From Nitrospira sp. (lineage in GTDB: Bacteria > Nitrospirota > Nitrospiria > Nitrospirales > Nitrospiraceae): a stretch of 45,395 bases of DNA. Made by a program: the position numbers and the translations under genes. The DNA lies in the NCBI GenBank assembly GCA_005116775.1, contig SWDN01000004.1, positions 130,902-176,296 on the forward strand, read 5' to 3'. Below, in pieces: positions 1 to 45,395 of the stretch (the stretch's first letter is position 1; every line of letters begins with the position of its first letter). The notes beneath the pieces are model-generated. The model did no database searches and was not told the DNA's origin. It saw nothing but the letters and a program-made list of their open reading frames with translations.

Positions 1-44
1 GGTTAGTCCAACTATTTCTTTACCAAGCTCGCCTCTATCAATTG

Positions 45-701
45 ATGGCTGACTCAGACATCAAACTCGAATCTGCCTCGATCGTCTTTCTTGGTTCTTT
101 CAACCCCAAGATTTTTCATCCAGTTTGGTTTGCATCTGAGAACATGGTGTCAAAACAGGAAGCAGAGAGTGCAGAAATTTCCGTTATCCACCCTGAATTA
201 TCATCTTTTTCAATGAGTAAAATACAGTACGAGGTAACACGCGATAGATTTGTGATTCAAACGACATATACCCCATCTTTTGCGGTAATGAAAGACCTTG
301 TGTTAGGAGCATTTGGGCTCTTACACTATACCCCAGTGCACTCAATGGGGCTGAATCACGAATTCCACTTTCTTCTGGATTCGGAGGAAACGTGGCATCG
401 ATTCGGACACAAGGTCGCCCCTAAAGAGATCTGGACAGATATCTTAGAAAAACCAGGCACGCGAAAGCTGATAATGGAAGGTGTAAGACCCGACCAGAGA
501 AAGGGTTATGTCCGTGTTGAGATTGCACCCTCTATTCAAGTACATCCGGGTGTATTCATCGCGATCAATGATCATTTTCAGGTTGCAGAACCTAAATCGA
601 ACGCAGGCTGCCAAGAGATGTTAGGTATCTTAAGTAAAGAATGGGATTTATTCCTAGATAGTTCCAGGCAATCCGCATTGAGACTACTGGAGAGGAAATG
701 A
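45..701 (+). CDS. Uncharacterised protein, first gene of MBL-fold cassette
   Basis: A 218-residue soluble protein with no signal peptide or membrane segment. I do not recognise a named family. The central part (about residues 65-120) reads like alternating beta strands and helices and contains the stretch GLNHEFHFLL followed by SEETWHRFGHKVAPKEIW, which looks like a conserved core. The start is the ATG at 45; a TTG one codon upstream is also in frame. The gene ends in an ATGA overlap with the next gene, so the two are almost certainly translationally coupled. Base composition is clearly AT-richer than the genes after 3 kb, suggesting acquisition by transfer. A resemblance to sporadically distributed accessory proteins such as TIGR04255 is possible but only an impression. 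Function unknown. Confidence 0.75.
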   Translation: MADSDIKLESASIVFLGSFNPKIFHPVWFASENMVSKQEAESAEISVIHPELSSFSMSKIQYEVTRDRFVIQTTYTPSFAVMKDLVLGAFGLLHYTPVHSMGLNHEFHFLLDSEETWHRFGHKVAPKEIWTDILEKPGTRKLIMEGVRPDQRKGYVRVEIAPSIQVHPGVFIAINDHFQVAEPKSNAGCQEMLGILSKEWDLFLDSSRQSALRLLERK

Positions 702-1306
702 TGCCGCAGGCTCCTATGTCCAGGAAAGCTTCAGGACCTTTTCGCCAGGCAAGTCAGGCTGCTGCGTTTACGATTACCGACGAATTCAAATGGTCATCGG
801 CCTCAACTCCATCGCCAGGCCCATTGTTCTATCTAGACCAGGTTGTTCAGACACATGGCCAGACTTTAGGTTCTAACACCTCCACAATTGGAGATACTGT
901 CAAGAGGAACGGTTCTGCTGAAGATTTCTCGCATGCAGAGCCGCCACTCGTTTTCCCCAAAGCACTGCCGATCCAAGAAGACCATTTTCGATCGCTACAA
1001 AGTTGGGAGGGAGTTGTTGAAACCGCGACATCTGAAGGCTTCACGGCACGTTTATGGGATCGGGCAAAGAAGAGTCCTGATCAGATAGCAGAATTTCCGA
1101 TAGAGGAGGTCTCGACTGCTGACCGCGACCTTGTTCAACCCGGCGCTATTTTCTATTGGGACATTGGCTATAGCGAAGACAAGACGGGGCAGAGAATGAG
1201 GGCGTCACTAATTCGCCTCAGAAGGCTCCCAGCTTGGACTCGCAAAGAGATTGAAAAGGCGATACATGATTCAGCTGAGATGAGGAACAAGCTTGGTTGG
1301 GAGTAG
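698..1306 (+). CDS. Uncharacterised protein, second gene of MBL-fold cassette
   Basis: A 202-residue protein whose first 90 or so residues look low in structure (rich in Ser, Pro, Thr). The C-terminal 100 residues look like a compact domain: a WEGVVET strand, then FTARLWDRA, then LVQPGAIFYWDIGY and a basic run around IRLRRLPAW. I infer a small beta-barrel but cannot name it. Two in-frame ATGs (698 and 701) follow a GAGAGGAA ribosome-binding site inside the previous gene. The 3' end overlaps the following hydrolase gene by 14 bases. The tight overlaps on both sides say that the three products act together. Function not known. Confidence 0.72.
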   Translation: MMPQAPMSRKASGPFRQASQAAAFTITDEFKWSSASTPSPGPLFYLDQVVQTHGQTLGSNTSTIGDTVKRNGSAEDFSHAEPPLVFPKALPIQEDHFRSLQSWEGVVETATSEGFTARLWDRAKKSPDQIAEFPIEEVSTADRDLVQPGAIFYWDIGYSEDKTGQRMRASLIRLRRLPAWTRKEIEKAIHDSAEMRNKLGWE

Positions 1307-2444
1307 CATAGGGACAAGGCCCGACCAGGACGAAATCGAGATCTCTTTATTTGGACCAGGGTATGGTGAAAGTTTACTCCTACATCTAGGTCTAGATTAT
1401 TGGATTACTATAGATTCCTGCCTTTCCTCTGACACAGACGAGCCTGCCCCTATCCGATATCTCAAGTCTATCGGAGTAGATCCCGCTCAGAGCATCCGAT
1501 TAGTACTTGCAACTCACTGGCATGATGACCATATCCGTGGCATTAGCGATATTTTCGCTACCGCGAAGAATGCCAAGTTCTTGTGTTCTGCTGCACTACG
1601 ATACCCTGAGTTTTCTGACCTAGTAGAACTTTCAAAAACCCTAATGACAGACGAGTCTGGAGCATCAGAATTCAGTAGGGTCATGAATGTGCTTGAAGAG
1701 CGTGGAGGGCGCACGAGGCGGGCATCCATTGGCCCTGAATTTGTTTTGGCTGGGCAGGTCCTTGATAGGAGAGATACCCAACTAGATTATGAGATTCATG
1801 CCCTATCACCATCGAATGCATCTTTGACCTTGGCATTTCATGAGATTAGTAACCGAGTAAAGGAAATCACAACCAGAGTCCCAGGTCCCAGAGGGACCAA
1901 GAAACGAATCGTTGCTCAACCACCCAATGATGTTGCGGTAGTACTGTGGTTGAAAATTGGTGATACTGCCGTTCTACTTGGATCCGACCTTGAGGAAACA
2001 GCAAACCCCTTTACCGGATGGACTGTGATAGTGGATTCTTCTGTGAGGCCATCCGGGAAGGCAGAAGTGTTCAAGGTTCCGCACCACGGATCTTCTACTA
2101 GTCATCAACCAAGGGTTTGGGAGGAAATGGTAGGAGTGCATCCACTTGTGGTGCTGACGCCGTTCCTAAGAGGGCAAGTTCTCAAACCTTCTTTCTCAGA
2201 AGTAACGCAGATTCTTTCATATACCCCTAATGCCTATATCACGGCATCGGCTAAGCCAAAACGGACGAAATGGGCCGACAGGGCCGTTGAAAAAACCATT
2301 AAAGAAACCATAATAAATATTCATGAGGTCCCTCGGGTTATGGGACAAATCCGGCTCCGTAAGAAACACCCTTCTGTAAGAAATGAAGAATGGATGGTTG
2401 AACTTATAGGATCTGCGCGCCGTCTTGAGTTGGCTCATACTTAG
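1293..2444 (+). CDS. ComEC-like metallo-beta-lactamase-fold hydrolase
   Basis: A 383-residue protein of the metallo-beta-lactamase fold, closest in style to the C-terminal hydrolase domain of ComEC/Rec2 but without any membrane segments, hence a free cytoplasmic enzyme. Metal-binding signatures are visible: HWHDDH at residues 75-80, GSDLE around 230-234 and PHHGSS at 263-268. ComEC-type domains usually act on nucleic acid phosphodiesters; the substrate here is unknown. The only plausible start is TTG at 1293, overlapping the upstream gene by 14 bases, consistent with translational coupling. The C-terminal 80 residues are basic. AT-rich composition matches the two upstream genes. A role in defence or in nucleotide/DNA processing is inference from family and context. 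Confidence 0.82.
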   Translation: MVGSSIGTRPDQDEIEISLFGPGYGESLLLHLGLDYWITIDSCLSSDTDEPAPIRYLKSIGVDPAQSIRLVLATHWHDDHIRGISDIFATAKNAKFLCSAALRYPEFSDLVELSKTLMTDESGASEFSRVMNVLEERGGRTRRASIGPEFVLAGQVLDRRDTQLDYEIHALSPSNASLTLAFHEISNRVKEITTRVPGPRGTKKRIVAQPPNDVAVVLWLKIGDTAVLLGSDLEETANPFTGWTVIVDSSVRPSGKAEVFKVPHHGSSTSHQPRVWEEMVGVHPLVVLTPFLRGQVLKPSFSEVTQILSYTPNAYITASAKPKRTKWADRAVEKTIKETIINIHEVPRVMGQIRLRKKHPSVRNEEWMVELIGSARRLELAHT

Positions 2445-2804
2445 CAAGAAGGCCTGATGATATACCTAGCCCCACTCTAACCGTTTCAGTCTTTCGTTAT
2501 CGACGAAAATGCCCAAGTAGGTTAGTTGCCGGAGTTATCCAACCAAAAAGGCTTCGCCTCAATCATCTGATTTAGGGACACCAAAGAGATCGTTTTAGCA
2601 GGCTGGAATTTCGAGGGCTTGGGAGCCCGAGTTCATGCAAGTTTTGTGGACAGCAGACTTCAACGGTTTCCCGGCCTCGGCATTTGCCGGGTGCCTGCTC
2701 TGCGCCTTCATCTGAAAAAGCGAGAGGCCGTAAGGTCAGGTCATGCTGCCATAAGCGGCTCACCTATGGTAAGCTGAGCGCCGATTGGACGAGGGGGTCT
2801 GGCG
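2445..2804. other. Intergenic region between cassette and toxin-antitoxin pair
   Basis: About 360 bases with no convincing gene. Short open frames on both strands have no recognisable domain or ribosome-binding site. It marks the composition change from the AT-richer cassette to GC-rich chromosome. A small hairpin GGGCT/AGCCC lies near 2618-2632. No terminator with a T-tract was seen. Confidence 0.5.
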
Positions 2805-3062
2805 ATGACCGTGACGAATCGGATCGAGATGAACCCGAAAGTGATGCTGGGCAAGCCCGTCATCCGCGGCACACGCATTCCCGTTGAGTTGCTTCTTCGA
2901 AAGCTTGGCGAAGGTGCGACAGAGGCCGACTTGCTCGATGCCTACCCCCGTCTGACCAAGGCAGATATCCAGGCTGCGATTGGGTATGCCGCCGATACAG
3001 TGGCTCATGAGGAAACGGTCCTTGTGGGTTCTTCCGCCCCGCGGAAGCGGGTCAAACGCTAA
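2805..3062 (+). CDS. DUF433 family antitoxin
   Basis: An 85-residue protein of the DUF433 family, DNA-binding antitoxins of VapBC-like pairs. The family hallmark near the N-terminus is visible: NPKVMLGKPVIRGTRIPVE (residues 9-27), followed by a predicted winged-helix part with LLDAYPRLTKADIQAAIGYA. The C-terminus ends in a basic tail (RKRVKR). It starts at ATG 2805 behind a GAGGGGG site and is three bases away from the toxin gene, the usual antitoxin-first order. In such modules the antitoxin binds the toxin and represses its own promoter; that is known for the type, not shown here. Confidence 0.88.
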   Translation: MTVTNRIEMNPKVMLGKPVIRGTRIPVELLLRKLGEGATEADLLDAYPRLTKADIQAAIGYAADTVAHEETVLVGSSAPRKRVKR

Positions 3063-3065
3063 GCT

Positions 3066-3422
3066 GTGCGTTTCCTTGCCGATGAAAGCTGCGACTTCGC
3101 TGTGGTTCGAGCGCTTCGAATAGCAGGTCATGATGTCCATGCCATCGCAGAACTCTTGCCTGGATTGGACGACGTTGCGGTCATGAGCTTGGCCCTTCGT
3201 GAGCGGCGCGTGCTGCTGACGGAAGATAAAGATTTCGGACAGTTGGTGTATGCGAATGCAGAACCGTCCGATGGGGTTATTTTCATCCGCTATCCCGCTG
3301 ATACTCGAAAGAGCTTGCCGAATGCCGTGGTGAGCCTCATCGCAAAATCCCAGACACAATTGATTGGCAGTTTCGTGGTGCTCAGTCCTGGCCGTACCAG
3401 AATTGGTGGGCGCACGAAGTAG
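3066..3422 (+). CDS. DUF5615 family PIN-like toxin
   Basis: A 118-residue PIN-like protein of the DUF5615 family, a probable endoribonuclease toxin and partner of the DUF433 antitoxin. Acidic residues expected for a PIN-type metal site are present: Asp in the N-terminal FLADESC motif, and TEDKDFGQL around residues 52-60. The start is GTG at 3066, three bases after the antitoxin stop. It ends only six bases from the stop codon of the convergent pentapeptide gene. The RNA target cannot be inferred from sequence. Confidence 0.86.
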   Translation: MRFLADESCDFAVVRALRIAGHDVHAIAELLPGLDDVAVMSLALRERRVLLTEDKDFGQLVYANAEPSDGVIFIRYPADTRKSLPNAVVSLIAKSQTQLIGSFVVLSPGRTRIGGRTK

Positions 3423-3428
3423 TGCGCG

Positions 3429-4838
3429 CTAGCGTTTGGTCTTTGCCGTCGCGCAAGGAGCGGGGCGGCTGAGTTCCGCTGGTAATTTTGTCTGTTCGTC
3501 CACGCAGGCTGTATCGAGCTGGGATTGTGTCAAGCCTGAGACGGAAGACAGGTTGGCTCCATGCAACGTCGCGCGGTGGAGATCTGCTGCGTCGAGTTGC
3601 GCGCCGGTGAGATCGGCTCCGGATAACGTGGCGCCTCGAAGGTTCGCTTCTTGGAGGTTGGCATGGGTGAGATTGGCACGGGTGAAGTTCGAGTCCTTCA
3701 GGTCCGCTGCGACAAGATTGGCCGATTCCATGGCCGCCTCATTGAATTGTGCGTGATGGAATTGGGCTTTGGGTGCATAGATCTCGCTGAGGTCCGCCTT
3801 CGTAAAGATGGTACCGGTTCCCCTGGCGCCGATCAGCACGGCTCGGTAGAAGTGGGCGTTTCGGAAATCCGCCTGGTCCAGGACTGCCGTATACAAAATT
3901 GCCATCCGAAGTTTGCCTGACGATACCTTCGCCTTGATCAACTGCGCTCCTTCCAGATTGGCCCCTTCTAGATCAGCCTGCTGCAAGACGGCTGAACGGA
4001 AGTTCGCGTATCGCAGGTCCGCCCCGCGAAGGATGGCCTCACGCAGGTTGGCCCCCACTAGACTGGTGCCGTCGAGATAGGCGCTTTCTAAATCTGCTTC
4101 AACCATCAGAGCTCCGTCGAGCTGCGCGCCGTCGAGGAGTGCTCCTTGCAGATTAGCCTGTTGAAGCTTTGCATTGGTCATCACGGTTTGACGGAGGTCG
4201 GCTCCCATCAGATCGGTCCCTGCCAAGATGGCCCGGGCGAGGTTGGCGCCGTAGAAGTAGGTGTCGACGAAAGAGGCGTCCGTCAGATCGGCTGAGGAGA
4301 GGTCTGCTCCTTCAAAATGGGCTCGCTCGAAGGTGGATTCTTGCAGTTGTGCTCCGGTCAGGACGGCGTTATAAAGCGCCGCTTCATCGCCGATTGCACG
4401 GAACAGATTGGCGTTGGACAATCGTGCATGCCGGAGATCGGCTCCTGTCAGGTTGCTGTCTTTCAAGACGGCTCTCGTGAGATCGGCTCCCGCGAGACTT
4501 GCTTGCGACAAATCGCTTTCGCGCAGATTTGCCTGGCTGAGGAGGGTCCCTTCCAGTCGTGCTCGTTCCAGATCGGCCCCGGCGAGTTTCGCGTGGCGCA
4601 AGTCTGCCTGGCACAGATCCGCTCGCTGGTATTCCGGTTTCTCACGCTGTTCAAGCCATTGCCCATGCGATGCCACGATCGCCTGCAGCTGCTTGGATGA
4701 AATGGGCTTCTTTTTATACGGGCTGTCACAGCGGATGGGGTGGCTGCCTGCCCGGCTCGGTTCTGCTGCCTGGGTGATGGTTGGCAGGGCGAGAACGAGC
4801 GATGCCAGGATCGTGGCTAGGACGGTACGCTGCATCAT
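3429..4838 (-). CDS. Exported pentapeptide-repeat protein
   Basis: A 469-residue protein with a signal peptide (hydrophobic core LATILASLVLALP, cleavage near TQA-AEP) followed by about 370 residues of almost continuous A(D/N)LXX pentapeptide repeats, which fold as a right-handed quadrilateral beta-helix. It should be periplasmic or outer-envelope. There is no enzymatic motif; pentapeptide proteins usually act as scaffolds or protein/DNA mimics. The ATG at 4838 is chosen over the upstream TTG (4853) because GGAGAG lies seven bases before it. The C-terminus (QLDTACVDEQTKLP) resembles the closing segment often found after such repeats. The gene lies 48 bases downstream of the cytochrome c gene in the same direction and may be cotranscribed with it. 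Confidence 0.88.
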   Translation of the reverse strand: MMQRTVLATILASLVLALPTITQAAEPSRAGSHPIRCDSPYKKKPISSKQLQAIVASHGQWLEQREKPEYQRADLCQADLRHAKLAGADLERARLEGTLLSQANLRESDLSQASLAGADLTRAVLKDSNLTGADLRHARLSNANLFRAIGDEAALYNAVLTGAQLQESTFERAHFEGADLSSADLTDASFVDTYFYGANLARAILAGTDLMGADLRQTVMTNAKLQQANLQGALLDGAQLDGALMVEADLESAYLDGTSLVGANLREAILRGADLRYANFRSAVLQQADLEGANLEGAQLIKAKVSSGKLRMAILYTAVLDQADFRNAHFYRAVLIGARGTGTIFTKADLSEIYAPKAQFHHAQFNEAAMESANLVAADLKDSNFTRANLTHANLQEANLRGATLSGADLTGAQLDAADLHRATLHGANLSSVSGLTQSQLDTACVDEQTKLPAELSRPAPCATAKTKR

Positions 4839-4886
4839 GCTGATTCTCTCCAAAATAATGTGTGTGTTCTGTGTGATTCGATCGAC

Positions 4887-5273
4887 TCAATGCGCCTGTT
4901 GGGACAAGAGGCGAACATAGGCCACCACGTCTTGCATCTCTCCGTCCGTCAGCTGGCCGCGCCATGAGTGCATGGGACTGAAGACGACCCCATGTTCAAT
5001 AGTCCTCAACAGTTCTTCGTCGGACTTTAGAAAGGACTTAAAGCGATGAAAATTGGCCGGTGCCACCTTTAGAGCTTTCGCGTCCGGTCCATCCCCCCAG
5101 CCTCCGGCCCCGTGGCAGGCTTCGCAATGGCGCTGATACACGGCTTTCCCGCGTGCAGTATCGGCGGGATACTCTTCCGCGCGGGCGAACGAATGGAATG
5201 CCAGACCCATCAATCCGGCGACGACGAGAACTGGCACGATGGTCGATATCAGGTCACGATGGATCAGGCGCAT
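4887..5273 (-). CDS. Small class I cytochrome c
   Basis: A 128-residue monohaem c-type cytochrome. An N-terminal hydrophobic segment (residues 10-30, ending SFARAEE) exports or anchors it on the periplasmic side. The haem motif CEACH is at residues 50-54 and the likely distal axial ligand is Met101 in SPMHSW, in the usual place for this fold. It would carry single electrons in the respiratory chain. The start is strongly supported by AGGAGG five bases before the ATG. It probably heads a two-gene unit with the pentapeptide-repeat protein. Confidence 0.9.
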   Translation of the reverse strand: MRLIHRDLISTIVPVLVVAGLMGLAFHSFARAEEYPADTARGKAVYQRHCEACHGAGGWGDGPDAKALKVAPANFHRFKSFLKSDEELLRTIEHGVVFSPMHSWRGQLTDGEMQDVVAYVRLLSQQAH

Positions 5274-5358
5274 GACAGCCTCCTAGCCAGCTTCGGGAAA
5301 CCCATGGCAGTATGTCCAACATTGAAACGTCTACTTGCCATCGACCATAAGAAATAAT

Positions 5359-5491
5359 CCTGCAGTATGATCAAACAGGCTGTCCAGCAAGGCCGCAGCG
5401 AGTGAAGGGCCGAGGCGTACCCTCTGGGGTACGTTGAGGGTCTGAACGATGCGAGAACGACGCTGGCGGACTGTTTCAGCATCCTGCTAGC
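5359..5491 (-). repeat. Palindromic intergenic element, copy A
   Basis: Read on the minus strand it starts at TAGCAGGATGCTGAAACAG and ends about 130 bases later with a loosely inverted copy of its start. The central hairpin is CGTACCC-CAGA-GGGTACG. The TAG at its start is the stop codon of the FmdB-type gene, which reads into the element in the sense orientation. Copies B and C have the same architecture at 7822 and 15340. Confidence 0.85.
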
Positions 5492-5651
5492 TTTTCTTGG
5501 TCGTGTGGGCCACAAACGAACTATAGAGCTGCTTCATCTTGCTGCTGCCGCATTTCGGGCATGTCACTTTGGTGGATTCATGTTCCTTCAGCGTCAAGAC
5601 CACCAACGATTCCTTCCCGCAGTCCAGACATGTGTAGTCGTACATGGGCAT
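5487..5651 (-). CDS. FmdB-type zinc ribbon protein
   Basis: A 54-residue protein of the FmdB family of putative regulatory zinc ribbons. It begins MPMYDYTCLDCG and has a second pair CPKC at residues 31-34; the four cysteines (8, 11, 31, 34) make a treble-clef-like zinc site. The start at 5651 is supported by GGAGGAGGG five bases upstream; a second ATG two codons later is less well placed. The open frame extends further upstream but has no start signal. Its stop codon TAG is the first three bases of palindromic element A. The cellular role of this family is not settled. Confidence 0.88.
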   Translation of the reverse strand: MPMYDYTCLDCGKESLVVLTLKEHESTKVTCPKCGSSKMKQLYSSFVAHTTKKS

Positions 5652-6087
5652 GAAGTCCCTCCTCCACCTACCAGGCTGCTGAAAATGTCCGCCAGATTTC
5701 TGAAAGGCCAAGACCAAGGCCAAGGCTGAGATGAAGAAAGTGATGTCTTCGCTCAACCGTGACCTTGACCTCAGCCTGCTGTGGTTGGTATCAGCAAGCG
5801 ATGTGCCGTCCTCGAAAAGAGGCTTGGGTGAGAGGCTGGAGGCTAGGAGACTGATATATCTTACCTCGTGCCTCTTGCGCACGCGCCTCGCCTCATTGAA
5901 GTGGCGCATTTTTCCTCAGTGGCACTTTGAGCAGTGAAGCTCAATGCGCCAGTGAAAAATGGGCGAGGGGCACGAGGCTAGAGGCAAGGGGGGCTGAATT
6001 TGAGGTCAATCTCTTTACCTCTCGCCCCTGGCCTCGTGCCCCTTGCCTGATATTTGATTGGAACGTGACTTGCCTAACTCAGCGTAT
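5652..6087. other. Intergenic region with degenerate repeat arms
   Basis: No gene supported. At 5671-5700 there is a lone end of the palindromic element (CAGGCTGCTGAAAATGTCC). From 5896 to 6047 the sequence is made of low-complexity inverted arms, including the repeat described at 5961-6047 and a GGCGCATTTTTCC / AGTGAAAAATGGGCG pair. The short frame at 5731-5937 crosses these repeats and is not considered coding. Confidence 0.55.
5961..6047. repeat. Word-type inverted repeat (GAGGCACGAGG family)
   Basis: Left arm GGGCGAGGGGCACGAGGC (5961-5978) and right arm GGCCTCGTGCCCCTTGCC (6030-6047) are near reverse complements, separated by a loop that itself repeats the GAGG and CAAGGGG words. It lies just upstream of the phosphotransferase start. 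Confidence 0.7.
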
Positions 6088-7176
6088 ATGCCGACGCTGA
6101 GGAAGCATTCACTTGAACAATATCTCCGGGCTCGCTTCGGTCCCGGTGTCACGTTGCTGTCCTGCGAGGTGATCGGCAAGGCCAGTTCGAAGGGGGCACA
6201 GAAACAGTATGGTTATGGCACCCCGGTCAAGTTGACGTTCCGCGTTGGTGGCCGCTCGCAGTCGGCCGTGCTTGAAACCATGAAGCCTGGCCCCTTCGGC
6301 CACGAGCACCAAGCGGATCGAGCCCAGGCGATCCTCTGGGACTATGACTCCTATGGGCGATTGCCACGCCATGTGAAGGCGCTTGACGTCGGTGCCTTTA
6401 CCGATGATCGGCAGCTGGTTTCGGTGGCCGAGGCGCGAGAATTCTTCGTCCTGACTCAGTGGATGGAGGGGAGCAGTTATCATCTCGACATGGAACGATT
6501 GGCCAAGGGCGGAAGGCTCCGAAAGCAGGATCGAGAGCGGACGATAGCCCTGGCACGCTACCTGGCGGAGATTCATACCAAAAAATTGCGCGACCCAGCC
6601 CTCTATCGGCGCCGGCTTCGGGAGTTGATCGGCCACGGCGAGTGCATTATGGGGCTGACCGACAGTTACCCAGACCGCTACGAATTCATCTCGGCGGATC
6701 TCTTGCGCGGGATTGAGGAAGCCTGCAACCGGTGGCGCTGGCGTTTGCACGGGGAGGGCCAGCGTTTGTCGCAGGTCCATGGAGATTTTCATCCCTGGAA
6801 TGTCTTGTTCCGGAAAGGAACGGATTTTTCAGTGCTCGACCGGTCACGAGGGGAGTGGGGGGAACCGGCAGACGACGTAACCTCGATGACGATCAACTAT
6901 CTGTTTTTCTCACTCTGTCGCTGGGGCACCTTGAAGGGTCCGTTGGAGGTGCTGTTCCGACTCTTTTGGGACAGCTATGTGGAGGCTAGTCACGATCATG
7001 CGGTCACAGAGTCGGCTGCTCCCTTCTTCGCGTTTCGAGGGTTAGTCTTGGCGAGTCCGGTATGGTACCCCAAACTGCCGATCGAGGTGCGCCGGACCAT
7101 CTTCCAATTTATCGAACGGGTGCTGGATGAGCCGCGCTTTGATCCGTCGAGGGTAAACGAGTACTGTCGGGAATGA
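6088..7176 (+). CDS. APH-type phosphotransferase
   Basis: A 362-residue cytoplasmic protein with the aminoglycoside phosphotransferase / protein-kinase-like fold. The catalytic loop HGDFHPWNVL lies near residues 231-240, and the metal-binding Asp follows in VLDRSRGEWGEPADDV. The wording LDRSRGEWG replaces the usual DFD-type sequence, so the substrate group is probably not a classical aminoglycoside. The ATG at 6088 is preferred; a TTG at 6058 is in frame but lies against the repeat block, and neither has a clear ribosome-binding site. The next gene is an APS-kinase-like P-loop kinase in the same direction, suggesting a shared small-molecule phosphorylation or activation pathway. Substrate unknown. 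Confidence 0.82.
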   Translation: MPTLRKHSLEQYLRARFGPGVTLLSCEVIGKASSKGAQKQYGYGTPVKLTFRVGGRSQSAVLETMKPGPFGHEHQADRAQAILWDYDSYGRLPRHVKALDVGAFTDDRQLVSVAEAREFFVLTQWMEGSSYHLDMERLAKGGRLRKQDRERTIALARYLAEIHTKKLRDPALYRRRLRELIGHGECIMGLTDSYPDRYEFISADLLRGIEEACNRWRWRLHGEGQRLSQVHGDFHPWNVLFRKGTDFSVLDRSRGEWGEPADDVTSMTINYLFFSLCRWGTLKGPLEVLFRLFWDSYVEASHDHAVTESAAPFFAFRGLVLASPVWYPKLPIEVRRTIFQFIERVLDEPRFDPSRVNEYCRE

Positions 7177-7178
7177 AT

Positions 7179-7281
7179 GAGCTGTCAGCGATCAGCTTTC
7201 AGCTCTCAGTCGGAAACCCGACAGCAGCAGAAAACACCGCTCTGTTCACAGGCTGAAAGCTGACAGCTGAAGGCTGATAGC
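7179..7281. repeat. Word-type inverted repeat (CTGAAAGCTGA family)
   Basis: The left arm is composed of CAGCGATCAG-CTTTCAGCT-CTCAG words (7179-7210) and the right arm (7250-7281) of GCTGAAAGCTGACAGCTGAAGGCTGA-type words. It fills the gap between the phosphotransferase and kinase genes. Similar blocks recur at 17020 and 19840. Confidence 0.75.
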
Positions 7282-7293
7282 TTGGTGGTATTC

Positions 7294-7821
7294 ATGAGTC
7301 AATCCCAAAGCTTTGCCATCTGGATCACCGGCCTGCCGGCATCGGGCAAGAGCACGATTGTCTCTGCCCTGAAGCCCCAGCTCGAAGGGCTTGGGTTAGC
7401 AGTCGAGGTGTTGGAGTCCGATGAGGTCCGACGGGTTATCACGCCGACGCCGACCTACTCAGAAGCGGAACGAGATCTCTTCTACCGCGCACTGGCATTC
7501 ACCGGACAGAAGCTCGTGGCACATGGTGTGACCGTGATCTTCGATGCGACGGCAAGCCGCCGGGCCTATCGGGACTTTGCAAGGTCCGTCATCCCACGGT
7601 TCATCGAAGTGTCCGTAGAATGTCCCCTCGCGACTTGCATGGAACGAGACCGGAAAGGGACCTATCGAAAGGGTCAGGCGGGTGAATCTTTTACAGTCCC
7701 TGGGCTCCAATCTCCCTACGAAGCGCCGGTCGCCCCGGACCTCCGCATCGACAGCACTCTCACTTCATCAGGCGACGCGGCACGCCAGATCTTGGACCTG
7801 GTCAAAGCGAACTTCCTATAA
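7294..7821 (+). CDS. Adenylylsulfate-kinase-like P-loop kinase
   Basis: A 175-residue P-loop kinase of the APS kinase (CysC) type. The Walker A is GLPASGKST (residues 10-18). The PLxxCxxRDxKG motif is present as CPLATCMERDRKGTYRKG, as is the late SPYEAP motif. The canonical LDGDNVR is changed to LESDEVR and the canonical FISPYR to FDATASRRAYR, so the acceptor may not be adenylylsulfate. In canonical sulfate activation CysC makes PAPS; no sulfurylase gene is seen nearby. The ATG at 7294 is chosen, although an in-frame TTG at 7282 lies inside the preceding repeat. The stop TAA directly abuts palindromic element B. An APS-kinase annotation by family is reasonable; the specific substrate is uncertain. 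Confidence 0.8.
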   Translation: MSQSQSFAIWITGLPASGKSTIVSALKPQLEGLGLAVEVLESDEVRRVITPTPTYSEAERDLFYRALAFTGQKLVAHGVTVIFDATASRRAYRDFARSVIPRFIEVSVECPLATCMERDRKGTYRKGQAGESFTVPGLQSPYEAPVAPDLRIDSTLTSSGDAARQILDLVKANFL

Positions 7822-7951
7822 CCGGATGCTGAAAAAGTCCGCCAGCGGCGTTCTCGCCTTGAAAGCATCCTCAACGTAGCCCAGAGGCTACGCCTCCGGT
7901 GCTTTCATCGGCTGCGGCCTTGCGGACAGCCTTTTTGAGCATCCTGCTAGC
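7822..7951 (+). repeat. Palindromic intergenic element, copy B
   Basis: It begins CCGGATGCTGAAAAAGTCC immediately after the kinase stop codon and ends CTTTTTGAGCATCCTG. The apical hairpin is CGTAGCC-CAGA-GGCTACG, which differs from copy A by a compensatory base-pair change. An inner arm pair GAAAGCATCC / GGTGCTTTC is also visible. Confidence 0.88.
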
Positions 7952-8134
7952 CTGGCTCATCAAGACACGCTGCTGGTCTTTCAGAACCAATGCGGAATCT
8001 CTCGCACTCATCCTGAGAATTCTTTCTCGCCCTGCTCGGTGCAGTCCATGAAGCTGAGCGTCTCGCTCCTGTTGACTCGGAGGGTCTCGTGAACTTACTC
8101 TGCGAATGTATACTAGCCCGAGGAACTTTAAGGC

Positions 8135-9169
8135 ATGAAGACCTCTATGCCATTAGGCCGGCGAGAGTTTACACCAGGGGCCTTGCTCCGCAATCCACAT
8201 TTCATGACCGTGCTCCCAGGCCGTTGGCCTCGCCGAGCGCTTCTTGCCGGAGTCCCGACAGAGTCGCGGCTCTTCACCACCGAGGCGCACACCCAATTGC
8301 TCGGCTTCTGCCACTGGCAGCCAGATCGCACCGCATGCCAGACCGTGGTACTGGTGCATGGACTGGAAGGCTCCAGCGAGTCTCACTATATGCGCGGTAT
8401 CGCAGCAAAAGCCTATCGCGCAGGATGCAACGTAGTCCGGATGAACCAACGTACGTGCGGGGGAACCGAGCACCTCACACCGACGCTGTACAACAACGGC
8501 TTGAGTCAGGATTATCGAGCCATCGTTCATGAGTTGGCGCGCATGGATGGACTCAATCGCATCTGGCTTGTCGGCTATTCATTGGGAGGGAATCTCGTCC
8601 TAAAAGCAGCTGGAGAGGCCGGTTCGTCAGAAGCCGCGTTGGCCGGCACGATTGCGGTCTGCCCGACCATCGATCCGGCGCAATGCGCCAGGGCATTGGA
8701 GGCGCCTCGGAACTGGGTCTATCACCTTCACTTCTTGACCCAACTCAAGAGGCGCATGCGCCGGAAAGCGGCGCTCTTTCCCGGCAAGTGGGATCTCGCA
8801 GGACTCGACCGCATTCGCATCCTCAGCGAATTCGAGGACCGCTACACCGCCCCGGACGGGGGGTACGCCAGTGGCGCCGACTACTACGATCGATCGGGCG
8901 CATGCAATGTGCTCGACTCCATCGCCGTCCCCACCCTCATCATCACGGCACAAGACGACCCCTTCATTCCTTACTCCATGTTCACGGTGCCGGTGATTCA
9001 GCGCCACCCAAAGATCCGGGTGATTGCGCCTCGTCACGGAGGCCATTGCGGGTTCTTCCAATTGGCCCGAAACGGAGAAGATCCCTACTGGGCGGAGAAC
9101 CGGATTATGGATTTCCTGCTAGAACAGTCTTGCCCTACCGAGTCTTCCAACGTGTCAAGGCACACTTGA
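8135..9169 (+). CDS. YheT-family alpha/beta hydrolase
   Basis: A 344-residue protein of the YheT subgroup of alpha/beta hydrolases. The oxyanion region HGLEGSSES and the nucleophile elbow GYSLGGN (Ser149) are clear. The acid is likely in ITAQDDPF and the catalytic His in RHGGHCGFF near the C-terminus. Family members are putative esterases of unknown physiological substrate. The start ATG at 8135 follows AGGAACTTTAAGG. There is no signal peptide, so it is cytoplasmic. It stands alone in direction and converges with the USP gene ending at 9557. Confidence 0.88.
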   Translation: MKTSMPLGRREFTPGALLRNPHFMTVLPGRWPRRALLAGVPTESRLFTTEAHTQLLGFCHWQPDRTACQTVVLVHGLEGSSESHYMRGIAAKAYRAGCNVVRMNQRTCGGTEHLTPTLYNNGLSQDYRAIVHELARMDGLNRIWLVGYSLGGNLVLKAAGEAGSSEAALAGTIAVCPTIDPAQCARALEAPRNWVYHLHFLTQLKRRMRRKAALFPGKWDLAGLDRIRILSEFEDRYTAPDGGYASGADYYDRSGACNVLDSIAVPTLIITAQDDPFIPYSMFTVPVIQRHPKIRVIAPRHGGHCGFFQLARNGEDPYWAENRIMDFLLEQSCPTESSNVSRHT

Positions 9170-9556
9170 TCGAGATAGTCCTGCTTTAATGCCGTGAGGC
9201 CAGCGATTCGACGGCAATGCGTAACCGCGTGGTCAGCTTCGTCGCCGCAACCGGTTCTTCTGCCTCACGCGCGACTTCTTGGACTAGATGGGGAAATCTC
9301 TGCAGAATGCTCAAAAAAGCCGGACATCTCACCCGCCCAACCTCGGCGGATATTTCACCCACCCACCCTGAGTCTGCCAAGACAGACTCTTTGCCCCGGG
9401 ACGCGCCATTCCACAGGCAAGGCCGCAATAATCTATCCTTCAAGGGGGCGGAGGGAGCAGGCAGATTGTTCTTCACTGCGCGCATCGGACGAGCACATTC
9501 TTATCGTGCGCGTTCTGCGAGCAAGAAGAACGGTCTGCCTGCTCCCTCGCCCTGCT
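9170..9556. other. Convergent intergenic region with structured repeats
   Basis: Lies between the 3' ends of the hydrolase and the USP gene. It contains a half-element at 9303-9350 (CAGAATGCTCAAAAAAGCC followed by CATCTCACCCGCCCAACC, shared with the long element at 11864-12282) and a large stem-loop at 9453-9546. A minus-strand frame across 9186-9485 is built partly from repeat sequence and is not called. Confidence 0.6.
9453..9546. terminator. Long stem-loop, possible bidirectional terminator
   Basis: The arms 9453-9474 and 9525-9546 are 22 bases each and pair at 20 positions (GGGAGCAGGCAGA... with ...TCTGCCTGCTCCC). The 50-base interior contains a smaller GCAC/GTGC hairpin. It sits between two convergent genes, where termination of both would be useful, but there is no T-tract. 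It could also be a degenerate miniature mobile element or an RNA. Confidence 0.5.
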
Positions 9557-10426
9557 TCATACATGAAACGCCAGCACCGGACAGGGAGTCTTGTGCAAGA
9601 CAGCATGGGACGTGCTGCCGAGCACGAAGCGGGTGATTCCCTTCCGGCCCCTTGTGCCCATCAAAATCAAATCCGATCGCAGCGTGGCCGCTTGTTGCAG
9701 GATCATGGTAGAGGGTATCCCGACCACGGCGACTCCATGCGCCTGATAACCGATGGCGCGTAGACGTTCCGCCACACCCTCAATGTACTCGGTTTGTTTC
9801 TCCAGCATCTCGGTGGCGGCGGCAGCGGCAGCTTCTGCTGCACCGATCGTCCATGGCGGCTCTGTCCAAGGGAAGACCGTCATCAACGTCAACTCGACTG
9901 CTTCGTGAAACGGCTTGAGTTGCAGAAAACGAAATGCGGCTTCCGCGTCTGGTGGACCTTCGAGAGGCAGGAGTATCTGTTTCATGGCTTTGACCGGGCC
10001 GTTCACGATCAACGTGGCGCAAGGGGCCAGGGTCAGGATGTGGTGCGACACACTGCCGAGCACCCGTTCTTTGACAGGACCAAGGCCCCGCGCTCCCATC
10101 ACGATGAGATCGGCTTTCTGCGCCTCAGCCATCGACAGGATCACTTCTGTAGGAGATCCGATTTCAAGGTGTTTCACCGTGGAACCTGCATGCAGCGGGA
10201 GGAGGGACTGAACCCGTTTGAGCAGCCGCTCGCCATCTTCTCGCATGCTTTGCTCAAGGGACTTATAGAGTTCCTCTGCTGCTTCCGGCATCATTTCAGC
10301 GTACGCCGGTCTGGGGACATTCAACGCATGAAGCAGGGTAAGCCGCTCCGCCCGGGCTATGTATTTCATGAGGTGAACGGCCTCATAGGAATTATCCGAT
10401 CCGTCGACCGCAAGTACTATGTTCAT
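9557..10426 (-). CDS. Tandem-domain universal stress protein
   Basis: A 289-residue protein made of two UspA domains. Each domain shows the ATP-binding signature G-2x-G-9x-G(S/T): GARGLGPVKERVLGSVSH in the first (about residues 114-131) and GTRGRKGITRFVLGSTSH in the second (about residues 257-274). It begins with the typical strand MNIVLAVDGSDNS. USPs are cytoplasmic and support survival under starvation, energy or oxidative stress; direct function here is unknown. The start ATG is at 10426 with GGAG eight bases upstream. It is the only USP of the window on the minus strand. Confidence 0.92.
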   Translation of the reverse strand: MNIVLAVDGSDNSYEAVHLMKYIARAERLTLLHALNVPRPAYAEMMPEAAEELYKSLEQSMREDGERLLKRVQSLLPLHAGSTVKHLEIGSPTEVILSMAEAQKADLIVMGARGLGPVKERVLGSVSHHILTLAPCATLIVNGPVKAMKQILLPLEGPPDAEAAFRFLQLKPFHEAVELTLMTVFPWTEPPWTIGAAEAAAAAATEMLEKQTEYIEGVAERLRAIGYQAHGVAVVGIPSTMILQQAATLRSDLILMGTRGRKGITRFVLGSTSHAVLHKTPCPVLAFHV

Positions 10427-10455
10427 CGAAGACGCTCCTTGAAAGACCGTTATGT

Positions 10456-10531
10456 GGTTTGTCTGGTTTTTGGTTGAACGAAACTAACCAGCTAAACAAA
10501 ACAAATCAGATCAACCAGATAACCAGACAGG
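10456..10531. repeat. Word-type inverted repeat (AACCAGA family)
   Basis: The left arm TTTGTCTGGTTTTTGGTTGA matches the reverse complement of the right arm TCAACCAGATAACCAGACAGG except for a two-base indel. The loop repeats the CTAAACAAAACAAATC words. Confidence 0.72.
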
Positions 10532-10584
10532 TAGTTTCGCACCGTACAGAATCTCAGCAAGTCCAATGCCGTCTTGCGAGTTTG

Positions 10585-10640
10585 GAGTTGTGAGTTCTAA
10601 GTGTTGAGTTCTAAGTCACAACTCATCACTCAACACTGAA
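10585..10640. repeat. Word-type inverted repeat (AGTTGTGAGTT family)
   Basis: GAGTTGTGAGTTCTAAGTG followed by TTGAGTTCTAAGTC forms one arm and ACAACTCATCACTCAACACT the other. The arms are permutations of the same short words. Confidence 0.68.
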
Positions 10641-10861
10641 AATTCCTTGCCCGCTGTCGCCTTCTGCTACAGCAGAGAAATTCGAGCTGTAGCAGGACAC
10701 CCCTGCTCACAATGCAAAGAGCCGATGGCAGATGGCGCATGGTCTGACAAGAAAGACGAAGTCTATGTTTCCGCTAAGCTATCAGCCTTCAGCCTTCAGT
10801 CTAGATCGGGTGGCACTGGCCTTGCTGATAGCGGGAATGAGTCATTCCTTTGGGAGATCGC

Positions 10862-11347
10862 ATGGCGGAACCGTTCTGTACCAGAATGCTTGTACCGGTG
10901 GATTTTTCTTCTTGTTCGGAAGAAGCCTTTCGCGTCGCCTTGACCCTTGCCCGGACCTTTCAGGCTGAATTGCTGTTGCTGCACGTGATCGACACAAGCG
11001 CTCTGGCGGCTTTCAACCGCCTTGGGTTGCTGGCTGTGCCCTCCGACGCACAAGCCCAGAAGCGGCGCCTAAGGCATCACGCCCGTCTGAATACGAGGCG
11101 GTTGCTCGATTCGGAAACGACCAAGGGCGTGAAAATCACCAGGGTGCTGGTGGAAGGAGTGCCTTTTGTGGAGATTGCAAAAATAGTCCGGGTGGAAAAA
11201 GTCAACCTCGTGGTATTGGGCAGTTATGGGGGGCGGTCGGATAGTGTCGATAAAATATTCTTCGGCAGTACGGCAGAACGGGTGGTGCGGACCGCAGGTT
11301 GTCCGGTGTTGACTGTTCCGCTGCCGCCTAAGCCGAGTCGTGCGTGA
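10862..11347 (+). CDS. Single-domain universal stress protein
   Basis: A 161-residue single UspA domain. It starts with RMLVPVDFSSCSEEA and carries the nucleotide-binding signature GSYGGRSDSVDKIFFGSTAE near residues 122-141. The ATG at 10862 is chosen because GGGAG lies five bases before it; a TTG four codons earlier is in frame. The last codons overlap the left arm of a GTGAAATGTGAAACG inverted repeat, so the C-terminus and stop lie at a repeat boundary. It probably shares a transcript with the cupredoxin gene 83 bases downstream. Confidence 0.9.
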   Translation: MAEPFCTRMLVPVDFSSCSEEAFRVALTLARTFQAELLLLHVIDTSALAAFNRLGLLAVPSDAQAQKRRLRHHARLNTRRLLDSETTKGVKITRVLVEGVPFVEIAKIVRVEKVNLVVLGSYGGRSDSVDKIFFGSTAERVVRTAGCPVLTVPLPPKPSRA

Positions 11348-11402
11348 AATGTGAAACGTTTCGGAGGAAGAGCATTCGGCAGCCCTACATTTCACGTTTC
11401 AC
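11344..11402. repeat. Word-type inverted repeat (GTGAAACGTGAAATG family)
   Basis: Left arm GTGAAATGTGAAACGT (11344-11359) and right arm ACATTTCACGTTTCAC (11387-11402) pair at 14 of 16 positions plus one wobble. The left arm contains the stop codon of the USP gene. Confidence 0.75.
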
Positions 11403-11430
11403 CTTTTATGGTTCTGAGAAGGAGGAATAC

Positions 11431-11856
11431 ATGAACAGTCAGAAGTTGCAGTGGGGATGGGTTCTTGTGCTTGCTGTCACGTGCGGGTTCTGGTGGGAAG
11501 CGACAGAGCCGATTTTCGCTCAGTCGGAACAAGTCGTCGAGGTCACGATCAAGGATTTCAAGTTCGTCACGAAGCAGGGAGTGCTCCGCCTCGGGTTTCC
11601 CACGGTGATTAAGGTCAAGAACGAAGCTGCCGAACGGCACGATTTTGGCTCGACCATGTTCGAGGGCCTTCCGACTCAGATCGAGAAGGATGGGGTGATT
11701 GTGTATGGTCGAGGGTTGGGTGGAGTGTTTCTCGATCCCAAGCGGGATGCGGCCATTCGGTTCAACATGTCGCGGCCCGGCCGTCATGAGTTCCGGTGCT
11801 CGATCCATCCGAATATGACGGGGGAGTTGCTGTTACTCAGCGCAGAGGCGGTGTAA
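11431..11856 (+). CDS. Exported cupredoxin-like copper protein
   Basis: A 141-residue periplasmic protein with a signal peptide (residues 1-30, cleavage near IFAQS). The mature part is a cupredoxin fold with the classical type-1 copper ligand pattern: His70 (ERHDF), Cys123 (FRCS), His126 (IHPN) and Met129. It probably carries electrons or binds copper in the periplasm. The start is firmly placed by AAGGAGG ahead of ATG 11431; an upstream extension of the frame crosses a repeat and is rejected. It is followed after seven bases by the long terminal-inverted-repeat element. Confidence 0.88.
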   Translation: MNSQKLQWGWVLVLAVTCGFWWEATEPIFAQSEQVVEVTIKDFKFVTKQGVLRLGFPTVIKVKNEAAERHDFGSTMFEGLPTQIEKDGVIVYGRGLGGVFLDPKRDAAIRFNMSRPGRHEFRCSIHPNMTGELLLLSAEAV

Positions 11857-11863
11857 AAATTTG

Positions 11864-12282
11864 CAGGTTGCTGAAAAAGGGGAGGGATGGAGCCTGATGA
11901 TCTTCTGTGCTCGCGCAACGCGCGGCCTCAGAAGGATGGGGAGAGAGCGGCCAGGTGCCCTTCTTGCTCGCAGAACGCGCACGGTGAAATGGTGCTCGTT
12001 CGATGCGCGCAGTAAATGGCGACCTTGGCCACTCTCTTGAAGAGATGTAAAGAGGATTGGAAGGCCCTCGCCCGGGCTAGTGGCACGTCTCGGCGTGCCA
12101 GTGGGTGGGCGGGTGAGAAAGTTGTGCGCAGTTGAAGATCAATCAGCCCCCATCCTTAGAGAGAGAACGAGCAAGCTTGGAAGAACTATTGTAGTCGCTC
12201 GTTGCGGCCTTGACTGCGGAACGGTGCGTCTTGGCGCGCCGGGGTTGGGCGGGTGAGATGTCAGGCCTTTTTGAGCAGCCTG
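11864..12282. mobile_element. 419-bp element with terminal inverted repeats (MITE-like)
   Basis: Bounded by CAGGTTGCTGAAAAAGG on the left and CCTTTTTGAGCAGCCTG on the right; these are inverted copies with only a few mismatches and match the ends of the 125-nt palindromic elements. Inside, two related segments occur: GTGGCACGTCTCGGCGTGCC with GGGCGGGTGAGAAAGT (12080-12122), and GGTGCGTCTTGGCGCGCC with GGGCGGGTGAGATGT (12223-12261). No transposase frame is present, so it would be non-autonomous. The region contains no supported gene. Confidence 0.65.
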
Positions 12283-12307
12283 CGGAGAATGGGAGGAGAC
12301 AAAGCCA

Positions 12308-13264
12308 GTGATCAAGCGGATTTTATTTGCCACTGATTTTTCACGATGGGCTCGGCGGGCGGAGGACTATGCCTGCGCACTGGCCTGTTCGTGGAAGGCG
12401 AGCTTGACGGTCCTTAGCGTCGCGGAATTTCCACCGGGGCTCAATCCCGATTACCCCATCAATCAGCAATACTTGGCTGATCTGCTCAAAACCGCATCGT
12501 CGAAGCTCGTCGACCTCAAAGGCCGTGCGGAGCGGCGCGGGATTGCGGTCACGACCAGGGTGGCTACGGGAATTCCAAGCGAAGAGGTGATTGCCGCGGC
12601 GCGGGCTGAGGGGTCAGACCTCATCATCGTAGGGACCAGGGGGAAGACCGGCCTTGCGCACGTGTTGTTGGGCAGTACTGCCGAGCGAGTCATTCGCGGA
12701 GCCCCTTGCCCCGTGCTGGCGGTGAAGACGGAGCCGGAGGACAATGAAGATGAGGGTGTCCCGTCGAGACCTGTCACACCGGAGCGTATCCTCGTGCCGG
12801 TCGACTTTTCCGATTGTTCGCTCGATGCATTGGCGTATGCCTCGGTGGTGGCGCAACAGGCAGGGGCTTCTCTCATGTTGCTGCATGTCTTGGAACCGGT
12901 GTCGTATGGGTTGGACTTTACCCTCGATTTCAGCAGGACACGGCAAGCGGAATCCCAGATCTGGACGAAACGACTGGAGGAGTTGGTGTTCTCCCATCAG
13001 CGTCCAGATATGCCGGTGGAGTATCGATTACGAGGGGGCTTGCCGGCCGATTCAATCTTAGACTCAGCCCAGACTCTGCCCTGCGACCTCATCGTCATGG
13101 GCACGCACGGGCGCCGTGGGATTTCACACACCATCTCCGGCAGCGTCGTGGAAGCCGTCTTGCGAAAAGCCCGCTGTCCTGTCGTCGCGGTGCGTAGTCA
13201 AAAGTTTGGACCAAGTCATCGGCAGACGGTTCCGGAAGACATCTCTCCCACGAATCATCATTAA
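12308..13264 (+). CDS. Tandem-domain universal stress protein
   Basis: A 318-residue protein with two UspA domains joined by an acidic linker (EPEDNEDEG, near residue 145). The signatures are GTRGKTGLAHVLLGSTAE in the first domain and GTHGRRGISHTISGSVVE in the second. The start is GTG at 12308 behind GGAGGAG. The gene ends 14 bases before the DUF2934 gene, so it probably leads the operon that continues into formate dehydrogenase. It is likely cytoplasmic and nucleotide binding; its target is unknown. Confidence 0.92.
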   Translation: MIKRILFATDFSRWARRAEDYACALACSWKASLTVLSVAEFPPGLNPDYPINQQYLADLLKTASSKLVDLKGRAERRGIAVTTRVATGIPSEEVIAAARAEGSDLIIVGTRGKTGLAHVLLGSTAERVIRGAPCPVLAVKTEPEDNEDEGVPSRPVTPERILVPVDFSDCSLDALAYASVVAQQAGASLMLLHVLEPVSYGLDFTLDFSRTRQAESQIWTKRLEELVFSHQRPDMPVEYRLRGGLPADSILDSAQTLPCDLIVMGTHGRRGISHTISGSVVEAVLRKARCPVVAVRSQKFGPSHRQTVPEDISPTNHH

Positions 13265-13278
13265 CCAAGGAGTCTGCG

Positions 13279-13503
13279 ATGACAACCGCAACGAAACCCA
13301 TAAAGAAAATTAAACTTTCGACACGAAACCCTTTGGGAGCATCGCCACAAGCCATCGAATTACCAGATGGCATGAGGGAACGGATTTCGAGGAAAGCGTT
13401 CAAATTGTGGGAAGAGCGAGGCTATCGGGACGGACACGATCTTGAAGACTGGCTCGATGCCGAGGCCATCGTGATGGAAGAAATTCATGAAGCTCGCGAG
13501 TGA
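13279..13503 (+). CDS. DUF2934 family small protein
   Basis: A 74-residue protein with the DUF2934 motif in its second half: RISRKAFKLWEERGYRDG, then HDLEDWLDAEA. The family is a short helical domain of unknown role, frequent in proteobacterial and related genomes. AAGGAG precedes the ATG by six bases. Its 3' end overlaps the next gene by 17 bases in another frame, so the two are coupled. Position between a USP and the formate dehydrogenase genes suggests stress-linked regulation, but this is inference. Confidence 0.85.
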   Translation: MTTATKPIKKIKLSTRNPLGASPQAIELPDGMRERISRKAFKLWEERGYRDGHDLEDWLDAEAIVMEEIHEARE

Positions 13504-14869
13504 AACGACAGCCGGTCTTTGGGTGCCTCTTGTCCCTTTGCTCTACGCGTTGCTCGCTCGGTTGGAATCCCTTTCGTTGGAGCCGGGGGTGGCTGTCCAG
13601 CGGCAGATCGCACTGCAGCTCGCTCTCCAGCCCTATTTTGAGGGCGGTGAGGGGGCGCTGTTGTTCCCGCTACCACAGGAAACGGAATTAGCCAACCTTT
13701 TACTTTACGCCGACTTCTACCCGCAGGACGGGCAACTGACGTTGATCGAGCAGTTGCGCGACGTCATCACAGAGCATATTCCACAAGAAGAGCGTGAGTG
13801 GCTGGATCCGCTGAAACATTCCTATCTCGATCTGGCAGAATTTCTGTCGATGGACGAGCAGGGCCAGCGGTTGATTTTCCGATCGCTCGGAGATGCGCGG
13901 GTCTATCGCGTGCCGGATGGGCCATTCCGCAAGGAACTGCGGCCTGGGCAAGTGCTTCTCACGCGGCTGATCCGCGAGCCGGGCGATGTGGAGTGGGAGC
14001 GGGCGGTGATTGCCGGCGCCGTGATCGTATTGTCCAACGAGGATGGAAAGGGCCTGCTGAACGCCACGCTCGACTACCGGCGGCAGGTAGAAATTTCCGC
14101 CGGGTCCTTCGAACTCGGCGAGTGGCCGGAATTCGCCAAGCGCTATGGGCATGTACTGTTGTGGACCTTTGCCCGTATGCGGTTTGCCGCACTCATTGAA
14201 GCCGTGAACAGTATTCACTATGTGGCAGAAGGGGGGCAGCCCTATCTCTATGCCTTGGCCCTCTACGATCATGCCGAGTACGGATACATGAATGACATGC
14301 TCGCAGGCCTTGAAGGATTCGAGCGTGAAGCGGCGATCTCCTCACTCAATGTAACCGCAATCTCGAAGAACGCGCAGCACTTTGTGCAGCGAGAGGTGGT
14401 CGGCGCCGTAGAGTCCGCGGTGGTTGCAAGACTGATCCTCACGGCGCCCCAGCTGTGGGTGGAGTGCGATTCGCGAGAGCGGCTCGATGCCGTCAAGCAC
14501 AAGCTGGCGGCGACGTTCGGATTCTCTCTTCATTTCCGTGGCGAGACCTGCACGCCACCGCCTCGACACATCAAGGAGTCGGACTTGGCTACCGAAGAGC
14601 CTCTGACCTTGACGATTACGGCTGAAGAAGGCCGAGCGTTCGTAAACAGTTTCATGGAAACTCTCTACTTAGAGTGGGCGGAACGGGCTTGCCCGTCGCT
14701 CGGGGATCACATGCCGCGCCACGTCGCCACGTCAGCAGCCGGCCGCGAGCAGGTTGCTGCCTTGATTGCCGACATGGAGCGCCACGACCCAGGTGTGAGG
14801 CGCATGGGGCAGGCATCGTTTGATTACAACAAGCTGAGAGCCCATGTTGGGTTAGATGAGGTCAGTTGA
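13487..14869 (+). CDS. Unknown 460-aa protein of the formate dehydrogenase operon
   Basis: A 460-residue protein I do not recognise. No signal peptide or clear transmembrane helix is seen; the N-terminal LWVPLVPLLYALLARLESL is amphipathic rather than membrane spanning. The middle (about residues 110-300) contains aromatic-rich helical segments (GHVLLWTFARMRFAAL, YLYALALYDHAEYGYM). No cysteine-cluster or nucleotide-binding motif is present. It overlaps the upstream DUF2934 gene by 17 bases and the downstream fdsG by one base (TGATG), so it is translated together with the dehydrogenase subunit. A role as accessory or regulatory factor of formate dehydrogenase is inferred only from this coupling. 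Confidence 0.82.
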   Translation: MKLASETTAGLWVPLVPLLYALLARLESLSLEPGVAVQRQIALQLALQPYFEGGEGALLFPLPQETELANLLLYADFYPQDGQLTLIEQLRDVITEHIPQEEREWLDPLKHSYLDLAEFLSMDEQGQRLIFRSLGDARVYRVPDGPFRKELRPGQVLLTRLIREPGDVEWERAVIAGAVIVLSNEDGKGLLNATLDYRRQVEISAGSFELGEWPEFAKRYGHVLLWTFARMRFAALIEAVNSIHYVAEGGQPYLYALALYDHAEYGYMNDMLAGLEGFEREAAISSLNVTAISKNAQHFVQREVVGAVESAVVARLILTAPQLWVECDSRERLDAVKHKLAATFGFSLHFRGETCTPPPRHIKESDLATEEPLTLTITAEEGRAFVNSFMETLYLEWAERACPSLGDHMPRHVATSAAGREQVAALIADMERHDPGVRRMGQASFDYNKLRAHVGLDEVS

Positions 14870-15339
14870 TGACGACTCGGCACAAGACTCAGCTCGCTGA
14901 GACACTCAAAACCGGCCGCCCTGTGCCACCAGACAAGCCGAACATCCTCAAGACGCTTCTGACTGTGCAGTCTACTCTGGGCCATGTGCCTGCGAATGTC
15001 ATCTCTCAAATTGCGCAGGTGTTAGGTGTGACGGATGCTCAAGTTGCCGGTGTCTTGTCCTATTATCCCGACCTCCGGACTCAGTCACCCGGCCGACACC
15101 TCATTCGTGTCTGCACGGGCGAATCCTGCACAGCTAACCATGGCGGGCTGGTCCTTCGCGCAATTCAAGATTGCGTCCGCAATGTAATCGGAGACAGCGC
15201 GCAGTCAGAGCGGTTCACTGTGGAACGGATGTCCTGCGCGGGGAACTGTGCAGTATCGCCGACCGTGATGATCGATGGAGACTTCTGTGGACGAGTGAGT
15301 CCTTCCGATGTGTCGTCGCTTCTGGAGCGCTATAGATAG
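14869..15339 (+). CDS. fdsG: NAD-dependent formate dehydrogenase gamma subunit (NuoE-like)
   Basis: A 156-residue thioredoxin-like [2Fe-2S] subunit homologous to NuoE/HoxE. The four cluster cysteines are Cys82 and Cys87 (CTGESC) and Cys123 and Cys127 (CAGNC). The N-terminal helical part (ILKTLLTVQSTLGHVP) is typical. In Fds-type complexes this subunit passes electrons with the FMN subunit FdsB. The ATG at 14869 overlaps the preceding stop by one base. The stop TAG (15337-15339) is followed directly by palindromic element C, which separates fdsG from fdsB. Confidence 0.92.
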   Translation: MTTRHKTQLAETLKTGRPVPPDKPNILKTLLTVQSTLGHVPANVISQIAQVLGVTDAQVAGVLSYYPDLRTQSPGRHLIRVCTGESCTANHGGLVLRAIQDCVRNVIGDSAQSERFTVERMSCAGNCAVSPTVMIDGDFCGRVSPSDVSSLLERYR

Positions 15340-15461
15340 CAGGATGCTGAAAAAGTCCGCCAGCGGCGTTCTCGCGTCGCTCAGAGGCTCAACGTACCGA
15401 AGCGTACGCCTCGTCTCTTCGCTCGCTGGGGCCTTGCTGGACAGCCTTTTTGAGCATCCTG
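15340..15461 (+). repeat. Palindromic intergenic element, copy C
   Basis: It starts CAGGATGCTGAAAAAGTCC right after the fdsG stop and ends CCTTTTTGAGCATCCTG-like. The apical stem here is CGTAC/GTACG. It lies inside the formate dehydrogenase operon, so a structured RNA would form between fdsG and fdsB. A further 79 bases lead to the fdsB start. Confidence 0.88.
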
Positions 15462-15540
15462 AGGCATTGTTGACATCGGCATCACTATGTAAACTCCAAC
15501 GGTGTATTGTGCATAAACTGAATTTCCCGGAGCCTGATAG

Positions 15541-17049
15541 ATGACGACGACGCGCTGCTATCTTGCCAACGATACCTCTTCTCGTGCGGCAGGCGCTGAA
15601 CGACTCGCCGAAGCTTGGAGTGGACGTCCTGAGATTCAACTGATTCGTACGTCCTCGCGCGGGGCGTTCTTTCTCGAGCCGATGGTGGAGCGAGATACGC
15701 CCAAAGGGCGTGAAGCCTGGTTCAACGTGGCTCCGGATGACTTGCCTCTTATCGTGGGCGGCGTGGGTGGAACGCCGGTGGCAGAGATTCCGTTCTTGCA
15801 ACAACAAACCCGGTTCACCTTTGCCAACTTCGGCATGACCGAGCCGCTCGCACTCGATGAGTATCAATCGCGGGGCGGACTCAAGGGGTTGGCGGCGGCA
15901 CGGAGCCTTTCGCCTGAGGCGATTGTCGAAGAGTTGCGCATCTCGCGATTGCGCGGTCGCGGAGGTGCGGCGTTTCCTGTGTGGAAAAAGTGGCAAGTCG
16001 CACAGCAAACCAAGTCGGAGCAGAAGTATGTGGTCGCGAATGCCGACGAAGGGGACGCCGGCACCTATTGCGATCGGATGATTATGGAGGGCGATCCCTT
16101 TCGATTGATCGAAGGGATGTTCATCTGTGCCAGGGCGATCGGGGCGACCCGTGGCTATATCTATTGCCGGTACGAATATCCGGCGGCAGCTCGGGCCATG
16201 CGGTTTGCGATTCAGAAGGCGCGCGAAGAGGACCTGCTGGACTGCGACGACTATCCATTCGATCTTGAGGTGGTGATCGGAGCAGGCTCGTATGTCTGCG
16301 GCGAAGAAACAGCCTTGCTGGAATCGCTGGAGGGGCGCCGTGGTGTGGTGTTGGCGAAGCCTCCTTACCCGGCTGAATCCGGACTCTACGGCAAACCGAC
16401 GATCGTCAGCAATGTTCTGACGTTTGCGACGATTCCCAGCATCCTGGCAAGAGGCGGTGCGTGGCATGCCTCTCTCGGCACCGAAGACTCGCGCGGAACG
16501 ATGGCGTTGCAGCTTGGTGGCCGGGTGAAGCAACCGGGGTTGGTAGAAATTCCCTTTGGCCTGACGCTCCGTGATGTCTTAGATCGATTCGGCGGTGGGA
16601 TGGCGCCTGGTTCGCGGTTCAAAGCCGTGCAGGTCGGGGGGCCGTTGGGGAGCCTGTTTCCTGAATCGAAACTCGATATCCCTGTTTGCTATGACGCATT
16701 TGCCAAGGCCGGAGCCATTCTTGGGCATGGTGGGATTGTTGCCTACGATGATGAAACAAATATGGTCGAGCTGGCACGGCATTTCATGGCGTTCACCGCG
16801 GACGAATCATGCGGAAAATGTACGCCCTGCCGGATTGGATCGGTGCGGGGTCGTGAAATTCTCGAGCATATCCAAGCGGGGGAAGGAACTGCTGAATCGT
16901 TGAATCTCCTGAGAGAACTTGGAGAGACAATGAAAGCGACCAGCCTCTGTGCGTTGGGAGGGCGTGCTTCTTACCCGGTGTTGACCGCCATGGAACATTT
17001 TCCGAATGAATTCAGAAGCAAGCTGTCAGCATTCAGCAGTCAGCAATAA
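15541..17049 (+). CDS. fdsB: NAD-dependent formate dehydrogenase beta subunit (NuoF-like)
   Basis: A 502-residue flavoprotein subunit. The N-terminal 115 residues match the FdsB-type thioredoxin-like extension (SSRGAFFLEPMVE). The NuoF core follows: FMN/NAD-binding GRGGAAFP at about residues 139-146 and NADEGDAGTY near 168-177. The [4Fe-4S] ligands are Cys424, Cys427, Cys430 (SCGKCTPC) and Cys470. It accepts electrons from FdsA and reduces NAD+. GGAG precedes the ATG. Oddity: the last nine residues (LSAFSSQQ end) are encoded by the left arm of a word-type intergenic repeat, so the C-terminus has been replaced or extended by repeat sequence. Confidence 0.93.
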   Translation: MTTTRCYLANDTSSRAAGAERLAEAWSGRPEIQLIRTSSRGAFFLEPMVERDTPKGREAWFNVAPDDLPLIVGGVGGTPVAEIPFLQQQTRFTFANFGMTEPLALDEYQSRGGLKGLAAARSLSPEAIVEELRISRLRGRGGAAFPVWKKWQVAQQTKSEQKYVVANADEGDAGTYCDRMIMEGDPFRLIEGMFICARAIGATRGYIYCRYEYPAAARAMRFAIQKAREEDLLDCDDYPFDLEVVIGAGSYVCGEETALLESLEGRRGVVLAKPPYPAESGLYGKPTIVSNVLTFATIPSILARGGAWHASLGTEDSRGTMALQLGGRVKQPGLVEIPFGLTLRDVLDRFGGGMAPGSRFKAVQVGGPLGSLFPESKLDIPVCYDAFAKAGAILGHGGIVAYDDETNMVELARHFMAFTADESCGKCTPCRIGSVRGREILEHIQAGEGTAESLNLLRELGETMKATSLCALGGRASYPVLTAMEHFPNEFRSKLSAFSSQQ

Positions 17050-17081
17050 GCTGATCGCTGAGAGCTGATTGCTGAAAGCTG
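17020..17081. repeat. Word-type inverted repeat overlapping fdsB 3' end
   Basis: AGCTGTCAGCATTCAGCAGT-CAGC is the left arm and GCTGATCGCTGAGAGCTGAT-TGCTGAAAGCT the right. The left arm lies inside the coding region of fdsB and includes its stop; the right arm ends six bases before the fdsA ATG, close to its ribosome-binding site. Confidence 0.78.
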
Positions 17082-17087
17082 GAAACG

Positions 17088-19835
17088 ATGAATCTGCAAA
17101 TCAATGGCCGGACGGTCACGGCCGAAGCCGGCGATACCATCTATATGGCTGCGCGGAAGGCCGGGATTTCGATCCCCAGTCTTTGCGTCTCGCAACAGCT
17201 CGCTCCCTTCGGTTCCTGCCGACTCTGTATCTGCGAAATCGATGGGCAGTCCGGGACTCCCGCCTCCTGCACGACGCCGGTCAGACCCGATATGGTTGTC
17301 CGCACCGAGAGCGATCGGCTCAGGCGGCATCGCCACAATATTGTCGAACTGTATATGTCTGAACAGCCTGAAGGCAGCGAGAGCTCGGGGCCATTGCGCG
17401 AACTGGCGCTCGCATGCGGCGTCAATAGAGTTCGGTATTCCGTTGGGGCACACATGAAACGCGCCGCCGTGCGCGACGACTCGAATCCATTCTTCACCTT
17501 CGACAATGCCGCCTGCATCTCCTGCGCCCGCTGCGTGCGGGCCTGCGATGAAATTCAGGGCACGCATGCCTTGACGATGTTCGGACGTGGCTTTGCTGCG
17601 AGGCCGGCGGCAGGCGCCGGACTCCTCATGGGCGAGACTGCATCGTTTGCCACATCTAACTGTGTTTCCTGTGGCGCCTGCGTGAAGGAATGTCCGACCG
17701 GCGCCCTCGTGGAGAAAACTGTGCTTGAACAGGGTAGCCCTACTCGCATGGTGCGCACGACGTGCGCTTATTGTGGCGTCGGCTGTGCGTTCGATGCCGG
17801 TGTGCGGGATGGGCGAGTGGTTCAGATGCTTCCAGCAGATGATGGGCCTTCGAATCAGGGCCATGCTTGTATGAAGGGACGATTCGGCTGGACCTACAAC
17901 GATGCGCCTGATCGGCTGCGAGTCCCGCTGCTGCGGCGCGGCAATGATTGGGAAGAGATTTCCTGGGATTCGGCCTTGGATCGGGTCGCGCAGGAGTTTA
18001 CTCGCATCAAGGGCGCGCATGGTCCTGATGCTCTCGCAACCATTTCATCCAGCCGGGGCACGAACGAAGAAAATTATCTCTTCGGCAAATTCATGCGTTG
18101 TGTGATTGGGACCAACCATATCGACAATTGCGCCCGCGTCTGCCACAGCGCGACCGTCACAGGCATGATGGAAACATTGGGGGCGTCTGCGGCGACCAAT
18201 TCCATTCAGGACCTTGATCGGGCTCACCTTATAATGGTGGTGGGAGCGAACCCAACCGAGTCCCATCCCGTCGTCGGGGCCAAGATCAAGCAGGCCCATC
18301 GGCGAGGGGTGCCTGTGATTGTCATCGATCCCAGGCGCACGGAACTGGCGCGCCTGGCCGATTTGCACCTGCAATTGCGGCCAGGCAGCAACGTCGCCTT
18401 GCTCAATGCGATGGGCCACGTCTTGGTGAAAGAGGGGCTCCTCGATCAGGCCTTCATCGCGGCAAGGACCGAGGGCATCGATGACTGGCTCAAGACGGTC
18501 TCTGATTGCACACCGGATGCGGCTGAAGCTATCACCGGTGTGCCGGCCCATCTCATCTCCCAGGCGGCACGGCTCTATGGGAGCAGCGGCGCCTCGTTCT
18601 GCTGCCATGGTCTCGGTGTCACGGAACACCGCTGGGGCAGTCACGGGGTCATCGCGCTCTGTAACCTGGCCCTAGCGACCGGTAATATCGGAAAGCCCGG
18701 CACCGGCATCAATCCTTTGCGTGGACAAAACAATGTGCAGGGGGCCTCGGATATGGGCTGCCTCCCAACCTACTTCGCCGGCTACCAGAGTTTAGATGAC
18801 CCGAAGCTGGCATTGCTGCACCAGACGATCACCGGACGTCCGTTGCCCACAAAGCGCGGAATGAAAACGCCCGACATGTGGGATGCGGCGATTGCGGGCC
18901 GGCTCAAGGGGCTCTGGATCATCGGGTATGACGTGGCGCAGACCGACCCGAATTTGAAGAAAGTGCACGAGGCGTTGAAGCAGGTGGAGTTTCTTGTGGT
19001 GCAAGATCTGTTTCTCAGCGAGACCACGAAGTTTGCACATCTGGTATTGCCTGGCGCCTCGTTCATCGAGAAAGACGGCACATTTACCAATCTTGAACGG
19101 CGTATTCAGCGGATCAGGAAAGTCGTAGAGCCGCCTCACGGGATTCTTCCGGATTGGCGAGTGGTCTGCGAAGTCTCAACCCGGATGGGCTATCCCATGC
19201 CGTACCGGCATCCCTCGGAGATCATGGACGAGATCGCGAAACTGACGCCGATGTTCGCCGGTCTATCCTACGACCGGCTGGACCAGCATGCCGGGTTGCA
19301 ATGGCCGGTGCCGACCGCCACGCACGAAGGGACAGCATTGATGCACCAGGAGACATTTCCAAAGGGGAAGGCGCGCTTTGTCGCCGTTGAGTATCTGCCG
19401 CCTGGTGAGGCGCCCACGGACGACTATCCGTTCGTGCTGACGACGGGCCGTATTCTTCAACATTATAACTGCGGGGCTCAAACCAGACGGACGGACATTC
19501 TCGAATTGGTCGATACAGACGTGCTGGAAATGCATCCATCCGACATGAAGGAGCTGCATCTGCGCGACGGTGAGATCGTTCGTGTGGTGAGTACCCGAGG
19601 CGATGCCCTGCTCCCTGTCGTGGGGAGCGAACGAGTCCTGCCGGGGCATCTCTTCACCAGCTTTCATTTCCCTGCTTCAACGGTGAATGCATTGCTCTCG
19701 TCGAGTGCAGACGAAAGCTCCAAGTGTCCTGAGTACAAGGTGTCTGCTGTGCGTGTGGAGCCAGTCGAACGGGATGAACTCGATCCGGAAGATGAAGCGG
19801 AGATGGGGCATATGCGCCGCCAATTGATTACATAA
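17088..19835 (+). CDS. fdsA: NAD-dependent formate dehydrogenase alpha subunit (molybdo/tungsto-bis-MGD)
   Basis: A 915-residue catalytic subunit oxidising formate to CO2. N-terminal [2Fe-2S] ligands are Cys33, Cys44, Cys47 and Cys61. Two ferredoxin [4Fe-4S] motifs follow: CISCARCVRAC (143-153) and CVSCGACVKEC (192-202). The Mo-domain [4Fe-4S] uses Cys226, Cys229, Cys233 and Cys261. The catalytic Mo/W ligand is Cys352 in NCARVCHS, followed by the conserved His353; it is Cys, not Sec. The HPxDCxxC...C cluster usually found around residue 95-110 is absent: the place reads SEQPEGSESSGP. There is no Tat signal, so the complex is cytoplasmic. The maturation factor FdhD/FdsC is not encoded in the window. 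Confidence 0.94.
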   Translation: MNLQINGRTVTAEAGDTIYMAARKAGISIPSLCVSQQLAPFGSCRLCICEIDGQSGTPASCTTPVRPDMVVRTESDRLRRHRHNIVELYMSEQPEGSESSGPLRELALACGVNRVRYSVGAHMKRAAVRDDSNPFFTFDNAACISCARCVRACDEIQGTHALTMFGRGFAARPAAGAGLLMGETASFATSNCVSCGACVKECPTGALVEKTVLEQGSPTRMVRTTCAYCGVGCAFDAGVRDGRVVQMLPADDGPSNQGHACMKGRFGWTYNDAPDRLRVPLLRRGNDWEEISWDSALDRVAQEFTRIKGAHGPDALATISSSRGTNEENYLFGKFMRCVIGTNHIDNCARVCHSATVTGMMETLGASAATNSIQDLDRAHLIMVVGANPTESHPVVGAKIKQAHRRGVPVIVIDPRRTELARLADLHLQLRPGSNVALLNAMGHVLVKEGLLDQAFIAARTEGIDDWLKTVSDCTPDAAEAITGVPAHLISQAARLYGSSGASFCCHGLGVTEHRWGSHGVIALCNLALATGNIGKPGTGINPLRGQNNVQGASDMGCLPTYFAGYQSLDDPKLALLHQTITGRPLPTKRGMKTPDMWDAAIAGRLKGLWIIGYDVAQTDPNLKKVHEALKQVEFLVVQDLFLSETTKFAHLVLPGASFIEKDGTFTNLERRIQRIRKVVEPPHGILPDWRVVCEVSTRMGYPMPYRHPSEIMDEIAKLTPMFAGLSYDRLDQHAGLQWPVPTATHEGTALMHQETFPKGKARFVAVEYLPPGEAPTDDYPFVLTTGRILQHYNCGAQTRRTDILELVDTDVLEMHPSDMKELHLRDGEIVRVVSTRGDALLPVVGSERVLPGHLFTSFHFPASTVNALLSSSADESSKCPEYKVSAVRVEPVERDELDPEDEAEMGHMRRQLIT

Positions 19836-19839
19836 TTAT

Positions 19840-19926
19840 AGCTGTCAGCGATCAGCCGTCAGCTTTCAGTGGACGGATCTCAAAGATAGTTCGAGCTGAC
19901 CGCTGAGGGCTGAAAGCTGATCGCTT
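19840..19926. repeat. Word-type inverted repeat between fdsA and FNT gene
   Basis: The left arm GCTGTCAGCGATCAGCCGTC-AGCTTTCAG and the right arm GAGCTGACCGCTGAGGGCTG-AAAGCTGATCGC are permutations of the same words in opposite orientation. It occupies nearly the whole gap between the two genes. Confidence 0.75.
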
Positions 19927-19935
19927 AATTACTCG

Positions 19936-20766
19936 ATGGATACGACACCCTCCACACAGAGTTCCCTGCTCGATGCCTACGCTCCCGCGCAGATTGCCAT
20001 GCGGGTGCGAGAAGTCGGCGTCACAAAGGCCGCGATGCCGGTCCTGACTATGTTCGCCCTGGCCGTCTTGGCGGGGGCCTTCATTGCGCTGGGCGCGGTA
20101 TTCTTTACGATTACGATGACGACGGGAGCCATCGGTCAGCCGTCGGCCTTTGGACTTATGCGTTTGGCAGGCGGGATCACGTTCAGTTTGGGGCTCATTC
20201 TAGTGGTGGTGGGCGGAGCAGAACTCTTTACCGGCAATAACCTCATCGCCATGGCCTGGGCTTCCGGTCGGGTAACGACACAACAAGTCATGAGGAACTG
20301 GGGATGGGTCTATCTCGGCAACCTGGTCGGAGCGGTTGGCACAGCGGTCTTAGTATGGCTGGCCGGGATACAGAACATGGGCGATGGCGCTGTCGGAGAG
20401 ATGATGGTTCAGATTGCGCGCAATAAGATCGCGCTCGATCCGGTTTCGGCGGTGGCCCGTGGCGTCCTCTGCAACGTGCTGGTCTGTCTGGCAGTTTGGT
20501 TGTGCATGGGCGCGCGAAGTGTGACCGATAAGATTCTCGCCATCGTCTTCCCGATCACCGGGTTTGTCGCCTGCGGGTTTGAACATTCCGTCGCCAACAT
20601 GTATTTTCTCCCGATCGGCGTGGCGCTCGCCGGGGGGACGTCGGCGCCACTCTCAGTCGCTGACGCAGTCAGCAATCTCGCGCTGGTCACGCTTGGCAAC
20701 GTCCTGGGCGGAACGATCCTCGTCGCGTTAGTGTATTGGTCGGTGTATTTAAGAAGCTCAGATTAG
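19936..20766 (+). CDS. focA: Formate/nitrite channel (FocA/NirC family)
   Basis: A 276-residue inner-membrane protein of the formate-nitrite transporter family, with six hydrophobic segments. The family landmarks are seen: GAELFTGNN in the middle, then a second half with ARGVLCNVLVCLAVW and CGFEHSVANMYF. FNT proteins are pentameric channels passing formate, nitrite or related anions. The position directly behind fdsA argues for formate, although nitrite would also make sense in a nitrite oxidiser. Homology does not separate the two. It lies 20 bases ahead of the phosphofructokinase gene and is probably cotranscribed with it. Confidence 0.9.
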   Translation: MDTTPSTQSSLLDAYAPAQIAMRVREVGVTKAAMPVLTMFALAVLAGAFIALGAVFFTITMTTGAIGQPSAFGLMRLAGGITFSLGLILVVVGGAELFTGNNLIAMAWASGRVTTQQVMRNWGWVYLGNLVGAVGTAVLVWLAGIQNMGDGAVGEMMVQIARNKIALDPVSAVARGVLCNVLVCLAVWLCMGARSVTDKILAIVFPITGFVACGFEHSVANMYFLPIGVALAGGTSAPLSVADAVSNLALVTLGNVLGGTILVALVYWSVYLRSSD

Positions 20767-20786
20767 ATCACGGGAATGTTCCTATT

Positions 20787-22034
20787 ATGAATTCTCCTCG
20801 CACGATCGTCGGCATCTTAGTCGGAGGCGGGCCGGCGCCTGGGATCAACAGTGTCATCAGTGCCGCCACGATCCGGAGCATAGTGGGTGGTTGCGATGTG
20901 ATCGGCATCCCCGACGGGTTCAAGTGGTTGATGGAAGGGAGCCAGAGTCACGTAAAACCTCTCTCGACCGAGGAAGTGAGTCGCATCCATTTCCGAGGCG
21001 GCTCGTTACTTGGCACGTCGAGGGCGAATCCCACGAAAAAGGCGGAATCGCTCGAGCACGTTGTATCGACCTTGGCTCGGTTGGGCATTACCAGGCTGAT
21101 TACGATTGGCGGCGACGACACGGCTTATTCCGCGCTCAAGTTGGAAGAAAAGGCGGCGGGTCGTCTTCACGTCGTGCATGTGCCAAAGACGATCGATAAC
21201 GATCTGGATCTTCCGCACGGCATTCCGACGTTTGGATTTCAGACCGCACGACATGTCGGAGTAGAGATTGTGAAAAACTTGATGGTGGACGCGCATACGA
21301 CTTCTCGCTGGTACTTCGTCGTGACGATGGGGCGGAAAGCCGGCCATCTGGCGTTGGGAATTGGAAAGGCGGCTGGCGCGACCTTGACGCTCATTCCAGA
21401 AGAATTCCGCCAGCGACCGGTAAAGCTGGCGACGTTGGTCGATACATTGGCAGCGGCCATCATTAAACGGGCGAGCGAGGGACGATTCGACGGTGTCGCC
21501 GTGTTGGCCGAGGGGTTAGTCGAGGTGCTGGACCCTCAAGACTTGGGCGGACTTGATCATGTCGAACGAGATGAACATGGCCACATCAGACTCTCGGAGA
21601 TCGAAATTGGGGACGTGCTCAAGCGTGAAGTCAGCAGGGTGCTGGGGGGATTCGGTCTTACTACGACGATTGTGTCCAAGAACGTTGGGTATGAGTTGCG
21701 CTGTGCCGATCCGATCCCGTTCGATATGGAGTACACACGCGATCTCGGCTATTGTGCGGCGCAGTTCCTCCTGGACGGAGGCAATGCCGCTATGGTTTCG
21801 ATCCAGCAGGGGCGGTTCACGCCGATTCCGTTCAAGCAGATGTTGGATCCCGCTACAGGCCGGGCGAAGGTTCGATTGGTGGATGTCGCCTCCGAGTCGT
21901 ATCAGATCGCACGGCGTTACATGATCCGTCTGGCTCCGGAGGATATGGTAGATGCGCAGACGGTAGGGCGGTGCGCCTCGGTTGTAGGATTGTCTGCGGA
22001 TGCATTCAGAGAACGGTTCAGTTCTATCGTATAA
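20787..22034 (+). CDS. 6-phosphofructokinase with pyrophosphate-type signatures
   Basis: A 415-residue phosphofructokinase. The N-terminal donor site reads GGGPAPGINSV, the donor-selecting positions read GGDDT and PKTIDND. In E. coli PfkA the equivalents are GGDGS and PGTIDND; Asp and Lys at these positions are established markers of pyrophosphate-dependent, reversible enzymes. TIDND carries the catalytic Asp. MGRKAGHLAL and PEEF match the fructose-6-phosphate region. The ATG at 20787 is used, since upstream residues overlap focA. Coupling to a formate channel suggests a link between carbon flux and energy status, by inference. ATP use is not excluded by sequence alone. Confidence 0.9.
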   Translation: MNSPRTIVGILVGGGPAPGINSVISAATIRSIVGGCDVIGIPDGFKWLMEGSQSHVKPLSTEEVSRIHFRGGSLLGTSRANPTKKAESLEHVVSTLARLGITRLITIGGDDTAYSALKLEEKAAGRLHVVHVPKTIDNDLDLPHGIPTFGFQTARHVGVEIVKNLMVDAHTTSRWYFVVTMGRKAGHLALGIGKAAGATLTLIPEEFRQRPVKLATLVDTLAAAIIKRASEGRFDGVAVLAEGLVEVLDPQDLGGLDHVERDEHGHIRLSEIEIGDVLKREVSRVLGGFGLTTTIVSKNVGYELRCADPIPFDMEYTRDLGYCAAQFLLDGGNAAMVSIQQGRFTPIPFKQMLDPATGRAKVRLVDVASESYQIARRYMIRLAPEDMVDAQTVGRCASVVGLSADAFRERFSSIV

Positions 22035-22072
22035 CAGAAGGACTTGGGCGTTCATATGAAAGGAATCAAGCC

Positions 22073-22951
22073 ATGAAAGTGCTTGTGGCAACGGATGGAT
22101 CGAAGTATGGGCGATGGGGGCTCAATTGGGTAGCCAAGTTGCCGTTGGTCAAGCTGCCGAATGTGACCGCGTTGCATGTGCTCGATAGCGCGTGGCTTCG
22201 TTTGCCGTTTCGGACGAAGCTAGAGGCGCAGCGCGTGGAGGCGCGCGCGGCAAAAACCCTCAGAAAAACCACGCAGCAGTTGGCGTCGTTGAAACTCACG
22301 GGCACGGTCCGCGAGGAACAGGGGGCGGTTGCTCCGACAATCCTGAAACGCGCGCCGAATCGAGATGGGCTTCTGGTGGTGGGCAGTCGGGGCCTCGATG
22401 CCATGGACCGCTTCATGCTCGGCAGCGTCTCGACGAAACTGATCCAATATGCGACTTGCCCCGTGCTCGTCGTCAAGGGCGAGGCGGTCCCGTTGCGGCG
22501 AATCGCCTTGGCGACCGATGGGTCGCCCGCATCGGCCAAAGCTCTGGAGTTTGTGCTGAGCACGTTTCAGCCGGATCGGTCGACCGGCAAGGGCAGACGC
22601 GCGCCGATTCATGTGAGCGTCATCCATGTCACGGCGCGCCGCCCATTGGCCCCCTTTGAAGTTGGAATCACGATACCGTGGATCAAGCAGCGGAAGTTGA
22701 AGGAAAAGGAGACAGGCCAGAAGTTAGCCGAGCGGAGCGCACGGGAGCTGATCGATGCGGGATTTGCGGCCGAACCTCTGCATCGACAGGGGAATCCTGC
22801 TGAACGGATCATGCAGGTGGCCTCACAGCAGCATGCCGATCTGATTGTGATGGGGGCCAAGGGGCTGGGCGCCATTGACCGGTTTCTCCTCGGGAGCGTG
22901 TCAACACGGGTGGTGCAGCACGCGCACTGTGCGGTGCTTGTCGTTCGATGA
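22073..22951 (+). CDS. Tandem-domain universal stress protein, paralogue 1
   Basis: A 292-residue protein of two UspA domains. It opens with MKVLVATDGSKYGRW. Signatures are GSRGLDAMDRFMLGSVS and GAKGLGAIDRFLLGSVS. The second domain has a longer insertion (PLAPFEVGITIPWIKQRKL) than its neighbour. The ATG at 22073 has AAAGGA upstream; the frame continues further 5' only inside the phosphofructokinase gene. A close copy follows immediately, showing a tandem gene duplication. It begins 38 bases after the phosphofructokinase stop and may belong to the same transcript. Confidence 0.92.
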   Translation: MKVLVATDGSKYGRWGLNWVAKLPLVKLPNVTALHVLDSAWLRLPFRTKLEAQRVEARAAKTLRKTTQQLASLKLTGTVREEQGAVAPTILKRAPNRDGLLVVGSRGLDAMDRFMLGSVSTKLIQYATCPVLVVKGEAVPLRRIALATDGSPASAKALEFVLSTFQPDRSTGKGRRAPIHVSVIHVTARRPLAPFEVGITIPWIKQRKLKEKETGQKLAERSARELIDAGFAAEPLHRQGNPAERIMQVASQQHADLIVMGAKGLGAIDRFLLGSVSTRVVQHAHCAVLVVR

Positions 22952-23047
22952 CAGGGAGAAGACAAGCGCTGCCGCCGAACGCATGGCGCAGCCGGTATCG
23001 CCTGTCGATTCGAACCTGAAGAGAGCGTAACTGAAAGGATGGGCACC

Positions 23048-23911
23048 ATGAATGTACTTGTCGCGACGGATGGATCGAAGTATGGAGGATGGGCACTGAA
23101 CTGGGCCGCGACGTTGCCGCTTGTCGAGCGACCACGTGTGACTGCGTTGCATGTGCTCGATGTCGCCGCACTCCGTGCCCCGTTTCTCTCGCAGCCGGTC
23201 ATGGCTGGCACCGAACGGTACATTCAGGAAGACATACAGCGCATGGAAGCGCGTTCGGCCAAAGCGCTCCAAGAGGCCGAACAACAGCTGGCATCGTTGA
23301 AGCTGGCAGGTACGGCCCGTAAGGAGCAAGGAGCGGTCGCTCCGACGATCTTGAAGCGGGCGCCAAAACGGGACGGACTTTTGGTGGTAGGCAGCCAGGG
23401 GCTCGATGCACTCGACCGTTTCATGCTCGGCAGTGTCTCGACGAATCTCATTCATCATGCGACGTGTCCGGTGCTTGTCGTCAAGGGCGAGGCGGTGCCG
23501 TTGCGCCGGATGATCTTGGCGACCGATGGATCGGGGGCATCGGCCAAAGCCTTGAAGTTTGTGCTGACCAAGCTTCAGCCGAACCGTTCGACCGGCAAGG
23601 GTGAGCGAGCGCCGATTCACGTGAGCGTGCTCCATATATTGCCGTTGGTCATGTATCCCGGGTTGAAGGAGGCAAGCAAGAAAATGCTCGAACAGAGCGT
23701 GCAGAAACTGATCGAGGCCGGATTTACGGCCGAGCCGCTCTGTTACCTGGGGAATCCCGCGGAAGAGATCATGAAGACCGCCTCCCGACAGAAAGCCGAT
23801 TTGATTGTGATGGGGGCCAAAGGACTCGGCGCCATCGCGCGGTTTCTGATCGGGAGCGTGTCGACACGGGTGGTGCAGCACGCGAATTGCGCCGTGCTCG
23901 TCGTTCGATGA
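23048..23911 (+). CDS. Tandem-domain universal stress protein, paralogue 2
   Basis: A 287-residue copy of the preceding gene, with the same opening (MNVLVATDGSKYGGW) and signatures GSQGLDALDRFMLGSVS and GAKGLGAIARFLIGSVS. Long stretches are near identical (EEQGAVAPTILKRAP versus KEQGAVAPTILKRAP). Compared with paralogue 1 it has about 15 extra residues in domain 1 (SQPVMAGTERYIQEDIQ) and lacks about 18 in domain 2. The ATG at 23048 fits the AAAGGA spacing and the paralogue start better than the ATG at 23039. Confidence 0.91.
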   Translation: MNVLVATDGSKYGGWALNWAATLPLVERPRVTALHVLDVAALRAPFLSQPVMAGTERYIQEDIQRMEARSAKALQEAEQQLASLKLAGTARKEQGAVAPTILKRAPKRDGLLVVGSQGLDALDRFMLGSVSTNLIHHATCPVLVVKGEAVPLRRMILATDGSGASAKALKFVLTKLQPNRSTGKGERAPIHVSVLHILPLVMYPGLKEASKKMLEQSVQKLIEAGFTAEPLCYLGNPAEEIMKTASRQKADLIVMGAKGLGAIARFLIGSVSTRVVQHANCAVLVVR

Positions 23912-23944
23912 CCGAACGAGCACTGTGGGGGAGTTCCGTGCGGT

Positions 23945-23979
23945 TGTTCTTGTAACAAGGCTAGGAGAGGCGTACAAAG
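23945..23979 (+). promoter_or_regulatory. Candidate promoter sharing a motif with 26234
   Basis: TGTTCTTGTAAC (23945-23956) contains a TTGTAA -35-like box; 17 bases on lies TACAAA. The same 12-mer followed by a similar purine-rich spacer occurs at 26234. It precedes the small exported protein at 23987. Confidence 0.4.
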
Positions 23980-23986
23980 AAGATGG

Positions 23987-24283
23987 ATGCTTCTTCTACG
24001 TCACAATCGTTTCATGGTAAGCCGCCTCGGCAAGATTTGCGTGGCTACGGTCATGCTGCTCTGCTTCTGTATCATGATGCAAATGCTCGGTGTGCCTGTC
24101 ACTCTGCTGAATCCTGGAGCTGCAGCTGACTCACTCGCCGAATCGATATCAGAAGGGTTCTCGGTTCCATCTGCGCTTCCTCACCTCACGCCTTCGGTCG
24201 ACATAGTATCTGTGGCTGACACATCACCATCCGTCCATACGCTGGTTCTCGCCTCTACGCTATTTCACCCTCCTGTTCTCTAA
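23987..24283 (+). CDS. Small exported protein ending in HPP
   Basis: A 98-residue protein with an N-terminal hydrophobic signal (ICVATVMLLCFCIMMQMLG) and a polar, Ser/Pro-rich remainder ending LASTLFHPPVL. I know no family. The gene at 26370 has the same plan, similar length and a similar end (ISRLVHPPTAHS), and stands ahead of a metal-efflux operon. I infer a small periplasmic accessory or sensor protein of the CzcI type by position, not by clear homology. AAAGAAG lies shortly upstream of the ATG. Confidence 0.55.
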   Translation: MLLLRHNRFMVSRLGKICVATVMLLCFCIMMQMLGVPVTLLNPGAAADSLAESISEGFSVPSALPHLTPSVDIVSVADTSPSVHTLVLASTLFHPPVL

Positions 24284-24483
24284 ACTCAGACTTCTTGCGG
24301 GGAATAACGCGCAGCAATAGCAGTGTCTCCCACCGGAACTCTTTTCCGCGGGGCGATTTGTTCGGGCGGCCCGATATGCCTCATCGAGATTAGTGGCTCT
24401 GTTCGAATACTGTTGGGACAGTACTGAGGACTATGCTAGTAAAGCCGTCGGAACAGAGGAAAGGCTGAAGGGGAAATGCAGGG

Positions 24484-24852
24484 ATGTTGAGCTTTACGGA
24501 ACATTGGATAGGCTACGTGGCAGTCGCGGTGTTTCTGGCTGCCTATGCGTTGGTGATTGTCGAAGAAAGTCTTCATCTGCGGAAGTCAAAACCCGTCATG
24601 GTGGCGGCAGGCGCGATCTGGATACTGACGGCGATCGCGTACGCCTCTCAAAACCAATCCCACGCCGCCGCTGAGATCCTGCGCCATAACCTGCTTGAAT
24701 ATGCCGAGCTGCTGCTGTTTCTCCTTTCCGCCATGACGTTCATCAATACGATGAGTGAACGCAACATCTTTGAATCATTGCGGACGCGCCTGGTTTCATT
24801 GGGATTGTCCCTTTGGGCTATGCCGCAAGTATTGCCGTTCATCTTGCGATGA
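24484..24852 (+). pseudogene. NhaD-type Na+/H+ antiporter, N-terminal fragment
   Basis: 122 residues corresponding to the N-terminal quarter of NhaD-type sodium/proton antiporters: YALVIVEESLHLRKSKPV, then a membrane helix, then HNLLEYAELLLFLLSAMTFIN and ERNIFESLRTRLV. Full NhaD proteins are over 400 residues with about a dozen helices; here the frame ends after residue 122 in a tail (LWAMPQVLPFILR) that does not look like the family, and no continuation is seen downstream. It has three hydrophobic segments and might still be made as a small membrane protein. I treat it as a gene remnant. Confidence 0.65.
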
Positions 24853-25009
24853 ACAGCGCTCTCTTTGGCCCATAGCGTTGAGGAAGGGGGTTGATGTGAA
24901 AGCTGGAATAGTGTGATCGGATCTGCGTCTCACTTGCCGCCATGGCAGGCTGGATCGATAGGTATTCTTCTTCGCCGAATGCCCCGCACCAAGCTACGGG
25001 GAGCTTCAT

Positions 25010-25993
25010 TTAGAAATTTCCGTCCCGTAGAGGTTCCCTTTCCGCGGTTGCACTGTTCTTTTTCTTTTTGACGGATAGCCATCCTGTTACAGGTTTCTTT
25101 GCACGGTGGGATCCCGTCATGCTCAACCGTTCTGTGGCAGCAGGAACACAGGAGAGGTCAGAGCAATGAGCGATCTTGAGGGCGCCGTTAGCCGTGTCGT
25201 GGTAGCTGATGAGGCCTAAGCCGTCGGCTCCGATGGTCACGGCGGTGTCCTGACCGACCTCGCCTGTGTTGTCCAGAGTGGCAAGAGTCGCGGACGTGCA
25301 GGCTTTGTTGGAACAGTGGGCTACCTTGAGGTTGCGGTTGGTTGCGTCGTAGTAGCTGATAAGACCCAGACGATCCGCTCCAATGGTCACAGAGGTGTCT
25401 TGACCGACCTCGCCTGTGCTGTCCAGGGCGGTACGGGCAGCGGACGTGCAGGCTTGGTTGGAACAGTGCGCGACCTTGAGGTTGCCATTGGTCACGTCGT
25501 GGTAACTGATGAGGCCCAAACCGTCGGCCCCAATGGTCACGGCGGTGTCCTGACCGACATCGCCTGTGTCGTCCAGGGTGGCAAGGGTCGCGGACGTGCA
25601 GGCTTGGTTGGAACAGTGGGCCACCTTGAGGTTGCGGTTGGTCACGTCGTAGTAACTGATAAGGCCTAAGCCGTCGGCTCCAATGGTCACCGACGTGGAT
25701 TGACCGACCTCGCCTGTGTTGTCCAGAGTGGTAAGGGTTGCGGACGTGCAGGCTTGGTTGGAACAATGGGCCACCTTGAGGCTGCGGTTGGTCACGTCGT
25801 GATAGCTGATGAGGCCCAAGCCGTCAGCCCCGACGGTCACGGAGGTGTACTGGCCGATGTTCCCTAACCCGTCCAGTGTGGTGAGCGCCAATCCTGCGCG
25901 TTCAAGGCCGGCATCGTTCGCTCCGGCGCCGACAGTCAGTCCGAAGCCTGAGAGCATCCAGATTCCCAAAGCGAGGACAGTATTTCTGATCAT
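25010..25993 (-). CDS. Exported protein of five 50-residue tandem repeats
   Basis: A 327-residue protein with a signal peptide (VLALGIWMLSGFGLTVGAGA) and five almost identical 50-residue repeats (about residues 37-286). Each unit runs TLDNTGEVGQSTSVTIGADG, then LGLISYYDVTNRNLKVAHCS, then NQACTSAT, with two cysteines per unit (CSNQAC). The pattern suggests beta-strand blades, possibly a propeller with a disulphide in each blade; five units alone might not close a ring. A Lys-rich tail (SVKKKKNSA) ends the protein. The ATG at 25993 is chosen because GGGAG lies eight bases before it; GTG and ATG codons lie just upstream. I know similar repeat proteins only as hypothetical. Confidence 0.82.
   Translation of the reverse strand: MIRNTVLALGIWMLSGFGLTVGAGANDAGLERAGLALTTLDGLGNIGQYTSVTVGADGLGLISYHDVTNRSLKVAHCSNQACTSATLTTLDNTGEVGQSTSVTIGADGLGLISYYDVTNRNLKVAHCSNQACTSATLATLDDTGDVGQDTAVTIGADGLGLISYHDVTNGNLKVAHCSNQACTSAARTALDSTGEVGQDTSVTIGADRLGLISYYDATNRNLKVAHCSNKACTSATLATLDNTGEVGQDTAVTIGADGLGLISYHDTANGALKIAHCSDLSCVPAATERLSMTGSHRAKKPVTGWLSVKKKKNSATAEREPLRDGNF
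25136..25885 (-). repeat. Five 150-bp tandem repeats inside a coding region
   Basis: The DNA repeats every 150 bases with very few differences between units 2 to 5, encoding the 50-residue protein repeat. Near identity at the DNA level, including synonymous sites, points to recent expansion or ongoing homogenisation. Confidence 0.88.
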
Positions 25994-26233
25994 CGGCATC
26001 ACTCCCGGAAGAGATTGATCGCTTCAAATCTCCCTGTACCGACAAGAATAGCATAAAAATTTACGGTGGCCTTCTCGTGGTCGTTCTACTGGAATCGACC
26101 GGCTATCCTTATCGCTTCAGCCTTCGGAGGATCTCTCGCTTTGAAATCCGCGCAATCGCCGATCCATGATTTCTGCGCATGCTCACTCGGGCGACTTCGC
26201 AATGGACCACCATGAATAACGGGGATGTACAAC

Positions 26234-26268
26234 TGTTCTTGTAACCGAGGGGTAGAGAAAGGTACTAT
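26234..26268 (+). promoter_or_regulatory. Candidate promoter with TGTTCTTGTAAC motif
   Basis: TGTTCTTGTAAC (26234-26245) provides a TTGTAA -35-like box with TACTAT 18 bases downstream (26263-26268). The same motif stands at 23945 upstream of the other small HPP-ending gene, suggesting a common regulator or promoter type. Confidence 0.42.
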
Positions 26269-26333
26269 AGTCTCGAAGGTCTGAGATGGTCACAACCGCC
26301 AGGGGGAGCCGCCTCAATATTTCAGCGAACTAG

Positions 26334-26362
26334 TTGACAATCTTGTCATCCTCGTATTTATA
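26334..26362 (+). promoter_or_regulatory. Sigma70-type promoter with palindromic operator
   Basis: A perfect TTGACA (26334-26339), a 17-base spacer and TTTATA (26357-26362). A perfect inverted repeat TGACAA-TC-TTGTCA (26335-26348) covers the -35 box and is well placed as an operator for a repressor or activator of the metal-efflux operon. The predicted start of transcription falls at or next to the GTG start codon at 26370. Confidence 0.68.
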
Positions 26363-26369
26363 AGGTGTT

Positions 26370-26702
26370 GTGGTAACGATCCGTTCATGTTTCTCTATTT
26401 TCGTCCTCGCGCTGCTTCTGCTATGCACCGTTTTTCCGGCTGCGCAGATTGGGTGGTCCTCCGATATCATGTGCGACTCGACCGGTGATACCGGGAGTGG
26501 GCACGCTTGCGATTTCAGTGATGCCTGGGAAGAAACCGATTTCGAGGACGATTCGCCGCAAGGGGCGACGGACGGCGGTGTCATTTCTCGCGTGAGTGTA
26601 TTCGATCGTGAGTCAAGCTGTTTCCTTGCCTTAATGGCAGAGACTCCTCCGTCTACCCTGCTCATCTCTCGACTGGTACATCCTCCGACCGCACACAGTT
26701 AG
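26370..26702 (+). CDS. Small exported protein preceding the RND operon
   Basis: A 110-residue protein with a signal peptide (SIFVLALLLLCTVFPAAQI) and a short acidic mature region (DAWEETDFEDDSPQ) ending SRLVHPPTAHS. The acidic stretch could bind cations. Its place just before the czcCBA-like genes is that of CzcI-type proteins in heavy-metal operons, but similarity is topological only. The start is GTG at 26370; no ribosome-binding site is visible and the promoter -10 box ends eight bases upstream, so the message may be leaderless. A second member of the same kind is at 23987. Confidence 0.62.
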   Translation: MVTIRSCFSIFVLALLLLCTVFPAAQIGWSSDIMCDSTGDTGSGHACDFSDAWEETDFEDDSPQGATDGGVISRVSVFDRESSCFLALMAETPPSTLLISRLVHPPTAHS

Positions 26703-26775
26703 CGTAGCCTCGACGGCCTGTTTCGTCTTCGACCTCGATTGAACAAGCTTATCGTGACTCCGAAGGAGGCAGCAT

Positions 26776-28044
26776 ATGCCGGCTCGTCTTTGGAATTGTG
26801 TCGTAATAACAACCGTGGTGGTAGCAGTGGCGACGAGTGGGGCGTTGATGCCGTCTTTCGCTTATGCGAAAGACCAGTTACTTACATTCGACCTCGACCG
26901 TATCATCGAGTTGGCGCTGGAACGGAATCCGGCGATCGCGAGCGCTCGGAGTGTGATCGAACAAAATGAGGGCAGACAGATTCAAGCCGGCGCCTATCCC
27001 AACCCCACAGTCGGTGTCCAAACGGCGAGTGGTAGAGCTCGAGACCCAAGTATCGGGAAAGGGTTGATTGAAGACGCCGTGACGGCGGAACAGACAGTGG
27101 AATGGCCGGGCATGCGGGCGGCCCGTAAGGAAGCTGCAGCCGCCGGTCTGGCCAGCGCGACGGTTGGCCTTGATGAAGCCAAGCTCAATCTTGTTGCGGA
27201 GGTGAAGCAGGCATTTTACGAGCTGCTGTTGGCGGAACGGACGGTAGACCTTCTTCAGCAGAATTTGGAGATCGTTCAGGAAGTGGCGCGCATTGTCAGA
27301 GCGCGTGTTCGTTCCGGCGAAGGCCCTCAATTCGAAGCGGTGAAGGCGGATGTCGAGGTGCTCAAAGCCAAGCAAGAGATGGCGAGAGCCAAAAATTCCG
27401 TGCGCGTGAAACTTGTCGGATTGGACACGTTGACGTCTGGAGCGTTGGGGACTCGGTACCAGGTGCAAGGAGATTTCCGGTCGCTCCGGGATCGTCTGGA
27501 TCCGGAGCAGATGGCGTCGAGGGATTTGTCGCAACATCCCACCCTCAAACGGCAGGGAAAACTGGTGGAGCAGGCTGAATCGACCGTCACCAAGGAGCGG
27601 CAGGGCCGTGTGCCGAACGTGACTTTGTTCGGCGGGTATGCGAGGGAGATTGGCCGCGAGGCGGTGGTCGGAGGCATGAGTCTGCCGGTGCCCGTATGGT
27701 ATCTGCAGCAAGGGCATATTGCGACGGCGCTCGGTACGCAACGAAAAGAAGAGGCAGAGCTGGTTCGGTCCAGGAATGAGCTCACCCGCGCCATCAATCA
27801 ACATGCTCGGGAAGCGGAAACAGCGCAAGATCAGATCATTGTCTATGAGGAAGGACTTTTGAAACAAGCGCAAGAAGCGCTTCGCATCGCCCAACTGAGC
27901 TTCCGACAAGGCGCATCCAGCCTTCTGGATGTCCTCGATGCCCAACGGGTCCAACGCCAGATCACCGTGGATTACAATCAGGCGCGCTTCGAACTCTCCC
28001 TGGCGCTCACCCGGTTTGAGCGCGCTGTGGGTGGTCCACTCTAA
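26776..28044 (+). CDS. czcC: RND efflux outer-membrane factor (CzcC/TolC family)
   Basis: A 422-residue outer-membrane channel of the TolC type. It has a signal peptide (residues 1-31, MPSFAYAKD) and two long outer membrane factor repeats with coiled-coil helices; the N-terminal half carries ALERNPAIASARSVIEQNEG and AGAYPNPTVGV, typical of CzcC and CusC. The ATG follows GAAGGAGG. The gene ends exactly where the next begins (TAA-ATG), so the three pump genes form one operon. It would provide the exit duct for metal ions across the outer membrane. Confidence 0.9.
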   Translation: MPARLWNCVVITTVVVAVATSGALMPSFAYAKDQLLTFDLDRIIELALERNPAIASARSVIEQNEGRQIQAGAYPNPTVGVQTASGRARDPSIGKGLIEDAVTAEQTVEWPGMRAARKEAAAAGLASATVGLDEAKLNLVAEVKQAFYELLLAERTVDLLQQNLEIVQEVARIVRARVRSGEGPQFEAVKADVEVLKAKQEMARAKNSVRVKLVGLDTLTSGALGTRYQVQGDFRSLRDRLDPEQMASRDLSQHPTLKRQGKLVEQAESTVTKERQGRVPNVTLFGGYAREIGREAVVGGMSLPVPVWYLQQGHIATALGTQRKEEAELVRSRNELTRAINQHAREAETAQDQIIVYEEGLLKQAQEALRIAQLSFRQGASSLLDVLDAQRVQRQITVDYNQARFELSLALTRFERAVGGPL

Positions 28045-29313
28045 ATGAACAAAGGACAGACGAGCGGCATGGTCATTTCTTCAGACTTCTCTATCACTCG
28101 ATGCAAGGATGGCTCGCCTCAGCGAAACTTTTTGAGTATGACGTGCATGGTCTTGTTCGGCATGCTGTCGTTGACCTCCTTCACGGGCTGTGACCGTGCC
28201 CCGGCCACGCCCTCGGCGGTAGAGAACGTATCCAAGCGTTCGGCGGAGGAGGTCCGTCTTGTTCGGTTCCCGCTAGATGAAGTCGCCCGATCCGGTATCA
28301 CGCTGGAGCCGGCCGTCCGGACGGCATTTCGCACCTATCGCACCTTTCCCGGCGTCGTACGACCGAACGAAAATGCCTTGGCGAACATTACGACCCTCGT
28401 GCGTGGGCGGGTGGCCGAGGTCCATGCCGATTTGGGACAGATGGTCAAAGCCAAACAGATCTTGGCAGTGCTCCATAGCGGAGACCTCGGACTCGCCCAG
28501 TCTGCGTATCTCAAGGCGCGAGCGCGTCGGCACGTGGCGGAGCAGGCCTACCAGCGGGCGCAGTTTCTCTTCAAAGAAAAAGTCATCGGTCAGGCAGAGG
28601 AGCAGCGCCGTGAAGGAGAAATGATCAGCATCCGCGCCGAGGCTCAGGAGGCGCTCGAAGGACTCCGGTTGCTGGGCATGGACGACAAAGAAATCAAATC
28701 CTTGGAGCGGACTCAAACGATCCGCTCGCAGGTTCCCATTGTGGCCCCCTTTGCCGGACGAGTGATCGCGCGCGACCTCACCAAAGGCGAGTTGGTCGAA
28801 ACGACTCATAAATTGTTTGCGGTGGCCGATCTCTCGACGGTCTGGGTCGTGGCGAACGTGTCGGAAAAAGATGTCTCCTATGTGCAGCGCGCGACTGCCG
28901 TTCCGAATCAGCCGGTCGAAGTCCGTGTCACGGCGTATCCCAACGACGTGTTCCAGGGAACCGTCTTGTACGTGGGCGATGTGCTCGATACCGCAACGAG
29001 GACGATGCAGGTGCGGCTTGCCATGGAAAATTCCACCGGCCGTCTGAAGCCGGAAATGTTCGCGACAATCCGCGTCTCGTCCGAGCCGGCAGCGGATATC
29101 CTGGTGGTTCCCGAAGCAGCCATTCAGCACGATCGGGATCGCAGTTTCATATTTGTGCAGCAAGAACCAGGCGTCTTTGAACCGCGGACGATCAAAGTGG
29201 GCGAAAAAAACGGGATCTTCGCCGAAGTCCTCGAGGGATTGCGGGAAGGGGAAATCGTGGTGAAAGAAGGAGCCTTTACCTTGAAATCTGAACTGTTGAA
29301 GCCCAAAGACTGA
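28045..29313 (+). CDS. czcB: RND efflux periplasmic adaptor (CzcB family), lipoprotein
   Basis: A 422-residue membrane-fusion protein. A hydrophobic segment ending in the lipobox SFTGC (Cys49) indicates a lipid anchor. A shorter start at Met32 would give a standard-length lipoprotein signal, so the true start may be downstream of 28045. The core shows a barrel-sandwich hybrid (GRVAEVHADLGQMVKAKQIL), a helical hairpin (residues about 150-215), and beta-barrel and membrane-proximal domains (TVLYVGDVLDTATRTMQVR). No His-rich metal-binding N-terminus like that of CzcB itself is seen. It bridges the inner and outer membrane components. Confidence 0.9.
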   Translation: MNKGQTSGMVISSDFSITRCKDGSPQRNFLSMTCMVLFGMLSLTSFTGCDRAPATPSAVENVSKRSAEEVRLVRFPLDEVARSGITLEPAVRTAFRTYRTFPGVVRPNENALANITTLVRGRVAEVHADLGQMVKAKQILAVLHSGDLGLAQSAYLKARARRHVAEQAYQRAQFLFKEKVIGQAEEQRREGEMISIRAEAQEALEGLRLLGMDDKEIKSLERTQTIRSQVPIVAPFAGRVIARDLTKGELVETTHKLFAVADLSTVWVVANVSEKDVSYVQRATAVPNQPVEVRVTAYPNDVFQGTVLYVGDVLDTATRTMQVRLAMENSTGRLKPEMFATIRVSSEPAADILVVPEAAIQHDRDRSFIFVQQEPGVFEPRTIKVGEKNGIFAEVLEGLREGEIVVKEGAFTLKSELLKPKD

Positions 29314-29315
29314 GC

Positions 29316-32300
29316 ATGGTCGACAAACTCATTGAGTTTTCGCTGCGTCGCCCCCTGCTGATTCTGACGTTCGCCGGCCTTCTGACCCTTCTGGGGTTTT
29401 ATGCCTTCCGCACGATTCCGATCGACGCATTTCCCGATGTGACGAGCGTGCTCGTGCAAGTCGTCACGAAAGCCCCCGGCTTGTCTCCCGAAGAAGTCGA
29501 GCGGCTGGTGACCTTTCCCATCGAACAACAAGTCACCGGGGTTCCGCATCTGACGGAACTCCGCTCGCTCACCAAAGTCGGACTGTCGTTGATTACGGTG
29601 GTGTTCGACGATCAGATGGATATCAATCTGGCCCGCCAACTCGTGCTCGAGCGGTTGATCGAAGTGCAGGAACATTTACCGCCCGGGTCCGAGCCGATGA
29701 TGACGCCGAACAGCACGGGACTGGGAGAGGTGTATCAGTATTATCTGGAAGGCCCTCCCCATGCCGGGTTAGACAAGGCAGCCGTCGAACGTGAATTGAT
29801 CGAACAGCGAACGGTGCAGGACTGGGTCATCCGTCCGCTGCTCAAGGGCATCCCTGGCGTGATCGACATCAACTCGCAAGGTGGGTACGTCAAACAGTAC
29901 CAGGTGCTGGTCGAACCAGAACTCTTGCGTAAATACGATCTCTCGCTGGACGAGGTCTTTGCCTCCGTGGCGAACAACAACGCGAACGCCGCGGGCAATG
30001 TGCTGGAGACCTACGCTGAAAAGTACATTGTCCGCGGCGCGGGACTGATTAAGAAATTGAGCGATATCGAAGACATCGTCGTCAAGGAGTCAGGCGGCAC
30101 TCCCGTGCATATCCATGACATCGCCCAAGTCCAAATCGGCCACGCTATTCGTCACGGGGCTGTCGTTTTGAACGGTGAGCGAGAGGTGGTGGCCGGGATC
30201 GTGCTCATGCTGCGCGGCGGAAATGCCCGCGACGTCGTGGAGGGCATCAAGGTCAAGATCGCCGAGATACAGGAGAAGGGGCTGCTGCCGGCAGGATGGC
30301 GAATCGTTCCCTTTTACGATCGTATCGAATTGATTTCGGCCGCGTTGAAGACCGTCTATAAGGCGCTGGGCGAGGGAATTCTCCTGGTCGTGGTGGTGTT
30401 ATTCGTGTTTCTAGGCGATACCAGAAGCGCCTTGATCGTGGCGGCGACGCTCACCATCACGCCGCTCGTGACGTTCTTCGTGATGGATCAAGTCGATCTG
30501 ACGGCCAATCTGATGTCGTTGGGCGGCTTGGCGATCGCCATCGGCATGATGGTCGATGCCTCTGTGGTGTTGGTGGAAAATATCCATCGGCATCTGTCGG
30601 ACTCCCGTCACCAGGGTTTGCCTCGACTGTCCATCATTCTCAATGCCGCGCGGGAGGTCGCCCGTCCCGTGGTCTTCGGCATCATCATCATCATCATCGT
30701 CTTCATGCCCATCCTCTCTTTCCAGGGTATGGAGGGCAAAATGTTCAGGCCAATGGCCTTTACCATCATGATCGCCCTGATGGTGTCGCTCATTCTGTCG
30801 ATCACCCTGTCGCCGGTCCTGTGTTTACTGACAATGAAGGCGGGCCACAACGAAACCGACCCCTTGGTGCTCCGATGGGCCAAGCGAGCCTATCTTCCGG
30901 TGTTGCGTTGGGCGTTGGGGCATCGGGCGGTGGTCCTGACAACCACTGGGTTCATGTTGGCCGGCAGTATCGCGCTGTTTCCATTTTTGGGGTCGGAGTT
31001 CGTCCCCATTCTCAATGAAGGCACGATGGCCCCCCTCACGATCCGCTTGCCGAGCATTTCATTGGAGCAATCCATCAAGATCGAACGTGAGGTGCAGAAA
31101 GCGGTGATGGAGTTTCCCGAAGTGCAGATGATGGTGTCCAAGCTCGGACGCACCGAATTGGCGAATGACCCCCAGGAACCGAACGAAAGTGATTCAGTTG
31201 CGATGTTGCATCCGATCGACACATGGACGACGGCCTCCACCATGGCGGAGTTGAAAGAGAAAGTCCGCGAGCGGCTGGCAACGGTGCCCGGCGCGAATTT
31301 TCTGATCAGCCAGCCGATCCAGCAACGGGTGGATGAATTGATTTCGGGGGTGCGCGCCGAAGTGACGGTCAAACTGTTTGGGCCGGATTTGGATGAGCTG
31401 CGTAAGACGGGGGATGCGATTGCCGGTATTCTTGGCACGATTCGGGGCGTCGAAGATCTAAAAATAGAGCAACTCTTTGGCCAGCCGTATATTACGATCG
31501 ATATCGATCGGGGTAAGATTGCCCGGCACGGCATCAATGTCTCGGATGTGCGCGAAGTCATCGCCACTGCGATCGGAGGACAAACTGCGACCAGGGTGTA
31601 CGAAGAACATCGACGGTTCAATTTGGTCGTGCGGTTTCCGGAACAGTATCGGAACAGCATCGAGACCATCGGAAACATTCGACTGACGGCCAGCAGCGGA
31701 GCGTACATTCCGCTCAGCGATCTCGGGACCATCCGGATGCACGAAGGACCGGGGCGCATCAACCGCGATCAACTTCAACGGTATCTGCCGGTCAGTTTCA
31801 ATACACACGGACGAGATATCGGGGGTATTGTGGCTGAGGCCCAGGAGCGAATGGCCCGAGAGATCAGGCTTCCGGAAGGGTACACGGTCGTCTGGGGCGG
31901 ATCGTTTGAAAATATGCAGCGGGCGATGGCCCGCATCAAGATCATTGTCCCGATCACGATTGCCGTGATCTTTTTGCTCCTGTTCTCGTCGTTTTCCTCG
32001 CTCAAACAAGCGGCGCTAATCATTTGCAATCTGCCGTTTGCGCTCATCGGAGGCATTGTCGCCTTATGGGTGACGGGGGAATATGTGAGCGTGCCGGCCT
32101 CAGTTGGCTTCATCAACCTATTTGGCGTGGCCGTGTTGAACGGCATCGTGTTGGTGTCGTACATGAATTCGCTTCGCCAGCAGGAGGGTATGGATGTGAG
32201 GCAGGCGGTGCTGTCCGGTTGCGTCATGCGTCTCCGCCCCGTCTTGATGACGGCTCTCGTTGCGCTACTGGGATTGGTGCCGCTTGCCCTTTCCAATGGG

Positions 32301-32462
32301 ATCGGATCGGAAGTTCAGCGACCTCTGGCTGTCGTCGTGATCGGCGGACTCGTCAGTTCGACCTTCCTCACGCTTGTTGTCTTGCCGGTTCTGTACCAGT
32401 GGATCGAAGAGCGAACTGCTGTTGCCCGCCCGTCTACGACTGTCGCCCCGCCGAGTCATTGA
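29316..32462 (+). CDS. czcA: Heavy-metal RND efflux pump (CzcA/CusA family)
   Basis: A 1048-residue inner-membrane proton/metal antiporter, full length for the family. It begins MVDKLIEFSLRRPLLI and has the expected FPDVTSVLVQVVT region, 12 transmembrane segments and two large periplasmic loops. The fourth helix reads AIGMMVDASVVLVEN with Asp414; classical CzcA has DFG in place of AIG, so the metal range may differ from Co/Zn/Cd, leaning to the AIG-type branches. The periplasmic and TM8 methionines of CusA-type copper pumps were not checked. It lies two bases after czcB. Confidence 0.93.
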   Translation: MVDKLIEFSLRRPLLILTFAGLLTLLGFYAFRTIPIDAFPDVTSVLVQVVTKAPGLSPEEVERLVTFPIEQQVTGVPHLTELRSLTKVGLSLITVVFDDQMDINLARQLVLERLIEVQEHLPPGSEPMMTPNSTGLGEVYQYYLEGPPHAGLDKAAVERELIEQRTVQDWVIRPLLKGIPGVIDINSQGGYVKQYQVLVEPELLRKYDLSLDEVFASVANNNANAAGNVLETYAEKYIVRGAGLIKKLSDIEDIVVKESGGTPVHIHDIAQVQIGHAIRHGAVVLNGEREVVAGIVLMLRGGNARDVVEGIKVKIAEIQEKGLLPAGWRIVPFYDRIELISAALKTVYKALGEGILLVVVVLFVFLGDTRSALIVAATLTITPLVTFFVMDQVDLTANLMSLGGLAIAIGMMVDASVVLVENIHRHLSDSRHQGLPRLSIILNAAREVARPVVFGIIIIIIVFMPILSFQGMEGKMFRPMAFTIMIALMVSLILSITLSPVLCLLTMKAGHNETDPLVLRWAKRAYLPVLRWALGHRAVVLTTTGFMLAGSIALFPFLGSEFVPILNEGTMAPLTIRLPSISLEQSIKIEREVQKAVMEFPEVQMMVSKLGRTELANDPQEPNESDSVAMLHPIDTWTTASTMAELKEKVRERLATVPGANFLISQPIQQRVDELISGVRAEVTVKLFGPDLDELRKTGDAIAGILGTIRGVEDLKIEQLFGQPYITIDIDRGKIARHGINVSDVREVIATAIGGQTATRVYEEHRRFNLVVRFPEQYRNSIETIGNIRLTASSGAYIPLSDLGTIRMHEGPGRINRDQLQRYLPVSFNTHGRDIGGIVAEAQERMAREIRLPEGYTVVWGGSFENMQRAMARIKIIVPITIAVIFLLLFSSFSSLKQAALIICNLPFALIGGIVALWVTGEYVSVPASVGFINLFGVAVLNGIVLVSYMNSLRQQEGMDVRQAVLSGCVMRLRPVLMTALVALLGLVPLALSNGIGSEVQRPLAVVVIGGLVSSTFLTLVVLPVLYQWIEERTAVARPSTTVAPPSH

Positions 32463-32789
32463 TCAATCAGCCTGTTCATCGTTATCAGGGCGTGGTGTCT
32501 GATGGGATACCGGCGAGATGTGCGATGATGAGGCGTGTGTCAACGAGGGGGTCTGTCGTGAATGGACCTGTATGCTGATGAGTGATCGGGGCATTTAGCT
32601 GCCTGGCGGAGGGGAAGAGGGAAAGCCTCCTCCGGCGAGGGCCTTCTGATGTCTGAATATGTGAGGGCTGGTCACTGGCCATTGTGGTCGATTAGAGATA
32701 GAATCCGCAACCTGTGTCCCCACAGTCTGAAATGTTCCGTTCAGTATTCTGATGAGTATTGAGATATCGGGAGGAGCGTAAGGATAGAC
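32463..32789. other. Intergenic region after the RND operon
   Basis: About 330 bases without a supported gene. A GC-rich imperfect hairpin (CTGGCGGAGG ... CCTCCTCCGGCGAGG) lies around 32609-32643 and might end the pump transcript, but it has no T-tract. GGGAGGAG near 32770 lies too far from the ATG at 32790 to be certain as its ribosome-binding site. Confidence 0.45.
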
Positions 32790-33305
32790 ATGGCGAAACG
32801 CGTCACTACAGGGCAACGAATCCGATCAGTAGAACAAAAGAAGACCATGTCGGCGCGTCGAAGGAAGAAGCCCACGGCAACATCAGCAGTGGTGTTGATT
32901 CTGTCCGGCTCCACGGCGCTCCGCCGAAGGAAGTCCGCCGAGACCTTAGCGGACTCCTTGCAGGTAGAGTTGTTCAGGGTGGATTTGTCGGCGGTGGTGA
33001 GCCAATACATCGGTGAGACAGAGAAAAATCTTAACGACGTATTCGACAAAGCAGAATCCAGCGGCGCGATTCTCTACTTCGATGAGGCCGATGCCCTATT
33101 CGGGACGCGCGGTACAGTCAATGAGGCCCATGACCGATTCGCGAATCAGGAGACCGCTCATCTTCTCCAGCGCATAGAGCGTCACAACGGAATTATCATT
33201 CTCACAAGCAATGGACACTCGCACATTGAGCAGGCGTTTCCTCCTCACCCGCGCGTCGTCGTCATGGTGGGCACGATGGGAAACGGGCGGATGAGGAAGA
33301 CGTAA
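32790..33305 (+). CDS. Degenerate, truncated AAA-type ATPase
   Basis: A 171-residue protein matching the central part of a CDC48/FtsH-like AAA domain. Walker B (ILYFDEADALFG) and the segment FRVDLSAVVSQYIGETEKNL are intact. The Walker A position reads SGSTALRRRKSAET instead of GPPGTGKT, losing the P-loop glycines, and the region normally holding the arginine finger reads FPPHPRVVV. Without a P-loop, ATP hydrolysis is doubtful. The N-terminal 30 residues are very basic. Normal relatives are longer and carry more domains. Either a decaying gene or a pseudo-ATPase. Confidence 0.7.
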   Translation: MAKRVTTGQRIRSVEQKKTMSARRRKKPTATSAVVLILSGSTALRRRKSAETLADSLQVELFRVDLSAVVSQYIGETEKNLNDVFDKAESSGAILYFDEADALFGTRGTVNEAHDRFANQETAHLLQRIERHNGIIILTSNGHSHIEQAFPPHPRVVVMVGTMGNGRMRKT

Positions 33306-33328
33306 GCACGGAGGATTCCCGCCGTGCT
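33305..33328. terminator. Hairpin between convergent genes
   Basis: AGCACGG and CCGTGCT form a 7-bp stem with a 10-base loop between the stop codons of the AAA-like gene and the membrane protein gene. The lack of a T-tract makes terminator function tentative. Confidence 0.4.
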
Positions 33329-33336
33329 CTTGCGCG

Positions 33337-33849
33337 CTACGCGCCAGGGTTTCTGGCGCCGGTGGGATTGTGCAATATCCGGCCGGATCGAGCCCGGCGT
33401 TTCTGATTTCCATATGCCAGCCACGCGCCGACTATGGCGCCAAAAATAATGCTCAGCATGTCCAGAATATGTTTGTACCAGCCATCTGGAGCGAGGCCGG
33501 CATCTGCCGTTGCGTCCTGAAACAAGATGAACCCCAAAAAGCCTACCGCGATGCTGGATGCCAGCGCGGCGGCGACGATTGCAACCTGTTTGTGATAGTT
33601 CGGCACGAGGTAGATGATCGCGCCCACAAGCGAGGCGGCCGCAATCGTTCTCGTGATAAAGATGATGTATGTGCCGATGATGAGAACCCCGTCCATATCC
33701 GGCGCTTCCCAAAATTCCTCGACACGGTCAAACCCATGGAGAATGCCGAATGCGATGCCGATAGAATGGTTCGCCGCGAACCACAGCATGATACCGGCCG
33801 GAACCGCGATGGCCCATCGAAGGATGTTGATGGCTGGATTATTGCGCAT
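33337..33849 (-). CDS. Uncharacterised four-helix membrane protein
   Basis: A 170-residue inner-membrane protein with four hydrophobic segments (about residues 10-33, 52-80, 85-110 and 128-146) and a short basic C-terminal tail (NQKRRARSGR). No family is recognised and no catalytic motif is seen. The segment between helices 1 and 2 is acidic (DRVEEFWEAPDMDG). The ATG at 33849 is the first start. Upstream YlqF is encoded on the same strand 133 bases away; a shared transcript is possible. Confidence 0.72.
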   Translation of the reverse strand: MRNNPAINILRWAIAVPAGIMLWFAANHSIGIAFGILHGFDRVEEFWEAPDMDGVLIIGTYIIFITRTIAAASLVGAIIYLVPNYHKQVAIVAAALASSIAVGFLGFILFQDATADAGLAPDGWYKHILDMLSIIFGAIVGAWLAYGNQKRRARSGRILHNPTGARNPGA

Positions 33850-33982
33850 AGGTTCAAGCAGGTATCGAAATGCTGTGTCGGTTCTCCTCAGGGAGGCGGC
33901 GATCCCTCACGCCCTATCATATAACTGGTACAAACCGAGAACGCAATCGGAACCATGCATCTCGTGGGGCTACCCGCTCGTT

Positions 33983-34858
33983 TTATGCGCGCGCTATGTG
34001 CGCATGCTCTTCTATCTGCCTATCCGGTATCTCCAAGCTGGTGCGGCCGAGTGTGCCGTTGCGGTAGTCCGATAAGAGAATTCTCGCCGCCTTGTCCCGG
34101 TCCAACCCTCCGCCGCTTCTGGTCAGCAGGCAGCCGCGCGTTCTGGCAATCGCATCGATCACGCTTGTCTTCGTCAGTCCTTCCACGGCAAATCCGTAGC
34201 GGGCTGTGAGACGGGCTGGATAACGCGAGAGCAGAATGCCGGCGAGAAATTCGGCGACCGCTTCGTCATCCACGACTGCATGGCCCACTGCATTGATCGT
34301 CGCGAGCAGGAGGCCCACGTGAGGGTCCTCGATGGTCCCCCACAACAGTCCGGGCGAGTCGGTGATGGCCATGCGGTCGTTCAATTTGTGCCGTTGTTGG
34401 ACTTTGGTCACAGCCGGCTCGTCACCCACGCGAGCGATGCGGCGCTTGAGCAGCATGTTCATCAAGGTCGATTTACCGACATTGGGGACTCCCATGATCA
34501 GCATGCGCAGCGGCTTCGCGCTGCTGTTGCGATGAGGGGCGAGCGATTGACACAACTGGGGGACCTTGGCGGCGTCGCCCGTACGATGACAAGAAAGAGC
34601 CACGGCGCTGACGCTGGGTTGCCGGTTATAGAGGTCGAGCCACGCCTGTGTGATTGCCGGATCGGCAAGATCGGCCTTGTTCAAAATCTTCAGGCTCGGA
34701 CGCTGGCGGACCAGGCGAAGCTCTTCGATCAGCGGATTGCGGCTGGCAGTCGGTATACGCGCATCGAGCACTTCGACGACGACATCGATGACCTCCATCG
34801 TCTTGGCCGCTTCTTTGCGCGCCGTATTCATGTGACCGGGAAACCACTGGATGGACAT
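33983..34858 (-). CDS. ylqF: Ribosome biogenesis GTPase YlqF/RbgA
   Basis: A 291-residue circularly permuted GTPase. The G4 motif NKAD (60-63) precedes G1 GVPNVGKST (123-131), and G3 is DSPG (167-170), the order that defines the YlqF/YawG group. The N-terminus MSIQWFPGHMNTA is diagnostic. RbgA acts in late assembly of the large ribosomal subunit. Compared with Bacillus RbgA the C-terminal domain is slightly altered and ends in a basic/acidic tail. The start ATG at 34858 lies in a run of C's without a clear ribosome-binding site. Confidence 0.9.
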   Translation of the reverse strand: MSIQWFPGHMNTARKEAAKTMEVIDVVVEVLDARIPTASRNPLIEELRLVRQRPSLKILNKADLADPAITQAWLDLYNRQPSVSAVALSCHRTGDAAKVPQLCQSLAPHRNSSAKPLRMLIMGVPNVGKSTLMNMLLKRRIARVGDEPAVTKVQQRHKLNDRMAITDSPGLLWGTIEDPHVGLLLATINAVGHAVVDDEAVAEFLAGILLSRYPARLTARYGFAVEGLTKTSVIDAIARTRGCLLTRSGGGLDRDKAARILLSDYRNGTLGRTSLEIPDRQIEEHAHIARA

Positions 34859-34931
34859 GGGGGGGCAGACTTTCTGAAAAAATAAATCCTACTCTATCAG
34901 GATACGGAAAAGGCTGCCAGGACCACAAGGC

Positions 34932-35062
34932 ATGGCGCGTGAAGCGCGTGACTCGCGAGAAAGGCGCGATCCGAGGTTCGAAGTTCTGGGTTCGACGTTC
35001 AGAAAACTTGGAACTTCAGATCTCGAACCCTCGTGTCTCGTCTATCCCGCCAGTCTCGCGTA
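34932..35062. repeat. Word-type repeat block (GGTTCGAAGTTC family)
   Basis: Composed of GAGGTTCGAAGTTCTGGGTT and GAACTTCAGATCTCGAACCC arms within outer GCGTGACTCGCGAG / GTCTCGCGT arms. It lies next to a truncated gene remnant, possibly at the break point. Confidence 0.65.
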
Positions 35063-35167
35063 CCAAAATAGTATTTCCGCATCCTCCCGGGCATCGGGAG
35101 GATTTCTCTCGCACCGTTGCTTATCTTGTATTGGGCCGATCGGTTCAGCCGACTTGGGCCGGTTCGG

Positions 35168-35519
35168 CGGTGAGTTCTCGCCTGTGACGGCGGGATTCAT
35201 CGGGAAATTTTATGCAATCGCGGCCGGTGTTGATGCTGGTTTGTGGTGGCTTGTGTTGGCACTGATTGCGAACAGCGTCGTGAGTCTCTACTATTACCTT
35301 CGACTGTTCGTGACCCTGTTCGGTGAGGTAACAGCACCGGCAGCGCTTCCTGAAGCACAGACTGTGCAGAGACCAGAGTTCTTCAGTTGGCCGGCCGTAT
35401 GCGCGCTCGGATTTGTTGCATCGATCATCCTCGTACTAGGAGTCTATCCAGAACCGCTGATCCAGCTCATCCGTGAATCCGTGAGTAATCTACTCATGGT
35501 AGCGGCGCAGAGACCATGA
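35168..35519 (+). pseudogene. nuoN: NADH-quinone oxidoreductase subunit N, 3' remnant
   Basis: The frame contains a clear NuoN C-terminal segment: PVTAGFIGKFYAIAAGV, then GLWWLVLALIANSVVSLYYY and LRLFVTLFG, then a last helix VCALGFVASIILVLGVYPEP. NuoN is a membrane proton-pumping subunit of about 480 residues; only about the last 110 are here. Upstream of PVTAG the sequence turns into unrelated repeat-like material, so the 5' three quarters are gone. No other complex I gene is adjacent. It is a gene fragment left by deletion or recombination. Confidence 0.78.
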
Positions 35520-35609
35520 ATGGATTCGAAGCGAATCATCTCTCGCAGTGCTCAGTTTGAGCAGCCGCGTTCTACCAACATAGCAAGGGGAAGCATAAAT
35601 AGATTTACT

Positions 35610-36088
35610 TATTATGCCGTACGGGTATACTCCTTCACGTTCTTCGCGGCTCTCAATGTCGCGGAGGGCTCCATCCTCTCCACTGCTTGCCGTGCCATCG
35701 ACGCTAGGAGTGGCTGCGGTTCCTGCGTCTGATTGATCGCCACATTCCTCAGGGCAAGGCTCTGCATCTGATCGCCGACAACTACGCCACACACAATCAC
35801 CCCACGGTTCAGCGATGGCTCACGCGCCACCCGCGCGTCCACATGCACTTCACCCCGACGAGTAGTTCGTGGCTCAATCTGGTGGAACGCGTCTTTGGCG
35901 ACCTGACGACTAAACAGATTCGTCGCGGTGTATTCCGCAGCGTCCCCAAGCTGATTACGGCCATTGACGCGTATATGACCCAGCGTAATGCCTCGCTGAA
36001 ACCGTTGGTGTGAACCAAGACGGCACAGGAGATCTTGGCGAAAGTGAATCGGGCCAGGATTGCCCTGAATAAGACAAGACCAGCATGA
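35610..36088 (+). pseudogene. IS630-type transposase, 3' remnant with stops and frameshift
   Basis: One frame reads FFAALNVAEGSIL (35640-35680), then a frameshift leads to EWLRFLRLIDRHIPQ, LIADNYATHNHPTVQRWL, HFTPTSSSWLNLVERVFGDL and RRGVFRSVPKLITAID, the DDE catalytic C-terminal half of IS630-family transposases. Two in-frame stops interrupt it: TAG at 35705, where family members have a Gln codon, and TGA at 36011, where a Trp codon is expected. It continues after that as TKTAQEILAKVNRAR to 36088. Inactive; the N-terminal half is missing. Confidence 0.82.
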
Positions 36089-36292
36089 ATCACTACACTC
36101 GTGGATGTCTTGTGAGCCTCCTCAAGGAGAGTGCTTCTGAACGCTCGAGGCAGCCGGCCATGAGGGTAGATTTTGCGGGCGTATTTTTACAGGTTCGGCT
36201 AGAGTCAGGGGGCGACTTTCTTTCCACAACGGAGCCTGTGTAGCTTGCGCGATTCTCGAATATTCGTGAGTCTGCGAGGCTGGGTTTCTTTT

Positions 36293-37633
36293 ATGTCTCA
36301 CAAGCAAGTGGTCATCATCGGAGGAGGGTTTGGAGGCCTGACGGCTGCGCAATCGCTACGCGGCGCGAATGTGGTGCTCATCGACCGGACGAATCACCAT
36401 CTATTTCAGCCGTTGCTCTATCAGGTAGCCACTTCTGCTCTGTCTCCTGGCGATATTGCGTGGCCATTGCGCACGATCTTTCGTCGGCACCCGCATGTTC
36501 GGGTCGTGATGGATGAAGTGGTATCCATCGATCGTGCGGCTCGGCACGTACGGCTGCGGAACAGTAGGCCGATAACATTCGATGTCCTTATCGTGGCGCC
36601 TGGTTCGCGGCATTCGTATTTTGGGCACGACGCGTGGGAGGAATCTGCGCCGGGACTGAAGACCCTTGCCGATGCCGTCTATCTTCGCGAGAAAATGCTG
36701 CTGGCATTTGAGGAGGCTGAGCGTCGGCGCATGGCCACCGGCACAGGAGAGCGACTCACCTTCGTGATCGTGGGGGGAGGGCCGACCGGTGTGGAGTTGG
36801 CCGGCTCGCTGGCTGAGATCGGGCGGAAGGCCATGGGACCGGATTTTCCGAATTTGCGCCTCGACGACCTCAACATTATGCTCGTGGAAGGCGGTGCTCG
36901 CGTTCTACCGGGGTTCAGTCCCGATCTGTCGGCGAAAGCGGCGGCTGTGCTCGAACGCAAAGGCGTCACAGTCAAGCTCAATAGCCTGGTGAGCGAGATT
37001 CGTGCCGATGGCTTGATGATCGGAGGCGAATTCATTCGGTCCACACATATCGTCTGGGCGGCAGGCAATCGGGCATCGCCGCTTCTGACTTCACTTGGAC
37101 TTCCACAGGATGGGTCCGGACGAATCAAGGTTCAACCGGATCTGACAATTCCAGAAGACCCTTGGGTTTTCGTCATTGGTGATGCCGCACATTGTGCCGA
37201 TCCGCAAGGGAGCCCTCTGCCGGGAATCGCTCCAGTCGCTGTGCAGCAAGGCCGTTATGTCGCGAGGCTCATTCGTGAGGGGGCCGATACGGGCAAGCGC
37301 CGTCCGTTTGTCTATACGGATCGAGGCATGCTGGCGACGATCGGACGCGCGCAAGCTGTGGCTCAGATCGGTCTCTTGCGCCTCTCCGGCCTGTCCGCCT
37401 GGTTGCTCTGGTGTGTGGTGCATGTCTTTTTACTCATTGAGTTCCGCAGTCGCGTGCGGGTGATGTCGGAATGGATCTGGTACTACCTGACATTCAAGCC
37501 TGGCGCGAGAATCATCTATATGAAAACACGCCAGGCGAGCGAAGAAGCGGAACGTCGCGGTCGAGCTCCGCAGGGTCTGACTCGGAGTACCGATGTGATC
37601 TCGAAAGACAACATAGAGAAACGGGCTACGTAA
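36293..37633 (+). CDS. ndh: Type II NADH dehydrogenase (NDH-2)
   Basis: A 446-residue FAD-dependent NADH:quinone oxidoreductase. The FAD-binding GGGFGGL is at residues 10-16 and the NADH-binding VGGGPTGVELAG near 160-171; a late FVIGDAAH motif closes the FAD site. The C-terminal region (LSAWLLWCVVHVFLLIEF) is hydrophobic and amphipathic, typical for membrane attachment. NDH-2 oxidises NADH without pumping protons. The ATG at 36293 (MSHKQ) is chosen over an upstream in-frame codon because the protein fold begins there. It could reoxidise NADH made by the formate dehydrogenase encoded upstream, by inference. Confidence 0.92.
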   Translation: MSHKQVVIIGGGFGGLTAAQSLRGANVVLIDRTNHHLFQPLLYQVATSALSPGDIAWPLRTIFRRHPHVRVVMDEVVSIDRAARHVRLRNSRPITFDVLIVAPGSRHSYFGHDAWEESAPGLKTLADAVYLREKMLLAFEEAERRRMATGTGERLTFVIVGGGPTGVELAGSLAEIGRKAMGPDFPNLRLDDLNIMLVEGGARVLPGFSPDLSAKAAAVLERKGVTVKLNSLVSEIRADGLMIGGEFIRSTHIVWAAGNRASPLLTSLGLPQDGSGRIKVQPDLTIPEDPWVFVIGDAAHCADPQGSPLPGIAPVAVQQGRYVARLIREGADTGKRRPFVYTDRGMLATIGRAQAVAQIGLLRLSGLSAWLLWCVVHVFLLIEFRSRVRVMSEWIWYYLTFKPGARIIYMKTRQASEEAERRGRAPQGLTRSTDVISKDNIEKRAT

Positions 37634-37783
37634 CTCGTAATTTCTCGACCGCAGCAGTCCATCTCTTCCGCATCACGTCTCACGCCATGCCGATCCACGC
37701 TTCACGTGGTGTAGCCGGCATGAACGATTCCGGCTTGTTCCATACTCTAGATAGGCCATTGATCTCTCGCGGGAATCCTTTTA

Positions 37784-37813
37784 CCCTATAGCCGGTTCTC
37801 CGGCTCTATAGGG
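37784..37813 (+). promoter_or_regulatory. Strong hairpin in the leader of the propeller gene
   Basis: CCCTATAGCCGG (37784-37795), loop TTCT, then CCGGCTCTATAGGG (37800-37813): a 12-bp stem with a two-base bulge, 54 bases before the start codon. It could be a leader regulatory structure or an attenuator-like element. No known riboswitch is recognised. Confidence 0.5.
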
Positions 37814-37867
37814 GTGGTCGTCGTTATCGATTCGCAGGTGATTGAATGTCTGTTTGAAGGAGGCTCC

Positions 37868-39139
37868 ATGACGGCAATGTACGGTTTGGCGAAAAGAAGT
37901 GTTTCTCGTTTTATTCTCGCGCTCACGGCGATCATTCTGATCGTGGCGGGAGTGGAAGTCGAGGGCATCGCTCCGGTCTTTGCCTATGAAGTGTGGCTGA
38001 CGGATCAATCCGATACAGGGAATGAACGCGGCGGCTTTCTCTATATCTATGACGGCGCGTCGCTCGCGGCGAGTCCTGCTTCTGCAAAGCCGGCTGTCAC
38101 GATCGATCTCTCCGGTGAGATCAACACATTTTGCGAAGAGGCAACCAAGAAGCCGGTTCGGCGTCCGCATATGCTGTTCTTTAACAAGGACCAGGATCAT
38201 GCGATCCTCTCTTTCCTGAGCGGCCATGTCTTGTTCATGGATGCTAAAACACGGAAACCCGAGGCCTGCTTATCGATGGGGAAGAATGTTCATGCGGCTT
38301 GGCCGACGCCCAACCAGAAGATGGCGATTGCGGCGAATATCATCGAAAAGAAATTCGTCCGTATTTGGACCGACTATGCGGCGCATACATACAAGTTCGA
38401 CCCCGAAAAGGATGTGGTGAATCTCGCCTTGCTGGAAGGAGGCGAGCGTCCGGACACCTCGCCGATTTGCCCGATCACGGAATCGTCCAGTCGCTATGCG
38501 TTTGTGACGCTGCGAGGAGGTGGGCTGTTGGTGTTCGATGTGACGACCACGCCGATGAGCCTTGTGGCCACACTCAACAATAATGAAATTCATCCTGCCG
38601 GCTGTGGCGGCATTCAGGTCGGTGAGACGATGTATGTCAATTCCGGTGGCGGCTGGCCGGTGGCGCCTCTTTCCTATGACGTCTATGCCCTCGATCTGTC
38701 CACCCTTCCAAAGTCTATTTCAGCCAAGCTGGTGTCTCAGCGGGATGACCAATTTGCCGATTCACACGGGATGGCCGCAGTCGGGCGGTATGTCTGGAGC
38801 GCCGATCGCGCAGGGAACAATATCGAAATCATCGATACTCTCTCAAACCTGAGCGTGAGTTCGATCGATCTGGTGACGGATGGAAACAAGGACCCAGCTC
38901 CCGATCTCTTGGAGAACGCGCCTGATGATCAGTATGTGTTTGTCGGCTTACGAGGCCCTAATCCGCTCACAGGGAATGACAAGATGGCGCACAATGCCAA
39001 AGGGACGATTCCTGGTGTCGGCGTTATCCACGTAGATAGCGCAGGCAAGGTCGGACACTATAAGGGCCAGGCGATCGTCACGAACATGAAAGATGGAAAA
39101 GAAACGGCGGACCCCCACGGGATCGCTGTCCGTAAATAG
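37868..39139 (+). CDS. Exported beta-propeller-like protein
   Basis: A 423-residue protein with a signal peptide (ILALTAIILIVAGV, cleavage near VFAYE). The mature part looks like a seven-bladed propeller of the YVTN/YncE style, with repeated strand pairs such as HAILSFLSGHVLFMDAKT, YAFVTLRGGGLLVFDVTT and NNIEIIDTLSNLSVSSIDL. No haem or catalytic motif is seen; His residues in HPAGCGG and DSHGM may bind metal. GAAGGAGG stands directly before ATG 37868, which fixes the start. Periplasmic location is likely; the function is unknown. Confidence 0.8.
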   Translation: MTAMYGLAKRSVSRFILALTAIILIVAGVEVEGIAPVFAYEVWLTDQSDTGNERGGFLYIYDGASLAASPASAKPAVTIDLSGEINTFCEEATKKPVRRPHMLFFNKDQDHAILSFLSGHVLFMDAKTRKPEACLSMGKNVHAAWPTPNQKMAIAANIIEKKFVRIWTDYAAHTYKFDPEKDVVNLALLEGGERPDTSPICPITESSSRYAFVTLRGGGLLVFDVTTTPMSLVATLNNNEIHPAGCGGIQVGETMYVNSGGGWPVAPLSYDVYALDLSTLPKSISAKLVSQRDDQFADSHGMAAVGRYVWSADRAGNNIEIIDTLSNLSVSSIDLVTDGNKDPAPDLLENAPDDQYVFVGLRGPNPLTGNDKMAHNAKGTIPGVGVIHVDSAGKVGHYKGQAIVTNMKDGKETADPHGIAVRK

Positions 39140-39205
39140 CATCGCTCTTGGGAGATAGCGCGAGGCCGCGGCCTGCTTGCGAGGACAGATGAGAGGCGGT
39201 TGTTG

Positions 39206-39802
39206 ATGAGGACGTCGCCGATACGACGCGGAGCTAACCGTTCAGGTACTGTGGGCGCCGGCTTTGGACTGGCGGTCTTATGCCTCACGTTGGGGGCCTG
39301 CGCAGGAATGGATTCGAGAGGTGATCTGCCGACAGTGGCATCGGTGGATCTTTCCCGCTATGCCGGCACCTGGTATGAAATTGCACGGCTTCCGATGTGG
39401 TTTCAGCGTCACTGCGTGGACTCCAAGGCGATGTACTCCAGCCGTCTTGATGGCGCAGTTGGTGTGCACAATGAGTGTGTGACGGATACCGGCAAAGTTG
39501 AGCAGGCAGAAGGCGTGGCGACGGTGATCGATGCCAAGACGAATGCGCGATTCACGGTGGTTTTCGATAACTGGTTCGCCAGACTGTTTGGCTCATCCCG
39601 CGAGGGAAACTATTGGGTTCTCGATCTCGATCCGGAGTATCGCACCGCGATGGTGGGTACTCCGGACCGTCGATATCTTTGGATTTTGTCCCGAACCCCT
39701 CAGCTGGAGGAGCCTACCTATCGGCGTCTGGTCGAGCGGGCCCAGGAGTTGGGTTATTCGGTGTCGAACCTCATTCGAGCCCGGCGTTCCGTCTCTTCGT
39801 AA
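39206..39802 (+). CDS. blc: Bacterial lipocalin (Blc family) lipoprotein
   Basis: A 198-residue outer-membrane lipoprotein. The lipobox LTLGAC places the lipidated Cys at residue 32. The lipocalin signature GTWYEIARLP follows at about residues 54-63, and the barrel continues with YWVLDLDPEYRTAMVGTPDR and WILSRTP, typical of Blc. Such proteins bind lysophospholipids or fatty acids and are linked to envelope stress. The ATG at 39206 is preferred over two preceding TTG codons. The upstream propeller gene is only 66 bases away in the same direction. Confidence 0.9.
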   Translation: MRTSPIRRGANRSGTVGAGFGLAVLCLTLGACAGMDSRGDLPTVASVDLSRYAGTWYEIARLPMWFQRHCVDSKAMYSSRLDGAVGVHNECVTDTGKVEQAEGVATVIDAKTNARFTVVFDNWFARLFGSSREGNYWVLDLDPEYRTAMVGTPDRRYLWILSRTPQLEEPTYRRLVERAQELGYSVSNLIRARRSVSS

Positions 39803-39859
39803 CGGATCACAGCATACCCTCTCAAGTACCAGCAGTCTGTTCGCCTTGGAGAATACATC

Positions 39860-40699
39860 ATGTCCTTGACCTCCTATAACAATGTGCCGGTTCCTTCATT
39901 CATGTATGGCACGGCGTGGAAAAAAGAATCCACGACGCAATTGGTGCAGCTCGCGGTGGGGGCTGGTTTCACTGCCATTGACACGGCTAATCAGCTGATC
40001 CATTACCAAGAAGCCCTGGTGGGAGATGCTCTACTGGCTCTTGCTCAGCAAGGGATCACGCGAGACCGGCTGTTTCTTCAAACCAAGTTTACGCCGACGA
40101 ATGGCCAGGACCATCGCACTCCTTACGATGCGTCAGCAAATCTCACTACCCAAGTGACGCAGTCCTTCGACAGCTCGCTGGCTCACCTGCGCACCGACTA
40201 CCTCGATTCCTATGTCTTACACGGTCCCTATCAGCGTCGAGGATTGGGAGATGCGGACCAGGAGGTGTGGGCCGCCATCGAAGAACTCTATCGGTCAGGG
40301 AAAACGAAAATGATCGGGATCAGCAACGTCACAGCCGATCAACTCACCCAGCTCTGCTCTCAGGCAGTCGTGAAACCCATGATGGTGCAAAACCGTTGTT
40401 ATGCGGCACTCGGATGGGATGAGGAGGTGAGGGAGGTCTGCCGAGCGCACAACATCATCTATCAAGGTTTTTCGCTGTTGACCGCGAATCAAGGAATCTT
40501 TGCAGAGCCGGCTATTCGAGCCATCGCCCAACGGTTAGGGGCTGGTCTCGCGCAAGTCGTCTTTCGATTTGCGATGCAGATTGGGATGCTCCCGTTGACC
40601 GGCACCACGAATCCACAACATATGAAAGAGGACCTCCAGGCAGAACAGCTCACCCTCACTTCCGAAGATATGCGGGTGATCGAGACGATCGGGATATAA
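39860..40699 (+). CDS. Aldo/keto reductase
   Basis: A 279-residue NADPH-type oxidoreductase with the TIM-barrel AKR fold. Tetrad candidates are Asp41 (AIDTANQ), Tyr49 (LIHYQE, shifted three places from the usual D+5), Lys76 (QTKF) and His121 (LHGP). The cofactor-region motif IGISN is present. The C-terminal region GTTNPQHMKEDLQAEQ matches the family phosphate-binding loop. The ATG has a GGAGAATACATC leader. Substrate unknown. It converges with the ABC transporter gene. Confidence 0.88.
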   Translation: MSLTSYNNVPVPSFMYGTAWKKESTTQLVQLAVGAGFTAIDTANQLIHYQEALVGDALLALAQQGITRDRLFLQTKFTPTNGQDHRTPYDASANLTTQVTQSFDSSLAHLRTDYLDSYVLHGPYQRRGLGDADQEVWAAIEELYRSGKTKMIGISNVTADQLTQLCSQAVVKPMMVQNRCYAALGWDEEVREVCRAHNIIYQGFSLLTANQGIFAEPAIRAIAQRLGAGLAQVVFRFAMQIGMLPLTGTTNPQHMKEDLQAEQLTLTSEDMRVIETIGI

Positions 40700-40719
40700 A
40701 CACTCTCATAAGCCGCCAT

Positions 40720-40766
40720 TCTTTAAGAGCGTCTAGCATCTGGCGGGATTTTTCAGCATCCTGCTA
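40720..40766 (-). repeat. Truncated palindromic element at ABC exporter stop
   Basis: Read on the minus strand: TAGCAGGATGCTGAAAAATC then CCGCCA, the same left end as copies A to C, starting at the stop codon TAG of the exporter gene. The right half is missing; a short CCGCCA/TGGCGG pair could still form a hairpin. Confidence 0.75.
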
Positions 40767-42494
40767 TGAGGGGAGTTCGATGAGCCGCAGAGTGTAGAGA
40801 TACTGGTAGAGCCCCTTATGGTCCATCAGTTCGGCATGGGTGCCGGTTTCCACGAGGCACCCTTTGTTGAGGACGAGGATACGATCGGCTCGCTGAATGG
40901 TCGTCAATCGGTGGGCGATCACAAAGGTCGTTCGACCTTTCATCAGCTGTTCCAGCGCTTCTTGCACGAGTCGTTCTGACTCACTGTCGAGGGCAGAGGT
41001 GGCTTCATCCAACAACAAGATTCGTGGGTTTTTTACGATGGCCCTGGCAATGGCAATACGTTGCCGCTGCCCGCCCGACACATTGATTCCTTTTTCCCCC
41101 ACAATGGTTTGATACTGATCTGGAAAGTTCATGATGAAATCGTGCGCATGGGCCGCACGGCTCGCCGCCACCACCTCTTCCTGAGTGGCCTTCTCGTTCC
41201 CGTAGCGGATATTCTCGAGAATCGTTCCGCCGAACAGGATTGTCTCTTGCGGAACCAGCGCGACCTGCTGATACCAGCTGTCCATGGTGACGTCACGGAG
41301 ATCGTGCCCGTCGATGGTAATCCGTCCTTCAGTCGGATCGTAAAAACGGTGAAGCACGTTCATCACAGTCGTTTTTCCGGCCCCGGTGGGACCGACGATG
41401 GCGACGAGCTCGCCGGGCTTTGCTTCGAACGACACGTCCGTCAAGACCGGTTGGCGTGGGTCGTAGGCAAAGTGGACATGTTCAGCCCTGATGTGTCCTG
41501 AGACGGTGGGCAATGCCGTGGCGGTGGGGGAGTCGCTTACCTCGGAGCGAGTATCGAGAATTTCGAACACCCGTTGGGTGGCGCCCTGCGCTTCCCTGAT
41601 CTGTGCGAATACGCGGGCAGCGGAACTGAAGGGGCCGACCAGAATTCCTGCAAAGAGGACGAAGGCAAAAAGATCGCCCGGTGACACGCTCCCGTCGATG
41701 ACCTGTTGTCCCCCATACCACACCACTGCCGCCGCTGCGGAGAAGGTCAGTAGGGTGATGACAGGAATAAATACCGCCATGACGCCGGCCTTTCGCATGG
41801 TCAATGCCAGAGTCTGTTCGACTTGAGTCGCAAACCTAGTCTCTTCGCGCTGTGTTTGGACGAAGGACTTCACGATCCGGATGCCGGAGATCACTTCCTC
41901 GATGAGGGTACTCATCGCTGCGGTATGATCCTGAATCGCGGTCGAGAGGGATTTCAGCTTGCGGCCGAATCCCTTGGCCACAAGCACGAGCAACGGGAGG
42001 AGAATCAGGATCAAGAGGCAGAGCCGCCAATTCATCGTCAGCAAGAAGGTAATTCCACCGACGAAGGTCACGAGGTGCTTTGCACTGTCGATCGGTGTTT
42101 CAGTGACGACCGATTGGATGACTGTTACGTCGTTCATGAGCCGTGAAAGAAGCTCGCCGGTTCGTCGGCGAGCGAAGAAGCTCACCGATAAGGTGTGCAG
42201 ATGTCCAAAGAGGTGCCGGCGAAAGTCGGCGATGATCCGTTGCGAAATCCATGCGGTCAGATAGCTATGGCCCATTGAACACAGACCCTGCAGGACGACG
42301 AGCGCGAGAAAGACCGCGATCATGTCCGTCATTTTTGACTGGTCGTGTTGTATGGTAATGATGTCCCACAGGGAGCCGGCTAACTTCAGGAGGCCAAGAT
42401 TGATGGCGGCAACCACCATGACCATCAAGCCTGCCACTATCATGCGGGAGAAGTAGGGCTTCAGAAACGGGAGAAATCGTGAGAAGGTGGACAT
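40764..42494 (-). CDS. MsbA-like ABC exporter (fused TMD-NBD)
   Basis: A 576-residue half-transporter. The N-terminal 320 residues hold six transmembrane helices of the type I exporter fold; the C-terminal ATPase carries Walker A GPTGAGKTT, the signature NVSGGQRQR, Walker B ILLLDEATSALD and the switch His in IAHRLTT. It acts as a homodimer, most likely flipping lipid A or other lipids across the inner membrane, though drug export is possible. The ATG at 42494 is the first start. The stop codon coincides with the beginning of a palindromic element. Confidence 0.91.
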   Translation of the reverse strand: MSTFSRFLPFLKPYFSRMIVAGLMVMVVAAINLGLLKLAGSLWDIITIQHDQSKMTDMIAVFLALVVLQGLCSMGHSYLTAWISQRIIADFRRHLFGHLHTLSVSFFARRRTGELLSRLMNDVTVIQSVVTETPIDSAKHLVTFVGGITFLLTMNWRLCLLILILLPLLVLVAKGFGRKLKSLSTAIQDHTAAMSTLIEEVISGIRIVKSFVQTQREETRFATQVEQTLALTMRKAGVMAVFIPVITLLTFSAAAAVVWYGGQQVIDGSVSPGDLFAFVLFAGILVGPFSSAARVFAQIREAQGATQRVFEILDTRSEVSDSPTATALPTVSGHIRAEHVHFAYDPRQPVLTDVSFEAKPGELVAIVGPTGAGKTTVMNVLHRFYDPTEGRITIDGHDLRDVTMDSWYQQVALVPQETILFGGTILENIRYGNEKATQEEVVAASRAAHAHDFIMNFPDQYQTIVGEKGINVSGGQRQRIAIARAIVKNPRILLLDEATSALDSESERLVQEALEQLMKGRTTFVIAHRLTTIQRADRILVLNKGCLVETGTHAELMDHKGLYQYLYTLRLIELPS

Positions 42495-42579
42495 GGTGAA
42501 ATCGATCTTAGAGGAGGTGACTACGGAAAACCAAGGGAGAACAGTGGAGGGGGACTGAAGCCAGAGATGTTATTGACAA

Positions 42580-42798
42580 CTACAGTTGCGCGATGGATTC
42601 GATCAGGTTTTTGTTGATCGCCACGTAGTCCGAGCGATGATTCTCATCGATCACTACGTCGGTGAGGCTGATAAAGAGTCGCTGCTCTTCGTTGATCGCA
42701 TCGGATACACGGCTCCGCATAGGAGGAATGAGAAAGTCGCCAACGTAGACACAGTTCACAGTCCGGACGCGGATGCGAACCTTTTTGCCTTCTGGCAT
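42580..42798 (-). CDS. Conserved small protein of unknown function
   Basis: A 72-residue protein, mostly beta strands by appearance: KVRIRVRTVNCVYVGDFLIP, then RSRVSDAINEEQRLFISLTD, then a final helix KNLIESIAQL. It resembles small conserved proteins I have seen annotated as DUF6812 or similar, with an Sm/SH3-like barrel, but I am not certain of the name. The ATG at 42798 is favoured by the GGGGGAGGAGAGG tract before it; an ATG at 42816 lies ahead of that tract. The 31-aa basic gene upstream is on the same strand. Confidence 0.72.
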   Translation of the reverse strand: MPEGKKVRIRVRTVNCVYVGDFLIPPMRSRVSDAINEEQRLFISLTDVVIDENHRSDYVAINKNLIESIAQL

Positions 42799-42828
42799 GG
42801 ACCTCTCCTCCCCCATATCGGGTGAAGC

Positions 42829-42924
42829 CTAGCTTTTACGACGTTCGAATTTTTGACGCCGGCGCAGCTTCTTGTACTTGTGCTTGCGCATCTTTTTACG
42901 GCGTTTTTTGAGCACACTGGACAT
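42829..42924 (-). CDS. AURKAIP1/COX24-type 31-aa basic protein
   Basis: A 31-residue extremely basic protein, MSSVLKKRRKKMRKHKYKKL ending RRRQKFERRKS, matching the small COX24/AURKAIP1 domain that in bacteria occurs as a free ribosome-associated peptide (bS22-like). GGAGAG lies seven bases before the ATG, in perfect position, and codon use fits. It probably binds the small ribosomal subunit; this is from knowledge of the family. It lies 30 bases upstream of the 72-aa gene on the same strand, probably in one transcript. Confidence 0.86.
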   Translation of the reverse strand: MSSVLKKRRKKMRKHKYKKLRRRQKFERRKS

Positions 42925-43068
42925 GCGTTATCTCTCCTGCAAGAGGAGGAGTGTAGAAGTTTTCACGGGAAATTGCAAGCTCATCGATGGAATAAATTGA
43001 TCATGATTGGACTGGGGCCGAACGTCTCATGGGCCGGTGATGCGGTGCGCATTGGATTACAGCTCTGC

Positions 43069-43097
43069 TTGACCTGCCTCATACTCACTCCTATATA
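43069..43097 (+). promoter_or_regulatory. Sigma70-type promoter before lipoprotein-nadB
   Basis: TTGACC (43069-43074), a 17-base spacer and TATATA (43092-43097). Transcription would start near 43104, only about five bases before the ATG at 43109, implying a very short or absent leader. Confidence 0.55.
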
Positions 43098-43108
43098 CTG
43101 GCTTCACG

Positions 43109-43615
43109 ATGTCTCTATACACGCTTCCACGGTTTCCAATTTTGCTCCTGCTCGGTTTGCTATTGTTGGTTGGCATCGGCTGTGGAGGCAAGAAGGTTCA
43201 ATATCCCGAAGATCACGAACGGTATCTCCGTATCGATCGGGCCGTCGAGTCCCTTCGTCAAGCGTATGTGAGGAAAGACTCGTCAGCGCTGGCCTCGATC
43301 ATGATGCCGATTGACCAGCTTGAGCGGTTACGGGAAGAGGCTCGCAGCGATTTCGAGACGTTTGGCGCCATCACGGTGGACTTTGCGATTGAGCGTGTGA
43401 TGATCGATGGGGACAACATCGATGTCTTTGTGCATTGGCAGGGGCTGTGGAAAAAAGATGCAGACGATCTGGGGCTCCGCCAGCGGGGCCATACAAAGTT
43501 GCAGTGGGTCGGCACACAGTCGATTCTGTTGCGCGGGATTCAAGGCGATGTTCCCTTCGGGATAAAATCTCGGCAGGCCATTGTCGAGCCTGCACTCCTT
43601 CCCAAGAAAAAATAA
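43109..43615 (+). CDS. Predicted lipoprotein of unknown function
   Basis: A 168-residue protein with a lipoprotein signal: hydrophobic LLLLGLLLLVGIGC with Cys25 as the lipidation site. The mature domain opens with a helix (RIDRAVESLRQAYVRKDSSA) and continues as beta strands (ITVDFAIERVMIDGDNIDVF, VHWQGLW), reminiscent of small alpha/beta NTF2-like or Cif-type folds, which I only infer. No catalytic residues are evident. The gene ends three bases before nadB and probably forms an operon with it. Confidence 0.8.
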   Translation: MSLYTLPRFPILLLLGLLLLVGIGCGGKKVQYPEDHERYLRIDRAVESLRQAYVRKDSSALASIMMPIDQLERLREEARSDFETFGAITVDFAIERVMIDGDNIDVFVHWQGLWKKDADDLGLRQRGHTKLQWVGTQSILLRGIQGDVPFGIKSRQAIVEPALLPKKK

Positions 43616-43618
43616 CTC

Positions 43619-45265
43619 ATGCGATCTCGTCGATCCCGCGATCCGCTACAGGCTGATTTCTTAGTCATCGGGAGCGGTGTCGCCGGTCTTCGCGCAGCAT
43701 TGGAGTTGAGCCGTGCCGGACGTGTCTTGGTATTGACGAAAGGGCATCCGCTTCAGAGTAGTTCGATCCACGCCCAGGGCGGGGTCGCGGTGGCCATGAG
43801 TGAAGAAGACGATGTGGCCATCCATTTAACCGACACGCTCAAAGCGGGCCATGGACTTTGCCGGAAAGAGGCCGTGAGGGTCCTTGTCGAGGAAGGACCT
43901 GATCGGATTCAAGAATTGATCAAATGGGGGGCCAAGTTCGACAAAATCGGTGGCAAGTTTGCGTTCGCTCGGGAAGCGGCCCATAGCCGAAGCCGTATCC
44001 TGCGCGCTCGGGGGGATGCGACAGGGAATGAAATGGTACGAGTGTTGATCGCCGAGGTGAATCGTCAGGAGCGTATTCAGCGATTAGATCATCACTTTAC
44101 CGTGGACCTCGTCGTGCATGATGGGCGTTGCTGCGGGGCCATCGTGCTGAATGAAGGGTCAGGTCGCCAGTTTGTATTGTCGGCTCGCGCGGTCGTGTTA
44201 ACGACCGGTGGTGCCGGGCAGGTGTATGCGCGGACGACCAATCCTCCAAATGCTACGGGTGATGGGATGGCCATGGCGCTACGTGCGGGGGCGGTGCTTC
44301 AAGATATGGAATTCGTGCAATTCCATCCCACTGCGCTGTATTTGCCGTCGAGCCCGCCATTCTTGCTTTCGGAAGCGATGCGCGGAGAGGGCGCGCAGTT
44401 GCGCAATAGTAAGGGGGCCCTCTTCATGCAGCGATACCACCCGATGGGAGCGTTAGCGCCGCGAGATATCGTGTCACGGGCCATCTTGGCGGAGATGGCG
44501 GCGACGAAAGCGCGTCATGTCTATCTTGACGTCACCCACTTGGGAACCGAGTTTGTGAAGCGGCGATTTCCGACGATCTATGCGACATGCCTTCGCTACG
44601 ACATCGATATCACGGAGGAATGGATACCTGTATCTCCCAGCGCACATTATATGATGGGCGGGGTCTGGACCGATCTGAACGGTGCGACGACGGTTCCAGG
44701 GCTCTTTGCCGCAGGGGAGGTGGCTTGTAGTGGTGTGCATGGGGCGAATCGTCTCGCGAGTAACTCTCTACTCGAAGGGTTGGTATTCGGTGCGCGAGCG
44801 GCATCGGCAGCCGTCGCATTTGCTGATCGGCAGGAGCCTCCTACATTGTCGTCTCAGGATGCCACGCTTCGAGCAGGTCAATTCGGCGCACTAGACGATG
44901 CAGAAAAATTGCGAAGCTCTCTGAGGCGAACGATGTGGGGACAGGTGGGGGTCATTCGTTCAGGGGAATCACTCATCCGCGCCTGCGCGCAGCTATCGCG
45001 ATGGGCCCAACTCGTGACCCAGCCGTTCGCAGGTCGTGCAGCGCTGGAAGTGAAAAATATGGTGCAGGTGGCGCAATGTGTCGCGGAAGCCGCGTTGTGG
45101 AGAGAGAACAGCGTCGGAGCCCATTACCGGTCTGATTTCCCCGAGACCAAGCGGGTGGGCTGGCAACAGCATAGCCGCCTGTCAAGCGGGGAAGTGGTCA
45201 GCGAGAAGAAAGCTCAGAAGAAATCGCGGGGGTTGCTGTTGTCTCTTCGGGGGCGTGTCGGTTGA
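43619..45265 (+). CDS. nadB: L-aspartate oxidase
   Basis: A 548-residue FAD enzyme of the succinate dehydrogenase/fumarate reductase flavoprotein family. The dinucleotide motif IGSGVAGL is at residues 17-24. SSIHAQGGVAVA and DGMAMALRAGAVLQDMEFVQ, then FHPTAL, are typical of NadB, as are RDIVSRAI and SAHYMMGG. GVHGANRLASNSLLEGLVFG near residues 378-397 is diagnostic. It oxidises L-aspartate to iminoaspartate, the first step of NAD biosynthesis. The C-terminus (KKAQKKSRGLL) is basic. The last 68 bases overlap the 3' end of the convergent transglycosylase gene. Confidence 0.94.
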   Translation: MRSRRSRDPLQADFLVIGSGVAGLRAALELSRAGRVLVLTKGHPLQSSSIHAQGGVAVAMSEEDDVAIHLTDTLKAGHGLCRKEAVRVLVEEGPDRIQELIKWGAKFDKIGGKFAFAREAAHSRSRILRARGDATGNEMVRVLIAEVNRQERIQRLDHHFTVDLVVHDGRCCGAIVLNEGSGRQFVLSARAVVLTTGGAGQVYARTTNPPNATGDGMAMALRAGAVLQDMEFVQFHPTALYLPSSPPFLLSEAMRGEGAQLRNSKGALFMQRYHPMGALAPRDIVSRAILAEMAATKARHVYLDVTHLGTEFVKRRFPTIYATCLRYDIDITEEWIPVSPSAHYMMGGVWTDLNGATTVPGLFAAGEVACSGVHGANRLASNSLLEGLVFGARAASAAVAFADRQEPPTLSSQDATLRAGQFGALDDAEKLRSSLRRTMWGQVGVIRSGESLIRACAQLSRWAQLVTQPFAGRAALEVKNMVQVAQCVAEAALWRENSVGAHYRSDFPETKRVGWQQHSRLSSGEVVSEKKAQKKSRGLLLSLRGRVG

Positions 45266-45395
45266 CAGGACGCTCCGTGATCACACCGTCGCGGACGAGG
45301 AACGTGCGGTAATATCGGAGCACCTTCTTGACGTATTGCCTGGTTTCATCGTAAGGGGGAAGCGCTTGATAGCGGTCGACGGCATTCTCTCCGGC
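45198..45395 (-). CDS. Lytic transglycosylase, C-terminal part (runs off the window)
   Basis: The window end encodes the last 65 residues of a protein on the minus strand, reading AGENAVDRYQALPPYDETRQ then YVKKVLRYYRTFLVRDG. This is the closing segment of SLT-type lytic transglycosylases (AGxxAVxxYxGxPPYxETxxYV), enzymes cutting the peptidoglycan glycan strand in the periplasm. The tail after the domain (ERPVNRHAPEE, TPAISSELSSR) is not conserved. The stop at 45198-45200 lies inside nadB. The start and catalytic Glu are outside the window. Confidence 0.82.
   Translation of the reverse strand, partial: AGENAVDRYQALPPYDETRQYVKKVLRYYRTFLVRDGVITERPVNRHAPEETTATPAISSELSSR

Follow-up and report, generated by a model that had tools for sequence, protein, structure and literature searches.

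Four genes end against the same palindromic repeat

The window, a stretch of 45,395 nucleotides from a Nitrospira genome, contains four genes whose stop codons lie directly against copies of one palindromic sequence: an FmdB-type gene (copy A), an APS-kinase-like gene (copy B), fdsG (copy C) and an ABC-exporter gene (copy D). All four junctions, which had been noticed in the first-pass annotation, are confirmed as described there. In each case, the left end of the repeat, CAGGATGCTGAAA (with a CCGG variant in copy B), directly follows the stop codon in the sense orientation, and the four copies are distributed over both strands. The full palindrome is present in copies A, B and C, and is lacking from copy D. 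The features are as follows.

5283-5486, minus strand: copy A, element of 200 bp (5287-5486) with its right target duplication
5283-5286, minus strand: copy A, right target duplication CTAG
5287-5362, minus strand: copy A, tail and degenerate right end
5363-5486, minus strand: copy A, palindrome
5487-5490, minus strand: copy A, left target duplication CTAG, the TAG being the stop codon of the FmdB-type gene
5487-5645, minus strand: FmdB-type gene, open reading frame (stop codon TAG, 5487-5489)
7285-7821, plus strand: APS-kinase-like gene, open reading frame (stop codon TAA, 7819-7821)
7818-7821, plus strand: copy B, left flank ATAA, the TAA being the stop codon of the APS-kinase-like gene
7822-7946, plus strand: copy B, palindrome with left end CCGGATGCTGAAAAAG
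14869-15339, plus strand: fdsG, open reading frame (stop codon TAG, 15337-15339)
15336-15339, plus strand: copy C, left target duplication ATAG, the TAG being the stop codon of fdsG
15340-15536, plus strand: copy C, full element of 197 bp, comprising the palindrome (15340-15461), the tail and the right end AATTTCCCGGAGCCTG
15537-15540, plus strand: copy C, right target duplication ATAG, followed at 15541 by the start codon of fdsB
40739-40763, minus strand: copy D, a left-end fragment only, of ~25 bp, CAGGATGCTGAAAAATCCCGCCAGA
40764-40767, minus strand: copy D, left flank ATAG, the TAG being the stop codon of the ABC-exporter gene
40764-42494, minus strand: ABC-exporter gene, open reading frame (stop codon TAG, 40764-40766)

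For copy B, neither a tail nor a right end was recognised, and the CTAG that follows the palindrome (7947-7950) does not match the left flank, ATAA. A partial further left end, consisting of CTAC and then CAGGCTGCTGAAAATGTCCGCCAG, is located at 5671-5700, just upstream of the FmdB-type gene.

Anatomy of the element and its target

The palindrome, of ~124 bp, is just the left part of an element of ~200 bp, which is laid out as YTAR, CAGGATGCTGAAAAAG, palindrome, a tail of ~60 nt, GTTTTTCCGCAGCCTG and again YTAR. Copies A and C both run for ~75 bp past the palindrome to a second, inverted end, after which the stop-containing 4-mer is encountered once more; thus, copy A reads CTAG-200 bp-CTAG and copy C reads ATAG-197 bp-ATAG. 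The element begins with CAGGATGCTGAAAAAG on the left and ends on the right, in inverted orientation, with CAGGCTGCGGAAAAAC; the tail is diverged, and the right end GTTTTTCCGCAGCCTG is succeeded by CTAG or a variant thereof. The spacing between left and right ends peaks at 180-220 bp, and is mostly 195-203 bp; the typical element is short and has no transposase gene. Across 94 full elements, the outer 4-mers are identical in 34, compared with a mean of 21.4 in 5000 shuffles, the largest of which gave 32, and the matching pairs include rare ones, namely, CTAA/CTAA, TTAG/TTAG, ATAG/ATAG and CTTG/CTTG.

Taken with an empty site and with IS5-family partners (see below), these paired flanks show that the target is YTAR, most often CTAG, and that 4 bp are duplicated on insertion. 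The same three lines of evidence support the suggestion, made in the first-pass annotation, of insertion at a TAG-containing target. A one-sided target without duplication, which had been considered when the palindrome alone was in view, was dropped once the tail and the true right end had been found.

A one-sided target would also apply if the repeat were a REP/BIME-type palindrome mobilised by a RAYT (Y1 transposase), with recognition of a conserved tetranucleotide restricted to the left side. The palindrome does have a conserved CTAG/TAG at its left end and no constant target-like flank at its right arm, and both the high copy number and the extragenic position are reminiscent of REP elements. 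However, YTAR is also present at the true right end, ~75 bp beyond the palindrome, and the two-sided 4-bp duplication and the IS5-type ends contradict such an origin. Moreover, a Y1 transposase is absent from the genome of the window, from a second genome, G001, and from 14 of 32 Nitrospira genomes, and the ends of the element do not border the Y1 genes that were examined in other members of the genus. We consider this origin to be highly improbable.

Abundance and distribution

Allowing up to three mismatches, a 16-mer of the repeat finds 13 sites in the window, against 0.39 expected, and a 17-base end finds 168 sites in the genome to which the window belongs (an incomplete assembly of 2.67 Mb, 70% complete), against seven for a reversed control pattern. 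The repeat is present in 39 of 41 genomes, i.e. that of the window and 40 relatives. The exact 26-base left end was found in at least 80 named records, all of them Nitrospira, Nitrospiraceae or Nitrospirae/Nitrospirota among the matches listed. Copies are dispersed on either strand; they follow conserved genes, and orthologs of these genes exist that lack the element. The window has no match in Rfam above the curated gathering score, and a search of the literature for this repeat in Nitrospira found no description of it. It is very common in a major nitrifying (nitrite-oxidising) genus, and there affects the annotation of 3'-UTRs, genome assembly and repeat masking.

An empty site and orthologous junctions

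A related Nitrospira genome (G006, locus L356) preserves the site behind the FmdB-type gene in its empty form, AGCTAGGAGG (AAGAGCTAGGAGGCCGTGATG), whereas the window has AGCTAG-element-CTAGGAGG (AAAAGCTAG-element-CTAGGAGGCTGTCATG) at this position; it follows that the duplicated CTAG holds the FmdB stop codon. Four junctions (FmdB, fdsG, C9:99264 and that of a CDGSH-type gene) were compared with their orthologs in related Nitrospira, using 16 to 24 loci for each. In nearly all species, the C-terminal residue of the protein is the same with or without the element, which indicates that the element does not create the end of the gene. At C9:99264, the species without the element have TGA stop codons, and those that bear it have TAG or TAA. 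At these same junctions, other species have elements with the same left end but a different interior, or with partial deletions. Additionally, at the FmdB junction, loci L359, L362 and L371, among others, have kept the left end with other repeats behind it, of the GTTTGTCTGGTTGATC and GAAACGTGAAAAGTGAAAC types.

The constancy of the protein ends bears on the idea that the element itself supplies the stop, in other words, that the TAG arises by truncation when the element enters a gene near its 3' end, which redefines where the gene stops. Such an effect would be in keeping with the 4-mer in front of the left end, which conforms to YTAR in almost every case, including places without a gene end; nevertheless, it is at odds with the unchanged C-terminal residues at the four junctions, and only seven of 93 copies are read into in other frames. 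We regard it as very unlikely.

A probable source of transposase

Two insertion sequences, of 1318 and 1319 bp, in the related genomes G008 and G015 have CAGGCTGCGGAAAAAC at both ends without a mismatch, and are flanked by CTAG/TTAG and CTAG/CTAG, respectively. Against the ends of these insertion sequences (loci L397 and L400), the right end of the element matches at 16 of 16 positions, and the left end at only 13 of 16. Their transposase (L400:796-1896, minus strand) matches the NCBIfam model for the IS5 family, NF033581 (280.6 bits; cut-off 140), as well as Pfam DUF772 and DDE_Tnp_1. Related elements of 1.36-1.38 kb with ends CAGGCTGTTGACAAAC are also located between CTAG flanks. Relatives of the IS5-type transposase are encoded in 10 of 32 genomes of the genus; they were not found in the genome of the window (70% complete) or in G001 (99% complete). 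Judging from the shared ends and target, it is most likely that IS5-family transposases spread these copies.

Pairs of ends 430-4000 bp apart were also inspected as a possible autonomous element and rejected, the best case proving to be an IS110-type insertion within a copy of the palindrome. At this locus (L232:2586-3880), the central loop of the palindrome is occupied by an ORF (2740-3813) for a transposase that, by its sequence, is of the IS110 type. REP and attC hairpins are known targets of IS110 elements, and the loop of the present hairpin may be another.

We therefore interpret the repeat as a non-autonomous, IS5-type MITE of ~200 bp that duplicates a YTAR target, stop codons themselves being among its targets, and assign this reading a probability of about 0.88. 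Insertion takes place at YTAR, mostly at CTAG, with duplication of 4 bp. Since both TAA and TAG occur within YTAR, either of these stops with C or T in front of it is itself a target; after the duplication, stop codon and reading frame are unimpaired on the left, and the 4 bp recur beyond the right end. Because stop and frame are restored in this way, insertions at stop codons would be harmless and would persist, and insertions inside genes would be removed by selection. Several observations count against the MITE reading: a near-symmetric target does not predict the orientation bias at stops, and the docked share of all copies exceeds the non-coding expectation (see below for both); a related transposase was found neither in the genome of the window nor in G001; the palindrome is far better conserved than the tail with which it is expected to have moved; copy B has mismatched flanks and an unrecognised right end; and the left end agrees with the insertion sequence end at no more than the 13 positions given above.

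Docking at stop codons and the supply of target sites

The frequency of docking was determined on four contigs (1.05 Mb) of the genome of the window and on 0.79 Mb of G001, with genes called by a simple hexamer-model script rather than a standard annotator. Exact docking at a sense stop codon is seen for 12 of 35 left ends in the former and 23 of 58 in the latter, amounting to 35 of 93, whereas non-coding sites with the same 4-mers would give 16% (p = 0.005) and 25% (p = 0.009), respectively. An excess at stop codons, on which the first-pass annotation had made its reading depend, is thus present, the docked share of all copies exceeding the expectation for all non-coding sites by a factor of ~1.6 to 2.2. 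Similarly, in a set of 80 named loci, picked regardless of stop codons, a stop lies exactly at the junction for 30 of 73 left ends. Docking by the palindrome's inner right arm is rare (1 of 36, against 13 of 38 left ends, in the four-contig sample).

The picture changes when only sense copies within 50 nt of the 3' end of a gene are considered: the docked share is then 0.57 against 0.52 expected (p 0.4) in the genome of the window and 0.66 against 0.64 (p 0.5) in G001. As observation and expectation agree, the zero distance follows from the positions of YTAR near gene ends, and the excess that is left at the scale of the whole genome reflects the fact that other non-coding positions are avoided. 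An alternative estimate of the enrichment, 50-67% docked against 16-25% expected, was rejected as inflated: undocked copies lose their 4-bp flank through decay, stop codons preserve it, and counting all copies erased the excess near 3' ends. It had been argued that random insertion cannot give zero-distance docking; this is incorrect, since the target itself contains a stop codon. A simple and general reason is thereby provided for the presence of small mobile elements exactly at gene ends, namely, that a transposase with TAA or TAG in its target finds stop codons and the duplication repairs them, and the same test is applicable to other YTAR-targeting families before docking at stop codons is read as function.

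Orientation bias

In the unbiased samples, ~35 docked copies are in the sense orientation and five are antisense, docking via the right end (p = 8 × 10−7 for 36:5); the antisense count is approximate, as right ends are often decayed. Among the 94 full elements, for which the search pattern favours intact left ends, the left end docks a sense gene in 36 and the right end docks an opposing gene in 10. The constant orientation claimed from the window is therefore a strong bias and not a rule: its four copies are all in sense, on both strands, and antisense docked copies exist elsewhere. The bias is unexplained, as a near-symmetric target does not predict it.

Conservation of the hairpin and a possible role at 3' ends

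The interior of the palindrome is 80% identical between copies, compared with 43% for the adjoining tail (correlation 0.11). In 36 diverse copies, 96.3% of the cells in the hairpin alignment are paired and compensatory changes are observed in 12 of 22 pairs, values that were reached in none of 500 shuffles; moreover, nearly all copies retain a G.G mismatch within the outer stem. Maintenance or homogenisation thus acts on the hairpin separately from the remaining element, be it through function, recombination or template switching, and this homogeneity, like the sense bias, is left unexplained by the MITE reading.

The first-pass annotation had proposed a 3'-UTR module, and the hairpin could accordingly be a domesticated 3'-end module that ends transcripts, protects the 3' ends of mRNAs or acts on terminating ribosomes, in which case the sense copies directly behind stop codons would have been kept for their usefulness. 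The strong sense bias and the compensatory changes are as such a module would have them; additionally, the folding of copies B and C is much more favourable than that of shuffled sequences (z −4.9 and −4.2, respectively), a U-rich tract comes after the inner stem, and a convergent gene faces docked copies more often than the baseline (46% versus 25%, p 0.009). Undocked copies are, however, equally often convergent (29 of 58), and copy A shows no folding advantage over expectation (z −1.4). Copy C lies between fdsG and fdsB of one operon, and strong termination at that point would have a polar effect. A comparison of the 35 docked with the 58 undocked copies revealed no difference in left-end identity, right-arm preservation or folding energy, which argues against any docking-dependent function; docking, therefore, provides no evidence of a function in the 3'-UTR. 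With the docked fraction near 3' ends equal to the stop fraction of YTAR sites there, the target alone accounts for the zero distance, and a 3'-UTR module as the cause of docking is unsupported. On balance, we hold a domesticated 3'-end module to be unlikely.

A combined history would be that the element arrived by IS5-type transposition, and that the hairpin then became a separately maintained unit, staying alike at hundreds of sites in many species as the remainder of the element decays, with sense copies at stops favoured through an action of the hairpin on the 3' end of the upstream gene or on translation termination; we deem this doubtful. A modest case for domestication, or for separate homogenisation of the hairpin, persists on account of the sense bias and the uniform palindrome, both of which pose concrete, testable questions.

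Relation to known systems

The element resembles IS5-family insertion sequences and IS5-derived MITEs in its terminal inverted ends, which match those of the Nitrospira insertion sequences with an NF033581 transposase, in its 4-bp YTAR duplication, in its size of ~200 bp and in its lack of a transposase gene. It differs from them in carrying a 124-bp hairpin, one arm of which is formed by the left end, in having many copies exactly at stop codons, and in that related transposases are missing from most of the genomes examined. Correia elements, RUP, BOX and SPRITE are small, non-coding palindromes, served by a transposase in trans, that can form hairpins in transcripts; the Nitrospira element is likewise small and non-coding, was probably moved in trans as well and may form such hairpins, but its ends and targets are different. 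With REP/BIME sequences it shares the character of a high-copy extragenic palindrome that is often found beside stop codons, although it is larger, has no linked RAYT and is bordered by a target duplication on both sides. REPs of Escherichia coli that lie within 15 nt of a stop codon have been discussed (PMC12306157). A review of MITEs (PMC10969869) treats small mobile palindromes and makes no mention of stop codons.

Other repeats in the window

Related elements at 11864-12282 and 9303-9348 have the common ends CAGGTTGCTGAAAAAG...CTTTTTGAGCAGCCTG and other interiors (GGGGAGGG... and CACCCGCCC...); sharing of ends by elements with differing interiors suggests that chimeric elements form a family around a common pair of ends. 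A separate short intergenic repeat, of the AGCTGTCAGCGATCAGC type, is found at 7180-7282, 10770-10800, 17021-17051 and 19840-19870. At 25136-25885, there is a 150-bp tandem repeat of approximately five units, 76-83% alike, which overlaps a predicted gene on the minus strand. Finally, two adjacent genes at 22057-23912 are ~75% identical in DNA over several hundred bases, and are likely to represent a tandem gene duplication.
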